This document shows, piece by piece, positions 1-64,000 of a stretch of 64,000 bases of DNA; position 1 is the first letter of the stretch; the number at the start of each line of letters is the position of its first letter. The DNA lies in the IMG/VR virus record IMGVR_UViG_3300042540_001822, positions 62,001 through 126,000 of that record. The stretch is one strand, 5' to 3'. The translations under genes and the position numbers were made by a program. This stretch comes from a virus. The notes under the pieces were generated by a model that worked only from the letters and a program-made list of their open reading frames with translations, was not told the origin of the DNA and did not search any database.

Positions 1-122
1 ATATAAGTGTTAGGTTGTGTCCAATCAATGGGGGAACCGTCTTTTGTGAGTTTTGAAAAATCACCAGTTGCTGTGATAATTGGATTGGTTCCAAAATTTT
101 CGAATAATTTAATGTGTTTCAT
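1..122 (-). CDS. Partial signal-bearing internal-head-protein candidate
   Basis: The gene starts at the ATG at 122 and runs off the left edge, so only 40 residues are visible. It begins MKHIKLFENFGTN, nearly the same as the next gene upstream (177-551, MKHVELFENFGAS). The L-F-E triplet at residues 6-8 fits the [IL]-x-E cleavage motif known for the T4 prohead protease. I infer a capsid-targeting peptide. The rest of the visible protein has no recognisable domain. A GATATATA box lies 17 nt upstream of the start. Confidence 0.75.
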   Translation of the reverse strand, partial: MKHIKLFENFGTNPIITATGDFSKLTKDGSPIDWTQPNTY

Positions 123-138
123 TTTTTTGTTTTTTTTT

Positions 139-146
139 TATATATC
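139..146 (-). promoter_or_regulatory. GATATATA box
   Basis: On the minus strand this reads GATATATA followed by an A-run, 17 nt before the ATG at 122. The same box precedes most signal-bearing genes in the window, on both strands. It resembles the TATAAATA late promoter of T4; the promoter role is inferred. Confidence 0.45.
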
Positions 147-176
147 TAAATGTGAGGAAGAATTTTTGGTTGGTTT

Positions 177-551
177 CTATTTCAGATTCTTGGCAATAAC
201 TTCCCATTGATTTAAAATCTCTTCCATCATATTTGTGCCATTTTTCAAAATTGCGTAGTAGCATTCTTCATATCTCAGTTCCTCAAGATTCTCCTCCAAT
301 TCACTCACAGATTTAACCAAACCATGTGAAAGATTTTCCAAAAAATTTTCCCAATTTCTTTCAATGGGTGCATTGTTGTAGGATTTCACTTGTTCTAGGG
401 TTTTCTGCCATACAGATTCTTCTGCTTCTTGCAAAGTTAGAAAAGTTCCAACCGGATCTTTCTCACCCCTATATAAATTGTAGTACATAACAAGGAATGG
501 TCCTGAATTAGATGAAGCCCCAAAATTTTCGAATAATTCTACGTGTTTCAT
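177..551 (-). CDS. Small protein with capsid-targeting-like N-terminus
   Basis: This 124-aa protein starts MKHVELFENFGAS, with L-F-E at residues 6-8, and is a likely paralogue (at least at the N-terminus) of the partial gene on its left. The remainder is acidic and probably alpha-helical, rich in E, L and N, with a possible coiled coil around residues 75-120. No family is recognised. By analogy with T4 internal proteins it may be packed in the head and trimmed after Glu8. The ATG is fixed by the conserved N-terminus. Confidence 0.8.
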   Translation of the reverse strand: MKHVELFENFGASSNSGPFLVMYYNLYRGEKDPVGTFLTLQEAEESVWQKTLEQVKSYNNAPIERNWENFLENLSHGLVKSVSELEENLEELRYEECYYAILKNGTNMMEEILNQWEVIAKNLK

Positions 552-566
552 TTTTTATTTTTTTTT

Positions 567-574
567 TATATATC
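567..574 (-). promoter_or_regulatory. GATATATA box
   Basis: The minus strand reads GATATATA then an A-rich leader, 15 nt before the ATG at 551. The sequence context (CATTTAGATATATAA) is almost the same as that at 139-146, so the two genes share their control region as well as their N-termini. Confidence 0.45.
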
Positions 575-615
575 TAAATGTAAGAAAAAATTTTGGAGCA
601 AAAAAACCAAACCCC

Positions 616-643
616 ACAAAAAACCCGGTTTGAAGACCGGGTT
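616..643 (-). terminator. Rho-independent terminator
   Basis: An 8-bp stem (aacccggt / accgggtt) closes a 6-nt loop and is followed on the minus strand by a T-run. It lies downstream of the stop of the gene at 737-1153 and upstream of the next gene's box. Confidence 0.75.
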
Positions 644-736
644 CTTAATTTTTGTATTTTAAAGTTTTGTTTTTTAATTTAAGTTCTCGTTAGCACTGCG
701 TATATACGCAAAACGTTATAAGTAATAAAACAAAAA

Positions 737-1153
737 TTATGAGTTTATTATATTAATTAACGATTTCTTACAATTTTCAATAACTTCATTTGAGACATAT
801 TCATCTTTGTATGTTTTTAATTCGTCCAGGTAGAATTTTGATAATTCTTTTAACCCTTCATCCGAAGTTAGAAATCTATAACCGATCCTTCCAAGTTCAT
901 AATCAAAATCATTATCACCCTGATTTATTTTAATAAACTTAATTAAGAAATCTTTATCAAAATTACCTTCATTTGGTTTTACTTTATATCGTTGAACTCC
1001 ACCATATAATCCTTCGTATATGGATTCAAATAAATCATGAATTCCCATCATACCTGTAAAAAAATCAATAATAATATTATTATAATTCATACTTTCTTGT
1101 TTTAGTTGTTCGTTAATAAACTGACTTAGAGTTCTTTTAATATTCTTTTTCAT
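737..1153 (-). CDS. Signal-bearing hypothetical protein
   Basis: This 138-aa protein has the N-terminus MKKNIKRTLSQFINEQ. It is basic and amphipathic, ending in I-N-E (residues 13-15), and fits the shared capsid-targeting and cleavage pattern. The remainder is rich in D, K, I and F with no recognisable domain. It is followed by a strong terminator. Just after the stop lies a perfect palindrome, tgcgtatatacgca (695-708), flanked by TATAAC and CTAAC words on the minus strand, which recall the attC-like cores further right. Confidence 0.75.
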   Translation of the reverse strand: MKKNIKRTLSQFINEQLKQESMNYNNIIIDFFTGMMGIHDLFESIYEGLYGGVQRYKVKPNEGNFDKDFLIKFIKINQGDNDFDYELGRIGYRFLTSDEGLKELSKFYLDELKTYKDEYVSNEVIENCKKSLINIINS

Positions 1154-1186
1154 ATTTATTATTTTTATATGTATAGTTTTAATTTT

Positions 1187-1534
1187 TTACCCACCCACTT
1201 TTGAAATAGATGTTTTAGTTGCCCCACATTTAAAACCATCATCAAAAATCAAATTTACCATAGCACTATCATTTTTACCTCGTTCTACCCAAGTTACAGT
1301 TGCTATATCACCAGATAATGCCTTATCATATAACCCATCATGTTGTCCAGCCATATGTATTTCTCTTTTAAAATGTTTGCCTAACGCTTTTTTCATCATT
1401 TTTTCGTAGCTTTCCATTTGATTTTTAATGATTTCAGGATTGACTAAAACCTTATCACCTTTTTTAAAATCAGTAGTTATTTCTTCATTCAAGAATTGTT
1501 GCCAGTTCTTTACTTTGTTTATTTGTTCTCCCAT
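1187..1534 (-). CDS. Signal-bearing protein with SH3-like segment
   Basis: This 115-aa protein starts MGEQINKVKNWQQFLNEE, with an L-N-E cleavage-type motif at residues 15-17. After the signal, the segment 'FKKGDKVLVNPE' and the later '..DIATVTWVERG..' to '..VNLIFDDGF' look like a small beta-barrel of the SH3/KOW kind, often used for nucleic-acid or protein binding. That fold is an inference from pattern only. An A-rich leader with a GATACATA variant lies upstream. Confidence 0.7.
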   Translation of the reverse strand: MGEQINKVKNWQQFLNEEITTDFKKGDKVLVNPEIIKNQMESYEKMMKKALGKHFKREIHMAGQHDGLYDKALSGDIATVTWVERGKNDSAMVNLIFDDGFKCGATKTSISKVGG

Positions 1535-1617
1535 TTTTTGCTATTATTTTTATTTTTTATGTATCTAAATGTAATTAAGAATTTTTGACCAAAAAAATCA
1601 AACCCCATTTTTACAAT

Positions 1618-1935
1618 CTAGAAATCGGAATCCTTGGAAACTGTGTTACCTTCTTTGGTTCCAAAATAATAGGAAAAGATCATAAGAACCAAAGTTCTAA
1701 TTAAATCAAAAAGCTGGTCGCTTTGTTCTGGTGAAAGTAGGGATACTTTCCATGCAATTGTTTTATCCACAATAAACAAAGCAACCAAAGAGGTAAAAAT
1801 AACTAAAATGTATCTTACCAAAATTTCTTTGGTGCTTTTAGCAAACATCCTATAAACAAAAAAGGATGTGCCTAAGATAAATCCTAGAGCCATGAAAATC
1901 CCTAGCATCATAATGGTGGGAGAAGAGGAAAACAT
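1618..1935 (-). CDS. Small three-helix membrane protein, holin-like
   Basis: This 105-aa protein has three hydrophobic segments, roughly at residues 9-29, 40-60 and 82-95. It ends in a charged tail after 'FSYYFGTKEG'. Size, topology and the Y-F-G-x-K tail resemble small phage holins, but no diagnostic signature exists and the endolysin gene lies 57 kb away in this window. A generic phage membrane protein is the alternative. A GATATATA box sits 4 nt before the ATG, which would make a nearly leaderless transcript. Confidence 0.65.
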   Translation of the reverse strand: MFSSSPTIMMLGIFMALGFILGTSFFVYRMFAKSTKEILVRYILVIFTSLVALFIVDKTIAWKVSLLSPEQSDQLFDLIRTLVLMIFSYYFGTKEGNTVSKDSDF

Positions 1936-1939
1936 GGAT

Positions 1940-1947
1940 TATATATC
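1940..1947 (-). promoter_or_regulatory. GATATATA box
   Basis: The minus strand reads GATATATA, then ATCC, then the ATG at 1935. The 4-nt gap is one of the shortest in the window and implies either a leaderless mRNA or a translational role for the box. Confidence 0.45.
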
Positions 1948-1955
1948 AAAAAAAA

Positions 1956-1979
1956 AGACCCAAACTTTCGTTTGGGTCT
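1956..1979 (-). terminator. Rho-independent terminator
   Basis: A perfect 10-bp stem (agacccaaac / gtttgggtct) with a tttc loop is followed on the minus strand by nine T residues. It closes the unit ending with the gene at 2004-2225. Confidence 0.85.
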
Positions 1980-2003
1980 GGCGTCAATTTTAATTCTTTT
2001 TTT

Positions 2004-2225
2004 TTAAATCTGACCTTCTGGCTGGGGAGAATTAAGACCCAACAGATGGCGTGAAGACTCTAATAGATTAAGGTAGGCTTTTTCTCCCATTTCCTCTTTC
2101 AATTGTTTTACAAGTACTTTTAGTAGCATTTGCTTTTGCCACTTGATGTAGGCATCCTCGGAGTTTTTGATTTCTTGATGCACCCCGAGGATCCGATTCC
2201 ACAGATAATTTGAAGTTTCAGACAT
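2004..2225 (-). CDS. Small hypothetical protein
   Basis: This 73-aa protein starts at the ATG 'MSETSNYLW'. The frame stays open upstream only to a TTG inside the likely promoter, so the ATG is preferred. The protein is mostly helical and charged (residues 25-60) with no recognised domain. It is a single-gene unit: a TACTTTTGC promoter word lies about 40 nt upstream and a strong terminator follows. Its early-type promoter and lack of the N-terminal signal suggest a non-virion protein. Confidence 0.65.
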   Translation of the reverse strand: MSETSNYLWNRILGVHQEIKNSEDAYIKWQKQMLLKVLVKQLKEEMGEKAYLNLLESSRHLLGLNSPQPEGQI

Positions 2226-2266
2226 TTGTTTTTGGTTTGGTGAAACAAGGTTTTGATTTAATGAAG

Positions 2267-2275
2267 GCAAAAGTA
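2267..2275 (-). promoter_or_regulatory. Bacteroidota-type -7 element
   Basis: The minus strand reads TACTTTTGC, matching the TAnnTTTGC -7 consensus of the Bacteroidota primary sigma factor. It lies 41 nt upstream of the ATG at 2225. No clear -33 TTTG was seen. Confidence 0.55.
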
Positions 2276-2346
2276 ACCCAAAATGTTTAAAAATGTTTAT
2301 ATTTTGTTTAAAATATTTATTCAGTTAACAATTCAACCTTTTGTTT

Positions 2347-2374
2347 GTTTAACTTTTTACTTTAAAAGTTAAAC
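2347..2374. repeat. Perfect inverted repeat
   Basis: Perfect 11-nt arms (gtttaactttt / aaaagttaaac) flank a 6-nt spacer in the gene-free stretch 2276-2545. It has no T-run, so it looks more like an operator or structured leader than a terminator. Confidence 0.5.
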
Positions 2375-2453
2375 AGGATTTGGATTTCCCGGGTCCCTGC
2401 TCGGTTTTGGATACATCCAGCACGGGAATTCAAACTGGACTACCCCACAAAAA

Positions 2454-2475
2454 AAGTGCTCCCTGAGGAGCACTT
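2454..2475 (-). terminator. Rho-independent terminator
   Basis: A 9-bp stem (aagtgctcc / ggagcactt) with a ctga loop is followed by a T-run on the minus strand. It lies about 70 nt past the stop of 2546-2869. A second hairpin (ctgactg / cagtcag, 2515-2537) sits between the stop and this terminator. Confidence 0.8.
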
Positions 2476-2545
2476 CCAAAAGTCAATAACCCTTTAGAAA
2501 TAAACTTTTGTAACCTGACTGCCGATGCAACAGTCAGATGTGGGA

Positions 2546-2869
2546 TTACGCCAAAACCTCTTGGGCGTGTGTGGCGTTGGTGTAGAAAGTACGGGTTGAA
2601 CCGTCTTTCCGAACTCTTACCAGCTGTGTGCCAGTAGAATCAGTAGCCTGTAGAAAATCTAAAATGACCTCAGAGCCTGGACGCATACGAGCTGGCTTTT
2701 CTGTGTTCAGTGCTTTGGTTGGGAAAACATTGAGATGATTTTGTGTCGTCAGCTTCAATGTCTTCTGAGCCATTTCAGTTACTTCTTGACTAACGGATTT
2801 TTTGCTCGCAGCTTTTACTGTACGAGCTGGTGATGGGGTGATTGGGGTTTTCGATTTTGCTTTCGGCAT
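2546..2869 (-). CDS. Small basic hypothetical protein
   Basis: This 107-aa protein has a long K/S/T/P-rich, probably disordered N-terminus (residues 1-35). A compact C-terminal part (about 60-107) has 'GTQLVRVRKDGSTRTFYTNA', a beta-hairpin-like segment. Basic tails of this kind are common in small nucleic-acid-binding phage proteins, but no family is recognised. It is a single-gene unit with a TATGTTTGC promoter word and a double-hairpin terminator. Confidence 0.7.
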   Translation of the reverse strand: MPKAKSKTPITPSPARTVKAASKKSVSQEVTEMAQKTLKLTTQNHLNVFPTKALNTEKPARMRPGSEVILDFLQATDSTGTQLVRVRKDGSTRTFYTNATHAQEVLA

Positions 2870-2906
2870 TTGATTTTAGTTTAGGTGAAATGATTTTGAA
2901 AACAGG

Positions 2907-2915
2907 GCAAACATA
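2907..2915 (-). promoter_or_regulatory. Bacteroidota-type -7 element
   Basis: TATGTTTGC on the minus strand, 37 nt upstream of the ATG at 2869. Confidence 0.55.
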
Positions 2916-3022
2916 CGGTGTAAATTAAATAAAAACCCCGTTGTACAAAATTTTGTCGAAAAAAAATTTATAGGATTCAAAACCCCCTCCCGCGCCGGGT
3001 GTATCTTACTAACATAACATCT

Positions 3023-3346
3023 TTAAAGAATACCAGACCTAAAAAAGAAAGGATCCCCTGTTAGAATTCCTTGTGCCAAATTTCGTCTAATAATAAACGA
3101 TCCTTCTTCTAATGTCTTTACTTTCATTGGCGGGTATTCCAAATCATTAACCATTCTCAAAGGCATTACCATAGGCCTTGTTGACAACATGGTTTTTTCC
3201 CAAATATCAGAAATTAAAATTTGAAACCTTTCTTGGAGGTCCAAATTTGTGTCTTGAGATTCCAGTAAAAAGTTTAAACTTCTGATTGGACCGAAGTGTG
3301 AATTAACAAACGAAATAAGTGTTGGGCTTGGAGTTGATGAGATCAT
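3023..3346 (-). CDS. Hypothetical protein
   Basis: This 107-aa protein starts at the ATG 'MISSTPSPTL'; the frame extends further only through a TTG next to the upstream terminator. The C-terminal half is rich in M, P and R, with 'LEEGSFIIRRNLAQGILTGD'. It has no recognisable domain, signal peptide or membrane segment. It lies just downstream of the terminator at 3411-3436, so it should have its own promoter. Confidence 0.6.
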   Translation of the reverse strand: MISSTPSPTLISFVNSHFGPIRSLNFLLESQDTNLDLQERFQILISDIWEKTMLSTRPMVMPLRMVNDLEYPPMKVKTLEEGSFIIRRNLAQGILTGDPFFFRSGIL

Positions 3347-3410
3347 ATAATTTTTTATTTGATCCAAAGGTAAAAAGAAAATTAAGGAATAAAAAATGAA
3401 ACCCCACAAA

Positions 3411-3436
3411 AAGGGCCAGACTTTTGCCTGGCCCTT
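3411..3436 (-). terminator. Rho-independent terminator
   Basis: A 9-bp stem (aagggccag / ctggccctt) is followed by TTTTTG on the minus strand, 17 nt past the stop of the helix-turn-helix gene at 3453-4043. Confidence 0.8.
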
Positions 3437-3452
3437 GGAGGTGGAAGTCTGA

Positions 3453-4043
3453 TTACTTCCGGTTCAAACCAAGTCCTTGAAGAACCATGGTGTTGGTTGG
3501 GCGATTTTCCATGTGGAGAAAAGCCATGTCCAAAACCTCTTCTGACAGGTACCAACCATCAATCACCCTGGAAACAAATCCTGGGGATTTCTTGCAGATG
3601 TCAGAGATTGACTTGATGTCACCTCTCTGCAACCTTTGGTTGACAAAGGCAAGTTTGAAGGTGTACTTGTTGTACCCATTCATCTTTGACTTCTCCTTTG
3701 GCTTCCGGCCCCTTTTTGGGGTAGATGGAGCAATTGGGAAAAGGGTGGCAACTGGAGGTTCTGGAATTTGAACCTTGGGTTTCTCTGCCACCTTAACCAA
3801 TTTTGGTTTGCGAGCAGGCTTGGTGTCGAACTTCTTGATGGAACCTTCAACCTGGGACTTGGTGGATCTTTTGATCCTGCCTTTCAAACCCAGAATCAAT
3901 TTCCGGGAATAAATGGAGGTGAGGGTTCTGCCAAAGAAGTTGGCGATTTCCGCGGAGGAAAATCCTCCTGCGACCATGTTCTTCAGTTGGGTGTCCTGCT
4001 CAGGAGTCCAACGAGAATGATGGGTTTGGGGTCTTTTTGCCAT
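3453..4043 (-). CDS. Two-domain helix-turn-helix DNA-binding protein
   Basis: The 196-aa protein starts at the ATG 'MAKRPQTHH', placed right after a TATATTTGC promoter word. Residues about 8-60 carry a Myb/SANT-like or GcrA-like helix-turn-helix: a W near the start, then 'EQDTQLKNMV' and 'SSAEIANFFGRT'. A K/P-rich linker follows. The C-terminal ~75 residues form a second HTH ('RGDIKSISDICKKSPGFVSR'), which resembles the small free-standing protein at 31428-31631. It is probably a phage transcription regulator; its targets are unknown. Confidence 0.75.
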   Translation of the reverse strand: MAKRPQTHHSRWTPEQDTQLKNMVAGGFSSAEIANFFGRTLTSIYSRKLILGLKGRIKRSTKSQVEGSIKKFDTKPARKPKLVKVAEKPKVQIPEPPVATLFPIAPSTPKRGRKPKEKSKMNGYNKYTFKLAFVNQRLQRGDIKSISDICKKSPGFVSRVIDGWYLSEEVLDMAFLHMENRPTNTMVLQGLGLNRK

Positions 4044-4084
4044 ACGTGATGGGTTTAAAGGGTGGAAGAAATAAAATTGACAAG

Positions 4085-4093
4085 GCAAATATA
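4085..4093 (-). promoter_or_regulatory. Bacteroidota-type -7 element
   Basis: TATATTTGC on the minus strand, 41 nt upstream of the ATG at 4043. Confidence 0.6.
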
Positions 4094-4240
4094 CGATGGT
4101 TTGATTGATAAAAAAAACAAATTTACCAAAAATGCCATTAAAAAATAAAAAAAAATTTATTAATGGACTTAACTTGTTGTAAATGAACAACTTAAGAAAA
4201 CCAGCAAATTAAATTTTTTTTCTGTGCCTACGACAAACAA

Positions 4241-4549
4241 TTATAATAGTTGAATTTCCTTTTTTACATCTAACCAAAATTGGTAGTTACCGAACTCCTC
4301 TTTTAATTTTCCGTTTTCTTCCAAGTAATTCACTATTGGCTCAAATTCAATAGCACTATCTCCAAAAGCTTTTCGCCATTGAGCAACGGTCACCATTTGG
4401 TTATCTTCCATTCCGTCAATTCTAAAAAATCCATAGTGAGCATCTAACCACTTGCCCTCTACAACATGACCACTTAAGTTTGTGAATTTGAATTTAAGTG
4501 AGTTAAATCCTTTTTCTTTAGCATATTCTTGTAGTTCTAAAATTCTCAT
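4241..4549 (-). CDS. Cassette hypothetical protein
   Basis: This 102-aa protein starts at the ATG 'MRILELQEYAKEKGF'; the frame extends upstream only through the half attC-like site. It has a hydrophilic alpha/beta pattern with 'GHVVEGKWLDAHYGFFRID' and no recognised family. It is the last gene of the cassette cluster, and the half-site ends 4 nt before its start. Confidence 0.65.
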   Translation of the reverse strand: MRILELQEYAKEKGFNSLKFKFTNLSGHVVEGKWLDAHYGFFRIDGMEDNQMVTVAQWRKAFGDSAIEFEPIVNYLEENGKLKEEFGNYQFWLDVKKEIQLL

Positions 4550-4552
4550 TTT

Positions 4553-4597
4553 AATTGGGTTAGGGGTTGGGCGTGGATGAATGTGCGAGTTATCGGC
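4553..4597 (-). repeat. attC-like half-site
   Basis: On the minus strand it holds the left core GCCGATAAC-TCG and a CCCAACCCCTAACCC tail, with no matching right core before the next start codon. Its core is the exact complement of the core that opens the preceding cassette (4910-4918). Confidence 0.55.
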
Positions 4598-4607
4598 AAC
4601 CCTACGA

Positions 4608-4868
4608 CTACTCTGTAGCAAGTTTTATAGCATTGACTAAAGGCATTACTCCTTCGCCTCCATTTTGAGAAAGCATAAATTCAGGATAACGACCTTCATC
4701 TGCCAATTTCTTAAATTGTTCTTTTGCCCATTCACAAGCAGCAAGTAATTCATCAGCTACTTTCTTATCTACATACTCGCCTGTTTGGTCATTTGGTTTA
4801 CTTACTTTGTATCCTACAAATAATTGCGGGCTGTAAGTTAATTTTAAAGGTTCTTTACAATTGTTCAT
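4608..4868 (-). CDS. Cassette hypothetical protein
   Basis: This 86-aa acidic protein contains 'YSPQLFVGYKVSKPNDQTGE' and 'KVADELLAACEWAKEQFKKL', a beta-hairpin followed by a long helix. No family is recognised. It is a clean single-gene cassette: the start lies about 40 nt after one attC-like core, and the stop lies 11 nt before the complementary core. Confidence 0.7.
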   Translation of the reverse strand: MNNCKEPLKLTYSPQLFVGYKVSKPNDQTGEYVDKKVADELLAACEWAKEQFKKLADEGRYPEFMLSQNGGEGVMPLVNAIKLATE

Positions 4869-4909
4869 TTTATGTTTGTTTTTAAGTTAATAATTCCGAA
4901 AGAAGGGCA

Positions 4910-4974
4910 GCCGATAACAGCACCTACCAAAAAGGTGGGGGTTGGGGGGTTAGACAAATATGCGAGTTATAAGC
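4910..4974 (-). repeat. attC-like site (complete)
   Basis: Minus strand: core GCTTATAAC-TCG, ATTTGTC, a C-rich centre, a short hairpin (acctacc / ggtgggg), then GTTATCGGC. The 65-bp length and the opposed cores fit a minimal attC architecture. Confidence 0.6.
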
Positions 4975-4976
4975 AA

Positions 4977-5165
4977 TTATTTTGCCTCAATACCATCCCA
5001 ACAAGACTTACAGCAGTATCCATCAAACTTTTTGTTGTTATGAAAGGTGTGACAGTTACGGCAAAATAACTGTCCGCTTCGCCTTATAACAACAGGTTTG
5101 TGAAATAAACCGCTTTCGATTTGTCCGTAAGTTGGTAGTGATTTGAATGTTCTGTTATTCTTCAT
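4977..5165 (-). CDS. Cassette zinc-ribbon-like small protein
   Basis: This is a 62-aa protein if it starts at the ATG at 5165. The C-terminal half has CRNCH...CCKSC, a four-cysteine pattern that could bind zinc. The first ~30 codons run through the long attC-like site (5081-5214), so a later non-ATG start is possible. The function is unknown. The stop is 2 nt from the next core. Confidence 0.55.
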   Translation of the reverse strand: MKNNRTFKSLPTYGQIESGLFHKPVVIRRSGQLFCRNCHTFHNNKKFDGYCCKSCWDGIEAK

Positions 5166-5214
5166 ATATTTCGTTGTTAAATGTTTACTTCACAAACCTG
5201 CAAACCGTTAGCAG
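5081..5214 (-). repeat. Long attC-like site
   Basis: A 134-bp imperfect palindrome. Its outer arms are near-perfect: acaggtttgtgaaataaac (plus) pairs with gtttacttcacaaacctgc at 17 of 19 positions. The end cores are GCTAACG and GTTATAAGGC on the minus strand. Long sites of this kind resemble the VCR class of attC. Confidence 0.6.
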
Positions 5215-5223
5215 AAATAAAAA

Positions 5224-5379
5224 TTACTCCTGCAATGCTTCCAACTCATATCGTACCAAAGCCATTTCGTCAATTGCTCTGATTTGTTCTTCAATCTTTT
5301 CACGTTCTTTAATCAATCTGATTATTTCTTCGTTGTCTGTTACTTTTGTCCAATCTATCATGTCAGTAATTTTTATCAT
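5224..5379 (-). CDS. Small coiled-coil cassette protein
   Basis: This 51-aa ORF starts 'MIKITDMIDWTKVTDN' and ends 'VRYELEALQE'. The middle (EEIIRLIKEREKIEEQIR) is a clear amphipathic helix or coiled coil. The stop is 10 nt from the core of the long attC-like site. It shares its start context with the gene at 5443-5829, because both follow copies of the same 74-bp repeat. Confidence 0.6.
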   Translation of the reverse strand: MIKITDMIDWTKVTDNEEIIRLIKEREKIEEQIRAIDEMALVRYELEALQE

Positions 5380-5444
5380 TTGTGTTTAATTTTGTATTAG
5401 TGCGCTCTAAACAGAATTTACAATTCCCTTTGTGGGTTAATACT
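5371..5444. repeat. 74-bp direct repeat, copy 1
   Basis: Identical to 5821-5894, offset by 450 bp. It holds the 3' end of the lipoprotein gene frame (coding for ..HKGNCKFCLERTN..) and the start codon of the following gene. Confidence 0.8.
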
Positions 5445-5829
5445 ACCAATCAATTTCAATCGAATATTCACCTGCTTCAATTAAACCTCTTTTATAAAGG
5501 TCATTTGCAACAGTATGTATGTCTGGATAAAAATTTCTATCCCACCATAACTTAATACCATAGTCGGTTCTACCAGCAACAGGTTCATTAGGGTCACGTT
5601 CTAACCACTTTTCAAATTTTACACCCATAGTTTTACCATTTATTATTTCAGGTATTTCATCATTCATTTCATCATCACGAGTGTATTCACTTGGTATTGT
5701 AAGATGGAATATTCCCCTTGACCAACAACCATTTTGTTGTTGAAAACTATACGGCTTACCGTAAGTGTCTGAAACTAATTTATTCCAATCACTCACTTCA
5801 ATCATTTTTACATTTTTAATTTTTATCAT
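5443..5829 (-). CDS. Hypothetical protein
   Basis: This 128-aa protein contains 'WLERDPNEPVAGRTDYGIKLWWDRNFYPDIH' and is rich in aromatics and acidic residues. No family is recognised. The start overlaps the end of the lipoprotein gene by 14 nt, so the two are probably translated together. Both its ends lie in the 74-bp direct repeat, which suggests the gene arrived or was duplicated as a unit. Confidence 0.7.
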   Translation of the reverse strand: MIKIKNVKMIEVSDWNKLVSDTYGKPYSFQQQNGCWSRGIFHLTIPSEYTRDDEMNDEIPEIINGKTMGVKFEKWLERDPNEPVAGRTDYGIKLWWDRNFYPDIHTVANDLYKRGLIEAGEYSIEIDW

Positions 5830-6061
5830 TTGTGTTTAATTTTGTATTAGTGCGCTCTAAACAGAATTTACAATTCCCTTTGTGGGTTAATACTGTTTGG
5901 TTACCCCAATCGCCAAGTAAATACTCGCAACTATCTACCTCTACTATTATTAATGGGTCTTTGTCTTTTCTTACCACAAAGCCGGATGTGTTTACTTCGC
6001 GGCAACCGCAAGAAAGAATAGTCATTAGTAGTGTACTGATAAAGGGGAATGTTGGTTTCAT
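5816..6061 (-). CDS. Small predicted lipoprotein
   Basis: This 81-aa protein starts at the ATG 'MKPTFPFISTLLMTILSCGC', a short signal peptide with a lipobox-like I-L-S-C. The mature part has two more Cys (C-K-F-C) near the end. Its start overlaps the stop of the tiny membrane gene at 6058-6180 by 4 nt (ATGA), indicating coupled translation. A spanin pair was considered, but the partner lacks a periplasmic coiled coil. Its role is unknown. Confidence 0.6.
   Translation of the reverse strand: MKPTFPFISTLLMTILSCGCREVNTSGFVVRKDKDPLIIVEVDSCEYLLGDWGNQTVLTHKGNCKFCLERTNTKLNTNDKN
5821..5894. repeat. 74-bp direct repeat, copy 2
   Basis: Identical to 5371-5444. It contains the C-terminal codons of the lipoprotein gene and the overlapping start of the gene at 5443-5829. 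Confidence 0.8.
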
Positions 6062-6180
6062 AAGGTGAAATAAGCAATAAGACACAAGATGGCAAGCACA
6101 ACGAATAGTGCCAAAAAAACAGGTAAGCACCCGTATTCTTCAATCATGTGACCGATGGCGTTTAACTGGGATAGAATCAT
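6058..6180 (-). CDS. Tiny membrane protein
   Basis: This 40-aa ORF (MILSQLNAIGHMIEEYGCLP..) has one strong transmembrane segment over its last 22 residues. The ATG directly abuts an attC-like half-site (6183-6224), and the stop overlaps the lipoprotein start as ATGA. The coupling supports a real gene despite its size. Confidence 0.55.
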   Translation of the reverse strand: MILSQLNAIGHMIEEYGCLPVFLALFVVLAILCLIAYFTL

Positions 6181-6182
6181 GG

Positions 6183-6224
6183 GTTTAGGGGTTTGGGGGT
6201 TAGACAAATATGCGAGTTATACGC
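6183..6224 (-). repeat. attC-like half-site
   Basis: Minus strand: GCGTATAAC-TCG, ATTTGTC, then CCCCCAAACCCCTAAACCC. No right core follows before the next ATG. The TAA of the core is also the stop codon of the gene at 6217-6450. Confidence 0.5.
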
Positions 6225-6450
6225 AACCTTGACGAAAAACAATCAACTGACTGCGACATTCTTCATAAAGCCCATAATCATAGTCATCTCCTTTTCTTGA
6301 TTTGTTTAAAAAGAAATCTACTGCGACTATTCCACTTTCAATTGCTAATAATCTATGGGCTTTCATATCACCCACTCCAAATTGTGCTATTAAAAAACTA
6401 TCAATCAATGATTGTGCTATTTCTTTTGCGTGTTCTGTTCTGTTGTACAT
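6217..6450 (-). CDS. Cassette hypothetical protein
   Basis: This 77-aa, mainly helical protein (MYNRTEHAKEIAQSLIDSF..) contains 'GVGDMKAHRLLAIESGIVAV'. Its stop codon is formed by the TAA inside the attC-like core. Starting 36 nt from the previous core, it fills its cassette exactly, a typical integron arrangement. No family is recognised. Confidence 0.7.
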   Translation of the reverse strand: MYNRTEHAKEIAQSLIDSFLIAQFGVGDMKAHRLLAIESGIVAVDFFLNKSRKGDDYDYGLYEECRSQLIVFRQGCV

Positions 6451-6485
6451 ATTTATTTTGTTTTAAAATTATAATCAAAAAGGCT

Positions 6486-6557
6486 GCTTATAACAGCAGT
6501 TTGGCAAGATGTGGGGGTTGGGGGAAGGAAAACTGGACAAATAAAGGAGTTACCTGC
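6486..6557 (-). repeat. attC-like site (complete)
   Basis: Minus strand: GCAGGTAAC-TCC, TTTATTTGTCCAG, a C-rich centre, CTTGCCAAACTGCT and GTTATAAGC. The 72-bp length fits attC. Confidence 0.6.
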
Positions 6558-6561
6558 AAGG

Positions 6562-6936
6562 CTACGAAACTGCATAGACAGACATTCCTATAATAACCAG
6601 AGCGTGTAACAATTGGTCAAATCCAAACACAATCCAATGCCATTTATTAGCAGGTGATTGTAGTGAAGGAAACCAGCCATTCATTCTACCTTTCCAAACA
6701 TCAATTATAAAGTGTGTTACCCATTGGAATATTACTAAGTAAGCCCAATCGTTTGTAAAGCCAATAAACCATCCTAAAACAAGCGACATTAACATAGTGT
6801 GCATTGCAGCGTGAATGAATATTGGAAACAATGGCTTTCCAAGTCGCTTTGCATTAAGCATCCAAGCATTTGATAAATGTGTGTAATCTGCTAAAAAATG
6901 GCAGATAAATAATCCGATTAAAATTTGTGTTTGCAT
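6562..6936 (-). CDS. DUF3307-like membrane protein
   Basis: This 124-aa protein has four hydrophobic segments (about residues 5-20, 42-62, 68-82, 103-122). Conserved His and Asp residues lie in them: 'CHFLADY', 'HAAMHTMLM', 'WVTHFIIDVWK', 'FDQLLHALVI'. This pattern matches the DUF3307 membrane family; its biochemical role is unknown. The gene is a single-gene cassette: a half-site lies before the start, and a complete site begins 5 nt after the stop. Confidence 0.75.
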   Translation of the reverse strand: MQTQILIGLFICHFLADYTHLSNAWMLNAKRLGKPLFPIFIHAAMHTMLMSLVLGWFIGFTNDWAYLVIFQWVTHFIIDVWKGRMNGWFPSLQSPANKWHWIVFGFDQLLHALVIIGMSVYAVS

Positions 6937-6956
6937 TTGTATTTTAAATTAAATCG

Positions 6957-6989
6957 TTTAGGGGTTGGACAAATAAACGAGTTAGTGAT
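6957..6989 (-). repeat. attC-like half-site
   Basis: Minus strand: ATCACTAAC-TCG, TTTATTTGTCC, AACCCC; the right core is absent. It lies between the stop at 6999 and the ATG at 6936. Confidence 0.5.
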
Positions 6990-6998
6990 AATTAAAAA

Positions 6999-7247
6999 TC
7001 ACAAAATTGTACAATTTTCAATTTCATAAACCTTTGGATGTTTTTCTTTTAGTTTATTTATAGCATTTTCATAATTTTCAGCATAAATTAATTCATAACA
7101 AATTGGATATTCGTCACCAATACCTAAACTAAAAGAAAGTAAATAAATATTAACCTTTTGTGAATTTTGTGATTTTTCACTCTCCCTAACATCAGATATA
7201 TTCAATTCCGAGTTTTCTTTAAAACTCTTAATTATGTTCTTTTCCAT
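6999..7247 (-). CDS. Cassette hypothetical protein
   Basis: This 82-aa protein has residues 30-80 ('VNIYLLSFSLGIGDEYPICY', then 'AENYENAINKLKEKHPK') that look like a beta-alpha-beta fold. No family is recognised and no signal peptide is seen. A core half-site follows 10 nt after the stop. Confidence 0.65.
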   Translation of the reverse strand: MEKNIIKSFKENSELNISDVRESEKSQNSQKVNIYLLSFSLGIGDEYPICYELIYAENYENAINKLKEKHPKVYEIENCTIL

Positions 7248-7272
7248 ATTCTATATTTTTTATCATCAACCG

Positions 7273-7680
7273 TTATGAGAAATGTTTTGTCAAAGCATCC
7301 TCTAATATTTGTATAGCTGTTTCTAATCCGCATTCCATCCCTTCTCTCCATTGTCCTTCACTATAATCTAATGGGGGTGATAATTGCCTACTACTTTCAA
7401 GTTGGCTTTGTAAATCTGCCAAAACACTTCTCATAACATCAGGTTGTTGCAATGTGGTTTCGGTGGTATGTGTTACATCTTCCATTTTAAGAAATTTTTC
7501 GTATTTTTCTTCCGTCATTCCGATTGCTTGTCTTTCCCATTCATGTTCACCTTGTTCACCATAAATTTCATATTCAGTCATAGGAGATTTTTTAACATCA
7601 TTGACCATAAAAATAAAAAAAGCAATTCCTATTAAAAGGAGAACAACCAATCCAATAACTGCTAGTAATGTGATATCCAT
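7273..7680 (-). CDS. Small membrane-anchored protein
   Basis: This 135-aa protein has one N-terminal transmembrane helix (residues 4-27) and a soluble acidic tail ending 'EGQWREGMECGLETAIQILE'. Unlike most cassette genes it has its own Bacteroidota-type promoter 36 nt upstream. That promoter could read through the downstream cassettes to 4241. Confidence 0.7.
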   Translation of the reverse strand: MDITLLAVIGLVVLLLIGIAFFIFMVNDVKKSPMTEYEIYGEQGEHEWERQAIGMTEEKYEKFLKMEDVTHTTETTLQQPDVMRSVLADLQSQLESSRQLSPPLDYSEGQWREGMECGLETAIQILEDALTKHFS

Positions 7681-7715
7681 AAAATTTACTTAGTTTTATT
7701 TTCGTATTTGCGTTT

Positions 7716-7724
7716 GCAAATATA
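7716..7724 (-). promoter_or_regulatory. Bacteroidota-type promoter
   Basis: Minus strand TATATTTGC at 36 nt before the ATG at 7680, in an AT-rich context. It is the only clear promoter inside the cassette cluster. Confidence 0.6.
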
Positions 7725-7784
7725 CAAATAAGTTTCGAGATTTCCAAATCTTACCTACAAAAATACATCATATTCCTGGTGTGT

Positions 7785-7823
7785 GGATGAAGGGAAATTG
7801 GACAAATAAACGAGTTATAGCAC
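7785..7823 (-). repeat. attC-like half-site
   Basis: Minus strand GTGCTATAAC-TCG, TTTATTTGTCC, AATTTCCC; the right half is missing before the promoter of the next gene. Confidence 0.5.
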
Positions 7824-7825
7824 AT

Positions 7826-7981
7826 TTAATTATCGCTTAACGACTGGCCGAAAACTATACAAGCTAAACATACAGGAAGATACCATTTCCAATTATCTGT
7901 TTGTGTTATCCAAAGCGATGATAAAATCATCCCACTTGTGATTATTGCAACTGTGTTTAAAAATTTCTTTACTTTTTTCAT
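7826..7981 (-). CDS. Tiny two-helix membrane protein
   Basis: This 51-aa ORF starts 'MKKVKKFLNTVAIITSGMIL' and ends '..VFGQSLSDN'. Two hydrophobic stretches are separated by 'TQTDNWKW'. It fits exactly between two attC-like cores: the start is 16 nt after one and the stop 3 nt before the other. The fit supports it as a cassette gene. Confidence 0.6.
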   Translation of the reverse strand: MKKVKKFLNTVAIITSGMILSSLWITQTDNWKWYLPVCLACIVFGQSLSDN

Positions 7982-7996
7982 CGTTTTAAAATTAAC

Positions 7997-8074
7997 GCCT
8001 TATAACAGCAAATTTGGAAAATGTAAAAATTGGTTTCATGGGTTAGGGGTTGGGCGAATGTGCGAGTTAGGTGC
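7997..8074 (-). repeat. attC-like site (complete)
   Basis: Minus strand: GCACCTAAC-TCG, a C-rich centre with CCCAACCCCTAACCC, TTTTCCAAATTTGCT and GTTATAAGGC. 78 bp. Confidence 0.6.
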
Positions 8075-8306
8075 AAGGCTCTGCCAACCATCCACCACAA
8101 GCAGACCAAACCACCCAACCACCATAAGCAACGTGCATACCGCCAAAAAACTTTGAAACAGATACAGACCAAGTGAAGTAACCTTCTTCAAGTGTTTGTC
8201 CTGTATCAAAATGTTTAAACTTATTACCCAAATGTTTTTTGGCTCGTTCCAAGACAAAAGCCCTGCAACTAACACGGGTTTGGCAAGATTGAGGGGTTGG
8301 TTTCAT
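8067..8306 (-). CDS. Cassette hypothetical protein, start uncertain
   Basis: This frame ends in 'GGWVVWSACGGWLAEPCT', and its stop codon is the TAA of the attC-like core. The only ATG (8306) lies inside the upstream attC-like site; a TTG at 8252 is a plausible alternative. Other frames are open here too, so the reading frame is the best guess rather than certain. It is aromatic- and glycine-rich with no recognised family. Confidence 0.4.
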   Translation of the reverse strand: MKPTPQSCQTRVSCRAFVLERAKKHLGNKFKHFDTGQTLEEGYFTWSVSVSKFFGGMHVAYGGWVVWSACGGWLAEPCT

Positions 8307-8361
8307 GGGTTAGGGGTTGGGGGTTGGGAAGGAAAACTGGACAAATAAACGAGTTATGTGC
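8265..8361 (-). repeat. attC-like site (complete, 97 bp)
   Basis: Minus strand: GCACATAAC-TCG, TTTATTTGTCCAG, a C-rich centre, CTTGCCAAACCCGT and GTTAGTTGC. The centre reads on the plus strand as four consecutive G-tracts with TTA/TT spacers (8308-8329), a G-quadruplex-capable, telomere-like string. Confidence 0.6.
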
Positions 8362-8365
8362 AATT

Positions 8366-8608
8366 TTAAGACACCCACTTATGACACCTTTTACAAGCGA
8401 TTTCTTTTGGCTCGTTAGTGTCAGGCGTGTATTTCCTATGTCCTACAATTTTGCACCATAAAGGCAAAAAAGTATCTTCAAACATTAGTTTGCGCTGGTG
8501 TTTTATTACAGACCAAAAACGGTCATAGTAATATTTTTTGTTGTCAGGATACTTTCTTGCTAATCGCAGTATCCAAAATAAATCGCAAGTTTCTCTTGAT
8601 GTTGACAT
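8366..8608 (-). CDS. Cassette protein with C-terminal zinc-ribbon-like motif
   Basis: This 80-aa protein is helical at its N-terminus (MSTSRETCDLFWILRLARKY). The C-terminus has C-K-I-V-G-H and A-C-K-R-C-H, a possible Cys/His zinc site. It is the first gene of the cassette run, with the core 4 nt after its stop. The function is unknown. Confidence 0.65.
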   Translation of the reverse strand: MSTSRETCDLFWILRLARKYPDNKKYYYDRFWSVIKHQRKLMFEDTFLPLWCKIVGHRKYTPDTNEPKEIACKRCHKWVS

Positions 8609-8691
8609 TTTTTTATTGATTTATGGTTTGGAAAAGTGTGTATTTACCGCATTTTGCAATAATAGTTTTTACTTTAGGCGCGATAAGTTTC

Positions 8692-8973
8692 TTAATTCAA
8701 AATGAATTTAAGAACCAAAATCAAAATTAGAATTAAACCAAACCCAAGAACGCTCACCAAAATTACAATACGTTCTCCCATAGATGATATCCCTTCGAAT
8801 TGGATTTTGCCCTCATCTTGTTTGTATGGAATAAGTTCCTCCCTCATTAATTCCCTCCAAAGTTCGGAATTACACTCTTCATTATCACATAAGAAGAAAA
8901 AACCAAACTCTCCTACATTCACCCTTCTTTGGGCTTGCTCTTGGCACTGACAACAGGTGGATTGTTGTTTCAT
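8692..8973 (-). CDS. Small Cys-rich protein with C-terminal membrane helix
   Basis: This 93-aa protein has N-terminal C-C-Q-C and further 'LCDNEEC' cysteines, suggesting a zinc ribbon. A single C-terminal transmembrane segment (residues 68-92) makes it tail-anchored. It lies directly downstream of the tRNA gene on the same strand. No family is recognised. Confidence 0.65.
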   Translation of the reverse strand: MKQQSTCCQCQEQAQRRVNVGEFGFFFLCDNEECNSELWRELMREELIPYKQDEGKIQFEGISSMGERIVILVSVLGFGLILILILVLKFILN

Positions 8974-8996
8974 AAGGATATGTGGGTTTAATTGTG

Positions 8997-9069
8997 TGAT
9001 CCCGACTGGACTCGAACCAGTAACCTACTGCTTAGAAGGCAGTTGCTCTATCCATTGAGCTACGGGACC
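8997..9069 (-). tRNA. tRNA-Arg(UCU)
   Basis: A 73-nt cloverleaf reads from 9069 leftward. The acceptor is GGTCCCG/CGGGATC, the D-arm contains TAGCTCAATGGATAGAGCA, the anticodon loop is CTTCTAA with anticodon UCU, and the T-loop is GTTCGAGTC. The 3' CCA is not encoded, so it must be added after transcription. It decodes AGA, a codon that is abundant in these AT-rich genes. Confidence 0.95.
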
Positions 9070-9074
9070 TGGAT

Positions 9075-9212
9075 TTATTTTGGATCCATTTTTTCGTATT
9101 CTTTTTTGACCTGTGCCTGAAAATTTTCCACGTTTGCAGAGAATTTACCGTAGGCAGCTCCTGACATGAAAGCAAGAATTCCAAAAAGAATGAAGGTAAT
9201 TAGTAACAGCAT
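9075..9212 (-). CDS. Tiny membrane protein
   Basis: This 45-aa ORF (MLLLITFILFGILAFMSGAA..) has an N-terminal transmembrane helix and a charged tail ending 'YEKMDPK'. A TATATTTGT promoter word lies upstream, and the tRNA gene follows 5 nt after the stop. They are probably co-transcribed. Confidence 0.6.
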   Translation of the reverse strand: MLLLITFILFGILAFMSGAAYGKFSANVENFQAQVKKEYEKMDPK

Positions 9213-9226
9213 AAGTTTGTTTTTTT

Positions 9227-9235
9227 ACAAATATA
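9227..9235 (-). promoter_or_regulatory. Bacteroidota-type -7 element
   Basis: TATATTTGT on the minus strand, 14 nt upstream of the small ORF at 9212 and reading toward tRNA-Arg. Confidence 0.5.
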
Positions 9236-9289
9236 AGAAAAAAACTAATATGATCGATTTCCAAATCAAAAAAATGCGGTCCTACGACC

Positions 9290-9604
9290 CTACACATCGG
9301 GATTAATTTCAGCCCAAAACAACTTTACAACACTTCCCTTTATTTCTCCATACACACAGTCACTAAATTCGTAGGCTGGCACAAAGGAATTCAAATCTAC
9401 CCAAGCCCAATCAGCATCATGGTTTGGGAATTGGGCCATGTACTGACCCTCTTCGTTTACCATCAATAATTCTCTTTTTTTGTCATCCAAAAAAGTTCCC
9501 CCGGTGTATATGTGTTTTTTCACATCCAAAATTGGTGGTGTTAGCATTTCGGGCTTACAAACATTGTCCTCTAATAAATTGCGGAAAAAAGAAATTGGAT
9601 TCAT
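9290..9604 (-). CDS. Hypothetical protein
   Basis: This 104-aa protein starts at the ATG 'MNPISFFRNLLEDNVC'. Longer starts run into the gene upstream. Residues 45-104 hold '..EEGQYMAQFPNHDADWAWVDLNSF', a beta-rich, aromatic pattern. The N-terminus carries L-L-E, but the surrounding pattern is weak, so it is not counted as signal-bearing. It follows 9610-9825 by 5 nt. Confidence 0.65.
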   Translation of the reverse strand: MNPISFFRNLLEDNVCKPEMLTPPILDVKKHIYTGGTFLDDKKRELLMVNEEGQYMAQFPNHDADWAWVDLNSFVPAYEFSDCVYGEIKGSVVKLFWAEINPDV

Positions 9605-9609
9605 GTTAC

Positions 9610-9825
9610 TTATACAGCAGAACCAACATTTGATTTCGTTTCCACCTCCTTTAAAACCTCGATCCAATACAGATGCATCACAATCAACTCTGGGTGGATT
9701 TCGGTACAGTTAATTAAGGATTGTATGTTTTTTAAACAATCATTTACTGTTTTTTTACCCAACATCTCTTTTGCCTTCTGGGAGGGAGAAAGTGCAGGCA
9801 AATCAAACAAAACAGATTGGCTCAT
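9610..9825 (-). CDS. Hypothetical protein coupled to sigma factor
   Basis: This 71-aa helical protein starts 'MSQSVLFDLPALSPSQKAKE'. Its ATG overlaps the stop of the sigma gene (ATGA), so the two are translationally coupled. Its N-terminus (MSQ) is shared with the gene upstream of the sigma (10724-10987). A partner or anti-sigma role is possible but unsupported. Confidence 0.65.
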   Translation of the reverse strand: MSQSVLFDLPALSPSQKAKEMLGKKTVNDCLKNIQSLINCTEIHPELIVMHLYWIEVLKEVETKSNVGSAV

Positions 9826-10706
9826 AGACTTGGTTCAAATTGAATTCTTCTTGCTCCGGATTTCATTTTCGTGATCGCCTTACGGTGAATGATCTCTGCC
9901 TTCTGTTTTGAAATTCCAAATTTCAAACCAATTTCTATGTATGTCAATGGGTAATCATATCCCACTCCATGATGTAATGTCACGATGTCTTTTTCTAAAG
10001 GAGTTAAAGAAAGCAACAACTTATTAACCATCTTCTTTTCGTCATCCTTGTTCAACACATCTTCTGGTGTATCTTCACCGGAATCAATTATCTCATACAG
10101 GTTAGAGTCTTCTGCTGTTTCTAGGGGCTTGTCCAAAGAGACAGACACAAAATTTTGGCCTGTCACAAATTTAAAGGTATCAAAGGTTAGATTTTCTCTT
10201 TTGAGTTCTTCCTTCATGTATTCAAATACCTCCATCTCTGTGGCCTCCCTACCAATCCTAGCAAAAAGGTAACATTTCGCATCCTCTGCTTTTTGAACTA
10301 AACGTAATTGATTGGGCGGGATGTACACTGTTCTTTTAAACTTCTGTATGTAAAGAATCATTTCCTTTCGGATATGCCAAACAGCAAAGGAGATAAATCT
10401 AAATCCCTTGGTTGGATCAAATCTATCTGCTGCATCCACCAGCCCCACGTTGCCCACAGCCACCATCTCCTGCTGTGATTCTTCATTACTAGCATACATC
10501 TTGGCAACCGATAACACAAACCTCAAATTTGAGGTAACCAGCTTTTCTCTGGCTTTGGCATTACCATTAAAGGCCTGGGTGGCTATTTCGTATTCCTCAT
10601 CTGGTGACATGATGGGTATTCGGGATACCTCCCTCAAATACACCTGGGTTGAAAACTTCTGGCTGAGAGTAAATGTCTCAACTTTTTTAAATTGTCTCAT
10701 GCCCAT
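9822..10706 (-). CDS. RNA polymerase sigma-70 family factor
   Basis: This 294-aa protein has all promoter-recognition regions. Region 1.2 is about residues 17-50 (QVYLREVSRIPIMSPDEEYE). Region 2 is about 56-122, with 'NLRFVLSVAK', 'DAADRFDPTKGFRFISFAVW' and 'IRKEM'. Region 3 is about 125-210. Region 4 is about 232-285, with 'LTPLEKDIVTLHHGVGYDYP' and a helix-turn-helix. The N-terminal 'MRQFK' and overall layout resemble the Bacteroidota primary sigma factor, suggesting capture from the host. It would direct host RNA polymerase to phage promoters, perhaps the GATATATA boxes. Confidence 0.92.
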   Translation of the reverse strand: MGMRQFKKVETFTLSQKFSTQVYLREVSRIPIMSPDEEYEIATQAFNGNAKAREKLVTSNLRFVLSVAKMYASNEESQQEMVAVGNVGLVDAADRFDPTKGFRFISFAVWHIRKEMILYIQKFKRTVYIPPNQLRLVQKAEDAKCYLFARIGREATEMEVFEYMKEELKRENLTFDTFKFVTGQNFVSVSLDKPLETAEDSNLYEIIDSGEDTPEDVLNKDDEKKMVNKLLLSLTPLEKDIVTLHHGVGYDYPLTYIEIGLKFGISKQKAEIIHRKAITKMKSGARRIQFEPSL

Positions 10707-10723
10707 TGAAGTTCATTCAAAAT

Positions 10724-10987
10724 TTAAATTTCGTCATTTGAAAAAGTGGCAATCTTTTGTTTCTGAACCCTTAGTACCGACTTTAGGTTTTTGTGATGAT
10801 TGGAAAGTTTGAGGGCGAGTTGTCCCTGGAAATCAGAATCCTTAGCCACAACCTTCATCCACGAATCCAAAAAGATATCGAGAAATCTGGCCGAGGATTC
10901 CAACTGAATGGGTGTAATACAGGATTTGATTGTTTCCTCTACCTTCACGGCATCAGAGGTCAATCTTGAGAAAATGGGCTGTGACAT
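10724..10987 (-). CDS. Small helical protein upstream of sigma factor
   Basis: This 87-aa, fully helical protein (MSQPIFSRLTSDAVKVEETI..) contains 'FLDIFLDSWMKVVAKDSDFQ'. It lies 17 nt upstream of the sigma gene in the same operon. No family is recognised; the position suggests a role with the sigma factor, which is inference only. Confidence 0.65.
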   Translation of the reverse strand: MSQPIFSRLTSDAVKVEETIKSCITPIQLESSARFLDIFLDSWMKVVAKDSDFQGQLALKLSNHHKNLKSVLRVQKQKIATFSNDEI

Positions 10988-11047
10988 ATCAAGGGTTTAG
11001 AACCCAAGATTAAGTCAAACGAACCAAACAAAAAAATTTAACTTCTT

Positions 11048-11191
11048 TTATTTTCCCTGCCCAACGTATTTCTTCTGGTAAAACTTGCTTCTCTTATTAG
11101 AAGAGGTTTTGGTTTTAGCATGAATACCTCTTCTTCTCTTCTTAAAAGAATCCTTGTGGGAGTTTGAACTCGTTTGTGATTTGGTTGCCAT
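11048..11191 (-). CDS. Very small basic protein
   Basis: This 47-aa protein (MATKSQTSSNSHKDSFKKRR..) contains 'RGIHAKTKTSSNKRSKFYQK' and ends 'YVGQGK', with about a third of residues Lys/Arg. Short proteins with this 'RGIHAKTKTS' core recur in Bacteroidota and their phages as uncharacterised proteins. An RNA- or ribosome-binding role would fit the charge, but is not shown. The ATG follows the stop of 11204-11488 by 12 nt. Confidence 0.65.
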   Translation of the reverse strand: MATKSQTSSNSHKDSFKKRRRGIHAKTKTSSNKRSKFYQKKYVGQGK

Positions 11192-11203
11192 TGTGTTTGA
11201 AAT

Positions 11204-11488
11204 TTATTTTTTGCACTCAGATGGTTGAAAACATCCTTGTCCTCCACCCTCAACGTACCCTACCCTGAAATCCACATCATGACCCTGGGTGTAGGGAGAC
11301 TCCTGCCCACATACAACACAAAGGTCATACTCGGGGAAGGGAAGCTCGGGCTGGGACGTCTTAAGGGATCGAACAAATTCGTTCTCTCTGTTTTTCTGGT
11401 TCCAGTATCTTTCCTGGACAATTTCCCCTAGGGCATAGGCATTCGGGGTGGCGAGGATCTCTACCTCTGTGAGTGTGACTGTGATCAT
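11204..11488 (-). CDS. Cys-containing hypothetical protein
   Basis: This 94-aa protein has 'YDLCVVCGQESPYTQGHDVDF' and, near the end, 'GCFQPSEC'. Together these give a C-x2-C ... C-x5-C arrangement that could bind zinc. The first 30 residues are a beta-type 'MITVTLTEVEILATPNAYAL'. It is the first solid gene of the leftward operon next to the divergent control region. Confidence 0.7.
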   Translation of the reverse strand: MITVTLTEVEILATPNAYALGEIVQERYWNQKNRENEFVRSLKTSQPELPFPEYDLCVVCGQESPYTQGHDVDFRVGYVEGGGQGCFQPSECKK

Positions 11489-11538
11489 GTTCGAATTTTA
11501 GAGGGTGTAAAACATACTATCTTAGCACCATACTATAT

Positions 11539-11721
11539 CTATTGTTTCGATTTTTCGGGTCCACAGAGGACCTGCCCACAGGTACAGGACTTGGTGGGAT
11601 CAGTGACACAGGGGGTTTCGGGATTGGGGGACATCGGGAGGGGCTGGGATCCAAAGAGGGCCGAGCGGACTCTGGCCCATAGCCGCCGGAGTAGAGGGGG
11701 AAGTGGAGGAAAGTGGAACAT
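11539..11721 (-). CDS. Possible small Cys/Pro-rich protein
   Basis: This 60-aa ORF (MFHFPPLPPLLRRLWARVRS..) ends with 'SCTCGQVLCGPEKSKQ'. The Arg-rich amphipathic start and Cys-rich end look protein-like. It lies in a GC-rich stretch where chance ORFs are common, and three other frames are also open here. Confidence 0.3.
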   Translation of the reverse strand: MFHFPPLPPLLRRLWARVRSALFGSQPLPMSPNPETPCVTDPTKSCTCGQVLCGPEKSKQ

Positions 11722-12336
11722 GGGTATATTTTGTGTTGAGGCGCCGTGCGCGTCGCGTGCACGCGCTGGGCTTGAGTATGTTAGCATCATACTATGTCAA
11801 ACCCCAAAAATTTCACCCGGGCCCGGGGTACGTTTTGTTTGTTTCTGTCTTATCTTTGGATTGTGTTTCTCATATGTGTTTTGCCCGTGTCGGTCTCCGG
11901 ATCGGCACGGGATTTTTGTTTGTCCCAGATTTCCAGGATAATCTCAGCCCAACGAAAACCTTTCGTTATAACACAACATGTTTACTTAGAATGACTTACA
12001 AATCGTAACAACAAAAAAATTTACCGGGCGGGCTGACCCAGATTAACCTCGGACTAACCTCGGCCCATCCGGGGCGGAGTTAAATTGGAAATCCGGGTTA
12101 TCCTCCACAAGCCTCCACTTAACCCCACTTTTTACCACACGGAGGTGCTAGGAAAAAAAATCGAGGTTAGCGGGGATAAATTTGGGGACAACTGGGAGAA
12201 CTTGGTTAACCCCGCCCTACAGGGGTAAAACGAGGCTTTCCCGGACGATCGGGTCTGGACTCATGGCCCTGGGTGGTTTTCAAGGCCTCAGAGGGGCTTC
12301 CACAAGGGGGATTTTTCCGCGAAACCTTGAGGGCAG

Positions 12337-12640
12337 AGTCCTTTAAAGAATCCCTTTCTTCTTGTCTGTCATGTCTGGGCCAGGAGGGCCAAGGAGTCCT
12401 TTAAAGAATCCGATTCTTCTTTGTGATGTCTGGACCAAGGAGTGTCGGGAAGTCCTTTAAAGAATCCCTTTCTTCTTGTCTGTTATGTCTGGGCCAAGGA
12501 GATCCCTACAGTAACCTTTAGCTACCTATGTGTCTCCTTGTCTTCTTATATGTCTTTGATGTCTGGGCAGAGTCCTTTAAAGAATCCGATTCTTCTTGTC
12601 TTCTTGTATGTCTTTTATGTCTGGGACAGTAGATCTTTCT
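12337..12640 (+). repeat. ~58-bp imperfect tandem repeat
   Basis: Units begin with agtcctttaaagaatcc at 12337, 12395, 12451 and 12571, and a degenerate unit lies near 12511. Spacing is therefore 56-60 bp. Each unit continues with TTCTTCTTGTCTgT, then ATGTCTGGg, then a purine-rich stretch. CTTTAAAG is palindromic. The array could hold protein-binding iterons of an origin or regulator. Confidence 0.75.
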
Positions 12641-12800
12641 GAGTACGTGTGTCTTCTCTTGTGTGTTCTCTTTATACTTTGCATGTTCGGGTTAAAACAT
12701 GTTAGATGTGGTGTAGTCCTTCTGTGTCTCCTTGTTCGTCTGTGTGTTCTTTTCTTCATTCTTAAATTGACATTGGATTTTGTTCTTTTTTATTTGGAAG

Positions 12801-12841
12801 GGCCGGGGTTCTTTCTGTGTTCCCAATTTTGTCCCCCTCGA
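12801..12841 (+). promoter_or_regulatory. Shared leader element, copy 1
   Basis: The ~41-bp word starting ggccggggttctttc and ending tttgtccccctcga is repeated almost exactly at 14354-14394, each time shortly before a signal-bearing gene. A partial copy lies at 25452. It contains no obvious ORF. Confidence 0.6.
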
Positions 12842-12868
12842 TTTTTGAGGAACACGTTTGATGCAAAT

Positions 12869-12876
12869 GATATATA
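12869..12876 (+). promoter_or_regulatory. GATATATA box
   Basis: GATATATA lies 15 nt before the ATG at 12892, in an A-rich leader. Confidence 0.5.
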
Positions 12877-12891
12877 AAAAAAATTGTTTTT

Positions 12892-14322
12892 ATGAAACGC
12901 ATTAAATTATTTGAATCATTTGTTGCCGAAAACTACTCAAAACGTTCTCCTAAATTTAATATGCCTGATTTCTATGTTATGCCTAATGGATTATCCAGAA
13001 ATAAGGTTTATGTTGTCAAGTTGACTTACCAGTGTGAGAATTTAATTTATGCCTTAATGGATTATTCTCAGTTGGAAAAAACATATGAGTTATTGAATCT
13101 AAATCTCGTCTCAGAAAAGATACGATGGTATTCCTGGATGATTTATGAATTCCCGAACAATCCAAATGTCGAAGAGGAATCTAAAAAAGGAGACCCATTA
13201 TACAATCAAAAGGTTCTAACCCAGAAAGGTTGGTCTATCCAAATTATTGCAGAGGCGGAGAGTGACAAGTTTCCCTATTATGTTTTCATTCCAAAAGGCG
13301 ATGAACCCCCATCAATCATGAAAAAATTGAAGGAAATTTCTAAAAATTGTAAATTTTGTGCAGATGAACCAGATATTTCCTCCTTTAGGCCTGGACAGAT
13401 CACATGTGCAATAGGTAGCGAAGATGTTGTTTTCGATCCTGGAATGGGAATGGAATTATCTGATATCATTTATGATGATAGCGGAACTTATGAAAGCCCG
13501 CAAGATATCGATCGCGGGTTTGAACCAAGGGGATTCTACATTAGATTTGATTCTCTAGGAGCATTTTTAGCAGCGCACCATCCTTCTTATCATGAATTTA
13601 ATAGATTCTATAAGTCTAAGTTTGTTGTTGACAATTCGAAAATCTTTGAAATTCTCCAATACAAGCCAGACCTTGTTGGGGTTAGAAATTTAATTCAAGG
13701 AAAGGAAGGTTCCCGGGATTTTCTAGACGATATATTTGCATTCCTTATAGATGAGGATGCCCCTCAAAAGATTGTAAAAGAAATTAGTGATATTTTAAAT
13801 CCGGATGACTATGAACCCCAAACCATGGATTTTTATAGGGCCAAGCTTAATATATACACGAAGAGAATTCTTTCCTGGGATCCTTTAAAAAAATCCGAAA
13901 CTCCAGATTTTAAAGAAGGAAATATTTTTCTAGCACTTCCTGATGATCGATCTCTTGTTGTTTCCATCCTCAATAAACTTCCGAAGGATTATCAAGAAAT
14001 TAAAGAAGGGTTAGATTCCATAGATCCATCCTTTCTTCAAAAAAATATGGATGATTATGGATCTGATTTTTCAACTTTGGATTCATATAAAGAAATGTTA
14101 AAATCTAATATTTATTTTTTTGAAAAAAATTCAATCACAAAACAAAAAATAAATCTCTATGATGGGAAATTACCATCAATAGATGTTCTAATGAATGAAA
14201 CTCATTGTGATTTCTTTTACGGAATATTTAGAAATATAACCGCCGATGAAATTAACAGGATGAGTCCAATCGAACTTTATCTTAATGTATTTTTTCAAGG
14301 AAAAAGCATTTTAGATTTTTAA
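12892..14322 (+). CDS. Large signal-bearing protein
   Basis: This 476-aa protein starts MKRIKLFESFVAENY, with L-F-E at residues 6-8. It is the longest signal-bearing protein without repeats in this part of the window. Two Cys-containing stretches (NCKFCADEP, near 155) and a C-terminal acidic helical part are visible; no enzyme motif is recognised. Its size would suit an ejected enzyme such as those T4 packs in its head, but the activity is unknown. It is preceded by the shared leader element and a GATATATA box. Confidence 0.8.
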   Translation: MKRIKLFESFVAENYSKRSPKFNMPDFYVMPNGLSRNKVYVVKLTYQCENLIYALMDYSQLEKTYELLNLNLVSEKIRWYSWMIYEFPNNPNVEEESKKGDPLYNQKVLTQKGWSIQIIAEAESDKFPYYVFIPKGDEPPSIMKKLKEISKNCKFCADEPDISSFRPGQITCAIGSEDVVFDPGMGMELSDIIYDDSGTYESPQDIDRGFEPRGFYIRFDSLGAFLAAHHPSYHEFNRFYKSKFVVDNSKIFEILQYKPDLVGVRNLIQGKEGSRDFLDDIFAFLIDEDAPQKIVKEISDILNPDDYEPQTMDFYRAKLNIYTKRILSWDPLKKSETPDFKEGNIFLALPDDRSLVVSILNKLPKDYQEIKEGLDSIDPSFLQKNMDDYGSDFSTLDSYKEMLKSNIYFFEKNSITKQKINLYDGKLPSIDVLMNETHCDFFYGIFRNITADEINRMSPIELYLNVFFQGKSILDF

Positions 14323-14353
14323 TTGGGTAAAGCGAGATTTATTTTAATTTTGG

Positions 14354-14394
14354 GGCCGGGGTTCTTTCGGTGTTCCCAATTTTGTCCCCCTCGA
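14354..14394 (+). promoter_or_regulatory. Shared leader element, copy 2
   Basis: Near-identical to 12801-12841, ending 35 nt before the first repeat-protein gene of the tandem array. It is probably the start of the array's transcription unit. Confidence 0.6.
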
Positions 14395-14428
14395 CTTCGA
14401 ATGACTGCGGTTGGGAATATATAAGGAC

Positions 14429-15247
14429 ATGAAACACCTCCAATCCTTTTCCCTGTTCGAAGCCCAAACTTCTGTCCTGACCACAGACCAAGAGGCATTT
14501 TTGAATGAATACATCAAAGGAGCATGGTCGGTCAATCCAACAACAGGTCTGGTCGATGTGGAGGGAAATTTTGCTTGTAGTTCCAAAAGGCTGAAGTCTC
14601 TGTCGGGCATCTCGTTCGGACATGTGAGTGGGAATTTCGCCTGTTTCAACAACCAACTGACCTCCCTGAAAGGAGCACCACAGACGGTGGGTGGGGGTTT
14701 CGATTGTTCTTATAACGATCTCACTTCCCTGGAAGGAGCACCACAGACGGTGGGTGGGGATTTCAATTGCTTTTATAATTACAATCTTAAATCCTTGGAA
14801 GGAGCACCTCGGACTGTGGGTGTGAATTTCGATTGTTCTTATAACGATCTCACTTCCCTGGAAGGAGCACCTCAGACGGTGGGTGGGGATTTCAATTGCT
14901 TTTATAATTACAATCTTAAATCCTTGGAAGGAGCACCTCGGACTGTGGGTGTGAATTTCCTTTCTGACAAATTCCAATTAGAAGAAGGCGAATGGAACAT
15001 GCAAGGATGGCTGGAGGTTTTGAACACAGGAACGGAAGAAGCCAAAAAATTGATTTCCACCCTGCCATGGCTACAACCGGACTGGTGGAACTTGGAACTC
15101 CAACGGGATCCCGGTAAAACAGTTCATCTATTGGGGTCTTTATGGAAACATATGCCAAAGGACATGCAATCTGCAATTAAGATTCCCGGGGGATATGAAG
15201 ATGATTTCGAACTGTTTTCTGGATTTAACGAGCTGGGCTTGTTTTAG
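14429..15247 (+). CDS. Repeat paralogue 1: 5 leucine-rich-like repeats
   Basis: This 272-aa protein starts at the ATG 'MKHLQSFSLFEAQ', a start shared by all paralogues. It has three parts. The N-terminal signal has L-F-E at residues 8-10 and a conserved cap with 'WSVNPTTGLVDVEG'. Next come 21-residue repeats of the type C-x2-N-x-L-T-S-L-E-G-A-P-Q-T-V-G-G-x-F. The C-terminal ~95 residues carry 'LPWLQPDWWNLELQRDPGKT' and end GFNELGLF. The repeats resemble leucine-rich-repeat solenoids used for binding. A 129-bp segment (14702-14830) is duplicated in tandem with one visible mismatch. Confidence 0.9.
   Translation: MKHLQSFSLFEAQTSVLTTDQEAFLNEYIKGAWSVNPTTGLVDVEGNFACSSKRLKSLSGISFGHVSGNFACFNNQLTSLKGAPQTVGGGFDCSYNDLTSLEGAPQTVGGDFNCFYNYNLKSLEGAPRTVGVNFDCSYNDLTSLEGAPQTVGGDFNCFYNYNLKSLEGAPRTVGVNFLSDKFQLEEGEWNMQGWLEVLNTGTEEAKKLISTLPWLQPDWWNLELQRDPGKTVHLLGSLWKHMPKDMQSAIKIPGGYEDDFELFSGFNELGLF
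14702..14959 (+). repeat. 129-bp tandem duplication inside repeat gene
   Basis: 14702-14830 and 14831-14959 match except for one visible base (cac-c-a versus cac-c-t in the Ala-Pro codons). Each copy encodes two repeat units (43 codons). This is a very recent in-frame expansion. Confidence 0.85.
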
Positions 15248-15262
15248 AGGATATATAGGAGA

Positions 15263-15886
15263 ATGAAACACCTCCAATCCTTTTCCCTGTTCGAAGCCCA
15301 AACTTCTTTCCTGACAACCGACCAAAAGGAATTTTTAAATGAATGCACCAAAGGAGCATGGTCGGTCAACCGGCAGACCGGTCTGGTCAATGTGGAGGGG
15401 AATTTTGACTGTAGTTTCAAATCACTAAAGTCTCTGCCTGACATCTCGTTCGGACACGTCAGTGGTCATTACGGCTGTTTCAACAACCAACTGACCTCCC
15501 TCGAGGGAGCACCCCAGACGGTAGGCGGGGGTTTCTACTGTTCCAACAACAAACTGACCTCCCTCGAAGGATCCCCACAGACTGTGGGTGGGGATTTTTG
15601 GTGTGACGAATTCGAATTAGATTCAGGCAAATGGAACATGCAAGGATGGGTGGAAGTTCTGAACACAGGAACACCAGCAGCCCAAAAATTGATTTCCACC
15701 CTTCCATGGATCCAACCGGACTGGTGGAACCTGGAACTCCAACGGGATCCCGGGAAGACGGTTCATCTATTGGCCACTGCATGGAATCACATGCCAAAGG
15801 ACATGCAATCTGGAATTAAGATTCCTCGGGGATATGAAGGTGATTTCGAACTGTTTTCCGGATTTGACGAGCTGGGCTTGTTTTAA
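15263..15886 (+). CDS. Repeat paralogue 2: 2 repeats
   Basis: This 207-aa protein is one of the shortest members, with only two full repeats between the shared cap and C-terminal domain (ends GFDELGLF). A GATATATA box (15250-15257) lies 5 nt upstream of the ATG, and the gene starts 15 nt after paralogue 1. Its cap uses 'WSVNRQTGLVNVEG', the variant also found in paralogues 3, 6 and 8, so caps form at least two exchangeable types. Confidence 0.9.
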   Translation: MKHLQSFSLFEAQTSFLTTDQKEFLNECTKGAWSVNRQTGLVNVEGNFDCSFKSLKSLPDISFGHVSGHYGCFNNQLTSLEGAPQTVGGGFYCSNNKLTSLEGSPQTVGGDFWCDEFELDSGKWNMQGWVEVLNTGTPAAQKLISTLPWIQPDWWNLELQRDPGKTVHLLATAWNHMPKDMQSGIKIPRGYEGDFELFSGFDELGLF

Positions 15887-15903
15887 AGGATATATATAAG
15901 GAC

Positions 15904-16716
15904 ATGAAACACCTCCAGTCCTTCGTACTTTTCGAAGCCCAAACTTCTGTCCTGACACCCCGCCAAAATAAATTTTTGAATGGATGCACCAAAGAAACAT
16001 GGTCGGTCAACCGGCAGACTGGTCTGGTCGATGTGAAGGGAAATTTTGACTGTAGTTTCAAATCACTAAAGTCTCTGCATGGCATCTCGTTCGGAAACGT
16101 CAGTGGTCATTTTGGCTGTATATACAACCAACTGACCTCCCTGAAAGGATCACCCCAGACGGTGGGTGGGAATTTCAACTGTTCCACCAACCGACTGACT
16201 TCTCTAGAAGGAGCACCGCAGAAGGTGGGTGTGAGTTTCGACTGTGGTGTAAACAAATTGACCTCCTTGAAAGGATCACCACAGACGGTGGGTGGGATTT
16301 TCTCCTGTTACAACAACCGACTGACCTCTCTCGAAGGAGCACCTCAGAAGGTTGGCTCGAATTTTTCTTGTACTTTTAACGATCTCACTTCCCTGAAAGG
16401 AGCACCTGAGACGGTGGGTGGGTATTTTACGTGTGACGAATTCAAATTAGATTCGGGTGAATGGAACATGGAAGGATGGGTGGAGGTTTTGAACACAGGA
16501 ACACCAGCAGCCCAAAAATTGATTTCCACCCTTCCATGGCTCCAACCAGACTGGTGGAACTCGGAACTCCAACGGGATCCAGCGAAAACAGTTCATCTAT
16601 TGGGGTCTTCATGGAAACATATGCCAAAGGACATTCAATCTGCAATTAAGATTCCTCGGGGATATGAAGGTGATTTTGAATTGTTTTCTGGATTTGACGA
16701 GCTGGGGTTGTTTTAA
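15904..16716 (+). CDS. Repeat paralogue 3: 5 repeats
   Basis: This 270-aa protein starts MKHLQSFVLFEAQ (L-F-E at 8-10). Repeat units alternate K-G-S-P and E-G-A-P types, suggesting duplication of a two-unit block. The C-terminal domain is close to that of paralogue 2, with 'GTPAAQKLISTLPW'. Box and spacing are as in its neighbours. Confidence 0.9.
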   Translation: MKHLQSFVLFEAQTSVLTPRQNKFLNGCTKETWSVNRQTGLVDVKGNFDCSFKSLKSLHGISFGNVSGHFGCIYNQLTSLKGSPQTVGGNFNCSTNRLTSLEGAPQKVGVSFDCGVNKLTSLKGSPQTVGGIFSCYNNRLTSLEGAPQKVGSNFSCTFNDLTSLKGAPETVGGYFTCDEFKLDSGEWNMEGWVEVLNTGTPAAQKLISTLPWLQPDWWNSELQRDPAKTVHLLGSSWKHMPKDIQSAIKIPRGYEGDFELFSGFDELGLF

Positions 16717-16731
16717 AGGATATATAGAGGG

Positions 16732-17544
16732 ATGAAACACATCCAATCCTTTTCTCTGTTCGAAGCCCAAACTTCTGTCCTGACCACAGACCAAGAGGCA
16801 TTTTTGAATGAATTCACCGACGGGACCTGGTCGGTTAATCCAACAACTGGTTTGGTGGACGTTCAGGGTGATTTTAACTGTTTCGGTCAAGGTCTGAAAT
16901 CACTTCGAAAAATATCTTTCGGTCATGTGAGTGGGTATTTCTCCTTTTCCGACAACCAACTGACCTCCCTGGCAGGGGCACCCCAGACGGTGAGTGGGCA
17001 TTTCTTCTGTTCCCGCAACCAACTGACCTCCCTTAAAGGAGCACCCCAGACGGTGGATGGGCCTTTCTACTGTTACAAAAACAAACTGACCTCCCTCGAA
17101 GGAGCACCTCAGACGGTGTATGGGGATTTCCGGTGTTACAATAACCAACTGACCTCCCTAGAAGGAGCACCACAGACGGTGGGCGGGGATTTCTCTTGCT
17201 ACAACAACCAACTGACCTCCCTGGAAGGAGCACCTCAGACGGTGGGTGGGTATTTTACGTGTGACGAATTCCAATTAGATTCGGGTGAATGGAACATGGA
17301 AGGATGGCTGAGGGTTTTGAAAACAGGAAAAACAAAAGCCAAAAAATTGATTCTCACCCTGCCATGGCTACAACCGGACTGGTGGAACTCGGAACTTCAG
17401 CGGGATCCAGGGAAAACCGTTCATCTATTGGGGTCTTTGTGGAAACATATGCCAAAGGACATGCAATCTGGAATTAAGATTCCTCGGGGATATGAAGGTG
17501 ATTTTGAATTGTTTTCTGGATTTGACGAGCTGGGGTTGTTTTAA
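16732..17544 (+). CDS. Repeat paralogue 4: 5 repeats
   Basis: This 270-aa protein starts MKHIQSFSLFEAQ. Its cap 'CFGQGLKSLRKISFGHVSG' is shared with paralogue 5, and the C-terminal domain contains the variant 'LRVLKTGKTKAKKLI', also shared with paralogue 5. The two genes therefore share both ends but differ in their repeats. Confidence 0.9.
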   Translation: MKHIQSFSLFEAQTSVLTTDQEAFLNEFTDGTWSVNPTTGLVDVQGDFNCFGQGLKSLRKISFGHVSGYFSFSDNQLTSLAGAPQTVSGHFFCSRNQLTSLKGAPQTVDGPFYCYKNKLTSLEGAPQTVYGDFRCYNNQLTSLEGAPQTVGGDFSCYNNQLTSLEGAPQTVGGYFTCDEFQLDSGEWNMEGWLRVLKTGKTKAKKLILTLPWLQPDWWNSELQRDPGKTVHLLGSLWKHMPKDMQSGIKIPRGYEGDFELFSGFDELGLF

Positions 17545-17559
17545 AGGATATATAGGAGA

Positions 17560-18384
17560 ATGAAACACCTCCAGTCCTTCGTACTTTTCGAAGCCAAAGC
17601 TGCTCGTCTTCCTTCTGGACTTACTCAAAGTCAAGAAAATTTCTTGAACCGACACACCAGAGGAACATGGTCTGTTAATCCAACGACCGGTCTGGTAGAT
17701 GTTTTTGGGGAATTTTACTGTTTCGGTCAAGGTCTGAAATCACTTCGAAAAATATCTTTCGGTCATGTGAGTGGGAATTTCGACTTTTCTTCCAACAAAC
17801 AAACCTCTCTGAAAGGAGCACCCCAGACGGTTAAACGTCAATTCAATTGTTCTGATAACGAACTGACCTCCCTGGAAGGAGCACCTCAGGAGGTAGGTAG
17901 GAGTTTCTACTGTTACAAAAACAAACTGACTTCCCTAGAAGGATCACCTAAGACTGTAGGCGGTGATTTCGACTGTGCTATCAACCATCTGACTTCCCTT
18001 AAAGGAGCACCACAAACGGTGGATGGTCGTTTCTACTGTGATAGGAACAAATTAACCTCCCTGGAAGGAGCACCTCAGACGGTGGTTGGGAATTTTAAGT
18101 GTGACGAATTCGAATTAGATTCAGGTGAATGGAACATGGAAGGATGGCTGAGGGTTTTGAAAACAGGAAAAACAAAAGCCAGAAAATTGATTTGCACCCT
18201 TCCATGGCTACAACCGAACTGGTGGAACTCTGAACTTCAGCGGGATCCCGGTAAAACAGTTCATCTATTGGGGTCTTTGTGGAAACATATGCCAAAGGAC
18301 ATGCAATCTGGAATTAAGATTCCTCGGGGATATGAAGGTGATTTTGAATTGTTTTCTGGATTTGACGAGCTGGGGCTGTTTTAA
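17560..18384 (+). CDS. Repeat paralogue 5: 5 repeats
   Basis: This 274-aa protein has a longer N-terminus, MKHLQSFVLFEAKAARLPSG, with a 4-residue insertion after the L-F-E motif. The repeats are more diverged than those of paralogue 4 ('KRQFNCSDNELTSLEGAPQE'). It ends GFDELGLF. Confidence 0.9.
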   Translation: MKHLQSFVLFEAKAARLPSGLTQSQENFLNRHTRGTWSVNPTTGLVDVFGEFYCFGQGLKSLRKISFGHVSGNFDFSSNKQTSLKGAPQTVKRQFNCSDNELTSLEGAPQEVGRSFYCYKNKLTSLEGSPKTVGGDFDCAINHLTSLKGAPQTVDGRFYCDRNKLTSLEGAPQTVVGNFKCDEFELDSGEWNMEGWLRVLKTGKTKARKLICTLPWLQPNWWNSELQRDPGKTVHLLGSLWKHMPKDMQSGIKIPRGYEGDFELFSGFDELGLF

Positions 18385-18399
18385 AGGATATATAAGGGC

Positions 18400-19278
18400 A
18401 TGAAATATCTCGTTTCATTTGTCCTTTTCGAAACCGAAAAGACTTCAGGCCTGACACCCGGCCAAGAGGCATTTTTGAATGAATGCTCCAGCAAGACCTG
18501 GTCGGTTAACCGGCAGAATGGTCTGGTCGATGTGCAAGGAGGTTTTACTTGTAGTTTCAAATCCCTAACGTCTCTGCCTGACATCTCGTTCGGAAACGTC
18601 AGTGGTCATTTCATCTGTTCCAACAACCAAATGACCTCCCTTGATGGAGCACCACAGAAGGTGGGTGGGATTTTCTCCTGTGCCGGCAATCAGCTGACCT
18701 CCCTAAAAGGAGCAACCCAGAATGTGGGCGGGAATTTTTGGTGTCACCAAAACCAGCTGACCTCCCTGGAAGGAGCACCCCAGACGGTGAACGGGAATTT
18801 CCACTGTTACTACAACCGACTGACCTCTCTCGAAGGAGCACCCCAGACGGTAAAAAAGAATTTCCACTGTTACAAAAACCAACTGACCTCACTTAAAGGA
18901 GCACCTGAGACGGTGGGTGGGAATTTTGAATGTTCCAACAACAAACTCCAATCCCTGGAAGGAGCACCTCATACGATAAACGGGGGTTTTCGGTGTGACG
19001 AATTCCATTTATATTCAGGCAAATGGAACATGCAAGGATGGGTGGAGGTTTTGAACACAGGAACACCAGCAGCCCAAAAATTGATTTCCACCCTTCCATG
19101 GATCCAACCGGACTGGTGGAACCAGGAACTCCAAAGGGATCCTGGGAAGACGGTTCATCTGTTGTCTACCATGTGGAACCACATGCCAAAGGACATGCAA
19201 TCTGCAATTCAGATCCCTCGGGGATATGAAGGTGATTTTGAATTGTTTACTGGATTTGACGAGCTGGGCTTGTTTTAA
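18400..19278 (+). CDS. Repeat paralogue 6: 6 repeats
   Basis: This 292-aa protein starts MKYLVSFVLFETEKTSG (L-F-E at 9-11). Six repeats, one with the variant L-K-G-A-T, precede 'CDEFHLYSGKWNMQGWVEVL' and the terminal GFDELGLF. Confidence 0.9.
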   Translation: MKYLVSFVLFETEKTSGLTPGQEAFLNECSSKTWSVNRQNGLVDVQGGFTCSFKSLTSLPDISFGNVSGHFICSNNQMTSLDGAPQKVGGIFSCAGNQLTSLKGATQNVGGNFWCHQNQLTSLEGAPQTVNGNFHCYYNRLTSLEGAPQTVKKNFHCYKNQLTSLKGAPETVGGNFECSNNKLQSLEGAPHTINGGFRCDEFHLYSGKWNMQGWVEVLNTGTPAAQKLISTLPWIQPDWWNQELQRDPGKTVHLLSTMWNHMPKDMQSAIQIPRGYEGDFELFTGFDELGLF

Positions 19279-19295
19279 AGGATATATATAGGAGA

Positions 19296-20171
19296 ATGAA
19301 ACACATTCAATCCTTTTCCCTGTTCGAAGCCCAAACTTCTGTCCTGACAACCGACCAAGAGGAATTTTTAAATGAATGCACCGACGGGACCTGGTCGGTT
19401 AATCCAACAACAGGTCTGGTAGATGTTAAAGGAGATTTTGATTGTAGTTCCAAAAGGCTGAAGTCTTTGTCGGGCATCTCGTTCGGACATGTCAGTGGGT
19501 ATTTCTTCTGTTCCAACAACCAATTGACCTCCCTGAAAGGAGCACCTCAGACGGTGAGTGGGACTTTCTTCTGTACTGACAACAAACTGACCTCCCTGAA
19601 AGGAGCACCACAGACGGTGGGTGGGAGTTTCTACTGCGGTGAAAACCAATTGACCTCCCTGGAAGGTGCACCCCAGACGGTGAGTGAGGATTTTTGGTGT
19701 CACCAAAACCGACTGACCTCCCTCGAAGGAGCACCCCAGACGGTGGGTGGAAGTTTCAACTGTATGGACAACCGGCTGACCTCCCTGGCGGGAGCACCTC
19801 AGACGGTGGATGTGGATTTCAATTGCTTTCATAACAATCTTAAATCCTTGGAAGGAGCACCTCAGAAGGTGGGTAGGAATTTTAAGTGTAACGGATTCCA
19901 ATTAGATCCAGGCAAATGGAACATGGAAGGATGGCTGGAGGTTCTGAACACAGGAACACCAGCAGCCCAAAAATTGATTCTAACCCTTCCATGGCTACAA
20001 CCGAACTGGTGGAACTCTGAACTTCAGCGGGATCCCGGTAAAACAGTTCATCTATTGGCCACTGTATGGAATGACATGACAAAGAACATGCAATCTGCAA
20101 TTAAGATTCCTAAGGGATATGAAGATGATTTCGAACTGTTTTCTGGATTTGACGAGCTGGGCTTGTTTTAA
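19296..20171 (+). CDS. Repeat paralogue 7: 6 repeats
   Basis: This 291-aa protein starts MKHIQSFSLFEAQ. Six repeats include an asparagine-ladder variant (FNCFHNNLKSLEGAP) that also occurs in paralogue 1, evidence of exchange between genes 5 kb apart. It ends GFDELGLF. Confidence 0.9.
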   Translation: MKHIQSFSLFEAQTSVLTTDQEEFLNECTDGTWSVNPTTGLVDVKGDFDCSSKRLKSLSGISFGHVSGYFFCSNNQLTSLKGAPQTVSGTFFCTDNKLTSLKGAPQTVGGSFYCGENQLTSLEGAPQTVSEDFWCHQNRLTSLEGAPQTVGGSFNCMDNRLTSLAGAPQTVDVDFNCFHNNLKSLEGAPQKVGRNFKCNGFQLDPGKWNMEGWLEVLNTGTPAAQKLILTLPWLQPNWWNSELQRDPGKTVHLLATVWNDMTKNMQSAIKIPKGYEDDFELFSGFDELGLF

Positions 20172-20186
20172 AGGATATATTAGGAC

Positions 20187-20810
20187 ATGAAACACATCCA
20201 ATCCTTTTCTCTGTTCGAAGCCCAAACTTCTGTCCTGACAACCGACCAAGAGGAATTTTTAAATGAATGCACCGACGGGACCTGGTCGGTCAACCGGCAC
20301 ACTGGTCTGGTCAATGTGCAAGGAGGTTTTGCTTGTAGTTTCAAAAGTCTAACGTCTCTGAATGGCATCTCGTTCGGACACGTCAGTGGTAATTTCTTCT
20401 GTTTCTACAACCATCTGACCTCCCTGGAAGGAGCACCTCAGACGGTGGGTGGGGATTTCTTCTGTGATAAAAACAGATTAACCTCCCTGGAAGGAGCACC
20501 ACAAGAAATAAATGGTCGATTTCTTTGTGATGAATTTGAATTAATCAAGGGTAAATGGAACATTGAAGGATGGGCGGAGGTTCTGAACACGGGAACGGAA
20601 GAAGCCAAAAAATTGATTCTCACCCTTCCGTGGCTCCAACCGGACTGGTGGAACTCGGAACTCCAACGGGATCCAGGGAAGACGGTTCATCTATTGGCCA
20701 CTGTATGGAAGAGCATGCCAAAGGACATGCAATCTGCAATTAAGATCCCTCGGGGATATGAAGGTGATTTCGAATTGTTTTCTGGATTTGACGAGCTGGG
20801 TTTGTTTTAA
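20187..20810 (+). CDS. Repeat paralogue 8: 2 repeats
   Basis: This 207-aa protein is the last gene of the first tandem array. Its stretch at about 20500-20567, encoding 'APQEINGRFLCDEFELIKGK', is essentially identical in nucleotides to 50503-50570 in the paralogue at 50196, 30 kb away. It ends GFDELGLF. Confidence 0.9.
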   Translation: MKHIQSFSLFEAQTSVLTTDQEEFLNECTDGTWSVNRHTGLVNVQGGFACSFKSLTSLNGISFGHVSGNFFCFYNHLTSLEGAPQTVGGDFFCDKNRLTSLEGAPQEINGRFLCDEFELIKGKWNIEGWAEVLNTGTEEAKKLILTLPWLQPDWWNSELQRDPGKTVHLLATVWKSMPKDMQSAIKIPRGYEGDFELFSGFDELGLF

Positions 20811-20910
20811 AGGATAATCGCAGATCCGGAGTGAATTTTTTTTGGAAAAATTCGAAAGTTTGAGGATTTATATGTAATTTTGGGGTAAACACACTTCAAA
20901 AAAAATTGTA

Positions 20911-21303
20911 ATGAACACACCAGTAAGTTTTGAATTAGCTAAGTTGCTAAAAGAAAAAGGATTTGATGGTAATTACTTTCATTATTGGAATATGGTAAAT
21001 CATAGCGGAGAATGGAAAGTAGATACAAGTATATGGGAATATACTGACAATTATATTGAAGCACCAACCATTGCAGAAGTAGTAATGTGGTTGTATGAGA
21101 AGCATGGGATTTGGATTTATCCATTACCTATAGATGATGATATGAAATTATGGCAAGCAAGAATTATTAAAGGTGAACCATTTAATAAATTAAGCAATAC
21201 CTTAAAAATAATATCTTATGGGGAAATTTCCTACAGAGGTATATATTCACCAACAGAAGCTTATGAAGCTGCTATCAAATACACTTTAAAAAACTTAATC
21301 TAA
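20911..21303 (+). CDS. Small repeated-family protein A1
   Basis: This 130-aa protein starts MNTPVSFELAKLLKEKGFD, contains 'APTIAEVVMWLYEKHGIWI' and ends with a 'SPTEAYEAAIKYTLKNL' helix. The same three-part layout recurs in the next four genes (two sub-types), so this is a locally expanded family. Related small proteins are common in Bacteroidota and their phages; the function is unknown. Composition is much more AT-rich than in the repeat-protein array just upstream. Confidence 0.8.
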   Translation: MNTPVSFELAKLLKEKGFDGNYFHYWNMVNHSGEWKVDTSIWEYTDNYIEAPTIAEVVMWLYEKHGIWIYPLPIDDDMKLWQARIIKGEPFNKLSNTLKIISYGEISYRGIYSPTEAYEAAIKYTLKNLI

Positions 21304-21701
21304 TGTTAGAAAAAGACTTTGTACCTTACGAACCATCCTTAGCACTCAGAGAACTTGGTTTTGACGAGCCTTGTTTTGGGTATTATGAACCTAATAAAGT
21401 GTTTAATTACATAAATTGGGAAATCTTTAAAGATTTTCCATACCTTGCAAAAAATAGTGAATGGCAAGATTTATGTGGGGCACCAACATACTCACAAGCA
21501 TTCAGATGGTTTAGAGATAAGTATAAAATTCATTCAGTTATTAATCTTACTATAATTGGTACTTGGTATTTTGAATTATATGATTTGAATGATAAAAGAA
21601 ATGCTGAGATTAAAACAAATCAAAATGAATTTAAAACACCCGAAGAAGCAGAACTTGCTTGTCTTATCAAACTAATTGAAATTGTAAAAGAAAAGAAATG
21701 A
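21303..21701 (+). CDS. Small repeated-family protein B1
   Basis: This 132-aa protein is sub-type B: 'FVPYEPSLALRELGFDEPCF', then 'APTYSQAFRWFRDKYKI', then 'TPEEAELACLIKLIEIVKEK'. Its start overlaps the previous stop by one base, indicating a tightly packed operon. Confidence 0.8.
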   Translation: MLEKDFVPYEPSLALRELGFDEPCFGYYEPNKVFNYINWEIFKDFPYLAKNSEWQDLCGAPTYSQAFRWFRDKYKIHSVINLTIIGTWYFELYDLNDKRNAEIKTNQNEFKTPEEAELACLIKLIEIVKEKK

Positions 21702-22063
21702 ACACACCAGTAAGTTTTGAATTAGCTAAGTTGCTAAAAGAAAAAGAGTTTGAACAAAAAACAAAATCATATAATGAAGATGGTAAACTAGTTACCGTTT
21801 CTTTAACTATAAGAAGATTCAACCCAGAAAAAATTTATTATCCAGCACCAACCATTGCAGAAGTAGTAATGTGGTTGTATGAGAAACATGGGATTTGGAT
21901 TGAGGCAAGCTTAAATCAATTCTCTAAACCTAAAGATTTACACTGGATGTACTCTATAACATTTACACAGAATTGTACTTATTCTCATAGTCCTAAATCA
22001 TATAAATCACCAACAGAAGCATACGAAGCTGCTATTGAATACACTTTAAATAACTTGTTATGA
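21698..22063 (+). CDS. Small repeated-family protein A2
   Basis: This 121-aa protein is sub-type A. The first 16 residues and the 'APTIAEVVMWLYEKHGIWI' segment are identical to those of A1, while the region between them differs completely. It overlaps B1 by 4 nt (ATGA). Confidence 0.8.
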   Translation: MNTPVSFELAKLLKEKEFEQKTKSYNEDGKLVTVSLTIRRFNPEKIYYPAPTIAEVVMWLYEKHGIWIEASLNQFSKPKDLHWMYSITFTQNCTYSHSPKSYKSPTEAYEAAIEYTLNNLL

Positions 22064-22497
22064 ACTCCTTAGAAAAAGAATTTGTCCCTTATGAACAAGC
22101 CTTAGCACTTAAAGAACTTGGGTTTGATGAACCTTGTTTAATGAGGATATGGTGGCTCAATAGTGTTCATAAAGACACAATAATACCTTTTGAACCACAT
22201 ATTTCTATAAATGGTAGAGATATTAACTTTGAATATTCTTTACCAAAGAAACACCCTTCAACAGAATTTGTTGCATTAGAATTACAAGTACCAACATTCT
22301 CACAAGCATTCAGATGGTTTAGAAAAAACCATAAATTAGGTGCAATTGTTAGTCAGTTTGGCTATGGTATAGAAGATGAGTATGGACAAATTATTTACAA
22401 CATTGATGATGACGAAAAACCATTATGCTATGAAGAAGCAGAACTTGCTTGTTTAATCAAACTAATTGGAATTGTAAAAGAAAAGAAAAATGGATAA
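22060..22497 (+). CDS. Small repeated-family protein B2
   Basis: This 145-aa protein is sub-type B with 'VPTFSQAFRWFRKNHKLGAI' and a C-terminal 'YEEAELACLIKLIGIVKEKK'. It overlaps its neighbours by 4 and 8 nt. The middle is longer than in B1 and acidic. Confidence 0.8.
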   Translation: MNSLEKEFVPYEQALALKELGFDEPCLMRIWWLNSVHKDTIIPFEPHISINGRDINFEYSLPKKHPSTEFVALELQVPTFSQAFRWFRKNHKLGAIVSQFGYGIEDEYGQIIYNIDDDEKPLCYEEAELACLIKLIGIVKEKKNG

Positions 22498-22882
22498 AGA
22501 ATTTGTACTCTACGAACAAGCCTTAGCACTCAGAGAACTTGGGTTTGATGAACCTTGTATTTGTGGTTATTCAAAAAGTAATGAAAAACTTGAAATTTAT
22601 TCTAGATTTTTAGTTACAAAAGATAGTTTTACTGTTGATGCACCAACATTCTCACAAGCATTCAGATGGTTTAGAGAGAAGCATAATCTAAGAGAGTTTA
22701 TTGGATTTAGACCAAATGTTAAAAAGTTTGCTTTCCACATCTATGATATGTCATTATCAGGTATGGAGTATGTTAAACAAAGAACAATGGAAGAATTTAA
22801 TAAAGACCCTAAAGTTGGAACCTACGAAGAAGCTGAACTTGGTTGTTTAATCAAACTAATTGAAATTGTGAAAAACAAATAG
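22490..22882 (+). CDS. Small repeated-family protein B3
   Basis: This 130-aa protein is sub-type B with 'APTFSQAFRWFREKHNLREF'. It has the same ends as B1 and B2 but a different core. Alternation of constant ends and variable cores looks like duplication followed by segmental exchange. Confidence 0.8.
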   Translation: MDKEFVLYEQALALRELGFDEPCICGYSKSNEKLEIYSRFLVTKDSFTVDAPTFSQAFRWFREKHNLREFIGFRPNVKKFAFHIYDMSLSGMEYVKQRTMEEFNKDPKVGTYEEAELGCLIKLIEIVKNK

Positions 22883-22883
22883 A

Positions 22884-23525
22884 ATGAAAAACATACACGT
22901 ATTGCCAACAGACAAACCAAGTAGGTTAGGACAAGTATATGAAAAGTTATCTTTTTTTAAAGATAGAACTTGGGATAATACTGAAAATTGGAGGTGTAAA
23001 AACATCTACATCACTAATGATGAAGAAATTAAAGAAGGAGATTGGTTTTATGATTTAGGTACCAAGTATATTAAGATTAAACAATCTTGGGAAAATTCAC
23101 ATTTAGATTTTAATGGTAAAAAAATAATCCTAACAACAGACCAAGATTTAATCAAAGATGGTGTACAAGCTATTGACGATGAATTTTTAGAGTGGTTTGT
23201 TAAGAATCCAAGTTGTGAGAGTGTTCATGTATATAATCAAACTCAGGTTGGTTATCAATATGATGGATATCATTATATTCTACCAGAATATAATCAAGAA
23301 ACACTTGAAGAAGCTGCTGAAAATTATGTTAGAAATGAGCCAGATGCTACTCTGAAACTAATTAGTAAGTATTCTTTTAAAGATGGTACTAAATGGCAAG
23401 CAGAAACAATGTATAGTGAGGAAGAAGTATTCAATCTATGTCGTGAGTTTGCAATATTTGTACAGCGTAACGGGCCGAGTTATAAGAAACAACAAGAATG
23501 GTTTGAACAATTTAAAAAGAAATAA
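22884..23525 (+). CDS. Hypothetical protein
   Basis: This 213-aa protein starts 'MKNIHVLPTDKPSRLGQVYE'. The N-terminal half is a beta-rich module with 'KLILTTDQDLIKDGVQAIDD'-like text. The C-terminal ~40 residues ('YSEEEVFNLCREFAIFVQRN' onward) are duplicated in the next gene at 115 bp of near identity. Such modules are frequent in Bacteroidota phages; the role is unknown. Confidence 0.75.
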   Translation: MKNIHVLPTDKPSRLGQVYEKLSFFKDRTWDNTENWRCKNIYITNDEEIKEGDWFYDLGTKYIKIKQSWENSHLDFNGKKIILTTDQDLIKDGVQAIDDEFLEWFVKNPSCESVHVYNQTQVGYQYDGYHYILPEYNQETLEEAAENYVRNEPDATLKLISKYSFKDGTKWQAETMYSEEEVFNLCREFAIFVQRNGPSYKKQQEWFEQFKKK

Positions 23526-23528
23526 GAT
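23412..23528 (+). repeat. ~115-bp direct repeat, copy 1 (copy 2 at 23757-23873)
   Basis: From tatagtgagg to the stop codon, the 3' ends of two adjacent genes are identical apart from a single base; the offset is 345 bp. Confidence 0.85.
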
Positions 23529-23870
23529 ATGAATAACAATTTAGAATTTGAAAATGAAGACCCATCTCCTGATAGTATAGAAGACAATCATCCAAGAACT
23601 AATTATGGAGAAGGTTATGGTGGTAAAGAAACACTTGAAGAAGTTGCCCATGAAATGCTTGTTGATTATGGAATTAAGTCAATAGGTCAAAGTATAGGAG
23701 TTTTCTCAGTTAAAAAACTTATGGTGAATATGGCTAAATGGCAAGCTGAAAGAAGGTATAGTGAGGAAGAAGTATTCAATCTATGTCGTGAGTTTGCAAT
23801 ATTTGTACAGCGTAACGGGCCGAGTTATAAGAAACAACAAGAGTGGTTTGAACAATTTAAAAAGAAATAA
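23529..23870 (+). CDS. Hypothetical protein sharing C-terminal module
   Basis: This 113-aa protein has an acidic N-terminus and ends in the duplicated 'YSEEEVFNLCREFAIFVQRN' module. It probably arose by partial duplication of the preceding gene. Confidence 0.7.
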   Translation: MNNNLEFENEDPSPDSIEDNHPRTNYGEGYGGKETLEEVAHEMLVDYGIKSIGQSIGVFSVKKLMVNMAKWQAERRYSEEEVFNLCREFAIFVQRNGPSYKKQQEWFEQFKKK

Positions 23871-23871
23871 G

Positions 23872-24576
23872 ATGATACACAAACTAATCCACACGCCCAA
23901 TTACCTGTTGGTGGTTGATGATTCAGAGATTAAAAAAGGGGATAAATCACTTCTAAATATAGAAGGATTTGTACCAATGATATTAACTAATCATGAACCT
24001 ATTGAAGAGGGATATGAAGGTAAAAAAATCATCGCCCACCTACCACTCAACAACTCACCAATTCTTGAAGGAGTGGATTTGTTAGCACCGTTGGAGACAG
24101 AAGATTTTAATCCTACTGGTGAATATACTAAAGAGTACATGTCTTCTTTGATGTTTGATGGCAAATCATTTGTATCGGATGTTCTGTTAGCAACAAGAGT
24201 AGGTTACAACAAAGCCAAAAAGAAGTACAAGTACACATTGAAGGATATAAATATTATGGTAAACAATTGCGTTACATTTGCTATATCAAACACACACCTA
24301 TCAGTAGGTGAGTATGCAACGAAATTCAAAGATTTCTATGATAAGTGCATCCAATCACTCAACCTTTCCGAATTACCTACTTCTTTTGAGTGTGAGATTG
24401 AGCATTTTTATATGTCAAACAAAGAGTTTTACAAAGATGCAGGTTGGGTTAAGTGTGATGAGGCTCAATATAAAAGCATCAAAGAAGAAATACCTACCTG
24501 TCCTTTGAAAAAATTACATAAGGAAACCACAACACCTGAAGGTCATACCCAATGGGTAGGCAAATACATGTACTAA
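23872..24576 (+). CDS. Hypothetical protein
   Basis: This 234-aa protein starts at the ATG 'MIHKLIHTPNYLLVVDDSEI', right after the previous stop. Earlier in-frame codons belong to the duplicated module in another frame. The N-terminal 'GFVPMILTNHEPIEEGYEGK' resembles the module at the start of the 22884 gene. No enzyme motif is seen. It is the last gene of the AT-rich operon. Confidence 0.75.
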   Translation: MIHKLIHTPNYLLVVDDSEIKKGDKSLLNIEGFVPMILTNHEPIEEGYEGKKIIAHLPLNNSPILEGVDLLAPLETEDFNPTGEYTKEYMSSLMFDGKSFVSDVLLATRVGYNKAKKKYKYTLKDINIMVNNCVTFAISNTHLSVGEYATKFKDFYDKCIQSLNLSELPTSFECEIEHFYMSNKEFYKDAGWVKCDEAQYKSIKEEIPTCPLKKLHKETTTPEGHTQWVGKYMY

Positions 24577-24740
24577 ACAACCCAACCAATAAAAATATAC
24601 ACAGAAGAATTGGATTGGGATAGAATCCATAGAAGAATCAAAACAAAAAATGTTTTTACTTGCTAAACCAAAAGAACTTTTTAATTTTTATGATAAGCCA
24701 GGAAAAACTTTGGATTGGCTTTAAGAGATAAAATCTGCAC

Positions 24741-25319
24741 TCAAATTTGATTTTGAATGGCTTTTCTCATCTGATTCAGATTGGTGGGCTCTATTCTGTA
24801 TTTGAAAAATTTGATGTTGTTGTATTGCGGAAATTCTTTTTTAAATTCGGGGGTTATATCTAACACTTCCCTTATTTTCACTCCAAACTTATTCACATTT
24901 TTTTTCATGATGGAATCGTAAATGTTTGGACGTCTGAAGTCTCCTTGGTATTCCAATTTTGAGCCTATCACAATTGAAACAATTCTTTCGTTTCCCGGAT
25001 ATTCTTGTAACCATTCCTTCACAACACCCACTAAGTTAGACATAACCTCGAGCATGTTGTTCTTGTTTGTCATTTCTACTGAAATTTCATCTTCCACAAT
25101 CCTACCAAAATCTATTTTGAGTGCAGAATCCCCCTGGGAATTGGAAATGATCTGAATGACTACCTGATAGGGATCATCTCCAATTTGGAAATCGTAGAAA
25201 AAAGTTTTTCCGGTTTTTCCCCCGTCTATGGGACGAGTCAATGATGATTTTTTTATTTGGTGGGGTGTCTTTATTCTGTCCCCTATTTCATTCAGTTTAA
25301 ATTCTGTAAAAGATTTCAT
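24741..25319 (-). CDS. Signal-bearing hypothetical protein
   Basis: This 192-aa protein starts MKSFTEFKLNEIGD, with L-N-E at residues 9-11, which places it in the capsid-targeting set despite its opposite strand. The rest is a beta-rich domain with 'DPYQVVIQIISNSQGDSALK' and a C-terminal 'FKYRIEPTNL' helix region. It is isolated between two rightward blocks. An AGGATACATATAC word lies upstream. Confidence 0.75.
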   Translation of the reverse strand: MKSFTEFKLNEIGDRIKTPHQIKKSSLTRPIDGGKTGKTFFYDFQIGDDPYQVVIQIISNSQGDSALKIDFGRIVEDEISVEMTNKNNMLEVMSNLVGVVKEWLQEYPGNERIVSIVIGSKLEYQGDFRRPNIYDSIMKKNVNKFGVKIREVLDITPEFKKEFPQYNNIKFFKYRIEPTNLNQMRKAIQNQI

Positions 25320-25451
25320 TCGTTTGTTTTTACCTAGGTGAACAAAATTTTCCTTCGGTTGATTTTTTTTCTGTATATGTATCCTCTAAATCCCAGAAGT
25401 TGTCATGGTGTAAAACAAATTGAAATGCGGAATGTTCCCCTTTATTTGGCA

Positions 25452-25464
25452 GGCCGGGGTTCTT
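25452..25464 (+). promoter_or_regulatory. Partial copy of shared leader element
   Basis: The first 13 bases (ggccggggttctt) match copies at 12801 and 14354, after which the sequence diverges. It lies 65 nt upstream of the next repeat-protein gene. Confidence 0.45.
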
Positions 25465-25516
25465 GGAGATCCGACGATTTTAACCCCCATTGTTAAGAAG
25501 TGTCAGTTGTTCCTCT

Positions 25517-25524
25517 GATATATA
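25517..25524 (+). promoter_or_regulatory. GATATATA box
   Basis: GATATATA ends 4 nt before the ATG at 25529. The same arrangement occurs at 34134 and 50184. Confidence 0.45.
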
Positions 25525-25528
25525 GGAC

Positions 25529-26410
25529 ATGAAACATCTGATTCCATTTAGGATCTACGAATCCCAGACGACTTCAGGTCTTACGGAGGGACAGAAGGAA
25601 TTCTTGAACAAATACACACGAGGAACCTGGTCCGTCAATCCAACAACAGGTTTGGTGGATATAGATGGGTATTTTGATTGTTCAGGTAGTAAAATTAAAA
25701 ACTTTATGGGAATTCAATTTGGTGAAGTGACACGATCTTTTGATTGCGAGTCTAACCTTTTAACTTCTTTGGAAGGATCGCCCAGGTTCGTGCGTGGTAC
25801 TTTTAGATGTAACAATAACTCTATCACCTCTTTGGAAGGATCTCCCCAAACTGTAGGGGGGGATTTCCTTTGCAGCAAAAACTCACTTTCTTCGATTAAA
25901 GGAGCTCCAAGAAAAGTTGGTGAGGATTTTTGGTGCAATGATAATGATATAGAAACACTAGAGGGTGGTCCAGATATTGTTGGTAAAGATTTTGAATGCG
26001 AAAATAACCATCTGAGCTCTCTTAAGGGATCACCAAAAACGATTCCGGGAGATTTTTATTGTTATGGAAACCCTTTATTAATTTCTCTCGAAGGAGCACC
26101 ACAGACTATAGATGGGATTTTCTTCCACGACAAAATAAAAATGAAAAAAGGAGAATGGAACATGCGAGGATGGGTGGAGGTTCTGAACACAGGATCAGAA
26201 AAAGACAAAAAATTGATTCTCACCCTGCCATGGCTCCAATCGGACTGGTGGAACTTGGAACTCCAAAGAGATCCTGGGAAGACGGTTCATCTATTGGCCA
26301 ATGTATGGAATCTTATTCCAAAGAACATGCAATCTGCAATTAAGATTCCTAAAGGATATGAAGATGATTTCGAACTGTTTTCCGGATTTAACGAGCTGGG
26401 TTTGTTTTAA
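25529..26410 (+). CDS. Repeat paralogue 9: 6 diverged repeats
   Basis: This 293-aa protein starts MKHLIPFRIYESQTTSG (I-Y-E at 9-11), the second N-terminal type, also used by the genes at 27002, 50196 and 50837. The repeats are more diverged and AT-richer than in the first array ('SLEGGPDIVGKDFECENNHL'). The C-terminal domain is still highly conserved, ending GFNELGLF. Confidence 0.9.
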   Translation: MKHLIPFRIYESQTTSGLTEGQKEFLNKYTRGTWSVNPTTGLVDIDGYFDCSGSKIKNFMGIQFGEVTRSFDCESNLLTSLEGSPRFVRGTFRCNNNSITSLEGSPQTVGGDFLCSKNSLSSIKGAPRKVGEDFWCNDNDIETLEGGPDIVGKDFECENNHLSSLKGSPKTIPGDFYCYGNPLLISLEGAPQTIDGIFFHDKIKMKKGEWNMRGWVEVLNTGSEKDKKLILTLPWLQSDWWNLELQRDPGKTVHLLANVWNLIPKNMQSAIKIPKGYEDDFELFSGFNELGLF

Positions 26411-26424
26411 AGGATATATAGAAC

Positions 26425-26997
26425 ATGAAACACCTGAAATTATTCGAAAATTTCACGAAAGATGATTTGGATAATTTGATTTCGGGATTTGAGGAACTCG
26501 GAATTAACAAAAAGAAATTTCTCAGAATTAAATTTGTTGGTATTTACGTAACTGAATCTGATAGAACAAATGAAGCTGATTTCAGATTTCATAATGATAG
26601 AATTTTGAGGATCCCAATTTCGGAATTTGAAAAAGAAGATTTAGAACCCGGCAAAGAATCTTTTTCGAAAACCCTCCAAGATTCGGTTTTATATGCCATC
26701 AGAAATGGTGAAGCCGAAGTAAATCCAGATTGTGTGGGTGAATTATATATTGGCGAAACTTTTGATCCTAGTACCTTAATCTCCGTCGCCGAAAAAACAC
26801 AAACCCTGGATGGATTTTGGGATCTTGTCACCCAATATTTATATGATGTTGGAACTGATATCATTTATGACCATTTCAGTAATGAAGGTATAATGGAAGA
26901 ATTCGCTGATTTTTTCTTTGACGAATGCAAGAATTTAAAGCCAAAATTTTGGATAGAAAAAGAAGGTGAAAAATGGGGGGAAATCAGTAAAATATAA
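26425..26997 (+). CDS. Signal-bearing GFEELG-motif protein
   Basis: This 190-aa protein starts MKHLKLFENFTKDDLDN, with L-F-E at 6-8, followed at once by LISGFEELGIN. The rest is acidic with no recognised fold. It links the two families: the signal is that of the repeat proteins, and the GFxELG motif that ends those proteins sits here near the N-terminus. Confidence 0.8.
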   Translation: MKHLKLFENFTKDDLDNLISGFEELGINKKKFLRIKFVGIYVTESDRTNEADFRFHNDRILRIPISEFEKEDLEPGKESFSKTLQDSVLYAIRNGEAEVNPDCVGELYIGETFDPSTLISVAEKTQTLDGFWDLVTQYLYDVGTDIIYDHFSNEGIMEEFADFFFDECKNLKPKFWIEKEGEKWGEISKI

Positions 26998-27001
26998 AGA
27001 C

Positions 27002-27754
27002 ATGAAACATCTTCTCCCATTTAGGATATACGAATCCCAGACGACTTCAGGTCTGACCGAGGAACAGCAGGAATTCTTGAACAAATACACCGAAGGAACC
27101 TGGTCTGTCAATCCAACAACAGGTTTGGTGGACGTTCAGGGTGATTTTAACTGTAGTTCCGAAAGACTGAAGTCTCTGCTGGACATCCATTTCGGACATG
27201 TGGTTGGGAATTTCAACTGTTACGACAACCGACTGACCTCGCTGGCGGGAGCACCCCAGACGGTGGGTGGGAATTTCAACTGTTACAACAACAAACTGAC
27301 CTCCCTGGAAGGATCACCTCAGACGGTGGGTGGGGATTTCAATTGCTTTTTTAACGATCTTAAATCCTTGGAAGGAGCACCTCAGACGGTGGGCGGGAAT
27401 TTCGATTTCTCTCCTAACGATCTTAAATCCTTGGAAGGAGCACCCTATACGATAAATGGGATTTTTATTTCTGACGAATTCAAATTAGATGCTGGCAAAT
27501 GGAACATGGCAGGATGGCTGAAGGTTCTCAACACAGGAACAGAAGAAGCCAAAAAATTGATTCTCACCCTGCCATGGCTCCAACCGGACTGGTGGAACTT
27601 GGAACTCCAACGGGATCCAGGCAAAACAGTCCATCTGTTGGGGTCTTTATGGAACCACTTGCCAAAGAACATTCAATCTGCAATCAAGATTCCTAAGGGA
27701 TATGAAGATCAGATGGATCTGTTTTCTGGATTCGACGAGCTGGGTTTGTTTTAG
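27002..27754 (+). CDS. Repeat paralogue 10: 4 repeats
   Basis: This 250-aa protein starts at the ATG 'MKHLLPFRIYESQ'. Earlier in-frame codons overlap the previous gene. The last two repeats are the 'LKSLEGAP' type. The C-terminus uses 'GYEDQMDLFSGFDELGLF', a variant shared with the gene at 32634. Confidence 0.9.
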   Translation: MKHLLPFRIYESQTTSGLTEEQQEFLNKYTEGTWSVNPTTGLVDVQGDFNCSSERLKSLLDIHFGHVVGNFNCYDNRLTSLAGAPQTVGGNFNCYNNKLTSLEGSPQTVGGDFNCFFNDLKSLEGAPQTVGGNFDFSPNDLKSLEGAPYTINGIFISDEFKLDAGKWNMAGWLKVLNTGTEEAKKLILTLPWLQPDWWNLELQRDPGKTVHLLGSLWNHLPKNIQSAIKIPKGYEDQMDLFSGFDELGLF

Positions 27755-27769
27755 AGGATACATAAGGAC

Positions 27770-28963
27770 ATGAAACACATTCAATCCTTTTCCCTGTTCG
27801 AAGCTCGGAAGACTTCAGGCCTGACCCAAAAGCAAAAGACTTTCTTGACCAAATACACAATGGGCAGCTGGACATATAATCCGGCCACTGGGATGGTAGA
27901 TGTGGAGGGAAATTTTGACTGTAGTTTCAAATTCATAAAGTCTCTGCCTGGCATCTCGTTCGGACATGTGAGTGGGAATTTTGATTGTTCCGGCAATCAG
28001 CTGACCTCCCTGGCAGGAGCACCCCAGACGGTGGATGGGGGTTTCTTCTGTTCCAGCAACCAACTGACCTCCCTGGAAGGAGCACCTCAGACGGTGGATG
28101 GGACTTTCAACTGTTCCAACAACAAGCTGACCTCCCTGGAAGGAGCACCTCAGACGGTTGGCGGGGATTTTTCCTGTACTTATAACAATCTCACTTCCCT
28201 GGAAGGAGTACCTCAGACGGTAGGAGGTGATTTCTACTGTTATCACAACCAACTGACCTCCCTGGCAGGAGCACCACAGACGGTGGATGGGGATTTCTAC
28301 TGTGAAAACAACCAGCTGACCTCCCTGGAAGGAGCACCCCAGACGGTGAACGGGAATTTCCACTGTTTCTACAACCGGCTGTCCTCCCTGGAAGGAGCAC
28401 CCCAGACGTTGGATGGGGATTTCGAATGTGGATTTAACCAACTGACCTCTCTGGCAGGAGCTCCCCAGACGTTGGATGGGGATTTCGGATGTGATAACAA
28501 CCGACTGACCTCCCTAGAAGGAGCTCCCCAGACGTTGGATGGGAATTTCAAATGTGATAACAACCGACTGACCTCCCTAAAAGGAGCACCCCAGACGGTG
28601 GGTGGGTATTTCATGTGTTTCTACAACCCGCTGTCCTCCCTGAAAGGATCACCCCAGACGGTGGTTGGGAATTTTTGGTGTGACGAATTCGATTTAGATC
28701 CAGGCAAATGGAACATGGAAGGATGGCTGGAGGTTCTGGACACTAGATCAGAAGAAGCCAAAAAATTGATTCTCACCCTTCTATGGCTCCAACCGGACTG
28801 GTGGAACCAGGAACTCCAAAGGGATCCAGGGAAAACAGTTCATCTATTGGCCACTGTATGGAAACATATGCCAAAGGACATGCAATCTGCAATTAAGATT
28901 CCTAAGGGATATGAAGATGATTTCGAACTGTTTACTGGATTTGACGAGCTGGACTTGTTTTGA
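27770..28963 (+). CDS. Repeat paralogue 11: 11 repeats, longest member
   Basis: This 397-aa protein starts MKHIQSFSLFEARKTSG (L-F-E at 8-10). Eleven consecutive repeats form a ~240-residue solenoid. Three adjacent units with the variant Q-T-L-D-G-D/N-F point to local unit duplication. The C-terminal domain ends GFDELDLF, the only member with D in place of G. Its high GC relative to the next gene (29072) is conspicuous. Confidence 0.9.
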   Translation: MKHIQSFSLFEARKTSGLTQKQKTFLTKYTMGSWTYNPATGMVDVEGNFDCSFKFIKSLPGISFGHVSGNFDCSGNQLTSLAGAPQTVDGGFFCSSNQLTSLEGAPQTVDGTFNCSNNKLTSLEGAPQTVGGDFSCTYNNLTSLEGVPQTVGGDFYCYHNQLTSLAGAPQTVDGDFYCENNQLTSLEGAPQTVNGNFHCFYNRLSSLEGAPQTLDGDFECGFNQLTSLAGAPQTLDGDFGCDNNRLTSLEGAPQTLDGNFKCDNNRLTSLKGAPQTVGGYFMCFYNPLSSLKGSPQTVVGNFWCDEFDLDPGKWNMEGWLEVLDTRSEEAKKLILTLLWLQPDWWNQELQRDPGKTVHLLATVWKHMPKDMQSAIKIPKGYEDDFELFTGFDELDLF

Positions 28964-29021
28964 TTAATGCCCAGATAGAAAATTATTATTGGATAGAAGC
29001 AAAAAGTTATTTTGCTGAGAA

Positions 29022-29029
29022 GATATATA
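29022..29029 (+). promoter_or_regulatory. GATATATA box
   Basis: GATATATA followed by AATTTATTTGC, 42 nt upstream of the ATG at 29072; it opens the next, AT-rich unit. Confidence 0.45.
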
Positions 29030-29071
29030 AATTTATTTGCTAAAATAAAAAAAAATTAAACACAAACAAAT

Positions 29072-29728
29072 ATGCCATTGATTTCTTGGAATTCTTTTTG
29101 TTCTAGTAATATCGAATATTTAAATGAATCCGATGAATTAGAAACATTAATTGGGGGTTTTGAAGATTTGGGTTTTTCCGAAAAAAGATGGTCCTGGTCT
29201 GAAATTGAATCCGCCTGGCATAAAATTATGTGGGAAGGAATTTTTAATTTTGATGTTAACCACACCATATCAAGATTAAATTGCACATTGGCAGGCAATA
29301 ATTTAAGGGTTGAAGTCTACAAACCATTTTCTGTAACTATCAATCAAAAAGTTTTCATCAAATACTTTACCTCTAATTTACAAAAAATTCCTTCTTCTGG
29401 AAAACGAATTGAAAGTTTCACCTTAAACCAAATTTTAGAAACTTTAGATAAAATGGCAAGGGGGTTTTCCATACAATACGGACAAATTGAAGAAATTTTT
29501 GTTCATCTATTGGATGAATTGCGCCAGGATGAAAAAAACCCCAATCTTTGGTTGAAACTTAAGGTAGATTTGGACCCCGAAACGGATCAGGCGGGAAACT
29601 CTAATTTCCGATTATCTTTGTCAGAAATGAAAGTAGATCCTAATTGGGACCAGGTGGCGGATATAATGTGTGATCCAAGAATGCTTAAAGAATTTAAACG
29701 CAATTTGTATGAAAAAGCGGGAATCTAA
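29072..29728 (+). CDS. GFEDLG-motif protein
   Basis: This 218-aa protein has the N-terminus 'MPLISWNSFCSSNIEYLNES' with L-N-E, then 'LIGGFEDLGFSEKRWSWSEI'. With the next two genes it forms a sub-family: signal-like start, GFE[DE]LG, W-S-W/Q-I, then a beta-rich middle and a helical end. No enzymatic motif is recognised. Confidence 0.75.
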   Translation: MPLISWNSFCSSNIEYLNESDELETLIGGFEDLGFSEKRWSWSEIESAWHKIMWEGIFNFDVNHTISRLNCTLAGNNLRVEVYKPFSVTINQKVFIKYFTSNLQKIPSSGKRIESFTLNQILETLDKMARGFSIQYGQIEEIFVHLLDELRQDEKNPNLWLKLKVDLDPETDQAGNSNFRLSLSEMKVDPNWDQVADIMCDPRMLKEFKRNLYEKAGI

Positions 29729-30362
29729 AATTAGGTCGTTCTCTTCCTTTCGAGAATCTGAGGATTTTGACGATGTTTTATTCGGATTCGAGGAACTTGG
29801 TTTATCAGAAAAAACCTACTCTTGGTCACAGATTTTGGAAGTTTGGGGTAATTTACGTTGGCTAAAAACAATTGTGGAAATAAGTATCCAAAAGCGGGCA
29901 GCACAAAATCGAAAACAATTGTCTGTAAAATTTGACGAACGTCAGATAAAACTAGAAATTGAATTTGAAGGAAGATTCGAGGTAGAAATTGATGTGGATT
30001 TTTTATCAGAAGAATTAGAAAATTCATTGGCTGTTCTTCCCGTTGATAAGACAACTGGATCTGAACCTAGATTTACGGAAAACCACATAATCGAAACTTT
30101 GTCTCATTCCGACCTGGAAGAACAGATTCAAGATGCAATTAATGATAGACAGCAAAAAGAAAATTCAAACTGGTGGGTTGAAATATATAATTACAAAACA
30201 GGAGATCCGGAGAATGATGTTATACATAATGGACCGGCGGAAATTGATTTTCATTTAGAAGCTGAATTGGCTGTAAAAAAAACAGAGTTTAATGAGATTA
30301 TGATGTCCGAAAAAATGGTAAAATGGCTCAAAAAAACACTTGAAAAATCAACATATACATGA
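29709..30362 (+). CDS. GFEELG-motif protein
   Basis: This 217-aa protein starts at the ATG 'MKKRESKIRSFSSFRESED', which overlaps the previous gene by 20 nt. It carries 'LFGFEELGLSEKTYSWSQIL'. The signal region has F-R-E instead of a strict [IL]-x-E, so cleavage is less certain. It is a paralogue of 29072. Confidence 0.75.
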   Translation: MKKRESKIRSFSSFRESEDFDDVLFGFEELGLSEKTYSWSQILEVWGNLRWLKTIVEISIQKRAAQNRKQLSVKFDERQIKLEIEFEGRFEVEIDVDFLSEELENSLAVLPVDKTTGSEPRFTENHIIETLSHSDLEEQIQDAINDRQQKENSNWWVEIYNYKTGDPENDVIHNGPAEIDFHLEAELAVKKTEFNEIMMSEKMVKWLKKTLEKSTYT

Positions 30363-30970
30363 AAACATTTTTTTCCTTTCTAGAATCTGAAGATCTTAAC
30401 AACCTAGAGGACCTTTTGTCCGGATTTGAAGATCTGGGTTTACAAGATAGAAAATGGGATGAGGACCAAATTAGAGAATGTTTGGAGGAATTAAACTGGG
30501 ATGATTGTCTGACTTTCTTTGTAGAAGATTTTTTTATAGACTGGAGAGGACCGAATGTGAAAACCAAGACCAATTTAAACGGTTCAGAATTTTCAATTAA
30601 ACCAGATATCGAATGTAAAATTGGGGCTCATTTAGATGTTAAGAAATTATCAGAAACCTTAGCAGAAAAATTACAAAAAAAACCTAAAACCACCCAAAAT
30701 AAAAATTTGTTCACGATGGAAGAAATTCTCAAAGGCTTCAATTTTGTTAAATGGGGAAACATATGGTCAGATTTTATGGATGATATAAGTGACAATTATA
30801 AATCTTGGGTTAAAATCAAAATGCAAGTTGAGGTTGAAGATTTTGCTAGCAATTATCCAATAAACATCGAAACTAGAATTTTGTTTGACGACTCGGACCA
30901 AGCCCCTTTCAAAATGAAAGACTGGGACCACATTAATCGAGTTATTCAGAAAATTTTTATAGTTAACTAA
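30359..30970 (+). CDS. GFEDLG-motif protein
   Basis: This 203-aa protein starts 'MKTFFSFLESEDLNNLEDLL' with GFEDLG at about residues 21-26, and overlaps the previous gene by 4 nt (ATGA). It is the third member of this local sub-family. The body has 'KWDEDQIRECLEELNWDDC' after the motif, matching the W-x-x-x-Q/E-I pattern of the others. Confidence 0.75.
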   Translation: MKTFFSFLESEDLNNLEDLLSGFEDLGLQDRKWDEDQIRECLEELNWDDCLTFFVEDFFIDWRGPNVKTKTNLNGSEFSIKPDIECKIGAHLDVKKLSETLAEKLQKKPKTTQNKNLFTMEEILKGFNFVKWGNIWSDFMDDISDNYKSWVKIKMQVEVEDFASNYPINIETRILFDDSDQAPFKMKDWDHINRVIQKIFIVN

Positions 30971-30993
30971 ATGAAAATTGATATTAATCATCT

Positions 30994-31329
30994 ATGAAAC
31001 ATCTAGCGAATTTTTTACTTTTCGAGAAGGTTATACTTCAGGGTGATAATATGAAGGAAAGAGCCGAAATTCTAAGAAAAATTATTCGAGGAAAATTAGA
31101 ACCAGATGATGTTATCAACAAAGACAAATTTGATTACAAGAAGTGGTCACAAACAATCAAAGAACTTAAGGCAATTTATTTAAGAAAAAAATTTACAATT
31201 ACGGATTCTCTAAATTTGCTTTATGTCGAACCTTCTTACCTTCCTGCCTATATAAAATTTGAAAAACCTAAACTGAAGGAAAAAAAGAAATCACCCGAAA
31301 AAGAAAAGGAAAAAACTAAGACAAAGTAG
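30994..31329 (+). CDS. Small signal-bearing protein
   Basis: This 111-aa protein starts MKHLANFLLFEKVILQGD (L-F-E at 9-11). It is basic, with a Lys/Glu-rich tail (residues 90-111) that looks like a charged helix or disordered tail. Such a charge fits an internal protein packed with DNA, as in T4, but no fold is recognised. Confidence 0.75.
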   Translation: MKHLANFLLFEKVILQGDNMKERAEILRKIIRGKLEPDDVINKDKFDYKKWSQTIKELKAIYLRKKFTITDSLNLLYVEPSYLPAYIKFEKPKLKEKKKSPEKEKEKTKTK

Positions 31330-31427
31330 TAAAACTTCCCAATTTAGGTAAATTTTAAGTTTTTTTCCAAGAATGTGTGAAACTTAAAATTCTCTCCATC
31401 ATAGAAAAGGTGTTTAAACTCAATTTT

Positions 31428-31631
31428 ATGTCAAACACAACCAAAAAACCCCAAGTGTCCTACCAGGACAAAATGAACGTCATCCACAGCAAAAGCAGAA
31501 GGGGTGATCAAAAAAGAATTTCCGAGATGACCGGTTATTCTGCCTCTTATGTGTCTGAAGTTTTGTCGGCTCGGTACAACAACGATGAAATCGTTAACTG
31601 CGCCTACAAAATTATGAGACCCCGGAAGTAA
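31428..31631 (+). CDS. Small helix-turn-helix protein
   Basis: This 67-aa protein starts at the ATG 'MSNTTKKPQVSYQDKMNVIH'. Earlier frame extensions use a GTG with no support. Residues 20-50, 'SRRGDQKRISEMTGYSASYV', form an HTH matching the C-terminal domain of the regulator at 3453-4043. It is a single-gene unit with a strong terminator, likely a small transcription regulator. Confidence 0.75.
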   Translation: MSNTTKKPQVSYQDKMNVIHSKSRRGDQKRISEMTGYSASYVSEVLSARYNNDEIVNCAYKIMRPRK

Positions 31632-31646
31632 TTTTCTTCCAACTTC

Positions 31647-31668
31647 AAGCCCCACTTCGGTGGGGCTT
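31647..31668 (+). terminator. Rho-independent terminator
   Basis: A 9-bp stem (aagccccac / gtggggctt) with a ttcg tetraloop is followed by eight T. It closes the small HTH gene. Confidence 0.9.
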
Positions 31669-31689
31669 TTTTTTTAAATTTAAATCCAA

Positions 31690-32295
31690 ATGGAAATAAT
31701 TATCAAAAAAGACAGACCCAATTATTTTAAATCTCATCTTAAAAAATTAAAGACGGGAAGGGGGGTAATTTTACAAGCAGGGGAAGGAAAATCTGCCAAA
31801 GAAATTTTGTCTTGCTGGCCAGGTACAGTATTCTTGGTAGACTCGTGGTCTGATTCACAAGATATTGAAATAAGAGTACCGGGGATGGCGGGAGAAACAG
31901 TTTTGCTTCGGGCCTTGGACAGAATTAAGTTGTATGGAGATCGAGCTATTTTGATCAGGACCAGCACCGAAAAAGCGGGCAATTTATTTGGTCCAGAAAG
32001 TCTTGATTTTGTTTTTTTACAGGACATTACAACCTATGAAGAGGTCAAAAGCACAATCAAAGAGTGGATTCCTAAAATCAAACCAGGAGGTGTGATTGGC
32101 GGATTTGGATTTTTAAATTCTAATTTACAAAATTCCGGAAAAGAAAATGGTAACAATCAAATGATTTGGAACGAAGATGGGGTATTTTTGGGTTACTTTG
32201 GTGTTAACCGTGCAGTTAGAGAAACTGTAGGTTTTAGATTTGATGTAAGCGTAACCTCGGAAGAGGTAGGATCATGGTTTGTTACTCTTGAGTAG
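31690..32295 (+). CDS. SAM-methyltransferase-like protein, degenerate
   Basis: This 201-aa protein has a Rossmann-like layout of class I methyltransferases. There is 'GVILQAGEGKSAKEIL' (glycine loop, motif I), 'VFLVDSWSD' (strand 2) and 'LDFVFLQDITTYEEV'. 'WIPKIKPGGVIGG' is the usual post-motif segment. Motif I reads A-G-E-G-K-S rather than E-x-G-x-G, so binding or activity may be altered. It overlaps the convergent gene at 32282 by 14 nt. Confidence 0.65.
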   Translation: MEIIIKKDRPNYFKSHLKKLKTGRGVILQAGEGKSAKEILSCWPGTVFLVDSWSDSQDIEIRVPGMAGETVLLRALDRIKLYGDRAILIRTSTEKAGNLFGPESLDFVFLQDITTYEEVKSTIKEWIPKIKPGGVIGGFGFLNSNLQNSGKENGNNQMIWNEDGVFLGYFGVNRAVRETVGFRFDVSVTSEEVGSWFVTLE

Positions 32296-32578
32296 GAGGT
32301 TCTTCACCCCTATTTCCATTTAATTTTTTTTCCTTTTGAATCTCCGTGAGTATGTAACCAGAAATGGCGAACTCAATCCCAGCCCAAATAGCTATATCTG
32401 AAGAAGTGGCCTCGGAGTGATTTTCAAGCAGCCAATAAACCATTCCCCATTGCCCGATGATAAAGGCTATGGAAGATTCTAGCCTTTTTTTGGAAAAAAA
32501 AGAAGATTGAGAGGTATAAATACCTAAAAGTTCTTTACCTAGCCAATATAGCCGATCTTTCCAAAATTCAATTTTCAT
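32282..32578 (-). CDS. Small membrane protein
   Basis: This 98-aa protein has two hydrophobic segments (about 38-52 and 62-80) and a charged C-terminal tail. It lies alone on the minus strand between rightward genes and shares an AT-rich box region (32592-32599) with the divergent gene at 32634. No family is recognised. Confidence 0.65.
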   Translation of the reverse strand: MKIEFWKDRLYWLGKELLGIYTSQSSFFSKKRLESSIAFIIGQWGMVYWLLENHSEATSSDIAIWAGIEFAISGYILTEIQKEKKLNGNRGEEPPTQE

Positions 32579-32591
32579 GGTTCAATTTTTT

Positions 32592-32599
32592 GATATATA
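32592..32599. promoter_or_regulatory. Bidirectional GATATATA/TATATATC region
   Basis: GATATATATAT is a near-palindrome between divergent starts at 32578 and 32634, so one box could serve both genes. Confidence 0.4.
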
Positions 32600-32633
32600 T
32601 ATTTTTGGTGATTGAAAATGTATAATCTAATTT

Positions 32634-33458
32634 ATGAAACGTATCCTTCCATTTGTACTTTTCGAATCCAAAGCTGTTCGTCTTCTTTGTGGTCCCACCA
32701 AGAAGCAGGAGGAATTCTTAAATCGTTACACACGAGGAACCTGGTCTGTTAATCCATCAACTGGTTTGGTGGACGTTCAGGGTGATTTTGATTGTTTCGA
32801 TCTACGTCTGAAATCCTTTCGAGGAATCTCGTTCGGACATGTCAGTGGGTATTTCGGCTGTTCCGGCAACCAGCTGACCTCCCTGGAAGGAGCACCCCAG
32901 ACGGTGGGTGGGGGTTTCCACTGTTCCAACAACCGATTGACCTCCCTGAAAGGAGCACCCCTGACGGTGAACGGGGATTTCCTCTGTTACAACAACCAGC
33001 TGACCTCGCTGGCGGGAGCACCACAGACGGTGGGTGGGTTTTTTAAGTGTTACGACAACCAGCTGACCTCTCTTAAAGGAGCACCTCAGACGGTGGGTGA
33101 TGCTTTCTCCTGTTACGACAACCAGCTGACCTCCCTCGAAGGAGCACCTCAGACGGTGGGTGGGAAATTCTATTGTGATTTATTCGAAATACAAAAAGGC
33201 AAATGGAACATGGAAGGATGGGCGGAGGTTCTGAACACAGGAACACCAGCAGCCCAAAAATTGATTCTCACCCTCCCATGGCTAGGACCGGACTGGTGGA
33301 ACCAGGAACTCCAACGGGATCCAGCGAAAACAGTTCATCTATTGGCCACTGTATGGAACCACATGCCAAAGGACATGCAATCTGCAATCAAGATTCCTAA
33401 GGGATATGAGAATCAGTTGGATCTGTTTTCTGGATTCGACGAGCTGGGCTTGTTTTGA
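32634..33458 (+). CDS. Repeat paralogue 12: 5 repeats
   Basis: This 274-aa protein has a third N-terminal variant, MKRILPFVLFESKAVRLLCG (L-F-E at 9-11). Five well-conserved repeats share nucleotide-level identity with the first array. It ends 'GYENQLDLFSGFDELGLF'. It is surrounded by AT-rich genes, which makes its GC-rich repeats stand out. Confidence 0.9.
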   Translation: MKRILPFVLFESKAVRLLCGPTKKQEEFLNRYTRGTWSVNPSTGLVDVQGDFDCFDLRLKSFRGISFGHVSGYFGCSGNQLTSLEGAPQTVGGGFHCSNNRLTSLKGAPLTVNGDFLCYNNQLTSLAGAPQTVGGFFKCYDNQLTSLKGAPQTVGDAFSCYDNQLTSLEGAPQTVGGKFYCDLFEIQKGKWNMEGWAEVLNTGTPAAQKLILTLPWLGPDWWNQELQRDPAKTVHLLATVWNHMPKDMQSAIKIPKGYENQLDLFSGFDELGLF

Positions 33459-33467
33459 TAATAAAAA

Positions 33468-34118
33468 ATGGAATCAGAAAAAAAAATTGAATTTGTTAAA
33501 TGGTTCTTGGGAACCTTTGTTCTGGTGATTATTACTACTTTTATTTCTTTTTACTTTCAGAATAGAGAACAATCTTTAAAAGAAGTTACTTTCTACGATA
33601 AATATGCCACGGAGCTTATCGTATTAAACCCAGATATTGCCAAAAGAAGACTTCTATCTCAATATTTTGCCCACGTAACACCAAACGCCCAAGTTAGGGC
33701 ACAATGGATGTCCTATTACAAAGTCGTAAACGAAGAATGGCTAAATTCTACCGGTCAACTAGCACCACCCCCACAATCATCCATCCCTTTAGATTCTTCT
33801 GCCACATTTTTCAGTGAGCATCAAGAACAAGAAAAAAAAGATGATCCTTTAGATTTCGTACTGCCTGGAACCAAATTTCAATCTGCTTCCGATTTGGAAA
33901 GGTTAGGCTGGGAATCTCTGCTTGATGGCAAATATGAAGATGCTCTCTTTTATTTTAGAAGGTGCGAGGACATATATCCAGGTTTCCATTCTATTTGGGA
34001 GACAATAAAATTTTTGGAATCTAACCCAAATTACGAAGTTTCAAGTATGAAAACTGATTTAAAAAAATACACATGGAAACTTCCGGCAGATTTAAAACGA
34101 AGAGTTGAATCTCTTTAA
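33468..34118 (+). CDS. Membrane-anchored protein with TPR-like end
   Basis: This 216-aa protein has one transmembrane helix (residues 10-28) after a short basic/acidic start. A helical region follows, then a Pro/Gln-rich linker (about 100-125). A C-terminal helical pair, 'WESLLDGKYEDALFYFRRCE', looks like a TPR motif. It is probably inner-membrane anchored. No [IL]-x-E signal is present. Confidence 0.7.
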   Translation: MESEKKIEFVKWFLGTFVLVIITTFISFYFQNREQSLKEVTFYDKYATELIVLNPDIAKRRLLSQYFAHVTPNAQVRAQWMSYYKVVNEEWLNSTGQLAPPPQSSIPLDSSATFFSEHQEQEKKDDPLDFVLPGTKFQSASDLERLGWESLLDGKYEDALFYFRRCEDIYPGFHSIWETIKFLESNPNYEVSSMKTDLKKYTWKLPADLKRRVESL

Positions 34119-34133
34119 ATAAATGTTGAAATG

Positions 34134-34141
34134 GATATATA
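34134..34141 (+). promoter_or_regulatory. GATATATA box
   Basis: GATATATA ends 4 nt before the ATG at 34146. Confidence 0.45.
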
Positions 34142-34145
34142 AAAA

Positions 34146-36077
34146 ATGCAATTTAATCTACAGAAATTTTCTGATTTCGTTTGGCAAAGAATTTTGGAGG
34201 AAGACGATAATCCGGTTTCACCTCAAACCACTCCCAATCCGTTTAGTTCACATTGGCTTGACCGAACTGCATTACCAGGAGACCCGGAATACGGGAAAAA
34301 AAAGTCTAGAATAGTTCCATTCGAAGAGGATATAAACCCGGAGGGATTTGTTCTAAAACAAAATCTTTTAAATTCCAATGGAATTATAATTGATAGTCTG
34401 ACTTTAAATAATGTCTTAACGGGATCAGTGTTAGATTTTGAAGAATTGAGAAAAATTCTATCCCGTATTTTTTATAAAATTGCCAGAAGTTCCAAAATCA
34501 AAAATTTTTTAATCCAAACTGAAAATATTTCAGGTTTAAAGTCCAATTGGATCATGTTTTTGGGAAAAGTTTGTTTGAAAAATTCATCCTTAACAGATGA
34601 AAAATTATTTTTAGATTTCAGATGGGTTAAGGCTGTGGAGGAAAAAACCGGAGGTTCAATGTGGGGAGGAGGAAAAGGAATTGATCCTGGAGCAATGACG
34701 ATTTTGTTTTATTCTATAGGATCTAATTCAGATCCAATCTACAATCGTTATATTCAGAAAAACGCTGCTTTAGGTGAGATTGCCAACCAAGCAGGACAGA
34801 GAATTGTCAGAGTGCCAAGTGCTTCCGAAATTAAATCGGTTCAACTACTCTATCCTTTAGGTAAAGATTTCACCTTCGAAATTGACCTCCAGGAAAATTT
34901 ATTTCAAATTCTGAATTCAATACAAACACAAATTCATTCTGCACAGGAGGAATTCCCAGTGGTAGATCAAAAACAAGAAAAAATTGATTTTGTACCTCAA
35001 AAAATATTCAATCTTTTCCAAGAAAATGCCATTTGGTTTTTAGATGGGGATTTGGTTTTTAACAACGAGAAAATTTTAGATATTTTTGATGCCATAGATG
35101 ATGGAAGATTTTTAATCTGGGATTCAAATCAGAAGACTTATTCTAGTCCAACCTATATTTTTACCGATGAAATGTTGGTGAAAACAAGAAAAAGACTGGA
35201 AAATTTTTTCTCCCATTTCTATGAACAATTTGAAAAACAAAAGTACTCTAGAGTTAGTTTGCAAAATCTTAACACACAAAATTTTAAAAATGCTTTTGAA
35301 GATATCAAGTTGTGCTTTGATAACTTTAAATTTAAAAAAGGAATGGATTTTAAAAAATTAAATTCCAAAATGAGACAAGAAATTGAAAAGACGACAGAAA
35401 ACAAAAAAAACCGTGTTTCTGATTTTTCTAATTTTTTGGCAGAAAGGGAAAAAATTTCCGCCAGGAAGAAAAATCCATGTTGGTCTGGTTACAAAAAGGT
35501 GGGAATGAAAACCAAAAATGGCAAATCCGTGCCCAACTGTGTTCCTGTAAACAAATCTAAGAATATTTTAGGAGAAAATGAGAATATAGATGACATAATT
35601 TCTGGGTTCGAAGATCTTGGAATTAATAAAAAACTCAAGGTTTGGTTTATAGACTGGGAGTCTCATGTAGATGGTTGTAGTCGATATCTATTGTGTGTTG
35701 AAGGCTACACCAGACCGGAAGCCATTTTGAAAATTGCAGAAACTTTGAGTGTAGAAGATGGGGTAGATCAGGAAGATTGGAAAAATTTTTTAAATCTCGT
35801 GGAAGAAGATAAAGATGGAATTTGGGGAGAATTGGTTCAACTAGTTCAGGAGTCGAATTACAGAGAGGAAGAAGAAACCCTTTTGTCTGTTAATGTCATG
35901 GATCACCCTAAACCCTCAGCTTTAGAACTTGAGCCTAGATCGCTCACTCTTTATAATGATTTCAATTCTTTTACAAAAAATGCAGAATTGGTTCTAGAGG
36001 CTGACAGAAATTTGAAATCTTGGTATGGAATAAATTTGGACTCAATTGAAAAATTAGAATCAGACCATTGGATATAA
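34146..36077 (+). CDS. Large signal-bearing fusion protein with GFEDLG domain
   Basis: This 643-aa protein has the signal 'MQFNLQKFSDFVWQRILEED' with I-L-E at 16-18. Residues 20-460 have no recognised fold. Residues about 450-475 carry 'NPCWSGYKKVGMK' to 'VPNCVPV', a short two-Cys motif that recurs near the ends of T4-like phage virion or head proteins. It is joined directly to a second module, 'DDIISGFEDLGINKKLKVWF', that matches the free-standing genes at 36091-37638. It looks like a fusion of a virion protein with that family. The body was not assigned. Confidence 0.75.
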   Translation: MQFNLQKFSDFVWQRILEEDDNPVSPQTTPNPFSSHWLDRTALPGDPEYGKKKSRIVPFEEDINPEGFVLKQNLLNSNGIIIDSLTLNNVLTGSVLDFEELRKILSRIFYKIARSSKIKNFLIQTENISGLKSNWIMFLGKVCLKNSSLTDEKLFLDFRWVKAVEEKTGGSMWGGGKGIDPGAMTILFYSIGSNSDPIYNRYIQKNAALGEIANQAGQRIVRVPSASEIKSVQLLYPLGKDFTFEIDLQENLFQILNSIQTQIHSAQEEFPVVDQKQEKIDFVPQKIFNLFQENAIWFLDGDLVFNNEKILDIFDAIDDGRFLIWDSNQKTYSSPTYIFTDEMLVKTRKRLENFFSHFYEQFEKQKYSRVSLQNLNTQNFKNAFEDIKLCFDNFKFKKGMDFKKLNSKMRQEIEKTTENKKNRVSDFSNFLAEREKISARKKNPCWSGYKKVGMKTKNGKSVPNCVPVNKSKNILGENENIDDIISGFEDLGINKKLKVWFIDWESHVDGCSRYLLCVEGYTRPEAILKIAETLSVEDGVDQEDWKNFLNLVEEDKDGIWGELVQLVQESNYREEEETLLSVNVMDHPKPSALELEPRSLTLYNDFNSFTKNAELVLEADRNLKSWYGINLDSIEKLESDHWI

Positions 36078-36090
36078 AATAAGAAAATGT

Positions 36091-36600
36091 ATGGCACTTA
36101 AAAATTTTTTAGATTTTTTTCTGACCGAAAACTCAGAGGAAGAAATTAATTCTTTAATTTCTGGATTTGAGGATTTGGGCATAAATGAAAAGCCCAAGGT
36201 TTGGTTCTTCTCGGCTGATTCCAGAGCGGATGGTTTCATAGAAGAATTGTTGGTTGTAGAGGCTACAACTGAAATAGAAGCAATTAAGATGGTCTTAAAA
36301 CATTCTTTAATTAATTATGAAGAGGAAGAAGATGGTTCTATCTCCACTGAAGACGGCGACCCAATAAAAGATTTAGAAGACCTCGCAACAGCTTGTGAAG
36401 ATTATTACAGCGATGTAAATTATTCATTTTCTTTCATAGACCAAATTACACACCCATTCCCGAGCCGATATCAACCAGGCACAACTGAGTATTCAATTTA
36501 TAGACAATATCACGAGGGTTTAAGTAATGCTTTTAAGGAGATAAATAAAACCAACGCCGAATTAAAGAGAAAATATGGCATTGGATTGGAAGATTTATAA
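36091..36600 (+). CDS. GFEDLG-family paralogue a
   Basis: This 169-aa protein has the start 'MALKNFLDFFLTENSEEE' with L-T-E, then 'SLISGFEDLGINEKPKVWFF' and an alpha/beta body ending 'KRKYGIGLEDL'. It is the first of three tandem paralogues, and the fusion protein upstream carries the same module. A role inside the virion or as an ejected protein is inferred from the signal. Confidence 0.8.
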   Translation: MALKNFLDFFLTENSEEEINSLISGFEDLGINEKPKVWFFSADSRADGFIEELLVVEATTEIEAIKMVLKHSLINYEEEEDGSISTEDGDPIKDLEDLATACEDYYSDVNYSFSFIDQITHPFPSRYQPGTTEYSIYRQYHEGLSNAFKEINKTNAELKRKYGIGLEDL

Positions 36601-36619
36601 GGGATAAATAAAATTTAAA

Positions 36620-37120
36620 ATGGCACTCAAAAAATTTTTTGAATTTTCAATTTCTGAAACAGAAGAAGATCCCGAATCTTTAATTTCTGGATTTGAGGAT
36701 TTGGGCATAAATGAAAAGCCCAAGGTTTGGTTTTTCATTTTAGATTGGTACGATCACAATTTTACTGGAGATATAGATAATGAGATTCCGGATTATTCAT
36801 ATTTAATTGTTATAGAGGCAAATTCACAAAAAGAAGCCATGGATTTTTTAAGTGAATATAGTCAGTCAGAATTTAAGGAAGAAATTCTCAACAGAGAAAA
36901 TTGGAATCAATTTCTTAAAGAATTCAATCAAACTGCTTTGGAGGAAGCACATCCTATCGGATGTAAGTTACATCTTTTAAAAGAAATTTTCCACCCTTAT
37001 TCATCTAAATTTCAACCTGGTTTTGAATTATTTGCCCTTGATAAAGGGAACAACAAAATACTGAACCAAGAATTAATTCAAAAATATGGAGTGGGAACAG
37101 AAGACCTTCGTATTTATTAA
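36620..37120 (+). CDS. GFEDLG-family paralogue b
   Basis: This 166-aa protein starts 'MALKKFFEFSISETEEDPES' with I-S-E, followed by the same 'LISGFEDLGINEKPKVWFF' block. That block is identical in nucleotides over about 50 bp to paralogues a and c while the rest is diverged. It ends 'QKYGVGTEDLRIY'. Confidence 0.8.
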   Translation: MALKKFFEFSISETEEDPESLISGFEDLGINEKPKVWFFILDWYDHNFTGDIDNEIPDYSYLIVIEANSQKEAMDFLSEYSQSEFKEEILNRENWNQFLKEFNQTALEEAHPIGCKLHLLKEIFHPYSSKFQPGFELFALDKGNNKILNQELIQKYGVGTEDLRIY

Positions 37121-37134
37121 AAAAATAAAAAATT

Positions 37135-37638
37135 ATGAAATTACAAAATTTTTCGAATTTTTCCCCCCAAAAAAAAGATGACTATGATATTGATTCTTTG
37201 ATTTCTGGATTTGAGGATTTGGGCATAAATGAAAAGCCCAAGGTTTGGTTTTTTGATTACTCTTGTTTTGGAGATGGAACTCACCAAAGAAACATTCTCG
37301 CCATACAGGCAATTTCCGAAATGGACGCCAAAAGAATGATGATGGAATATTTTAAAGCTGGAAGACCATCGAATTTTTCCCAAAAGTTGGGAAGCGATAA
37401 AGGCTGGGAAAATTTTCTAGAATTTATTTTAGAAAAAGCCAATCCTGCTCTTGGAATGGAAGTAATCGATTTAGTAAAAGAAATTCCATTTCCTAACCCT
37501 TCTCGATTCAAAGAGGGAATTAATAATTTGGTTTTATATTGGTCTGAAAATCAAGCAATTGATTGTTTTCATGCTATGAATGACGTAGAAGAATATCTTA
37601 GAAAAAAATATAATATTGGATTGGAAGATTTTTCCTAA
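37135..37638 (+). CDS. GFEDLG-family paralogue c
   Basis: This 167-aa protein starts 'MKLQNFSNFSPQKKDDYDID'. It lacks an [IL]-x-E motif before 'SLISGFEDLGINEKPKVWFF', so it may not be trimmed. It ends 'KKYNIGLEDFS' like its siblings. Confidence 0.78.
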   Translation: MKLQNFSNFSPQKKDDYDIDSLISGFEDLGINEKPKVWFFDYSCFGDGTHQRNILAIQAISEMDAKRMMMEYFKAGRPSNFSQKLGSDKGWENFLEFILEKANPALGMEVIDLVKEIPFPNPSRFKEGINNLVLYWSENQAIDCFHAMNDVEEYLRKKYNIGLEDFS

Positions 37639-37662
37639 GATCACCGAAAATTTGAATTCATT

Positions 37663-38061
37663 TCAGGTTGGATCGTGTGTGGATAATTTCCATTTCCACC
37701 CTTCAATCATCAATGAAGCAGTGGCATAATTCGTGGCTAGTGGCACATTGTAAACATTGCAAACTCTTAGAAGCATATTTACGTCCACAATGTGAGGATG
37801 AACAGCCAAGGGGTCGATAAAAAACACGACCCCATCCACATGTCCGTCTGCTATCATGGCGGCGATTTGGGCGTCACCCCCCATAGGTCCAGACTTCTTT
37901 TTCTCTACCCGAATCCCAGCATGTTCGATGTGTGTACCTGTGGTACCGGTGGCCACGATGTTGTGGAGGCAAAAGAAATCCATTCTTTTCATGATGAAAG
38001 CAACTATGTCAGCTTTTTTCCCATCATGTGCAATAACTGCTATGTTTAGCGGTTTGTTCAT
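37663..38061 (-). CDS. mgsA: Methylglyoxal synthase
   Basis: This 132-aa protein would convert dihydroxyacetone phosphate to methylglyoxal and phosphate, bypassing lower glycolysis. Visible family motifs include 'IAVIAHDGKK' (phosphate-binding start), 'ATGTTGTHIE' and 'KKSGPMGGDAQIAAMI' (catalytic Asp region). 'FFIDPLAVHPHIVDVNMLLR' carries the conserved Pro-His, and 'PLATNYATA' follows. It is slightly shorter than the bacterial enzyme (about 150). It is coupled to the RNA ligase gene by an ATGA overlap. Finding it in a phage is unusual. Confidence 0.92.
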   Translation of the reverse strand: MNKPLNIAVIAHDGKKADIVAFIMKRMDFFCLHNIVATGTTGTHIEHAGIRVEKKKSGPMGGDAQIAAMIADGHVDGVVFFIDPLAVHPHIVDVNMLLRVCNVYNVPLATNYATASLMIEGWKWKLSTHDPT

Positions 38062-39083
38062 AATTTTCTAAATTCTGGCTTCAAAATTTTCCAAATAGAA
38101 TGGGTAATGTCCTTTCCGTCAAGAAGACTAAAAAGCAAATTGGGATGTCTAAATCTGGTGGCCTGTTCCGCATAGGACTTCCGGTCGGAGGGATTAATTT
38201 TTCCAAGAATTTCTTGATGATAAGAAACATAGTCTTTTCGAATGTTGTCAAACCTAAGTGTTAAATCACCAGCTACCTCTTGGACCTTCCGATAAAATTC
38301 ATCAGGTACATCCACAAGTAAATTAGTGAAATCCCCACCGGAAGCCAAAACCTCCCAGATGGCTGTCGTGGAGAGATTGGTCATGATTTTATGTAATCGC
38401 AAATATTCCTCTCCTTTGATTTTCATCCTATCTCCATTCGAAAAACGGATCACAAAACCCTCTGCCTTATCGGAAATTTTCCCTTTTAAAGTGGAATAAT
38501 CTAAAATCCCATCGTATCTGGGAGTTATATCACAAACAATATATTTGGAAGTTAGATTTAAAATTTCGTAAGACATCTCTAATCCATCGTGGGTCCTAAA
38601 TGCTCCCAAAAGGGTGAGTTTATCTTCGTTACCGTAATCTACTACAATCCGGTTCCAAGGAGCAGTTAATTCAAATAAATAGGTATACTCGTCATCAAGA
38701 GTTGAAGTGTCAAGAGCATCAAGCAGTTTTTGTCCAGCAACGGCCTGATCTGAGGTGAAAGAACCTCTAGAGGAGACGAACCAACGGTCCCACACGAAAA
38801 ATGCAATTATCAGGGATCCGTCTATCTTTTCAAACACTTCGAAATCAGGAGTTGGGTTATGTTTGCCTTCCTCCAAATTAAAGAATTTACGGAAGGGCCT
38901 GGCACAGATTGTACCATCATCTGTCCAGGTAACCAATCCCCGGCAACTCAAAGTTACCTCGTCCCAAAGGGATTCGTATTGGACCTTTTCAGTGTAATTC
39001 CAAATTTCAAGGGGATACACTGGATGTTTCTGATGGTACAATAGACCTTGCTGGGCGTATTGACGTAAAGTTTGAAGTTCCAT
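38058..39083 (-). CDS. T4 Rnl1-type RNA ligase
   Basis: This 341-aa ATP-dependent RNA ligase has its nucleotidyl-transfer Lys86 in 'EKIDGSLI' (K-x-D-G, motif I). Other motifs are 'SSRGSF' (III), 'YLFELTAPWNRIV' (IIIa), 'EGFVIRF' (IV) and 'MKIKGEEYLRL' (V). The N-terminal 'LSCRGLV' and 'RPFRKFFNLEEG' match the T4 RnlA layout. It would repair tRNA or RNA cut by host defence nucleases; the tRNA-Arg in this window is a possible substrate. It is followed by mgsA with overlapping stop and start. An upstream TATTTTTAC word is a weak promoter candidate. Confidence 0.92.
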   Translation of the reverse strand: MELQTLRQYAQQGLLYHQKHPVYPLEIWNYTEKVQYESLWDEVTLSCRGLVTWTDDGTICARPFRKFFNLEEGKHNPTPDFEVFEKIDGSLIIAFFVWDRWFVSSRGSFTSDQAVAGQKLLDALDTSTLDDEYTYLFELTAPWNRIVVDYGNEDKLTLLGAFRTHDGLEMSYEILNLTSKYIVCDITPRYDGILDYSTLKGKISDKAEGFVIRFSNGDRMKIKGEEYLRLHKIMTNLSTTAIWEVLASGGDFTNLLVDVPDEFYRKVQEVAGDLTLRFDNIRKDYVSYHQEILGKINPSDRKSYAEQATRFRHPNLLFSLLDGKDITHSIWKILKPEFRKL

Positions 39084-39160
39084 ACCATATTTTAGTGTAA
39101 AAATACGAAAATTTTCTTGGAAAAATCTCCCAAAAAAATAATTTTAAGCTATTTTATAAT

Positions 39161-39940
39161 TTAATCCTTGAAATTATAAATTTTACTGTACCTAATTTTA
39201 GGGTTAGACCTTATAGCTCTTGCCTTCTCATATTCTGTAGACTCTTCCATCCATGGGAGTTTTAAATAATCGGTTGATTTCCAAATTTGACTGTCTATTT
39301 TTTCCTCTATGTAATAATAAGAAGCGATCGACATTCTTGGTTTTTTACCCTTAAAGGGGAAGGGCTGCCCATGGAAATTGTCCCGAGTATCAAATATTAC
39401 CCAGGAATTAAATTGATTAAGTAGTTTGGTAACTTTTCCATCCTTCCAAAATTCTAATGATCCGTTGTTGAATTCCTGATCCTCGTCAGTCAAATATCCG
39501 ATAACATTAATGCACCTCAAAAGCTGTTTTGTATTTGAATATGAATCTGGTAAAACGTTGAAGTCTTTATGGATAGAAAGATATCCACCATGTTTAGTTT
39601 TATGCAAACCACCTCCCCATCTTTTTTCATCAACTTTAAGATTTTCTAGTCCTGTTATTTTTTGTATAAAACTTACAAATTCATCGGAATGAATATAAAT
39701 AAACAATCTTTTCAAATTTTCTGGCATTTTATCCAAATTGTTTAATGTATATTTTTCAAACTCGAAATAGGGATCAGAGTACTTAAAAAAATCTTCATCC
39801 GATAAATCTAAAAATTCTTTTTCACAAATTTTGATAAAATCAGAATCAAAAAGGTCTTGTAATACAACGTGATTAGGGGAATTTTCTATGTAATTTTTTT
39901 TTAATTCTTCCAGATTCAAATTTTGATTTAAAAATTTCAT
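39161..39940 (-). CDS. 2-oxoglutarate/Fe(II) oxygenase, prolyl-hydroxylase type
   Basis: This 259-aa protein has a double-stranded beta-helix core with iron ligands His124-x-Asp126 ('SIHKDF') and His190 ('NFHGQPFPF'). Arg202 follows as the 2-oxoglutarate anchor ('KPRMSIASYYY'). 'GYLTDEDQEFNNGSLEFWKD' is typical of prolyl 4-hydroxylase-like proteins. The substrate is unknown. Its proximity to the GT60-type glycosyltransferase at 43313 suggests a possible hydroxylate-then-glycosylate pair. It lies 77 nt upstream of the RNA ligase start. Confidence 0.88.
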   Translation of the reverse strand: MKFLNQNLNLEELKKNYIENSPNHVVLQDLFDSDFIKICEKEFLDLSDEDFFKYSDPYFEFEKYTLNNLDKMPENLKRLFIYIHSDEFVSFIQKITGLENLKVDEKRWGGGLHKTKHGGYLSIHKDFNVLPDSYSNTKQLLRCINVIGYLTDEDQEFNNGSLEFWKDGKVTKLLNQFNSWVIFDTRDNFHGQPFPFKGKKPRMSIASYYYIEEKIDSQIWKSTDYLKLPWMEESTEYEKARAIRSNPKIRYSKIYNFKD

Positions 39941-39997
39941 TTTTTTTAACGATTATATTTAATCCAAACTTTTATGTTTCAAAACTGTTTTCATCAT

Positions 39998-40005
39998 GAT
40001 ATATA
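39998..40005 (+). promoter_or_regulatory. GATATATA box
   Basis: GATATATA followed by AATCT and the ATG at 40011; it opens the rightward unit divergent from the oxygenase gene. Confidence 0.5.
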
Positions 40006-40010
40006 AATCT

Positions 40011-41201
40011 ATGGAAAATAGAATTTTAAATTTTTCTGATTTCATCTTGGAATCAACAATTAACAGGCCAAATTACTGGGAGGTCAATTACCCTGATAAA
40101 TGGAAGGCTTTGCAAGATCTTGGGTTTGTGGATGTAACCACAGATAGAATGAAGAAAAATGGAAATAACATCATCATAAAAAACGACAATTTACCTCTTT
40201 ACCCCGCCGGAATTTACTATCAAGATTCGGGATATTTAAGAAACGTTGCTGCAAAAAATGGATTTATTACCAGAGACATGAATTGGGTTCAAGCAGCAGA
40301 TTACTTGATTGATAAATTTAGCAAATTAAAACAAATTATTCCTTCAGGCGTTCCCCCAAAAGTTTTCATTTCAATTTTAGAAAAATTAGAAAGATCGATT
40401 GTATCAAAATCGTCAGGAAAAAAAGTAATATTTGATCCATCTTCTAAAGAAGTTACTGTAAAAAGTACATTTGTACTTCATGTGGATGAAATTCCAGAAT
40501 TTATATCTTTGGGTTACAAATTAGGTCATGTGGATTCATTCAAATTGAAAGGAGATTTGACCCGTTATCCAGAAATAACTAAAGCACAATGCGATTTAAT
40601 TTTTCCATCTGAATGTAATGAATTGGAGGTTTTGGGTGTGAAATTTTCATCGGATTGTCAAAATGTTCCTATTTTTCCACCCGCAAGAACTTCGATAAAT
40701 GTAAATATAGAGGGAATTAAAAATTTAAAATGCTTAAGTCCAGATCAACCACAAAAGATTGAAAGTTTAAAGGTTATAAGTGACCTTGAATCTCTGTATG
40801 GATTATACATCATTCAATGTGAAAAAGTAAATTTAAGAGTAAAAAAAAATACAGGACCTCGACCTTGGGAAAATAAACTCACTGGATTGACATTCCCAGA
40901 CAGCTCTAACGATCCTTATTATTCTGGCGTCAAAACTACGGGCTGGGACATTGAAAATTGGGTAAAAGTTCTCCGAGAAGGAAATGAAGAGCAAAAAAAA
41001 CTGATGATAACACTTCCGATGCTAGATTCAAACTTTTGGAATGAACGGATGGAAGAAAATCCAGGTGAAACAATCCACATTTTGGCCCCGATTTGGAATG
41101 ATCCAGGATTTACAGAAATAAACAAGGGAATTAAAATTCCTCCCGGATATGAAGACCAATTAGATTTGTTTTCTGGATTTTCGGAACTGGGATTGTTCTA
41201 G
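40011..41201 (+). CDS. Divergent member of the repeat family (C-terminal domain only)
   Basis: This 396-aa protein starts at the ATG 'MENRILNFSDFILESTINRP' (I-L-E at 12-14). The central region has degenerate leucine-rich segments without the canonical repeat. The C-terminal ~95 residues clearly match the repeat family: 'WVKVLREGNEEQKKLMITLP', 'NERMEENPGETIHILAPIWN', 'IKIPPGYEDQLDLFSGFSEL', ending GLF. This shows that the C-terminal domain is a mobile module independent of the repeats. Confidence 0.82.
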   Translation: MENRILNFSDFILESTINRPNYWEVNYPDKWKALQDLGFVDVTTDRMKKNGNNIIIKNDNLPLYPAGIYYQDSGYLRNVAAKNGFITRDMNWVQAADYLIDKFSKLKQIIPSGVPPKVFISILEKLERSIVSKSSGKKVIFDPSSKEVTVKSTFVLHVDEIPEFISLGYKLGHVDSFKLKGDLTRYPEITKAQCDLIFPSECNELEVLGVKFSSDCQNVPIFPPARTSINVNIEGIKNLKCLSPDQPQKIESLKVISDLESLYGLYIIQCEKVNLRVKKNTGPRPWENKLTGLTFPDSSNDPYYSGVKTTGWDIENWVKVLREGNEEQKKLMITLPMLDSNFWNERMEENPGETIHILAPIWNDPGFTEINKGIKIPPGYEDQLDLFSGFSELGLF

Positions 41202-41215
41202 AAATTTAAATCAAA

Positions 41216-41986
41216 ATGAAACATTTATTTCCCTTTCCTCTGTTTGAATCCCGCAAACCTCCTTTAACCAAAGAACAGATTCAATTTTTGGAATTTCACA
41301 CTACCGGAACATGTAATTATAATTTTTCCTCCGGGAAAATAGACGTGGATGGGGTTTTTAGTTTAGAAGAAGATCAAGATTCTCTGATGGGATTGGAATT
41401 TGGAGTGGTCGAAGGAGGTTTCTCAATAAATGCAAATTTTCAAAATTTGAAAGGATTTCCAGAGGTAGTCGATGGTTTATTTTTTCTCCAATCAGATTTA
41501 ATTTCAGATCTCACCGGATCACCACAGTTTATAGAAAATTGTATGATACACAGCAAAAGCTTAAAATCTTTAAAGGGGGGTCCCAGAGAAGTAGGATCTA
41601 TGAGTCTCACCATTGAATTTCCATCTATTCAAAACTTACAAGGGGCTCCTGAAATTGTCAAAGAAAAGTTTAGATTAAGAATTTCGGGGTTCAAAAGTGG
41701 ATCCCCCATGGTGATAGTGTTTCTGCCTTTTACCTGGAACTTAGAGGGAAAGATTGAAATGTTAAAATTACAAAAGGGGGAAGAAAAAAATTTACTTTCT
41801 ACTTTAATTTCTGTGGAGGATGTTAAAAAATCTTTTAAAGAAAGACCATCACAAACTTTATATGACCTCGTAGAAGTGTGGAATTTACCCGGATTTTCAG
41901 AGATAAAAAAACAAATTCAAATCCCAGCAAATTTTAGGGACCAATTTGATTTAATGACAGGATTTAATGAACTAGGATTATTTTAG
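41216..41986 (+). CDS. Divergent repeat paralogue with eroded repeats
   Basis: This 256-aa protein starts MKHLFPFPLFESRKPPLTKE (L-F-E at 9-11). It retains the cap 'SSGKIDVDGVFSLEEDQDSL' and four or five eroded repeats ('LKGFPEVVDGLF', 'LTGSPQFIENC', 'LKGGPREVGSM', 'LQGAPEIVKEKF'). The Cys/Asn ladder is gone. The C-terminal domain lacks the LPWLQPDWW core but still ends GFNELGLF. Confidence 0.82.
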   Translation: MKHLFPFPLFESRKPPLTKEQIQFLEFHTTGTCNYNFSSGKIDVDGVFSLEEDQDSLMGLEFGVVEGGFSINANFQNLKGFPEVVDGLFFLQSDLISDLTGSPQFIENCMIHSKSLKSLKGGPREVGSMSLTIEFPSIQNLQGAPEIVKEKFRLRISGFKSGSPMVIVFLPFTWNLEGKIEMLKLQKGEEKNLLSTLISVEDVKKSFKERPSQTLYDLVEVWNLPGFSEIKKQIQIPANFRDQFDLMTGFNELGLF

Positions 41987-42132
41987 TTTTTAATATTTAG
42001 AATTTTTAATTATTATTTTCCATTTTTAAATATTTTTGTTACCAAATAAGAAAAAAATCATTATTTTTAAGGTAAAATCTCATTTGATCCATTTTAACCG
42101 AAATCTTTTACGGTTTTTGAAATAAAATAAAC

Positions 42133-42801
42133 ATGATTGAATTTCCCGGAAAATCACAGGTTTCTAAGTTAAATCTTTGGTTTCAACTTATTGCCGATTT
42201 CATTAGATATAAAATCGTTTATTCGGTAGAAGAATTTTTGTTTTTATTTAAAAATTACCTTCGAAACATTTGGATTTTTCGAAAAGCACTTGCTAGCCAC
42301 GTTTGTTGGGATTCTGGGTCAATTTTATACTTCTTAGAATTGGGGATAGACGATATTAGAAAAAATATTCAGGAAAAAGGAAAAGAGATCTCTATTTCTA
42401 GGAATAAAAAAATCCAAAAAATGGACAGAGCTGTCCAAATTCTTTCAAATATTAGGGAAGACAAATATTTTCTTTTGGCTGAAAATGAATTGGGCAAAAT
42501 CCACACAGGAAAAACGTGGTTCGAGCCGTATCTTCCAAATTCAGAAGAAGAGAAACAATGTGAAGGTTCGGAATCAGAGTTTCCTTTGTATGAAATGAAA
42601 GATGACCTTTCCGAAGAACAAAAGGCACACAATTCTAAAATTTTTAGCAGATCCCATGAACTAGAAAAGCTGGAATGGGAAGAATTATTTCAGATTCTGC
42701 AGGGGAAAGACAATTTAGAAAATTTGGAGACTTCAGAAGAATCAGATGATCCCTGGGGAAAAGCATACGACGGTTCGGGTTTAAAATCTTGGTGGGATTA
42801 A
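42133..42801 (+). CDS. Conserved phage protein ending GLKSWWD
   Basis: This 222-aa protein has 'NYLRNIWIFRKALASHVCWD' near residue 45, 'EISISRNKKIQKMDRAVQIL' near 95, and an acidic tail ending 'YDGSGLKSWWD'. This layout recurs in large phages as an uncharacterised protein. It is mainly helical and lacks a signal and membrane segment. It is the first of three closely spaced small genes. No function is known to me. Confidence 0.7.
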   Translation: MIEFPGKSQVSKLNLWFQLIADFIRYKIVYSVEEFLFLFKNYLRNIWIFRKALASHVCWDSGSILYFLELGIDDIRKNIQEKGKEISISRNKKIQKMDRAVQILSNIREDKYFLLAENELGKIHTGKTWFEPYLPNSEEEKQCEGSESEFPLYEMKDDLSEEQKAHNSKIFSRSHELEKLEWEELFQILQGKDNLENLETSEESDDPWGKAYDGSGLKSWWD

Positions 42802-42838
42802 AAAATTTATCTTTTCATACAAAATTCAATTTTCAATT

Positions 42839-43057
42839 ATGACTAATTCATACGTTATCATCAAAAATTACAAAACTCCAGCTGGTACAACAGTTCCTGT
42901 TATCATGTTAGATTCTCAAGGAGAAGTTTTGGAATTCTCCTCTGAAACTGAAGCAGAAACTATGAGACAGATGTTTCAGAAAAATTCAGATTCTGGTTAT
43001 AGATTTTCTCTCCGTGAAATCAAAGGTCACTTTCCACCTTCAACATTGAACTCATGA
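42839..43057 (+). CDS. Small conserved hypothetical protein
   Basis: This 72-aa protein ('MTNSYVIIKNYKTPAGTTVP') has a beta-hairpin plus helix pattern with 'EFSSETEAETMRQMFQKNS'. Its stop overlaps the next start as ATGA, indicating coupled translation. Confidence 0.7.
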   Translation: MTNSYVIIKNYKTPAGTTVPVIMLDSQGEVLEFSSETEAETMRQMFQKNSDSGYRFSLREIKGHFPPSTLNS

Positions 43058-43251
43058 GCAAAAGAGATCCTTTACTAGCCAAATTGAGAACTCCGGTTCA
43101 CATTGATTTTATTGCCACATATATTCTTAAGGAATCTAGGGATAAAACCAGAGAAATTTTACAGGAATATATTGATGCAGGAATAGTGGGGGAGAGCCCT
43201 TTGGCCAAAGATTATTTTGGGGTCATAAATCCCCAATCGGCGAATAAATAA
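43054..43251 (+). CDS. Small winged-helix-like protein
   Basis: This 65-aa protein contains 'RTPVHIDFIATYILKESRDK' and 'REILQEYIDAGIVGES', which have the spacing of a small winged-helix or MarR-like DNA-binding fold. The fold call is tentative. It is coupled to the preceding gene. Confidence 0.6.
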   Translation: MSKRDPLLAKLRTPVHIDFIATYILKESRDKTREILQEYIDAGIVGESPLAKDYFGVINPQSANK

Positions 43252-43270
43252 TTTATTTTTCTTGGAACAA

Positions 43271-43299
43271 ATCTTGAGTTTGTAAATTAAACTCAAGAT
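43271..43299 (+). terminator. Hairpin upstream of glycosyltransferase island
   Basis: Perfect 11-bp stem (atcttgagttt / aaactcaagat) with a 7-nt loop, then aaatttgttttttATG. It ends 13 nt before the next start codon. It could terminate the small-gene operon or control translation of the island's first gene. Confidence 0.6.
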
Positions 43300-43312
43300 A
43301 AATTTGTTTTTT

Positions 43313-44587
43313 ATGAGCAATAAAAATCCTAGAATTTTTGTGCAAATTGCATCCTATAGAGATCCTCAGTTGGTGAATACTATAGAGGACATGATCAAAA
43401 ATTCTAAATTTCCGAAAAATTTGGTTATTGGATTGTGTAGACAATATCACCCCGAGGATGGGTTCGACAATGTGGATAAGTTCAGGAAAGACAAAAGATT
43501 CAGAATTATTGATGTTCCTTATTCTGAAAGTAAAGGTGTTTGCTGGGCGAGAAACCAAGTCCAACAGAAATACTCTGGTGAAGAATTTACCCTTCAAATT
43601 GATTCACACATGAGATTTGCTCCTGATTGGGATGAAACACTTGTAGGAATGGTAAAACAGTTGCAGGAAGAAGGCTATGAAAAACCCTTGCTCACTTCTT
43701 ATGTTTCTTCTTTCGATCCAGAAAATGATCCAGCCGCTAGGGTACAAGAACCATGGAGAATGTCATTTGACCGTTTTATTCCAGAGGGTGCAGTTTTCTT
43801 TTTGCCTGAAACAATTCCAAACTGGCGCAATCTGACATCTCCGGTTCCTTCAAGATTTTACTCTGCGCATTTTGCCTTCACTTTAGGACAATTTTCAACC
43901 GAGGTCCAACATAATCCAAACTATTATTTCCACGGGGAGGAAATTTCGATTGCTGTTCGTGCCTTCACCTGGGGGTATGATTTATTTCATCCACATAAAG
44001 TTGTTATTTGGCACGAATATACTCGAAAAGGAAGGACAAAACAGTGGGACGACGACAAAGAATGGGTCAAAAAAAACAATGTCTCTCATCTAACAAACAG
44101 AAAATTGTTTGGGATGGACGGAGAGATTCGAGAAGGACACGATGGACCTTATGGTTTTGGTTCTATCAGAACTCTTCAACAATACGAAGAATATGCGGGT
44201 CTCCTGTTTGAAAAGAGAGCGGTACAACAGGAAACATTGGACAAATATTATCCACCTAATCCCGGGATCAACATGTTCGAAGGAAATGAAGAAGCATGGA
44301 AAAATTCATTCTCACAAATCTTCAAGCACTGTATTGATATTAATTATAATCAAGTCACAGAAACGGACTATGATTTTTGGGTTGTTGCTTTCCACGATGA
44401 AACAGACAAGACACTTTTTCGAAAAGATGCAGATAAGAATGAGATAAATAGAATGAAAAATGATCCAGATGGTTACTGTAAGGTGTGGAGAGAATTCAAC
44501 ACGACCACAAAACCTAAATACTGGGTCGTTTGGCCACACTCTGAATCCAAAGGATGGTGTGAAAGAATAACCGGAAATTTACCATAA
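43313..44587 (+). CDS. GT60-type (Skp1 GlcNAc-transferase-like) glycosyltransferase
   Basis: This 424-aa protein starts at the ATG 'MSNKNPRIFVQIASYRDPQL'; an upstream TTG lies in the hairpin. It matches the 'GlcNAc' glycosyltransferase family: 'FVQIASYRDP' start, 'GVCWARNQVQQKYSGEEFTL', then the metal-binding D-x-H in 'QIDSHMRF'. 'YFHGEEISIAVRAFTWGYDL' and a conserved His in 'IWHEYTRKGR' follow. Eukaryotic members add GlcNAc to hydroxyproline. A phage version might decorate virion or host glycans. It is the first gene of the island. Confidence 0.85.
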   Translation: MSNKNPRIFVQIASYRDPQLVNTIEDMIKNSKFPKNLVIGLCRQYHPEDGFDNVDKFRKDKRFRIIDVPYSESKGVCWARNQVQQKYSGEEFTLQIDSHMRFAPDWDETLVGMVKQLQEEGYEKPLLTSYVSSFDPENDPAARVQEPWRMSFDRFIPEGAVFFLPETIPNWRNLTSPVPSRFYSAHFAFTLGQFSTEVQHNPNYYFHGEEISIAVRAFTWGYDLFHPHKVVIWHEYTRKGRTKQWDDDKEWVKKNNVSHLTNRKLFGMDGEIREGHDGPYGFGSIRTLQQYEEYAGLLFEKRAVQQETLDKYYPPNPGINMFEGNEEAWKNSFSQIFKHCIDINYNQVTETDYDFWVVAFHDETDKTLFRKDADKNEINRMKNDPDGYCKVWREFNTTTKPKYWVVWPHSESKGWCERITGNLP

Positions 44588-44590
44588 AAA

Positions 44591-45892
44591 ATGAAAATAG
44601 TAACTTGTCAATTTTACACCAACAATATTCCATATAGAGAATTTTCAAAAGAAATAAATGAAAATTATTCAAAAGAGAATGGGTATATTTATTATGCTGA
44701 AAATAACAATGAAAAAATAATAGATAAATTAGAAGGAAGGTCAATTACTTGGTACAAGCCTCATTTATTACAAGAAATGATGATGAAGTACCCAACATGT
44801 GATTATATTCTATATTTAGATATTGATGCGGTTTTTATAAATAAAGAAAGAAAAATTCAGGAATTTATAACAAATGATTTTTCAATACTAATGTCTTCTG
44901 ACCATGGTCCTTCAATAGTAAATGCGGGTGTAATTTTATTGAAGAATAATAAATTCAATTATGAATTAATGTCTAAATGGTGGGAATTAGGAGAAGAATT
45001 CCCCGAGTATAAAACAGGTCTTTGGCATGACCAAACTTGTTTAAAGTTTTTGTATGAAAGACTTGAAGATAAATCTATTTTTAAAATTATTGAAAACAAC
45101 GATATAAATTCAAGAATTTATAATAAAGATAAATTTATTTTTCACGCTTTTAGTTACGGTCATTTACCTAACAGATCTTTAGACTTGGTTTATAATGATA
45201 TTTTTAACAAAGAAGAATCAGGAAAAGAAACTTTAAGCCAGATTTCAAAAAAATTTCCAACAGATAAAGATTTCACTCATAATTATTTTGATGCCGTATA
45301 TGAACCACATTTCTCCAAAATAAGAGAGAACGTAAAAAAATTTTGTGAAATAGGTGTTGGTGGTTTTTGGGGTGAAGTAGGATGGGTTCCCGGAAACTCT
45401 TTAAGAGTATGGGAAGAATATTTTCCTAATGCTAACATACTTGGTTTAGATCTTAATGATTATGATTTGGTAAGTGAGAATAGAATTACTGTTGATTATA
45501 TTGACCAATCTAAAAAAGAACTTGTGGACGAATATGCGGAAAAATTATACGATTATGATATAATTTTAGATGATGGTTCACATAATATTCATGACCAACA
45601 AATTACTTTTGCATCTTTTTTTAAATCATTAAAAAAAGGTGGAATATTTGTTATTGAAGATTTACATAGTAGTATTGAAGTAAAAATACCTGAAAAAAGA
45701 ACAGTTTGGGGTTGGGGCGACCCAACAAAAATTACAACATTAGAAATGTTAGAAAGCTTTAAACAAACAGGTAAAATTATTTCTGATTACTTAAGTGATG
45801 AAGAAAAGTATTATTTAGAAGATAATATTAGTTCCGTAGAAATTTTTACTAACTCACCTACAAGTATAACATCAATAATAATAAAAAAATAA
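44591..45892 (+). CDS. Glycosyltransferase-methyltransferase fusion
   Basis: In this 433-aa protein, residues 1-205 resemble galactosyl/mannosyl transferases of the GMA12/MNN10 type: 'WYKPHLLQEMMMKYPTCDYI', D-x-D in 'LYLDIDAVF', and 'WHDQTCL'. Residues 215-433 resemble a sugar or macrolide O-methyltransferase: 'CEIGVGGFWGEVGW', 'ANILGLDLND', 'ILDDGSHNIHDQQITF', 'FVIEDLHSS'. The fusion suggests addition then capping of a sugar. The gene is 3 nt after the GT60-type gene and is markedly AT-rich. Confidence 0.85.
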   Translation: MKIVTCQFYTNNIPYREFSKEINENYSKENGYIYYAENNNEKIIDKLEGRSITWYKPHLLQEMMMKYPTCDYILYLDIDAVFINKERKIQEFITNDFSILMSSDHGPSIVNAGVILLKNNKFNYELMSKWWELGEEFPEYKTGLWHDQTCLKFLYERLEDKSIFKIIENNDINSRIYNKDKFIFHAFSYGHLPNRSLDLVYNDIFNKEESGKETLSQISKKFPTDKDFTHNYFDAVYEPHFSKIRENVKKFCEIGVGGFWGEVGWVPGNSLRVWEEYFPNANILGLDLNDYDLVSENRITVDYIDQSKKELVDEYAEKLYDYDIILDDGSHNIHDQQITFASFFKSLKKGGIFVIEDLHSSIEVKIPEKRTVWGWGDPTKITTLEMLESFKQTGKIISDYLSDEEKYYLEDNISSVEIFTNSPTSITSIIIKK

Positions 45893-45894
45893 TT

Positions 45895-45987
45895 ATGTTA
45901 GAAATTTATAGAACTAGACCAGATTGGATTATAAGGGCTATTGTAACAAAAGATCCTTCAAGAATAGTTAAAGTTAAACCCGAATAA
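45895..45987 (+). CDS. Possible 30-residue protein
   Basis: A short ORF ('MLEIYRTRPDWIIRAIVTKD') fills the gap between two glycosyltransferase genes, 2 nt after one stop and 5 nt before the next start. Position supports it; size does not. Confidence 0.3.
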   Translation: MLEIYRTRPDWIIRAIVTKDPSRIVKVKPE

Positions 45988-45992
45988 TTCCA

Positions 45993-47027
45993 ATGGACAA
46001 TTTCAATACAAATCAAATTTCAACGGATGTTGAAAATTCAATTCAGAATTCAGAGGAAATAAAAATAATCGTTGTTTATCACACCTATTTGGTCAATCAA
46101 TGGAGGATTCAAGTTGAAGAACAGTTAAAAAGATTATATGATTCTGGATTATATGATGCAGCAGATAAAATTTGTGTTACTTCCGATTTAGGAGAAACCA
46201 CAAGAGAAGAGGCAATAGAATTTTTCTCTGCATTTCCAAAATTAGAAATTGAATTATCGGATCAAAATTATGGAGAATATTTAGCGATTAGAAAAGTAAG
46301 AGAACTATCCTTCCTCCATAAAAATGCTAAAATTTTGAACTTTCATACTAAAGGGATTTTCAACAATTGGATAACTTTTAATGGAAAAGAAAAATCTGAA
46401 AGAAAAATTAAAAATTCAAAAGCATGGAGATATTGCATGGAATATTTCACCATAGACAGATGGAGAGAGTGTGTTGAATTACTTGAAACTTGGGACAATG
46501 TTGGGGTCACGTGCAACGGAGGATGGTATTGGGGTAATTTCTGGTGGAGTTCATTCAAACACATCAGTAAAACAATAGAACCCCATCACTCCACCAGATG
46601 GACAAATGAAGCCTGGCTTAATTGTGAAATTCCAGACTCTAAAAACTTCGAGTTCTGGCATTTTGAAATTGATCCATTCCAATCCGAATTAAGGCCAGAA
46701 TTTTACATGGGGGGATTTGAGAAATACAAACAAGATAGACTAATAGTTAAATCTGCTTTATGGGGATCATGTCCTTTTGAAATAGACGAAGGTTATTCTG
46801 GTTACAAATTCGGAATTACTGAAGATGTAACAGAAAAAGTACAGGCTTCAATCGATCAAAACGGTGGAACGAAAATAGATTTCACAGTAGGGTTTAATTT
46901 TTTTAATACTGACCCTATTTTCGGTTATAGGAAATGTTTAGATGTTGAATTATATCCAGAAACAAATCCAAATTTAATTATTAGATTAGGACAAAGAGAA
47001 GGACACCTATTTAAATTCTCTTTTTAA
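45993..47027 (+). CDS. Glycosyltransferase-like protein
   Basis: This 344-aa protein has 'IIVVYHTYLVNQWRIQVEEQ' at its start, 'ILNFHTKGIFN' in the middle, and 'NGGWYWGNFWWSSFKHI' followed by 'RWTNEAWLN'. This is the layout of a group of uncharacterised glycosyltransferases found in cell-surface and phage glycan clusters. The C-terminal ~90 residues ('DIDEGYSGYKFGITEDVTEK'-like) form a beta-rich add-on. It is in line with the other island genes. Confidence 0.72.
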   Translation: MDNFNTNQISTDVENSIQNSEEIKIIVVYHTYLVNQWRIQVEEQLKRLYDSGLYDAADKICVTSDLGETTREEAIEFFSAFPKLEIELSDQNYGEYLAIRKVRELSFLHKNAKILNFHTKGIFNNWITFNGKEKSERKIKNSKAWRYCMEYFTIDRWRECVELLETWDNVGVTCNGGWYWGNFWWSSFKHISKTIEPHHSTRWTNEAWLNCEIPDSKNFEFWHFEIDPFQSELRPEFYMGGFEKYKQDRLIVKSALWGSCPFEIDEGYSGYKFGITEDVTEKVQASIDQNGGTKIDFTVGFNFFNTDPIFGYRKCLDVELYPETNPNLIIRLGQREGHLFKFSF

Positions 47028-47057
47028 AATTTCTTTTGTGATTATCTACAAAATTAT

Positions 47058-48740
47058 ATGAAAAACAACTTTACAATTGTTACAGGATTATGGGATTTGA
47101 AAAGAGGAGATTTGGAAGGTTGGGCTAAAAGAGATTTCTCCTATTATAAATCTAAATTTTTTGAGTTACTCGAAACAGATGTGCCCATGGTCATTTGGAT
47201 TTCTGATGACCTAAGAACCGAGGTAGAGGAGGTGAGACAAGGGAAACCCACATCGATTCAAATTAAAAATTTGGAGGATTTTAAAACTTGGAATCCTTTT
47301 TTCCATCAAATACAAGAAATTAGAAATCGACCTTCTTGGCAAAATTTTGCAGGTTGGCTTCCAGAGTCACCACAGGCCGCTTTAGAATTTTATAATCCGA
47401 TGATGTTTGCCAAAATGTTCATGGTTAACGACTCTGCTATTTTAAATCCATTTAACACAGATTATTTCTTTTGGGTAGATGGGGGTTTAACCAACACGGT
47501 TCCTAAAGGATATTTTACAAAAGATGATGTTTTAAAAAATCTACCTAGATTTGTGATAAAACACAACGATAAATTTATTCAAATTTCTTATCCTTATACA
47601 GCAAACGAAGAAATACATGGATTTGAAAGGAAAGCCATGGCATCTTATTGTGGGGTTGACTATGTGAATTATGTTTGTCGTGGTGGGTTTTTTGGAGGTT
47701 CTAAGGAAAGAATACACGAGATCAATTCTCTGTATTATTCGATCATGTCTAAAACTTTACACGCCGGTTACATGGGAGCTGATGAGTGTTTGTTTACCAT
47801 CCTATCACACCAATATCCAGAGTTGACCCATCGTTTTGAGATAGAGGGAAACGGATTGGTGTGGCCTTTTTTTGAAGAACTTAAACATTACTCAGAGGAA
47901 AAGATAAAACTTGATTCGTCTTTTTTGAATCCTGAAAACTGTGGCTTATATGTAATTGGATTCAATAGTCCAAGTCAGTTTCAAACCTTAATTCAATCAA
48001 TGATGGATTATGATCCAGATTTCATCCGAAAGCCCATCAAAATTCTTTTGAATAATTCCACTGATTCCAGCACTACTCCAGAGTATGAAAAATTGTGTTT
48101 AGATTATGGATTCTCCCACGTGAAGATGGATAATCTAGGAATTTGTGGGGGTAGACAGTGGATAGCAGAAGATGCGGCAGAAAGAGAATTTGATTTTTAT
48201 TTTTTCTTTGAGGATGACATGTTTTTCTATCCAAAAGAGGGGGAAAGGTGTAGAAATGGGTTTAACCGTTTTGTGTCTGGATTGTATCAAAAATCTTTAG
48301 AAATTATCAAAGAAAACAATTTTGATTTTCTGAAGTTGAATTATTCCGAATTCTTTGGCGATAACGGTACCCAGTGGTCGTGGTATAATGTACCCCAGAA
48401 CATCAGAGAGAAATTTTTCCCAGAAAAACCTAATTTACCTAAAATAGGACAAGATCCCAATGCTCCTAAGACCGAATACAAAAATATTAGATCTCATAAA
48501 GGAATTCCTTATGTAAACGGTGATATCTATTATTGCAATTGGCCTCAAATTGTAAGTAAGACAGGAAACCAAAAGATGTTTTTAAACACAAAGTGGGCGA
48601 GGCCATACGAGCAAACTTGGATGTCCTATATGTTCCAAGAAATGAAAGATGGAAATCTGTACGCCGGTCTTTTACTTCTAACCCCCACTGAACACAACAG
48701 GTTCGAACACTACGACGGCAAGTTAAGGAAAGAAAGTTAG
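47058..48740 (+). CDS. Two-domain glycosyltransferase (HtrL/YibB-like plus GT-A)
   Basis: In this 560-aa protein, residues 1-290 resemble the HtrL/WlaTC family: 'FTIVTGLWDLKRGDLEGWAK', 'YNPMMFAKMFMV', 'DYFFWVDGGLTNTVP', 'CRGGFFGGSKERIHEI'. Residues 295-560 carry a GT-A fold with 'FFFEDDMFFYP' (acidic metal motif) and 'NLGICGGRQWIAEDAAER'. Two transferase domains in one chain imply sequential additions. It is in the same orientation as its neighbours, 30 nt downstream of the previous gene. Confidence 0.82.
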   Translation: MKNNFTIVTGLWDLKRGDLEGWAKRDFSYYKSKFFELLETDVPMVIWISDDLRTEVEEVRQGKPTSIQIKNLEDFKTWNPFFHQIQEIRNRPSWQNFAGWLPESPQAALEFYNPMMFAKMFMVNDSAILNPFNTDYFFWVDGGLTNTVPKGYFTKDDVLKNLPRFVIKHNDKFIQISYPYTANEEIHGFERKAMASYCGVDYVNYVCRGGFFGGSKERIHEINSLYYSIMSKTLHAGYMGADECLFTILSHQYPELTHRFEIEGNGLVWPFFEELKHYSEEKIKLDSSFLNPENCGLYVIGFNSPSQFQTLIQSMMDYDPDFIRKPIKILLNNSTDSSTTPEYEKLCLDYGFSHVKMDNLGICGGRQWIAEDAAEREFDFYFFFEDDMFFYPKEGERCRNGFNRFVSGLYQKSLEIIKENNFDFLKLNYSEFFGDNGTQWSWYNVPQNIREKFFPEKPNLPKIGQDPNAPKTEYKNIRSHKGIPYVNGDIYYCNWPQIVSKTGNQKMFLNTKWARPYEQTWMSYMFQEMKDGNLYAGLLLLTPTEHNRFEHYDGKLRKES

Positions 48741-48802
48741 ATTTTCATAATTCTTAATTTTAATTTAACATAATTTAACAATTCCGAAAATACATACACG
48801 GA

Positions 48803-49516
48803 ATGAAAACTCTTGTTATTTCCGACGTCCATATTGGATCCAAAGGTTGCTCCTCTGAGGAACTTCTTTATTTGTTGAAAGATCAGTCATTCCACCGTTA
48901 TATTTTGGTTGGTGATATTATCGATGGTTGGCTCTTCAAAAAATACAAAAGATTTACCTACGATCACGCTCGTTTAATTCGAAGATTTTTAAAACTCTCA
49001 AAAACAAAAGAAATCATTTGGATCGCCGGAAATCACGATGAATTTCTCAGAAAATATTTGCCTATGGAGTTGGGGAATATTAGAATTGTAGACGAATGGA
49101 TTGAATCTGGAATTTGGTTCTGTCACGGAGACAAATATGATGGAGTGGTTAAAATGAGGTGGCTTGCCCAATTGGGGGGATTGGGATATGATTTGGCAAT
49201 TGTCATTGATAGAACATTGAAAAAAATGGGATTCAAAAGATCTCTGTCTAAGTATTTAAAGGATAATGTCAAGGCGGCAGTTAAATTTATGACAGACTTT
49301 GAGAAAGAGATGGCGAGACAGGCCGAAAAAAGAGGTTGTCACACCGTGGTGTGTGGACACATACATAATCCAGAATTGAAGGAAATTGGCAAAATCAGAT
49401 ATATTAACACAGGGGATTGGATCGAAAACAACTCCTATCTGATTTTGAATAAAAATTATTGTTCCCTTTACTCCCATGGAAGAGAAATTGACAATTGTTA
49501 TTCCCTGCAAAAATGA
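48803..49516 (+). CDS. LpxH-like metallophosphoesterase
   Basis: This 237-aa protein shows the full metal-binding set: 'SDVHIGSKG', 'LVGDIIDGW', 'AGNHDEF', 'FCHGDKYD', 'VVCGHIHNPEL', 'NTGDWIEN'. It is closest to UDP-2,3-diacylglucosamine hydrolase-type proteins, which make lipid X in lipid A synthesis. In this setting it may act on nucleotide-sugar or lipid-linked intermediates of the glycan island. It overlaps the next gene by 41 nt. Confidence 0.85.
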   Translation: MKTLVISDVHIGSKGCSSEELLYLLKDQSFHRYILVGDIIDGWLFKKYKRFTYDHARLIRRFLKLSKTKEIIWIAGNHDEFLRKYLPMELGNIRIVDEWIESGIWFCHGDKYDGVVKMRWLAQLGGLGYDLAIVIDRTLKKMGFKRSLSKYLKDNVKAAVKFMTDFEKEMARQAEKRGCHTVVCGHIHNPELKEIGKIRYINTGDWIENNSYLILNKNYCSLYSHGREIDNCYSLQK

Positions 49517-50183
49517 GGAAAAGTACATTTTTGCCACCCTGGAAAGTTTGGCCAGACAAAATATAGGATCCACCCAAATTTATCTGGCGGATGCTAATTC
49601 TACAGATTTAACTGTTTCTCGGGCCAAGATGGCTTCATTTCTTTTCAATTTGAATTTGAAAATCATTCCTGGTGGTAAGGTTGCAGAGGGTAGAAACACC
49701 GGAGCTTCAATGGCAAAAACCCCGTACGTTTTATTCCTTGATGCCGACGTTACTTTCACTCCACAAATGAATTTGAATTCTTGTGTTCAAAAAATGGACG
49801 GAAAAATCAAATTGATGTCTACAACTCCAGTTTCAAGAACAGAGGGAGATTGGAAGGCTGAAATTTTGTTTTGTCTCAACCGGTGGTGTACGATCTTGAT
49901 AAGTCAAAAAGAACCGTTCTCTGTGGGTTCTTTTACCCTAGTAGAATTAGAATCTTTTTGGTCAAAGGGTGGTTTTGATATAGAGGTAAAACACACAGAA
50001 GATTGGCTTTTTTCCCGTCAATTCGAACCCGGAGAGTTTTGCCTTATTCCAAATTTAATTACCCAGGATTCAAGACGTTTTAAAAGATTTGGTTACCTTA
50101 GAATGGCCAATCTCGTGATTCGAAATTGGAAGAATCGAAAGAACAGAGAACATTTTTTAAAGGAAGCAGGGTACTGGATTTGA
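49476..50183 (+). CDS. Family 2 glycosyltransferase
   Basis: This 235-aa protein has a canonical GT2 start 'EEKLTIVIPCKNEEKYIFAT', 'YLADANSTDLT', 'GGKVAEGRNTGASMA' and the DxD in 'LFLDADVTF'. 'HTEDWLFSRQF' provides the acceptor-side E-D. A short C-terminal amphipathic part lacks membrane helices. It is the last gene of the glycosylation island, ending 12 nt before a repeat-protein gene. Confidence 0.88.
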   Translation: MEEKLTIVIPCKNEEKYIFATLESLARQNIGSTQIYLADANSTDLTVSRAKMASFLFNLNLKIIPGGKVAEGRNTGASMAKTPYVLFLDADVTFTPQMNLNSCVQKMDGKIKLMSTTPVSRTEGDWKAEILFCLNRWCTILISQKEPFSVGSFTLVELESFWSKGGFDIEVKHTEDWLFSRQFEPGEFCLIPNLITQDSRRFKRFGYLRMANLVIRNWKNRKNREHFLKEAGYWI

Positions 50184-50191
50184 GATATATA
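50184..50191 (+). promoter_or_regulatory. GATATATA box
   Basis: GATATATA overlaps the end of the glycosyltransferase gene (stop at 50181-50183) and lies 4 nt before the ATG at 50196. Confidence 0.45.
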
Positions 50192-50195
50192 AAAA

Positions 50196-50822
50196 ATGAA
50201 ACATCTGATTCCATTTAGGATCTACGAATCCCAGAAGGCTTCAGGACTTACTCGAAGTCAAGAGGAATTCTTGAACAAATACACCGAAGAAACATGGTCT
50301 GTTAATCCATCGACCGGTCTGGTGGATGTTCAAGGGGATTTTTTTTGTTACGATCGAGGCCTGAAATCCCTGTCAGGCATATCGTTCGGACATGTGAGTG
50401 GGGATTTCTACTGTGGTAAAAACAAATTGGCCTCCCTAGAAGGATCACCCCAGACGGTGGGTGGGGGTTTCTATTGTCAGGGAAACGACCTGACCTCCCT
50501 GGAAGGAGCACCACAAGAAATAAATGGTCGATTTCTTTGTGATGAATTTGAATTAATCAAGGGTAAATGGAACATGCGAGGATGGCTGGAGGTTCTGAAC
50601 ACAGGAACTCCAGAAGACAAAAAATTGATTTCCACCCTTCCGTGGCTCCAACTGGACTGGTGGAACTTGGAACTCCAACGGGATCCAGGGAAAACAGTTC
50701 ATCTGTTGTCCACCATGTGGAATGACATGCCAAAGGACATGCAATCTGCAATCAAGATTCCTAAAGGATATGAAGGTGATTTTGAATTGTTTTCTGGATT
50801 TGACGAGCTGGGGTTGTTTTAA
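50196..50822 (+). CDS. Repeat paralogue 13: 2 repeats
   Basis: This 208-aa protein is a mosaic. Its N-terminus (MKHLIPFRIYESQ) matches paralogue 9. Its last repeat and the start of the C-terminal domain ('APQEINGRFLCDEFELIKGK') match paralogue 8 at nucleotide level. It ends GFDELGLF. Confidence 0.9.
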   Translation: MKHLIPFRIYESQKASGLTRSQEEFLNKYTEETWSVNPSTGLVDVQGDFFCYDRGLKSLSGISFGHVSGDFYCGKNKLASLEGSPQTVGGGFYCQGNDLTSLEGAPQEINGRFLCDEFELIKGKWNMRGWLEVLNTGTPEDKKLISTLPWLQLDWWNLELQRDPGKTVHLLSTMWNDMPKDMQSAIKIPKGYEGDFELFSGFDELGLF

Positions 50823-50836
50823 AGGATATATAAAAA

Positions 50837-51589
50837 ATGAAACATCTGATTCCATTTAGGATCTACGAAGCACAGACTACTTCAGGTCTTACGAAGAGAC
50901 AGGTTAAATTCTTAAACAAATACACAACTGGAGCCTGGTCTGTTAATCCAACGACAGGTTTGGTGGATGTTCAAGGGAATTTTTTTTGTTATTATCAATA
51001 TCTGAAATCCCTGTCAGGCATATCTTTCGGTCATGTAAATGGGAATTTCAACTGTAACACCAACCAACTGACTTCTCTGGAAGGAGCACCAAATACGGTG
51101 AGTGAAAATTTCGTTTGTTTCAACAACCGGCTGACCTCCCTGGAAGGAGCACCTCAGACGGTGGGTAATTATTTCGATTGTTCCCTCAACCAACTCCAGA
51201 CCCTGGAAGGAGCACCTCAAAGAGTGGGTGATAGTTTCGATTGTTCCAGAAACGAACTCCGATCCCTGGTAGGAGCACCTCATACGATAAACGGGGATTT
51301 TCTTTGTGACGAATTCAAATTAGATCCAGGCAAATGGAACATGGAAGGATGGCTGGAGGTTCTGAACACAGGAACTCCACAAGCCAAAAAATTGATTCTC
51401 ACCCTCCCATGGCTCCAACCGGACTGGTGGAACTTGGAACTCCAAAGGGATCCAGGTAAAACAGTTCATCTTTTGGGGTCTGCATGGAACCATATGCCAA
51501 AGGAAATGCAATCTGCAATCAAGATTCCTAAAGGATATGAAGGTGATTTCGAATTGTTTTCTGGATTCGATGAGTTGGGCTTGTTTTAG
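50837..51589 (+). CDS. Repeat paralogue 14: 4 repeats
   Basis: This 250-aa protein starts MKHLIPFRIYEAQTTSG (I-Y-E at 9-11). Repeat variants include 'LQTLEGAP' and 'LRSLVGAP'. It ends GFDELGLF and is preceded by a GGATATATAA box 9 nt upstream. Confidence 0.9.
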   Translation: MKHLIPFRIYEAQTTSGLTKRQVKFLNKYTTGAWSVNPTTGLVDVQGNFFCYYQYLKSLSGISFGHVNGNFNCNTNQLTSLEGAPNTVSENFVCFNNRLTSLEGAPQTVGNYFDCSLNQLQTLEGAPQRVGDSFDCSRNELRSLVGAPHTINGDFLCDEFKLDPGKWNMEGWLEVLNTGTPQAKKLILTLPWLQPDWWNLELQRDPGKTVHLLGSAWNHMPKEMQSAIKIPKGYEGDFELFSGFDELGLF

Positions 51590-51603
51590 AGGATATATAA
51601 ACC

Positions 51604-52335
51604 ATGAAACACATACTACCCTTTAAGATCTACGAATCACAATCAATGTCTTCTAGTTTAACACCACAGCAGGAAACTCTCTTGAATTTTTGTACAAAAA
51701 AAGGAAAATGGAGCGTGAATCCAACAACAGGTTTGGTGGACATTAATGGTGATTTCAAGTTGGCCTCAGATATGTTTATCCAAAATGATCAACTTCACAT
51801 TAAACCAACAAAAAGTTTTTTAGGAATCAGATTTGGAAATGTCGATGGGAAATTTGATTGTGTCGGCAATGAACTCCGATCCTTGGAAGGATCACCGCAG
51901 AAGGTTGGTGGAGAATTTTGGTGTTACAGAAACAATCTACAATCCTTGAAAGGAGGACCACGAACGGTTGGTGGAGGTTATGCATGTCAATTCAACGAAC
52001 TCCAATCCTTGGAAGGAGCACCACTGGAGGTTGGTGGTTTGGGATTTCAGTGTGATGAATTCAAATTAGATAAGGACAGTTGGAACTTACGGGGTTGGAT
52101 AGAGGTTTTAGAAACAGGAACCAAAAAGGCAAAGGATCTGATCAAGACCCTGCCCTATCTCCAACCGGACTGGTGGAACTTGGAACTCCAACGGGAACCT
52201 GGAAAGATCGTTCACCTGCTGGCACAGGCGTGGAAACACATGTCTGAGGACTTCAAATCTAAAATTGAGATTCCCGAGGGATATGAGAATGACTTTGGTT
52301 TCTTTTCTGAATTTGATGAGCTGGGGTTGTTTTGA
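51604..52335 (+). CDS. Repeat paralogue 15: 3 repeats
   Basis: This 243-aa protein starts MKHILPFKIYESQSMSSS (I-Y-E at 9-11). The cap holds a 15-residue insertion, 'SDMFIQNDQLHIKPT', between 'VDINGDF' and 'SFLGIRFG'. The C-terminal domain is more diverged ('LPYLQPDWWNLELQREPGKI') and ends EFDELGLF. It is the last canonical member in the window. Confidence 0.9.
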   Translation: MKHILPFKIYESQSMSSSLTPQQETLLNFCTKKGKWSVNPTTGLVDINGDFKLASDMFIQNDQLHIKPTKSFLGIRFGNVDGKFDCVGNELRSLEGSPQKVGGEFWCYRNNLQSLKGGPRTVGGGYACQFNELQSLEGAPLEVGGLGFQCDEFKLDKDSWNLRGWIEVLETGTKKAKDLIKTLPYLQPDWWNLELQREPGKIVHLLAQAWKHMSEDFKSKIEIPEGYENDFGFFSEFDELGLF

Positions 52336-52343
52336 GATATATA
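52336..52343 (+). promoter_or_regulatory. GATATATA box
   Basis: GATATATATAAA, 27 nt upstream of the ATG at 52371. Confidence 0.45.
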
Positions 52344-52370
52344 TAAATGTTAAAATATAATTTAATATTC

Positions 52371-52745
52371 ATGAAATCTTCCAACCTTTATACAGCTTAC
52401 TTGGATTTTATCAACGAAGCTGCCAAACCAGAAGAAAGTTTTGAGCAATTTTGCAAAAATAGACTGGCAGGAGCCACTAAAATTACAGAAATGGCAAAGA
52501 AAAAAGGAGGTGATGCTCTATTGACTTTCCATCATTTCGAAGTTAAACTTCCAATTTATTCTAAAGCTTCAACAGGTAAATTTAAATTGAGCGAGGCCAC
52601 CACCAAATTAGATTCATTAGTTTCCAAACTAAATCAATCTCTCTCCACCACTGGCGAAATTAAAATGACTCAGGTCCAGTTTCAAAAATTGGTGGGTTTG
52701 ATTGAGGTTTGGGGAGAATTGATAATCAGATTCAAACAAAAATAA
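52371..52745 (+). CDS. Small signal-bearing protein
   Basis: This 124-aa protein starts at the ATG 'MKSSNLYTAYLDFINEAAK', with I-N-E at 14-16 followed by A-A-K. It is one of the closest matches to the T4 signal pattern (..F-I-x-E-A). The rest is helical and basic with 'RLAGATKITEMAKKKGGDAL'. No family is recognised. Confidence 0.78.
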   Translation: MKSSNLYTAYLDFINEAAKPEESFEQFCKNRLAGATKITEMAKKKGGDALLTFHHFEVKLPIYSKASTGKFKLSEATTKLDSLVSKLNQSLSTTGEIKMTQVQFQKLVGLIEVWGELIIRFKQK

Positions 52746-52749
52746 AATC

Positions 52750-53250
52750 ATGGGAAAACACATTCGAGGATTAAATGAATTCGATGATTTTTCGGATCTA
52801 GATTCACTTATAGGGGGATTCGAGGAGCTAGGAATTACCAGCGTTTATGGGTGGGCTTTTCAGTGGGACAGCACGACCGAAGTTCCATTGGTTGAAATTG
52901 TAATTTCTTCTACTGCTAAGGAAGCTCTAGATATTTACTCCAAATATGGTTGGTTTTCGGAAGATGTTAGTTATATGATGGAATCCAGCAAACAAATAAA
53001 AACCATCTCGGACGTTTTCGACAATTTGGTTAAACAAAAAGTTATTTTTAACTCCAAAATCATATATGATCTTCGTCCTAAACAGGATTTGCAAATTAAA
53101 ACTGCTTATATAAAAACTCAAAGGAATAATCCATTTGAAATCACGGAAGTATTAAACACATATTTTACCAACGCGGAGGAAGTTTACAGAAAAACTTTCA
53201 TGCACCGAGGTTCTGCAGGTTTTGCAGGTGGACCTTTGATTAATATTTAA
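52750..53250 (+). CDS. GFEELG-family protein
   Basis: This 166-aa protein starts 'MGKHIRGLNEFDDFSDLDSL', with L-N-E at 8-10, then 'IGGFEELGITSVYGWAFQWD'. It has the same layout as the paralogues at 36091-37638, with a more diverged body. It ends in a glycine-rich 'GSAGFAGGPLINI'. It converges on the leftward gene at 53256 with only 5 nt between stops. Confidence 0.75.
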   Translation: MGKHIRGLNEFDDFSDLDSLIGGFEELGITSVYGWAFQWDSTTEVPLVEIVISSTAKEALDIYSKYGWFSEDVSYMMESSKQIKTISDVFDNLVKQKVIFNSKIIYDLRPKQDLQIKTAYIKTQRNNPFEITEVLNTYFTNAEEVYRKTFMHRGSAGFAGGPLINI

Positions 53251-53255
53251 AAGAT

Positions 53256-53861
53256 TTAGTTCTTTTTTGCTTTTGCCTTCTTTGCCTGCTGATAAAGACT
53301 CTTATCGTGCATTTTTGTTGTTTTTCCACCGGTGATAAAAGAATTCACTCTTGCGTGTGCCCACTGGTCAGGTGTTGTTCCTGGACGATGTCCAACTTTC
53401 CAGGCCGCCTTTCCGCGTTTAAAAACTTGCTTCAAGATTCCAAGAGGAAATCCACTTTTTTCTGCTTTCTTTTTTAAAGCTTTATGAGCGGGGGAACCAG
53501 GAGAGCTAACTGAACCGGCTGCAGATCCCTCGTCCAGCGAATCCCAATCTTCACCAGATTCTTCTAGTTCAAGAAAAACTTCATATGCAGCTTCTTCAAT
53601 TTCTGATCCGAATTCTTCATATACAATTAAATTAGATTCGTATGAAACCTCTTCGCTTTCACCAAACATTTCCTTGTATTTTTTCGTGTATTTGCTTTTC
53701 TTAGTCTCAACTTTTTTACCTTTACCTGCCTTCCTACTTTTATAATCGGCATCCCAAGGACCATATGCGGAGGAATCTGAGTCCGGCTTGTCCTTATGTT
53801 TTTGGATTTCTCTCTTCATCACTTTTGGATTTTTACTCAGATACTGTTTCGGAATTTTCAT
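53256..53861 (-). CDS. Conserved phage protein with GFPLGILKQVFKRG motif
   Basis: This 201-aa protein has a C-terminal block (about residues 130-190) reading 'KKKAEKSGFPLGILKQVFKR', then 'GKAAWKVGHRPGTTPDQWAH' and 'ARVNSFITGG'. This is a strongly conserved signature of an uncharacterised family in large T4-like and cyanophages, often annotated DUF5824. The N-terminal part is basic and disordered, and the middle is acidic. It is probably a virion or head-associated protein. The start overlaps the HNH gene by 29 nt. Confidence 0.8.
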   Translation of the reverse strand: MKIPKQYLSKNPKVMKREIQKHKDKPDSDSSAYGPWDADYKSRKAGKGKKVETKKSKYTKKYKEMFGESEEVSYESNLIVYEEFGSEIEEAAYEVFLELEESGEDWDSLDEGSAAGSVSSPGSPAHKALKKKAEKSGFPLGILKQVFKRGKAAWKVGHRPGTTPDQWAHARVNSFITGGKTTKMHDKSLYQQAKKAKAKKN

Positions 53862-54303
53862 GAATATTATTATTTTGATTTAATTCTTCAACACAAAAAA
53901 TCTCTTCTGTGTTAAAATTTTGGGGAATACTGGGTTCTTTTTCTTTCATCTTTCTGGCCACAGTTAATTTCTCATAGATTGTTTGAATTTCTTCGTAGGT
54001 AAGGTTGCTTTTCTTCGAGTTGATATCAACTGTACAGGATACGACGTTTCCTTCTATATATCCTTGGTCAGAATCAATCCGATCAAAAGATCTTGAAAAT
54101 TGTCCTTCCTCTTCGAATCTACGCCCTGTGTAATAGCAGGTTGGATGGGAAAGTAATTCTTTAACTGTTTGAAAGCTGAGATCGAAATGCAGACCTCGGT
54201 CCTGTGCGCTCTGAAAGATTTTTAACATCTTTCGGGCAACTTCTAAATCGGTAATGTGGGAGGATCTGTGATGTTTGTGGGTTGGTTTTCTTTTTCCTTT
54301 CAT
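53833..54303 (-). CDS. HNH-type endonuclease
   Basis: This 156-aa protein has 'HPTCYYTGRRFEEEG' (first Cys and G-x-x-F of the family), 'SFDRIDSDQGYIEGNVVSCT' (D-R-I-D plus G-Y-x-x-G-N-V-V) and 'DINSKKSNLTYEEI' (N-x-x-K). Together these match small HNH nucleases of phage. It may be a homing-type or packaging nuclease. The N-terminal 15 residues are His/Lys-rich. A GATATATA box lies upstream. Confidence 0.8.
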   Translation of the reverse strand: MKGKRKPTHKHHRSSHITDLEVARKMLKIFQSAQDRGLHFDLSFQTVKELLSHPTCYYTGRRFEEEGQFSRSFDRIDSDQGYIEGNVVSCTVDINSKKSNLTYEEIQTIYEKLTVARKMKEKEPSIPQNFNTEEIFCVEELNQNNNIHENSETVSE

Positions 54304-54320
54304 GGTTGAAGTTTGTTCTC

Positions 54321-55538
54321 CTATATATCAGGAAAGAGAACACTTCTGATTCGCGGGATTGATCCCCAGCAAGTTGTATAGGGCGGGGTTAGAAAATCAC
54401 GTCTCATCTGCCAATCTTGGGATGTCGGTTCATTAACCTTCCTAGACTGGATGGTATCACGCCACATTTCGATTTGCTCCTGCCCAGATGTTGTCAAATC
54501 GCCCAAATAAACTCCTCCCTTTCGGTATTTAATTTTGGAATCAAACCCACCAATAAGCAACTGCTGAACAGAAGCCCAAATTTGATCATCATTGTTGGTT
54601 CTGGATAGAAATTTGTGGGAAAAACTTTTGGAATAGTAAAAATTATCTTTGTGTGGGTCGTTTGCAAGAAAAAGAACAACATATCCGGCGGACAAACCTT
54701 CAGATTTCAATTTTGTCACCACACTTTTCGTGTACAGTTCAATGGCCTTTTGCACCTCGTCAAAATTGCGGGTTCCTCTTCCAAATGTACGTGAAGTGGA
54801 AATATTTTTTCTTCGTTTGAATTTTGTCTCTACATCGTGGCATCTCATCCCAAGAAGTTCCTTGTGAGTTCGAAGTCCCACCACGGTCATATTTTTTTTC
54901 ACCCACTCCGGTGACAAAGACATAAAATCATGAACACTAGAGCATCCAACCTGATTCAATTTGATTTCGCTTTGCCTACCTATTCCCCATATATCAGAGA
55001 GAGCAATTTGGCGACCCTGTTTTTGAAAAAATTCACCGGAATCTTTCATGAAATAAATTCCGGAGGAGTCTTTGGCCATTTTGTTGGCCACCTTGGCCAA
55101 AGTCTTGGTGGAAGCTACACCAATAGAAATGGGAATTCCCGTCCAACGTAAAACCTGGGATCTGACGTGGGTTAAAAAATTTTCCATCTCAGAAGGATCC
55201 ACGTGATCTAAATTCATGAATACCTCATCGATAGAATAAATCTCAATGTGTGGTATAAAAGTTCGGATTGCTTCAACCACTCTCTCTGACATGTCTGCAT
55301 ACAAAGTGTAGTTGGAGGACAGAAGAACAACTCCTTCTTTTTGAATAAGATCTCTAATTTTAAAAACCTTCTGTCCCATCTTGATGCCTAATTTTTTGGC
55401 CTCCGGTGATCTAGCAATAGCGCTTCCATCATTGTTGCTGAGAACCAATACAGGTTTTCCTCTCAAAGAAGGATTAAAGACTCTTTCACAGGAAACGTAA
55501 AAGTTATTACAGTCCGCAAGTCCAATCCAACGGGTCAT
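54321..55538 (-). CDS. umuC: Y-family DNA polymerase, UmuC type
   Basis: This 405-aa protein is an error-prone translesion polymerase. The palm has Asp9 in 'LADCNNFYVSCERV' and Asp104-Glu105 in 'YSIDEVFMNL', with Y/N-rich 'SSNYTLYADMSERV'. The HhH-like 'ALSDIWGIGRQSEIKLNQVG' and the little finger (about 240-350) follow. A C-terminal 'QDWQMRRDFLTPPYTTCWGS' tail is typical of UmuC rather than DinB. It is coupled by ATGA to the UmuD-like gene. Confidence 0.93.
   Translation of the reverse strand: MTRWIGLADCNNFYVSCERVFNPSLRGKPVLVLSNNDGSAIARSPEAKKLGIKMGQKVFKIRDLIQKEGVVLLSSNYTLYADMSERVVEAIRTFIPHIEIYSIDEVFMNLDHVDPSEMENFLTHVRSQVLRWTGIPISIGVASTKTLAKVANKMAKDSSGIYFMKDSGEFFQKQGRQIALSDIWGIGRQSEIKLNQVGCSSVHDFMSLSPEWVKKNMTVVGLRTHKELLGMRCHDVETKFKRRKNISTSRTFGRGTRNFDEVQKAIELYTKSVVTKLKSEGLSAGYVVLFLANDPHKDNFYYSKSFSHKFLSRTNNDDQIWASVQQLLIGGFDSKIKYRKGGVYLGDLTTSGQEQIEMWRDTIQSRKVNEPTSQDWQMRRDFLTPPYTTCWGSIPRIRSVLFPDI
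54322..54329 (-). promoter_or_regulatory. GATATATA box
   Basis: The minus strand reads GATATATAGGAGAAC, 18 nt upstream of the ATG at 54303. It overlaps the last codons of the UmuC gene. Confidence 0.45.
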
Positions 55539-55849
55539 GTTCTTTTAGTTCTTGTGATTACACCCCAATGTTCTTCTGGATTTCCCTCTCCAAATCGGTA
55601 TAAAACAAAGTGTCCCAATTCTGTTACCCCCACGCACATCTGACCTTCTTTTGGTTCTACCTTTCTATTCACCTCTATAATGTCTCCAGTTGTGAACTGG
55701 CCATAGCTAATTCCTCCGCCAACCCTAAAGAAGAAGGTGAAGTAAGGGTCTGGACCTAGAGGATAGAAATAGAGCCTATCTTGAACGTAATCTGTTGCGG
55801 GAGAAGAAAATCCAGTAGTTTTGGTTTTAACTTGGGCGAAAGATTCCAT
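55535..55849 (-). CDS. umuD: UmuD'-like protein lacking the protease dyad
   Basis: This 104-aa protein is recognised by 'GFSSPATDYVQDRLYFYPLG', matching the residues just after the UmuD self-cleavage site, then 'TGDIIEVNRKVEPKEGQMCV'. Only 13 residues precede the G-F-S-S-P. The usual catalytic 'GDSM' Ser is replaced by R-V-G-G-G-I-S, and the catalytic Lys region reads 'HFVLYRFGEG' without Lys. It therefore looks like a ready-made UmuD' that cannot and need not self-cleave. A TATATTTGA promoter word lies 17 nt upstream. Confidence 0.85.
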   Translation of the reverse strand: MESFAQVKTKTTGFSSPATDYVQDRLYFYPLGPDPYFTFFFRVGGGISYGQFTTGDIIEVNRKVEPKEGQMCVGVTELGHFVLYRFGEGNPEEHWGVITRTKRT

Positions 55850-55865
55850 CTGGTACAGAACAGCC

Positions 55866-55874
55866 TCAAATATA
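55866..55874 (-). promoter_or_regulatory. Bacteroidota-type -7 element for umuDC
   Basis: TATATTTGA on the minus strand, 16 nt before the ATG at 55849. An imperfect CTG...CAG palindrome overlaps the leader, but its spacing does not match the classical LexA box. Confidence 0.45.
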
Positions 55875-55918
55875 ATATATACTCCTTGTTATCCATAATA
55901 TTTTTCACTTTTAGCTTT

Positions 55919-55926
55919 GATATATA
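55919..55926 (+). promoter_or_regulatory. GATATATA box
   Basis: GATATATAAAAAAATAAC, 46 nt upstream of the ATG at 55973 and divergent from the umuDC promoter. Confidence 0.45.
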
Positions 55927-55972
55927 AAAAAATAACTCAAAACCTCCTATTGACTTCCAAAAAATTAAATCT

Positions 55973-57199
55973 ATGCAGAATTTAATCTCCTATTCTTCTT
56001 TTGTTACTCAAAATGGATTGCTAGAATCTGAACAAATCAACGAGGAAATTATCGACCCAAATAAAATTCTGGCCGGACAAATTATAAAATTACCAAACGG
56101 AGAAACACACACGGTTCAGAAGGGAGAAACTCTTTCATCAATAGCTAAAAAATATGGAACTTCAGTTTCAGAGTTAGTGAAATCCAATTCACAATCTAAA
56201 TCAAATAAGCCAGAAAAATCCGATTCTAAAAGTGGTTCGAAGGGTAATTTAGATCCAGATAAAATCTTGGTTGGACAAATTATAAAATTACCGAATGGAA
56301 AAACACACACGGTTCAGAAGGGAGAGACTCTTTCGGGCATAGCTAAAAAATATGGAACCACCGTCCAGGAATTAATGGGCTCAGAATCAAATAAAAAAAG
56401 CGGTGAAAAAATTTCACCCAAATCTTCACCAGGTAATACCTCGTCAATCAAGACTTTTATAAGTTCAAAAGTTGCTCCTGAATTTAAATCTAAAATTGAT
56501 TCTGGAAAAATAGATTCTTCTGCTTCTAAAAAACTTATGCAAGTTAAAACCACAAAATGTGCCGATTTTGTTAACAAATTCACAGACACGGTAAGTTATG
56601 TAGGAGATGCCTGGATGGCTAAGGCTAATGAAGATATTGGTCCGTTTGTTTATAATGTTTTTGACAAATTGACCAAGACAGAACAAGATGATGCCATTAA
56701 AATGTGGCAAGAAATTCACGATCGCTCTCCTCGCTATTCTATAACTGATATTTTTAAAAAAGAAAAAATAAAATGGGAAGATTCTGGACCTCTTGCTGAT
56801 GAAATAAAATCATTTATTCAAAAATTAATTGCCAAAGATCCTTTGAACTCTGGAACTTTGAAATTAGATGATATTGTTGGAATTTATTTTCCTCCTTCCA
56901 GTCATCATGAAGAGGCTTTTTATGAAGGAGGGAAAAATTGGTTTACTGATAAGAATGGAAAGAAAGGGGAAGGAAATATTCCAGGTAAAACAATTAGGAC
57001 TGGTGAAGGATGGGGTATGAACACACACCTTGGCATAGTTGGAGCTATCAAAAACGGTAAACCGATTATTTTCCACAATATTCCTGCAAGCAAAACAGAA
57101 GGGCAAGTTTGGGCAGATCCAGTCGATAAAATTCAGGGTGGAGGCAAGATAGTGTGGGCTAGGAGACCTAAAACAGCAGGCAATCCTTTAGAAATTTAA
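55973..57199 (+). CDS. LysM plus NlpC/P60-like peptidoglycan hydrolase
   Basis: This 408-aa protein has a signal-like start ('MQNLISYSSFVTQNGLLESE', L-L-E at 16-18). Two LysM domains follow (about residues 43-72 and 110-136; 'THTVQKGETLSSIAKKYGTS'). Residues 160-408 resemble an NlpC/P60 cysteine peptidase, with Cys196 in 'TKCADFVNKF', His352 in 'MNTHLGIVGAI' and a polar third residue near 'IIFHNIPA'. It would bind and cut peptidoglycan. The N-terminal signal suggests it travels in the virion rather than acting as the lysis enzyme. Confidence 0.8.
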   Translation: MQNLISYSSFVTQNGLLESEQINEEIIDPNKILAGQIIKLPNGETHTVQKGETLSSIAKKYGTSVSELVKSNSQSKSNKPEKSDSKSGSKGNLDPDKILVGQIIKLPNGKTHTVQKGETLSGIAKKYGTTVQELMGSESNKKSGEKISPKSSPGNTSSIKTFISSKVAPEFKSKIDSGKIDSSASKKLMQVKTTKCADFVNKFTDTVSYVGDAWMAKANEDIGPFVYNVFDKLTKTEQDDAIKMWQEIHDRSPRYSITDIFKKEKIKWEDSGPLADEIKSFIQKLIAKDPLNSGTLKLDDIVGIYFPPSSHHEEAFYEGGKNWFTDKNGKKGEGNIPGKTIRTGEGWGMNTHLGIVGAIKNGKPIIFHNIPASKTEGQVWADPVDKIQGGGKIVWARRPKTAGNPLEI

Positions 57200-57207
57200 A
57201 AATATTT

Positions 57208-58155
57208 ATGCAACACTTGACAAATTTTTCCAGGTTTACTTTTTTACTGGAAAATTCATCTGGAAAAGAAAAAGAAAATTCAGTAAACTCCTCTTACGAG
57301 AAAAGATTCTCTTGTATTCCAAAAAAAGTTTTACCTTTTGTGGTAAGTGTGGCAAAAGATGTGGAAGGTTTCAAACAAAAATTGGGCGTAGATCTTCCAA
57401 ACTTAATTTTATTAACTAAAGCCACGGTTGGAATTATGGGAAGAGAAACACAATTTGGGAATTATTCAGAGATTACTGATATAGCTTCAGAATTTGCCCG
57501 TGAGGAGTTGGATTTAGGGCCTGTTATGGATTGGGGATTAAAAACTTTCTCTACAAAAACAGGTAAAAAAGTAACTCAAAGTTTGGGGATGGGACAAATA
57601 ACTCCAGAATTTTGGTCACGGTACAATTTAGAAAAAAAAATCGGTTTGTATGACGAATCTTTCGATGCTGAAAGTCAAGGACTAGCTGTTTTATATGGTT
57701 TAGCAGACAGATATAAATTGGGTTTACAAAAAGGTCTTAAGAAACAACCTTCCGTTAATCCTGTGTTACAAAAATATGGTTTAATTACTGGAATTAAAGG
57801 CACCGGAAATAATGCTTTAGACTTAGCCATCCTCGGACACAACATGGGAGAAAAAATTATGACTTTGTGGTGCAAAACCGATCATCCTTTGTATGCAGCA
57901 CCCAAAGAAGCAGGCCCAAAGTATAGTCCATTCCAAAACAAGGAAAGTTTTAATCCGAAAGGTAAATTACTTGCTAAGATTCAGGACCCTAGCCTGAAAA
58001 AATTTCCAGGAGAATTAACAGTCAAATTGAATGAGGTTATCCCGAATTTTTTCCCTAATTTGAAGGGCCCAGGTCATACCGCAATAGGTTACGTGGAGAA
58101 AGTTGCCAAGTATATGAAAAAGTTTTCTTGTTTAGACAGTTTAGGCACTAAATAA
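57208..58155 (+). CDS. Lytic-transglycosylase-like virion enzyme
   Basis: This 315-aa protein starts MQHLTNFSRFTFLLENSSGK, with L-L-E at 13-15. 'VGIMGRETQFGNYSE' (candidate catalytic Glu) and 'SLGMGQITPEFWSRYN' match the E-S/T...GLMQ-type SLT motifs. 'GLAVLYGLADRY' follows, and 'LGHNMGE' and a C-terminal 'GHTAIGYVEKVAKYMKKF' complete the fold. It likely cleaves glycan strands, maybe during DNA entry. It is 8 nt downstream of the LysM gene and converges on the glycosidase gene with an 8-nt overlap. Confidence 0.78.
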   Translation: MQHLTNFSRFTFLLENSSGKEKENSVNSSYEKRFSCIPKKVLPFVVSVAKDVEGFKQKLGVDLPNLILLTKATVGIMGRETQFGNYSEITDIASEFAREELDLGPVMDWGLKTFSTKTGKKVTQSLGMGQITPEFWSRYNLEKKIGLYDESFDAESQGLAVLYGLADRYKLGLQKGLKKQPSVNPVLQKYGLITGIKGTGNNALDLAILGHNMGEKIMTLWCKTDHPLYAAPKEAGPKYSPFQNKESFNPKGKLLAKIQDPSLKKFPGELTVKLNEVIPNFFPNLKGPGHTAIGYVEKVAKYMKKFSCLDSLGTK

Positions 58156-58879
58156 AATCTCCAACAATAAAAACTGTAGGAGTAGGAACATTGCCAATTT
58201 TCCTTTGTATATCTCCGATAATTTGATATTCGTAAGTATTTAATCCATCCCTAACTCCAACTTCGATAGAAGCACCGCCGTCAAACATCATAGCGTTAAC
58301 AAGACCTAAATCACGGGCTACATGATAAAATTCTTTTACTGTGCAAGCCGTGAGTCCGATGGTGTGAACCACACAAAAATTACCTTTGGAATCTTTACCC
58401 ACAATTAATCGTGGAAGTTTTTTTCTGGCCCATCTCTGATTGAAAATTCTAGAACAAGGGTTTCCATTAACAATAATCGGAGTATGTGTCTGGGCGGAGT
58501 ATAAAACTTTGTTTGGTCTTCTGCCAAAGTAAAGCCTTGGGTTCTTTCCGTTAGAAGTAAAATAAGCACCACCAGGTCTTTTTTTGGTGTAATTTTTGCC
58601 GTCTATTTTGACCTCCCCGATTGGAGTTCCATTTTTGGTAAAATAGTTTGCATTGATCCAGATATCGTGAGATTCGTGGTTTTTATTGACAACCCCAAAT
58701 TTGGCCGAGTTTTTATTGATCCGGATAAAATTAACATGGCTTCGGGTCAAACCATGATTTCCAATTTTGATTTTTTTAATTTCAACTTTTTGGGTTGTGA
58801 AATCTCGCCCCCAGATGTATTGATAACAGGAAAAAAAAGCTATCAATATCAGAACAAGAAAAAATATTCTGCGTTTCAT
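58148..58879 (-). CDS. Phosphodiester glycosidase (NAGPA family), secreted
   Basis: This 243-aa protein starts at the ATG 'MKRRIFFLVLILIAFFSCYQ', a signal peptide with a possible lipobox (F-F-S-C). The frame continues upstream into the previous terminator. Family marks are 'INANYFTKNGTPIGEV', 'IVGKDSKGNFCVVHT', 'ARDLGLVNAMMFDGGASIEV' and 'TPTVFIVGDFI'. Known members remove GlcNAc from phosphodiester-linked glycans. Here it could process host surface polymers during lysis or exit. It has its own TATATTTGT promoter. Confidence 0.88.
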   Translation of the reverse strand: MKRRIFFLVLILIAFFSCYQYIWGRDFTTQKVEIKKIKIGNHGLTRSHVNFIRINKNSAKFGVVNKNHESHDIWINANYFTKNGTPIGEVKIDGKNYTKKRPGGAYFTSNGKNPRLYFGRRPNKVLYSAQTHTPIIVNGNPCSRIFNQRWARKKLPRLIVGKDSKGNFCVVHTIGLTACTVKEFYHVARDLGLVNAMMFDGGASIEVGVRDGLNTYEYQIIGDIQRKIGNVPTPTVFIVGDFI

Positions 58880-58892
58880 AAATTTAATTTTA

Positions 58893-58901
58893 ACAAATAT
58901 A
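58893..58901 (-). promoter_or_regulatory. Bacteroidota-type -7 element
   Basis: TATATTTGT on the minus strand, 13 nt upstream of the ATG at 58879 and after the endolysin terminator. Confidence 0.55.
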
Positions 58902-58918
58902 CGACAGAAACTCCACAA

Positions 58919-58946
58919 AAAACCCTCCGAAAAATTGGAGGGTTTT
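58919..58946 (-). terminator. Rho-independent terminator
   Basis: A 10-bp stem (aaaaccctcc / ggagggtttt) with an 8-nt loop lies 4 nt after the endolysin stop and is followed by TTTTGT on the minus strand. Confidence 0.85.
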
Positions 58947-58950
58947 AAAA

Positions 58951-59805
58951 TTAACCAAAAAGTAATTTGTGAAATTTGTTGAACTCTGACCATCTATGGT
59001 CAAGCCCGATCCTACCTCCATTGATCTTCTCAGTAACCACAGTTAAGACCTCTTTTGTGGCACCTTTGTCGCAGAATCCCCAAATTTTATTTTTGTGAAA
59101 GAAAAAAGCGGCAGAGGTCAGTGGATATTTGGTGGCGACCAACTCTGGATTGGCCAAAATATCATCTTCAACCATTTTGTCGAACTCCGAATAGTTTGAT
59201 TTTCCAGTAAGCTGGATATAACCACGACCAGCATATTTCCATCCATCTCCAGATGCTTCATCGCCATTTCCCATTCTGGAAGAATAAACTTTATTAGCAA
59301 TTTTCTGTGGATTTTTGGCGTAAGATTCGTTCAAATTACCAGGAAAATATTTTGGAAAAATTTGTTTTAATCTTTCGGCAGAATAATTTAAATTTTCTTT
59401 GACCGATTTGAACCCTCCGGATTCATGAGAAGTTTGAGAAAGAAAGTGTGCCAATCTCAAATTGGATGTAATTCCGAATTTAGCTCCAAATTCCGATATT
59501 TCGGACAAAATTTTATCCGGAACATGCCCTTTGAGTTTTTCTAAAGATAGATCCAGTGTTTCCGCGGGCTTTGAGACAGGTTCGGATGTTTTTTCTGAGG
59601 CTGAACTAACTGGGGTTGGTGAGGGTCCAAACAATTTTGACCAGGTTCCATTACCAACTATTCCATCAGCAGTCAAACCGTTGGCTGCTTGCCACGCTTT
59701 TACTTTTGCTTCAGTACCTGGGCCGAAGTGACCATCTGCTGCCAGGCCTAATTTTGTTTGGAGTTTTTTTACATCTTCTCCTTTAGATCCGACTTTAAGT
59801 AACAT
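58951..59805 (-). CDS. Endolysin: peptidoglycan-binding domain plus GH19
   Basis: This 284-aa protein starts at the ATG 'MLLKVGSKGEDVKKLQTKLG', which begins a PG_binding_1 domain (residues 1-60: 'AADGHFGPGTEAKVKAWQAA', 'GNGTWSKLFG'). A linker (60-85) leads to a GH19 lysozyme/chitinase-type domain: 'LAHFLSQTSHESGGFKSVKE' (catalytic Glu), 'AGRGYIQLTGKSNYSEF' and 'NGGRIGLDHRWSEF'. It has no signal peptide, so release would need a holin. A TATATA-containing box lies about 20 nt upstream. Confidence 0.93.
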   Translation of the reverse strand: MLLKVGSKGEDVKKLQTKLGLAADGHFGPGTEAKVKAWQAANGLTADGIVGNGTWSKLFGPSPTPVSSASEKTSEPVSKPAETLDLSLEKLKGHVPDKILSEISEFGAKFGITSNLRLAHFLSQTSHESGGFKSVKENLNYSAERLKQIFPKYFPGNLNESYAKNPQKIANKVYSSRMGNGDEASGDGWKYAGRGYIQLTGKSNYSEFDKMVEDDILANPELVATKYPLTSAAFFFHKNKIWGFCDKGATKEVLTVVTEKINGGRIGLDHRWSEFNKFHKLLFG

Positions 59806-59847
59806 AAGATAAATTTTTTTCTGTATATATTCCAAGTCACTTCTTAA

Positions 59848-59855
59848 GATATATA
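59848..59855 (+). promoter_or_regulatory. GATATATA box
   Basis: GATATATACTTAA, 19 nt upstream of the ATG at 59875; a TATATA word on the other strand (59822-59832) faces the endolysin gene. Confidence 0.45.
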
Positions 59856-59874
59856 CTTAAAAGCAACACACGGT

Positions 59875-60384
59875 ATGGCCTACAGAATCGTTCTTAGACA
59901 AGACACTGCCTCTAATTGGCAACAAAACAATCCAACCCTCCTGAGCGGAGAATTGGGTTTCGAAACAAACACCAATCAGCTCAAGATTGGTAATGGAACT
60001 TCTTCCTGGAACGATCTAGGTTATTTTCCCTATTCTGGCTTAGATGGAAATTTCAATCTCACTTCAGGCCAGTTTTGGACATCGACTTTTGGTGGAGCAA
60101 CTGCGGGAATAGATTGGAACAATTCCAACGTTCAAAAATTAACTTTAACTTCTAATACCACCTTTTCCTTTTCAAATGGAGAAGATGGGGGCCAGTACGT
60201 GCTGATGTTAAAACAGGGAGCGAGTGGAGGATATGAAGTGACTTGGCCAGGATCGGTCAGCTGGCCGGGTGGATCTGGCCCGACTGGTCCGGTAATGACC
60301 TCTATTGCAGATCGATATGACGTATACAGATTTATTCACACCGACGGAAAATATTTCGGTACCGCCGATCAGAATTATTTGTAA
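59875..60384 (+). CDS. Tail-fibre-type protein with Mtd-like N-terminus
   Basis: This 169-aa protein starts 'MAYRIVLRQDTASNWQQNNP' and continues 'LLSGELGFETNTNQLKIGNG' and 'SSWNDLGYF'. This is the tropism-determinant (Mtd) N-terminal module found in many tail fibres. The remaining 110 residues are a beta-rich, G/S/T-rich domain with 'VTWPGSVSWPGGSGPTGPVM', a common fibre segment. It is short for a fibre and could be a virion decoration or fibre-tip protein. Confidence 0.85.
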   Translation: MAYRIVLRQDTASNWQQNNPTLLSGELGFETNTNQLKIGNGTSSWNDLGYFPYSGLDGNFNLTSGQFWTSTFGGATAGIDWNNSNVQKLTLTSNTTFSFSNGEDGGQYVLMLKQGASGGYEVTWPGSVSWPGGSGPTGPVMTSIADRYDVYRFIHTDGKYFGTADQNYL

Positions 60385-60394
60385 AAAGAAAGGT

Positions 60395-60580
60395 TTACTT
60401 TTTTGCCTTTTCCGGGGAAACTCTCTTTGAGAAGAACGCAATCTGAGAACATGATGTCATTTGTAAAATCCCAAGAAAAAGGGTAATCCCTGCCCATAGA
60501 CGAGGAAAAAATACGAGACAAAAGATCCAAATTACTAAACCAAAAATAAAGAGATGTAAATTTTCCTTAAAATTTTTCAT
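60395..60580 (-). CDS. Small membrane protein
   Basis: This 61-aa protein has two hydrophobic segments (about 8-24 and 28-44) and a basic tail ('FFSKRVSPEKAKK'). It overlaps the preceding gene by 14 nt. A holin role is possible given the nearby endolysin, but nothing diagnostic is seen. Confidence 0.6.
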   Translation of the reverse strand: MKNFKENLHLFIFGLVIWIFCLVFFPRLWAGITLFLGILQMTSCSQIAFFSKRVSPEKAKK

Positions 60581-60764
60581 GTTTGCTTTCCATATATTTT
60601 TGGGCTGCTCTACCCATCCATTGGAGGGGATCCTCTAATTTAGGTTCATACATGGAATAGCCGGAGTTTCTTGGAGTTCTAGGATCTTTGCTGCCCGTCT
60701 CGGCCAAATTCAGTCTCTCCAATTTGGAGGCAATCTGTTTTAAATATTCTGGATTTGAATACAT
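60567..60764 (-). CDS. Small hypothetical protein
   Basis: This 65-aa protein ('MYSNPEYLKQIASKLERLNL') has a helix followed by a Pro/Gly-rich 'DPRTPRNSGYSMYEPKLEDP' segment. It is preceded by a GATATATA box and coupled to the downstream membrane protein. Confidence 0.65.
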   Translation of the reverse strand: MYSNPEYLKQIASKLERLNLAETGSKDPRTPRNSGYSMYEPKLEDPLQWMGRAAQKYMESKHEKF

Positions 60765-60780
60765 AGGCCTTGAGTTGGCT

Positions 60781-60788
60781 TATATATC
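60781..60788 (-). promoter_or_regulatory. GATATATA box
   Basis: The minus strand reads GATATATAAGCC, 16 nt before the ATG at 60764. Confidence 0.45.
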
Positions 60789-60808
60789 TTTTCCGAAATT
60801 TATTTTTT

Positions 60809-61066
60809 CTACCCCAGACCTTGGGTTTTGACCAACGAGATCATCTGATCCAGGGTTCTGAAGACCATCATCTCCGGATCCTCTTCGTCTCGAATTCCAA
60901 AAAGCATATCTCCTGATTCTGATTTTCCAACTCCCAAAGTTCCGAGACCTTCGCAGATCAAAGGATAAAATTCATTCGGCTGAAGTTTTGACCAAATTTC
61001 TTCGTAGTCAAAATCATGCCATCCAAAATCGAAAGCTTCCTGGTACTGTTTGCTAAATTCTGCCAT
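60809..61066 (-). CDS. Small hypothetical protein
   Basis: This 85-aa protein starts at the ATG 'MAEFSKQYQEAFDFGWHDFD'; the longer frame begins at a TTG without support. It contains 'YPLICEGLGTLGVGKSESGD' and is acidic. No family is recognised. Confidence 0.6.
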   Translation of the reverse strand: MAEFSKQYQEAFDFGWHDFDYEEIWSKLQPNEFYPLICEGLGTLGVGKSESGDMLFGIRDEEDPEMMVFRTLDQMISLVKTQGLG

Positions 61067-61125
61067 TTGGTTAATTTTGTGTTTGTGATATGGATTGACT
61101 GGAAATTTGGTCAATCCCCTGAATG

Positions 61126-61410
61126 TTAATTAAATTTCTGTCGTTTTTCACGATTGGAATCAATCAAGAATTTGATTATTGTTGCTAAATCTGTGGCAGA
61201 CTCAGTTCTTTTTACCCATTCTGTATAACTCCAGGAATTGTCTTGTGAATCTAAAATAGTGCCCTTCCCTTGAAGCCACTGAACGAATTCTCCTAAAGTG
61301 GGTCTCCATACTATCAATCCCCATTGGTCAAAAATCTCAAGTTCATTGTTTTTGTTTCTTTGAATCCCCAGATTGCAGCCCTCATTATTAATAAGACATT
61401 CTTTTTTCAT
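61126..61410 (-). CDS. Small hypothetical protein
   Basis: This 94-aa protein ('MKKECLINNEGCNLGIQRNK') is Trp-rich, with 'FDQWGLIVWRPTLGEFVQWL'. A TATATTTGA promoter word lies upstream, suggesting early expression. No family is recognised. Confidence 0.65.
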   Translation of the reverse strand: MKKECLINNEGCNLGIQRNKNNELEIFDQWGLIVWRPTLGEFVQWLQGKGTILDSQDNSWSYTEWVKRTESATDLATIIKFLIDSNREKRQKFN

Positions 61411-61426
61411 ATGAAATAAATTTTCT

Positions 61427-61435
61427 TCAAATATA
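61427..61435 (-). promoter_or_regulatory. Bacteroidota-type -7 element
   Basis: TATATTTGA on the minus strand, 16 nt upstream of the ATG at 61410. Confidence 0.5.
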
Positions 61436-61498
61436 CGGGAAAAAATTCATTTGTTTCCCATGTTTTTGAAATTTCATGAAATGAGATTGGGAAAAAAT

Positions 61499-61735
61499 TT
61501 AGGATATAATTTTTATCTCATGGTCTGTCTCAATTACAACTCTTGCACCACAAGAAATCAAGGGTTTGATTTCAGTTCCAGAACCGCAATAGGTAATCTT
61601 ACTCGGTCCTAAAATCTCAACCTCATTACAGTAGGTATTTTTTCTACCTTGTTTAACTGTAATGACTGGTAAATCCGTTCCTTTTGTTTTGTTGGAACGA
61701 ATGTGATGTTGGTTGACGTGGATTTTAGTTTTCAA
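61499..61735 (-). CDS. Conserved small protein, TTG start
   Basis: This 78-aa protein reads 'KIHVNQHHIRSNKTKGTDLP' and 'PVITVKQGRKNTYCNEVEIL', then 'GARVVIETDHEIK'. It belongs to a recognisable family of small proteins seen in bacteria and phages, with unknown function. The family's normal start aligns with a TTG codon at 61735, and no ATG exists in frame, so a TTG start is inferred. Confidence 0.7.
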   Translation of the reverse strand: MKTKIHVNQHHIRSNKTKGTDLPVITVKQGRKNTYCNEVEILGPSKITYCGSGTEIKPLISCGARVVIETDHEIKIIS

Positions 61736-61747
61736 AATTCAAGAGAT

Positions 61748-61981
61748 TTAATTGTTGGTTGTTATTGATAGTTTATATTTTAGTGTTCTGTCAGTCATAT
61801 TCATAATACCGAATACCACTGATTCACCCTCAGGATTAACCATGGCAGGTGTTATCATATAACCTTCTATATTATTTAATGTTTGTTTAATTTCTCTAAC
61901 TAAACCATCAGGAATTGTCGTTTCAATTTCTGATTTTTCAAATGTTTCTGGGTTGTGGTATTCTGATTTGTAATTTTCCAT
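61748..61981 (-). CDS. Small hypothetical protein
   Basis: This 77-aa protein ('MENYKSEYHNPETFEKSEIE') contains 'GLVREIKQTLNNIEGYMITP' and a beta-type end. It lies 14 nt downstream of thymidylate synthase in the same operon. Confidence 0.65.
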   Translation of the reverse strand: MENYKSEYHNPETFEKSEIETTIPDGLVREIKQTLNNIEGYMITPAMVNPEGESVVFGIMNMTDRTLKYKLSITTNN

Positions 61982-61995
61982 AATTTTATATTTTC

Positions 61996-63126
61996 TTAAT
62001 TAGATAACGGCATTTTTATGCTTGGGTGGGATTGATAATTCTCCAATTTCCAGAAATCTGGTTTAAATTGTTCGATCTTTTGAGAAAATGGTATATCCAG
62101 ATCCATCAAATAATGGTACTCGTCTTTCCCTAACATTTGTGGTAAAGAATAAGGCTTTCTTGTTAGCTGATCTTTAACCCCATCTATTTGATTCAAGTAA
62201 ATGTGACAGTCTCCCATATTTGAAATGAGTTCATATGGTACCATACCAACCTCTTTAGCTATAATTGTTAATAATAGCCCATAAGATGCCAAATTAAAAG
62301 GGGTCCCTAGTGGAACATCTTGACTTCTGGCATTGCACATTAAAGAGATTGCTCTGGTTGGGATATTAGATTTAGAAAGTTCAATGTGTATTTCATGCTC
62401 GTTCATGTTTTCTGAATTTGAAGTGCAGTCAAAAAACTCTTCAAAGTAACTTAATCGTTCTTTAACGCTCAACTCTCTTGTATAAACTTGAAATCCATAA
62501 TGACAAGGTGGAAGAGTCATCGAATCCAATTCACCTACATTCCAAGCTGAAACCATCAATCGTCTTGAGTCTGGGTTTGTTTTGAGTTCGTTGATTAGGT
62601 TTTGGATTTGGTCTATTTTATTGTTTGGCCAAAATAAAGGTAGTTTATTTGGTCCAAAGTCATCTTGCCAACTTCTCCACTGCTTACCATAGATTGGACC
62701 TAAATCACCCCACTTCTTAGCAAACTCATCATCTGTTTTAATTTTGTTGATAAATTCTTCTTTTGGATAAATTAGTTGTTTTTCTAATATCTGTATTGAT
62801 ATCTCACTTCTGTCACCCTCAGTCCTGATAGCATGTTTATGTTTCTTTACATATGCTTTGTAACAATCACCATCCCAAATATGACAATCATTATCAACAA
62901 GGTATTTAATATTTGTTTCTCCTCTTAAAAACCAAAGTAACTCAGTTACAATTGACTTCCAATGCATTTTTTTGGTTGTGAGTAATGGAAACCCCTCACT
63001 CATTTTATGACGGATTTGTCTACCAAATACTGAAATAGTACCAGTACCCGTTCTATCTTTCTTTTCCACTCCATTATCTAATATATCTTGGAGTAGTGAT
63101 TGATATTGTTTGTCTAAATTATTCAT
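61996..63126 (-). CDS. thyA: Thymidylate synthase, enlarged
   Basis: This 376-aa protein makes dTMP from dUMP with methylene-tetrahydrofolate. Family motifs are 'DRTGTGTISVFGRQIRHKMS', 'PLLTTKKMHWKSIVTELLWF', 'LGPIYGKQWR', nucleophile Cys208 in 'LPPCHYGFQVY', and 'RSQDVPLGTPFNLASYGLLL'. It is about 100 residues longer than the usual enzyme. The main insert, of roughly 45 residues, lies between 'FQVYTREL' and 'SLMCNARSQD', and another expansion lies around residues 95-140. All active-site residues seen are intact. The first bases overlap the preceding gene by 8 nt. Confidence 0.95.
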   Translation of the reverse strand: MNNLDKQYQSLLQDILDNGVEKKDRTGTGTISVFGRQIRHKMSEGFPLLTTKKMHWKSIVTELLWFLRGETNIKYLVDNDCHIWDGDCYKAYVKKHKHAIRTEGDRSEISIQILEKQLIYPKEEFINKIKTDDEFAKKWGDLGPIYGKQWRSWQDDFGPNKLPLFWPNNKIDQIQNLINELKTNPDSRRLMVSAWNVGELDSMTLPPCHYGFQVYTRELSVKERLSYFEEFFDCTSNSENMNEHEIHIELSKSNIPTRAISLMCNARSQDVPLGTPFNLASYGLLLTIIAKEVGMVPYELISNMGDCHIYLNQIDGVKDQLTRKPYSLPQMLGKDEYHYLMDLDIPFSQKIEQFKPDFWKLENYQSHPSIKMPLSN

Positions 63127-63418
63127 CTGTCAATTCTTTAACGTATTCTTTTACAATGTAATCAGGTGCTGGTAAAATATCAAGTCGGTGTGCTATTTCT
63201 GTCAAACCAAATTCTTCATCTACCATCAATTCTTCTCTTAATGAATCTGCATCTTTCTTTGTTGGTTTATCCCAATACCCAACAAAGTGAAGTATGTTTA
63301 TCATATCACCTTCTTGGGTTGGATCAATAACTATCAATCCGTATTTAATGTCTTTTAGGTCTGGATCTTTATTCATAATCTTTGTTAAAGGAGGTATTGG
63401 TTTATCTAAATTATTCAT
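63119..63418 (-). CDS. Hypothetical protein upstream of thyA
   Basis: This 99-aa protein begins MNNLDKPIPP, sharing its first six residues and start context with thyA (MNNLDKQYQS). It has an alpha/beta pattern with 'KYGLIVIDPTQEGDMINILH'. No family is recognised. It is part of a leftward operon with overlapping genes. Confidence 0.7.
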   Translation of the reverse strand: MNNLDKPIPPLTKIMNKDPDLKDIKYGLIVIDPTQEGDMINILHFVGYWDKPTKKDADSLREELMVDEEFGLTEIAHRLDILPAPDYIVKEYVKELTDE

Positions 63419-63420
63419 CT

Positions 63421-63639
63421 TTACCTAAATTTTTTTAATCTCTCTACAATATTATTATTGATCCCAGTACAAAAATCACGTTCAAATATATTCATTAGTG
63501 CTTGTTCAGCATCAACACCGCATTCATTTGTTGCCAATGCTATACATTCATCATCTGTCTTATTGTGCCAGAATGATAAATGTTTCAAAAACCAAGCACC
63601 GTCTTCTATTATTATTTTTCTTGGTCCTTCGTTATTCAT
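63421..63639 (-). CDS. Small hypothetical protein
   Basis: This 72-aa protein ('MNNEGPRKIIIEDGAWFLKH') has a helix with 'DDECIALATNECGVDAEQAL'. It lies 2 nt from the next gene and overlaps the previous one by 8 nt. Confidence 0.65.
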   Translation of the reverse strand: MNNEGPRKIIIEDGAWFLKHLSFWHNKTDDECIALATNECGVDAEQALMNIFERDFCTGINNNIVERLKKFR

Positions 63640-63817
63640 AATGTTCTAATTGTTGTTCGTTAAAAATGTGTAATAATCCATATTCATCCATTTCGGCTAC
63701 TAATCTAATTTCACCTTTTATTGTTGTGAATACGGATACAATTGTGCAAGGAAATTTATATCCTTTCGGTTTCCACGCTTTGTCTCCTACTTTAAATTTT
63801 GTGTTATTCATTTTCAT
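63632..63817 (-). CDS. Small SH3/KOW-like protein
   Basis: This 61-aa protein has 'KFKVGDKAWKPKGYKFPCTI' followed by beta strands and 'IFNEQQLEHYE', the pattern of small SH3-like beta-barrel proteins. The ATG at 63817 is chosen; a second ATG at 63811 is possible. Confidence 0.65.
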   Translation of the reverse strand: MKMNNTKFKVGDKAWKPKGYKFPCTIVSVFTTIKGEIRLVAEMDEYGLLHIFNEQQLEHYE

Positions 63818-64000
63818 ATTTGTTAATTGTATCTTCCATCTGGTGGAACATTTGTTTAATTCTCATCCCAAGTTCATATGGGTCGGCGTACTTAACCCCT
63901 TCTAGTGTTATTGTTTGGTTGGCTTTGAACCATTGTGGTATTTTAGACCATTTCTCTTGACCCCAAAGTCCTTTATATTTTTTATACCCCACATCATGCA
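63804..64000 (-). CDS. Partial hypothetical protein at right edge
   Basis: At least 62 residues are visible, 'GYKKYKGLWGQEKWSKIPQW' onward, ending 'QMEDTINKYENE'. The only start inside the window is a GTG at 63992 and the frame remains open to the edge, so the true start may lie outside. It overlaps the next gene by 14 nt. Confidence 0.55.
   Translation of the reverse strand, partial: HDVGYKKYKGLWGQEKWSKIPQWFKANQTITLEGVKYADPYELGMRIKQMFHQMEDTINKYENE

Follow-up and report, generated by a model that had tools for sequence, protein, structure and literature searches.

Integron-type cassette arrays with attI-like sites in a large phage without a detectable integron integrase

The array lies at positions 4,241 to 8,608 of the window, the 64,000-nucleotide stretch of a viral record that was analysed (IMG/VR IMGVR_UViG_3300042540_001822, record positions 62,001 to 126,000; Table 1). 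The record is 219 kb long, linear and possibly incomplete, and is that of a large phage on the basis of T4-type replication genes and its IMG/VR status; the host is probably a member of Bacteroidota. Profile searches of the whole record gave no match to Terminase_6N or Phage_cap_E, and an Rfam search gave one tRNA and otherwise nothing. As an initial annotation had recognized, the small ORFs are all on the minus strand, the cores GCnnnTAAC and GTTAnnnGC stand at the positions it named, two genes (8306-8067 and 6450-6217) read from the sequence take the core TAA as stop codon, and the cargo, read by eye, includes lipoprotein, membrane and Cys-rich proteins. Annotation of the cargo gave DUF3307, one Lar-like match below the cut-off and one P-loop-like ORF, and no convincing defence families.

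Table 1. Features of the array in window coordinates.
Feature	Position	Strand	Details
First array ORF, 80 aa, Cys-rich C-terminus	8366..8608	-	
attI-like site 1	8337..8356	+	CTGGACAAATAAACGAG|TTA; expected crossover G|TT; attI comparison, motif scan
Composite junction	8265..8365	-	R'' GCACATAAC + attI-like arm + phage leader (AACCCCTAACCCATG) + attC right half (CTTGCCAAACCCGT) + R' GTTAGTTGC; leader/right-half/ORF block recurs in phage L060
Cassette ORF, 79 aa	8067..8306	-	Start codon from phage leader, stop = R'' TAA; cassette also in phage L060
Weak composite attC-like site	7994..8078	-	R'' GCACCTAAC ... R' GTTATAAGGC; attI-like arm divergent; 18.9 bits, E 0.003 (attC covariance model)
Cassette ORF, 51 aa, membrane-like	7826..7981	-	
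attI-like site	7802..7817	+	ACAAATAAACGAG|TTA
ORF, 135 aa, N-terminal membrane segment	7273..7680	-	ZapG-like similarity below cut-off
Cassette ORF, 82 aa	6999..7247	-	
attI-like site	6969..6984	+	ACAAATAAACGAG|TTA
DUF3307 membrane protein cassette	6562..6936	-	3' end and R'' shared with phage contig L068; Bacteroidia genome G097 encodes a homologue with 55% identity
Composite junction	6486..6557	-	R'' GCAGGTAAC + attI-like arm + attC right half + R' GTTATAAGC
attI-like site, one mismatch	6537..6552	+	ACAAATAAAGGAG|TTA
Cassette ORF, 77 aa	6217..6450	-	Stop = R'' TAA; start/end cores 11/13 complementary
attI-like site	6204..6219	+	ACAAATATGCGAG|TTA
Lipoprotein-like ORF (MKPTFPFISTLLMTILSCGC...)	5850..6061 (end approximate)	-	By eye; inside listed frame 5816-6130
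ORF, 128 aa	5443..5829	-	Relatives in metagenomic phage records of 640-735 kb
ORF, 51 aa	5224..5379	-	
Sole full attC-like site of window	5078..5219	-	R'' CTGCTAAC, long L''/L' stem, R' GTTATAAGG; start of next ORF in its loop
Cys-rich (zinc-ribbon-like) ORF, 62 aa	4977..5165	-	
Composite junction	4910..4974	-	R'' GCTTATAAC ... R' GTTATCGGC; 12.3 bits, fold z -0.62
attI-like site	4954..4969	+	ACAAATATGCGAG|TTA
Cassette, end cores exactly complementary	4589..4918	-	ORF 4868-4608, 86 aa
Degenerate attI-like site	4579..4592	+	GAATGTGCGAG|TTA
Last array ORF, 102 aa	4241..4549	-	

The units are bounded by complementary cores. Bases 4589-4597 are exactly complementary to 4910-4918, and the units ending at 4974 and 8074 carry near-exact pairs, as first noted in the initial annotation. 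In many units the 10 leading bases complement the unit's own R'' end without matching that of the neighbour, whereas complementarity across a site is limited to the 4-bp core, a pattern that cassette arrays require. A matching upstream start was found for 9 of the 17 array-end sites in the record, against 1.75 expected by permutation.

The window array is one of several integron-type arrays in a phage without a detectable integron integrase (TIGR02249, no match in the 219-kb record). There are two main cassette blocks in the record, the window array and a larger one at record positions 26.5-39.4 kb. The larger one contains some 40 small ORFs and numerous full attC sites, retains exact cassette ends and went unseen at first because it lies outside the window. 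An attC covariance model found 12 sites in the record at E<0.01, none of them on the plus strand or outside 27-46 kb; with 11 matches at 27-39 kb and no integrase, this region is a CALIN (at least two attC sites within 4 kb). The sites that the initial annotation had named as attC in the window are mostly junctions of attI-like and attC half sites, not attC hairpins. The four composite sites score 18.9 bits or less with the model and, as single-stranded DNA, fold no better than shuffled sequences (z -0.62 to +0.62). Full attC architecture occurs in the window only at 5078-5219, which folds just slightly better than its shuffles (z -0.98).

The attC sites are conserved in structure, having a TAAC/GTTA core and an L''/L' stem with compensatory changes in otherwise variable sequence. 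Across 20 sites, 93% of the cells are paired, against at most 50% for slid partners; covariation is 0.643, against 0.168 when shuffled. The stem count is partly circular because the sites were selected for stem pairing, which does not affect the invariant stem pair or the polarity. The L arm showed no bulged bases, and a recurrent L''/L' position is G-T on one strand, equivalent to an A-C mismatch on the other. The model matches 71 of 395 Bacteroidia genomes versus 3 of 274 genomes of control classes. A simple scan for R''/R' and L''/L' with loose cores had returned mostly A/T-rich noise outside arrays, and the covariance model was used instead.

Besides the full attC-like site, the window holds several half sites, and most of its sites are junctions in which the R'' core of a cassette lies directly against a fixed 17-nt sequence. 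This conserved array-end sequence matches the attI right arm adjoining recombinases in Bacteroidia chromosomes (TATAARCRAG|TT there, AAATAAACGAG|TT in the phage), and the ORFs point toward it. The array contains 6 copies of ACAAATNNRCGAGTTA, where 0.06 are expected in the 64-kb window. In a PWM comparison built from 27 chromosomal Bacteroidia sites, with attI arms picked by eye, the scores are 9.5 and 11.1 bits for the two principal phage arms and 2-12 for rare variants; the background median is -11.7, and attC arms reach -9.5 at most. The right arm adjoins G|TT, as in the integrons of this group, with no neighbouring integrase gene, integron integrase being absent from the record. The phage arm is also without the upstream stem-loop of chromosomal attI. 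A scan of genome contigs for the array-end motif gave 15 matches, about chance level, with no array context by eye.

A search of IMG/VR for an empty-site test found no relatives of the array-flanking genes of this phage; phages P12002L and P12002S and the phages sharing the gene MKPTPTDFRRW served as stand-ins. Upstream of MKPTPTDFRRW, different phages carry varying cassettes or none, which would represent cassette capture at a single locus. As the cassette-less sites there carry no attI-like arm, cassettes may bring the arm with them, or it may travel with leaders through homologous recombination. The TAACTCG element is absent from these cassette-less phages and was rejected as a pre-existing empty phage site.

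The polarity of attC relative to the ORFs is inverted between phage and Bacteroidia chromosomal arrays. In viral records, ORFs lie on the attC-model strand in 40 cases and opposite to it in 1, whereas in Bacteroidia genomes they are mostly opposite (45 opposite, 16 same), the genome set being mixed in that at least two loci with same-strand ORFs resemble prophage or phage-like DNA. A Vibrio array was dropped as a yardstick of polarity, as the covariance model gives no match there. In P12002L, all four model matches (E<2e-6) are on the ORF strand. P12002L and P12002S, a published pair of sister phages whose core block is about 99.7% identical, differ from each other in blocks, and six of seven exchange junctions fall at the R'' core: at AAC, a shared upstream ORF is joined to a different attC four times, and shared downstream sequence follows differing upstream sequence twice. 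The remaining junction is inside an attC arm. The mobile unit is therefore [attC-ORF], attC travelling with the ORF downstream of it in this Bacteroidota phage pair. By these junctions and the polarity counts, phage units have an R''-core crossover, and the classic cassette, an ORF followed by its own attC with crossover at the R' box, does not describe them.

The best explanation, which we regard as likely, is that in a phage without a detectable integron integrase a host recombinase adds ORF-inverted cassettes at attI-like sites. The candidate, a tyrosine recombinase widespread in Bacteroidia that is patch-less and XerA/integron-integrase-like, would act on circular units and recombine them at G|TT of the phage attI-like site. 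With the ORF of a phage unit inverted relative to attC, the new gene would land co-directional with phage transcription, 3' of the existing unit and distal to its promoter, with its own attC before it and a restored attI after it; in chromosomal arrays, by contrast, insertion would take place beside attI at the 5' end. Leaders beside the attI-like sites would supply phage promoters and sometimes the start codon. The MKPTPTDFRRW locus counts for this explanation. Counting against it, recombination was not observed in this phage itself, the exchange evidence coming from the P12002L/P12002S pair, and several phage arrays have at their left ends a fusion of a leader with an attC right half, which a clean integrase reaction does not predict. 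The arm-less cassette-free sites at MKPTPTDFRRW, the missing stem-loop beside the phage arm, the mixed genome set and the choice of attI arms by eye also weigh against it. The view of the initial annotation that these are integron-type cassettes without an integrase is supported by end complementarity, attC covariation in the sister array, core-bounded block differences and the absence of an integrase.

It is less probable, at perhaps one chance in several, that the arrays are relics, whose cassettes an ancestor gained by an integrase and which are now inherited and rearranged by phage homologous recombination only. The half sites, fused leaders and weak folds of the window, the lack of an integrase in the record and the P12002 junction within an attC arm would all suit such decay, but full attC sites and exact cassette ends persist in the array at 26.5-39.4 kb, and P12002L and P12002S differ by units despite their nearly identical core block. 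An ordinary CALIN, with canonical ORF-then-attC cassettes from bacterial integrons, normal polarity, no attI and TAACTCG as a degenerate attC left half, is improbable. The cassette cores and complementarity fit it, phage CALINs are known, and P12002L_attC2 recombines with attI1 via IntI1 (PMC9892861). However, the TAACTCG element is conserved in sequence without a partner arm or hairpin and matches the attI consensus, attC moves with the downstream ORF in P12002L/S, and most chromosomal arrays have the reverse ORF polarity. It is very improbable that the repeats serve the phage as intergenic elements of regulation (promoter/terminator modules) between which homologous recombination shuffles genes, on the parallel of the promoter-stem-loop repeats of T4-type phages: the repeat occurs ten times in the record, in most cases with a similar promoter-like sequence after it, and an AACCCC..ATG leader is common to many phage genes, but start/end complementarity of gene units, covarying hairpins, junctions limited to a 3-nt core between dissimilar arms and the same sites beside recombinases in Bacteroidia are all left unpredicted.

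Such arrays had been taken as undescribed in Bacteroidota phages, but phage CALINs, including that of Polaribacter phage P12002L, have been published (Qi et al., 2023; PMC9892861). Those and the present arrays are alike integrase-less attC cassette arrays in phage genomes, and the attC family is common to this phage and P12002L by covariance model; one published phage CALIN, that of Shewanella phage M16-3, likewise begins with an attI (PMC9892861). Differences are the roughly 40 small ORFs in one array together with a second array, the many attI-like sites in one record, and the inversion of ORFs relative to attC, a unit not described in that study (PMC9892861). It is the attI anchoring and the inverted polarity that appear new. 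Sedentary chromosomal integrons (intI + attI + [ORF-attC]n) resemble the phage arrays in the attI G|TT, the attC R''/L''/L'/R' architecture, complementary cassette ends and small ORFs mostly of unknown function, whereas in the phage the integrase is missing, the ORFs have attI at their 3' end and the units are [attC-ORF]. If the host-recombinase explanation is true, phages would be active integron users and no longer passive carriers: a recombinase-less phage would gather small genes from a host-shared cassette pool and express them from its own promoters, leaving existing genes undisturbed. Whether ORF reversal relative to attC switches gene addition from front to end is a testable question.

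These observations suggest that many Bacteroidia have an integron-like system that has apparently gone unrecognised; surveys that used standard tools have recorded very few complete integrons in this group (PMC9024848). Recombinase-attI-attC loci occur in this class (L180, L181, L215, L216, L219 and L221). They share with the phage the attC covariance family and the G|TT insertion point, which in them follows the recombinase; most recombinase loci of this family have TATAARCRAG|TT as the attI right arm, which is less clear in L179-L181. Unlike in the phage, their ORFs lead away from attI, co-directional with the recombinase gene. The patch-less XerA-like recombinase family is found in 201 of 395 Bacteroidia genomes at E<=1e-40. 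We see an even chance that Bacteroidia and phages share a distinct integron lineage, with this recombinase and its own attI and attC, which phages use in reverse. On this reading, attI would be a stem-loop plus TATAARCRAG|TT, and phages would have multiple attI, no recombinase, inverted ORFs and appending at the 3' end of operons. The IntI model (TIGR02249) exceeded its cut-off in only one of the 395 Bacteroidia genomes (G162), where the scan found no adjoining attC, and was dropped as a host marker. Compared with IntI (TIGR02249; VchIntIA), the Bacteroidia recombinases have similar tyrosine recombinase domains, matching below the cut-off and in two pieces, and are without the IntI-specific segment at profile positions 180-237. 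This segment, which lies between catalytic motifs, is missing from 18 sequences; two Vibrio IntI and G162 have it.

The small one-way genes at window 4241-8608 were described in the initial annotation as attC-flanked cassettes of a CALIN, an attC cluster without an integrase, carried by a Bacteroidota phage. The opposed cores and their orientations are real, as are the exact complementarity of the ends of the 4589/4918 cassette and the use of the core TAA as stop codon by two genes, but the named sites fail as attC hairpins: folded as single-stranded DNA they are no better than shuffles, and in a covariance-model attC search they score 18.9 bits or less. One site (5078-5219) stands apart by its architecture, which is that of a full, long-stemmed attC-like site; its fold barely beats shuffles (z -0.98). 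Six copies of the motif ACAAATNNRCGAGTTA lie in this array, against 0.06 copies expected in the window.

The IMG/VR virus record, of which the window represents bases 62001-126000, has 219,475 bases, and its large ORFs match T4-type replication proteins (topoisomerase II, DNA polymerase pieces, helicase, primase, exonuclease, RNA ligase, thymidylate synthase and ribonucleotide reductase). Searches of the record for terminase (Terminase_6N) and Phage_cap_E capsid found neither, which may mean that part of the genome is missing from the record or that the structural genes have diverged. Judging by the families of attC and attI, Bacteroidota is the probable host.

Each phage array ends, past the R'' core of the last ORF, in CTCG(TT/CA)TATTTGTC(C/T)A, which on the opposite strand terminates in ACAAATAAACGAG|TTA or ACAAATATGCGAG|TTA. 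This element keeps its sequence across many viral contigs and lacks a partner arm. On Bacteroidia chromosomes, the stop codon of a tyrosine recombinase is closely followed by a stem-loop, the arm TATAARCRAG|TT and then ORFs. Scored against such chromosomal attI arms, which were picked by eye, the two main forms of the phage arm reach 11.1 and 9.5 bits and rare variants 2-12 bits, whereas the background median is -11.7 bits and attC arms score -9.5 bits or lower; the array-end element is therefore read as attI-like, although, unlike the chromosomal attI, it lacks the stem-loop. The element of the window array is present 10 more times in a second array of about 40 small minus-strand ORFs (mean 86 aa), with full attC-like sites between the ORFs. 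After most of these 10 elements comes a promoter-like stretch that is nearly the same each time (TTCACTTATACACCAGGAATATGATGTATTTG), and at two of the 10 the gene directly before attI lacks a matching cassette start.

Features located in the window or elsewhere in the record
Feature	Window	Record	Remark
Full attC-like site	5078-5219
Direct repeat, about 75 bp	5380-5445, 5828-5900		On both sides of ORF 5829-5443
tRNA-Arg (TCT)	8996-9069		Near 5' end of window array
Multi-copy tandem paralogues	14400-16700		Leucine-rich-like repeats (LTSLEGAPQTVGG)
Second array		26.5-39.1 kb	10 attI-like elements, 26529-39076
Further full attC site		about 46.0 kb (L011 5873-6014)	Outside both arrays; attC model

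Twenty attC sites, taken from this record and from related viral contigs and selected for stem pairing, were aligned, and a covariance model was built from them. In the alignment, 93% of cells are paired, double changes number 123 and covariation is 0.643 (0.168 in shuffles), statistics that are partly circular because the sites were chosen by stem pairing; this choice did not involve the invariant T-A stem pair or the strand polarity relative to ORFs. At E<0.01 the model finds 12 sites; every one is on the minus strand and lies at 27-46 kb, with no match in the rest of the 219,475-base record. Two single bases also recur in the aligned sites, T (R'', -11) and G (R', +11), as does a G-T position in L''/L' that forms a wobble pair on one strand and an A-C mismatch on its complement; these could be a strand mark.

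In an integron array, a cassette start is complementary to its own end and not to that of its neighbor. Across the 20 sites, reliable pairing is limited to four core positions, and within units the 10 leading bases of the start match the unit's own end in many cases, delimiting the cassettes. When ends are permuted among sites, the number of matching units in this record falls from 9 to 1.75; for the other viral contigs the drop is from 14 to 2.9.

The ORFs of the phage arrays are inverted relative to attC. Counted against the strand of the attC model, same- versus opposite-strand ORFs flanking the sites number 23:1 here, 17:0 in other viral contigs and 16:45 in genomes; of the genome loci with ORFs on the same strand, at least two have a phage-like appearance (L184/L218, on a contig also carrying a Phage_cap_E gene, and L186/L214, with DUF932, DUF3560 and a DNA methylase). 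The attI-to-attC polarity of phage and Bacteroidia chromosomal arrays is alike; the ORF alone is flipped.

Exchange at the R'' core is seen in the sister phages P12002L and P12002S, the former a virulent Polaribacter phage with attC active with IntI1 (PMC9892861). P12002L has four strong attC-model matches, all on the ORF strand, and differs from P12002S in blocks (core block 99.7% identical). The two phages share the upstream ORF with its R'' as far as AAC at four junctions, and the attC beyond differs; at two, the sequence downstream from AAC is common (at one of these junctions an attC with its ORF, at the other a fixed array-end sequence) and the upstream differs; the seventh lies inside an attC arm. 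This pattern indicates that attC moves with its downstream ORF, in contrast to canonical cassettes, in which it moves with the upstream ORF. The array-end sequence AACAACGGATAAAACAAGTTTTACC (P12002L 37265 and 29239, P12002S 36675; upstream sequences differ) is possibly the attI-like site of these phages. Elsewhere, the gene MKPTPTDFRRW is preceded in phages by a phage gene and leader or by one of many different cassettes, each ending in the attI-like element and leader. Another phage contig (L060) also carries the cassette at window 8306-8067, and there a full attC, not attI, comes after it. Two cassettes are read from the leader ATG through the right half of attC and end at the TAA of R''.

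IntegronFinder 2.0 reports very few complete integrons in Bacteroidetes (PMC9024848). The attC model matches 71 of 395 Bacteroidia genomes, several matches being arrays adjoining the recombinase, and three of 274 genomes from the class to which Vibrio chagasii belongs. The recombinase is found in 201 of the 395 at E<=1e-40 and, with weak matches throughout, in 13 of 274 control genomes. According to the same paper, an extra domain near the C-terminus sets IntI apart from other integrases (PMC9024848); the Bacteroidia enzyme, lacking the IntI-specific segment, matches the IntI model below cut-off and in two pieces, and its best NCBIfam match, NF040815, is close to that model's cut-off. Most loci of this widespread tyrosine recombinase (L179-L183, L215, L216, L219, L221, L224-L253) have the stem-loop and attI-type arm, and several also carry attC-type cassettes, in what seems to be an integron-like system so far unrecognised.

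Most likely, a candidate host recombinase would take circular units of the form [attC-ORF] and insert them at G|TT of the phage attI-like site. Because of the ORF/attC polarity, each insertion would restore attI and add its gene to a phage transcription unit at the end far from the promoter. Inversion of the extrahelical bases of attC shifts crossover to the R'' box (PMC2727003), which is a mechanistic precedent. Phage CALINs have been published, including a phage-borne attI at a CALIN start (PMC9892861); a literature search covering few subscription papers returned no account of cassettes with inverted ORFs, of a phage with multiple attI sites or of the Bacteroidia system lacking the IntI segment.

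The window ORF between the direct repeats has about 70% DNA identity to metagenomic phage records of 640-735 kb (LR756501-LR756503).
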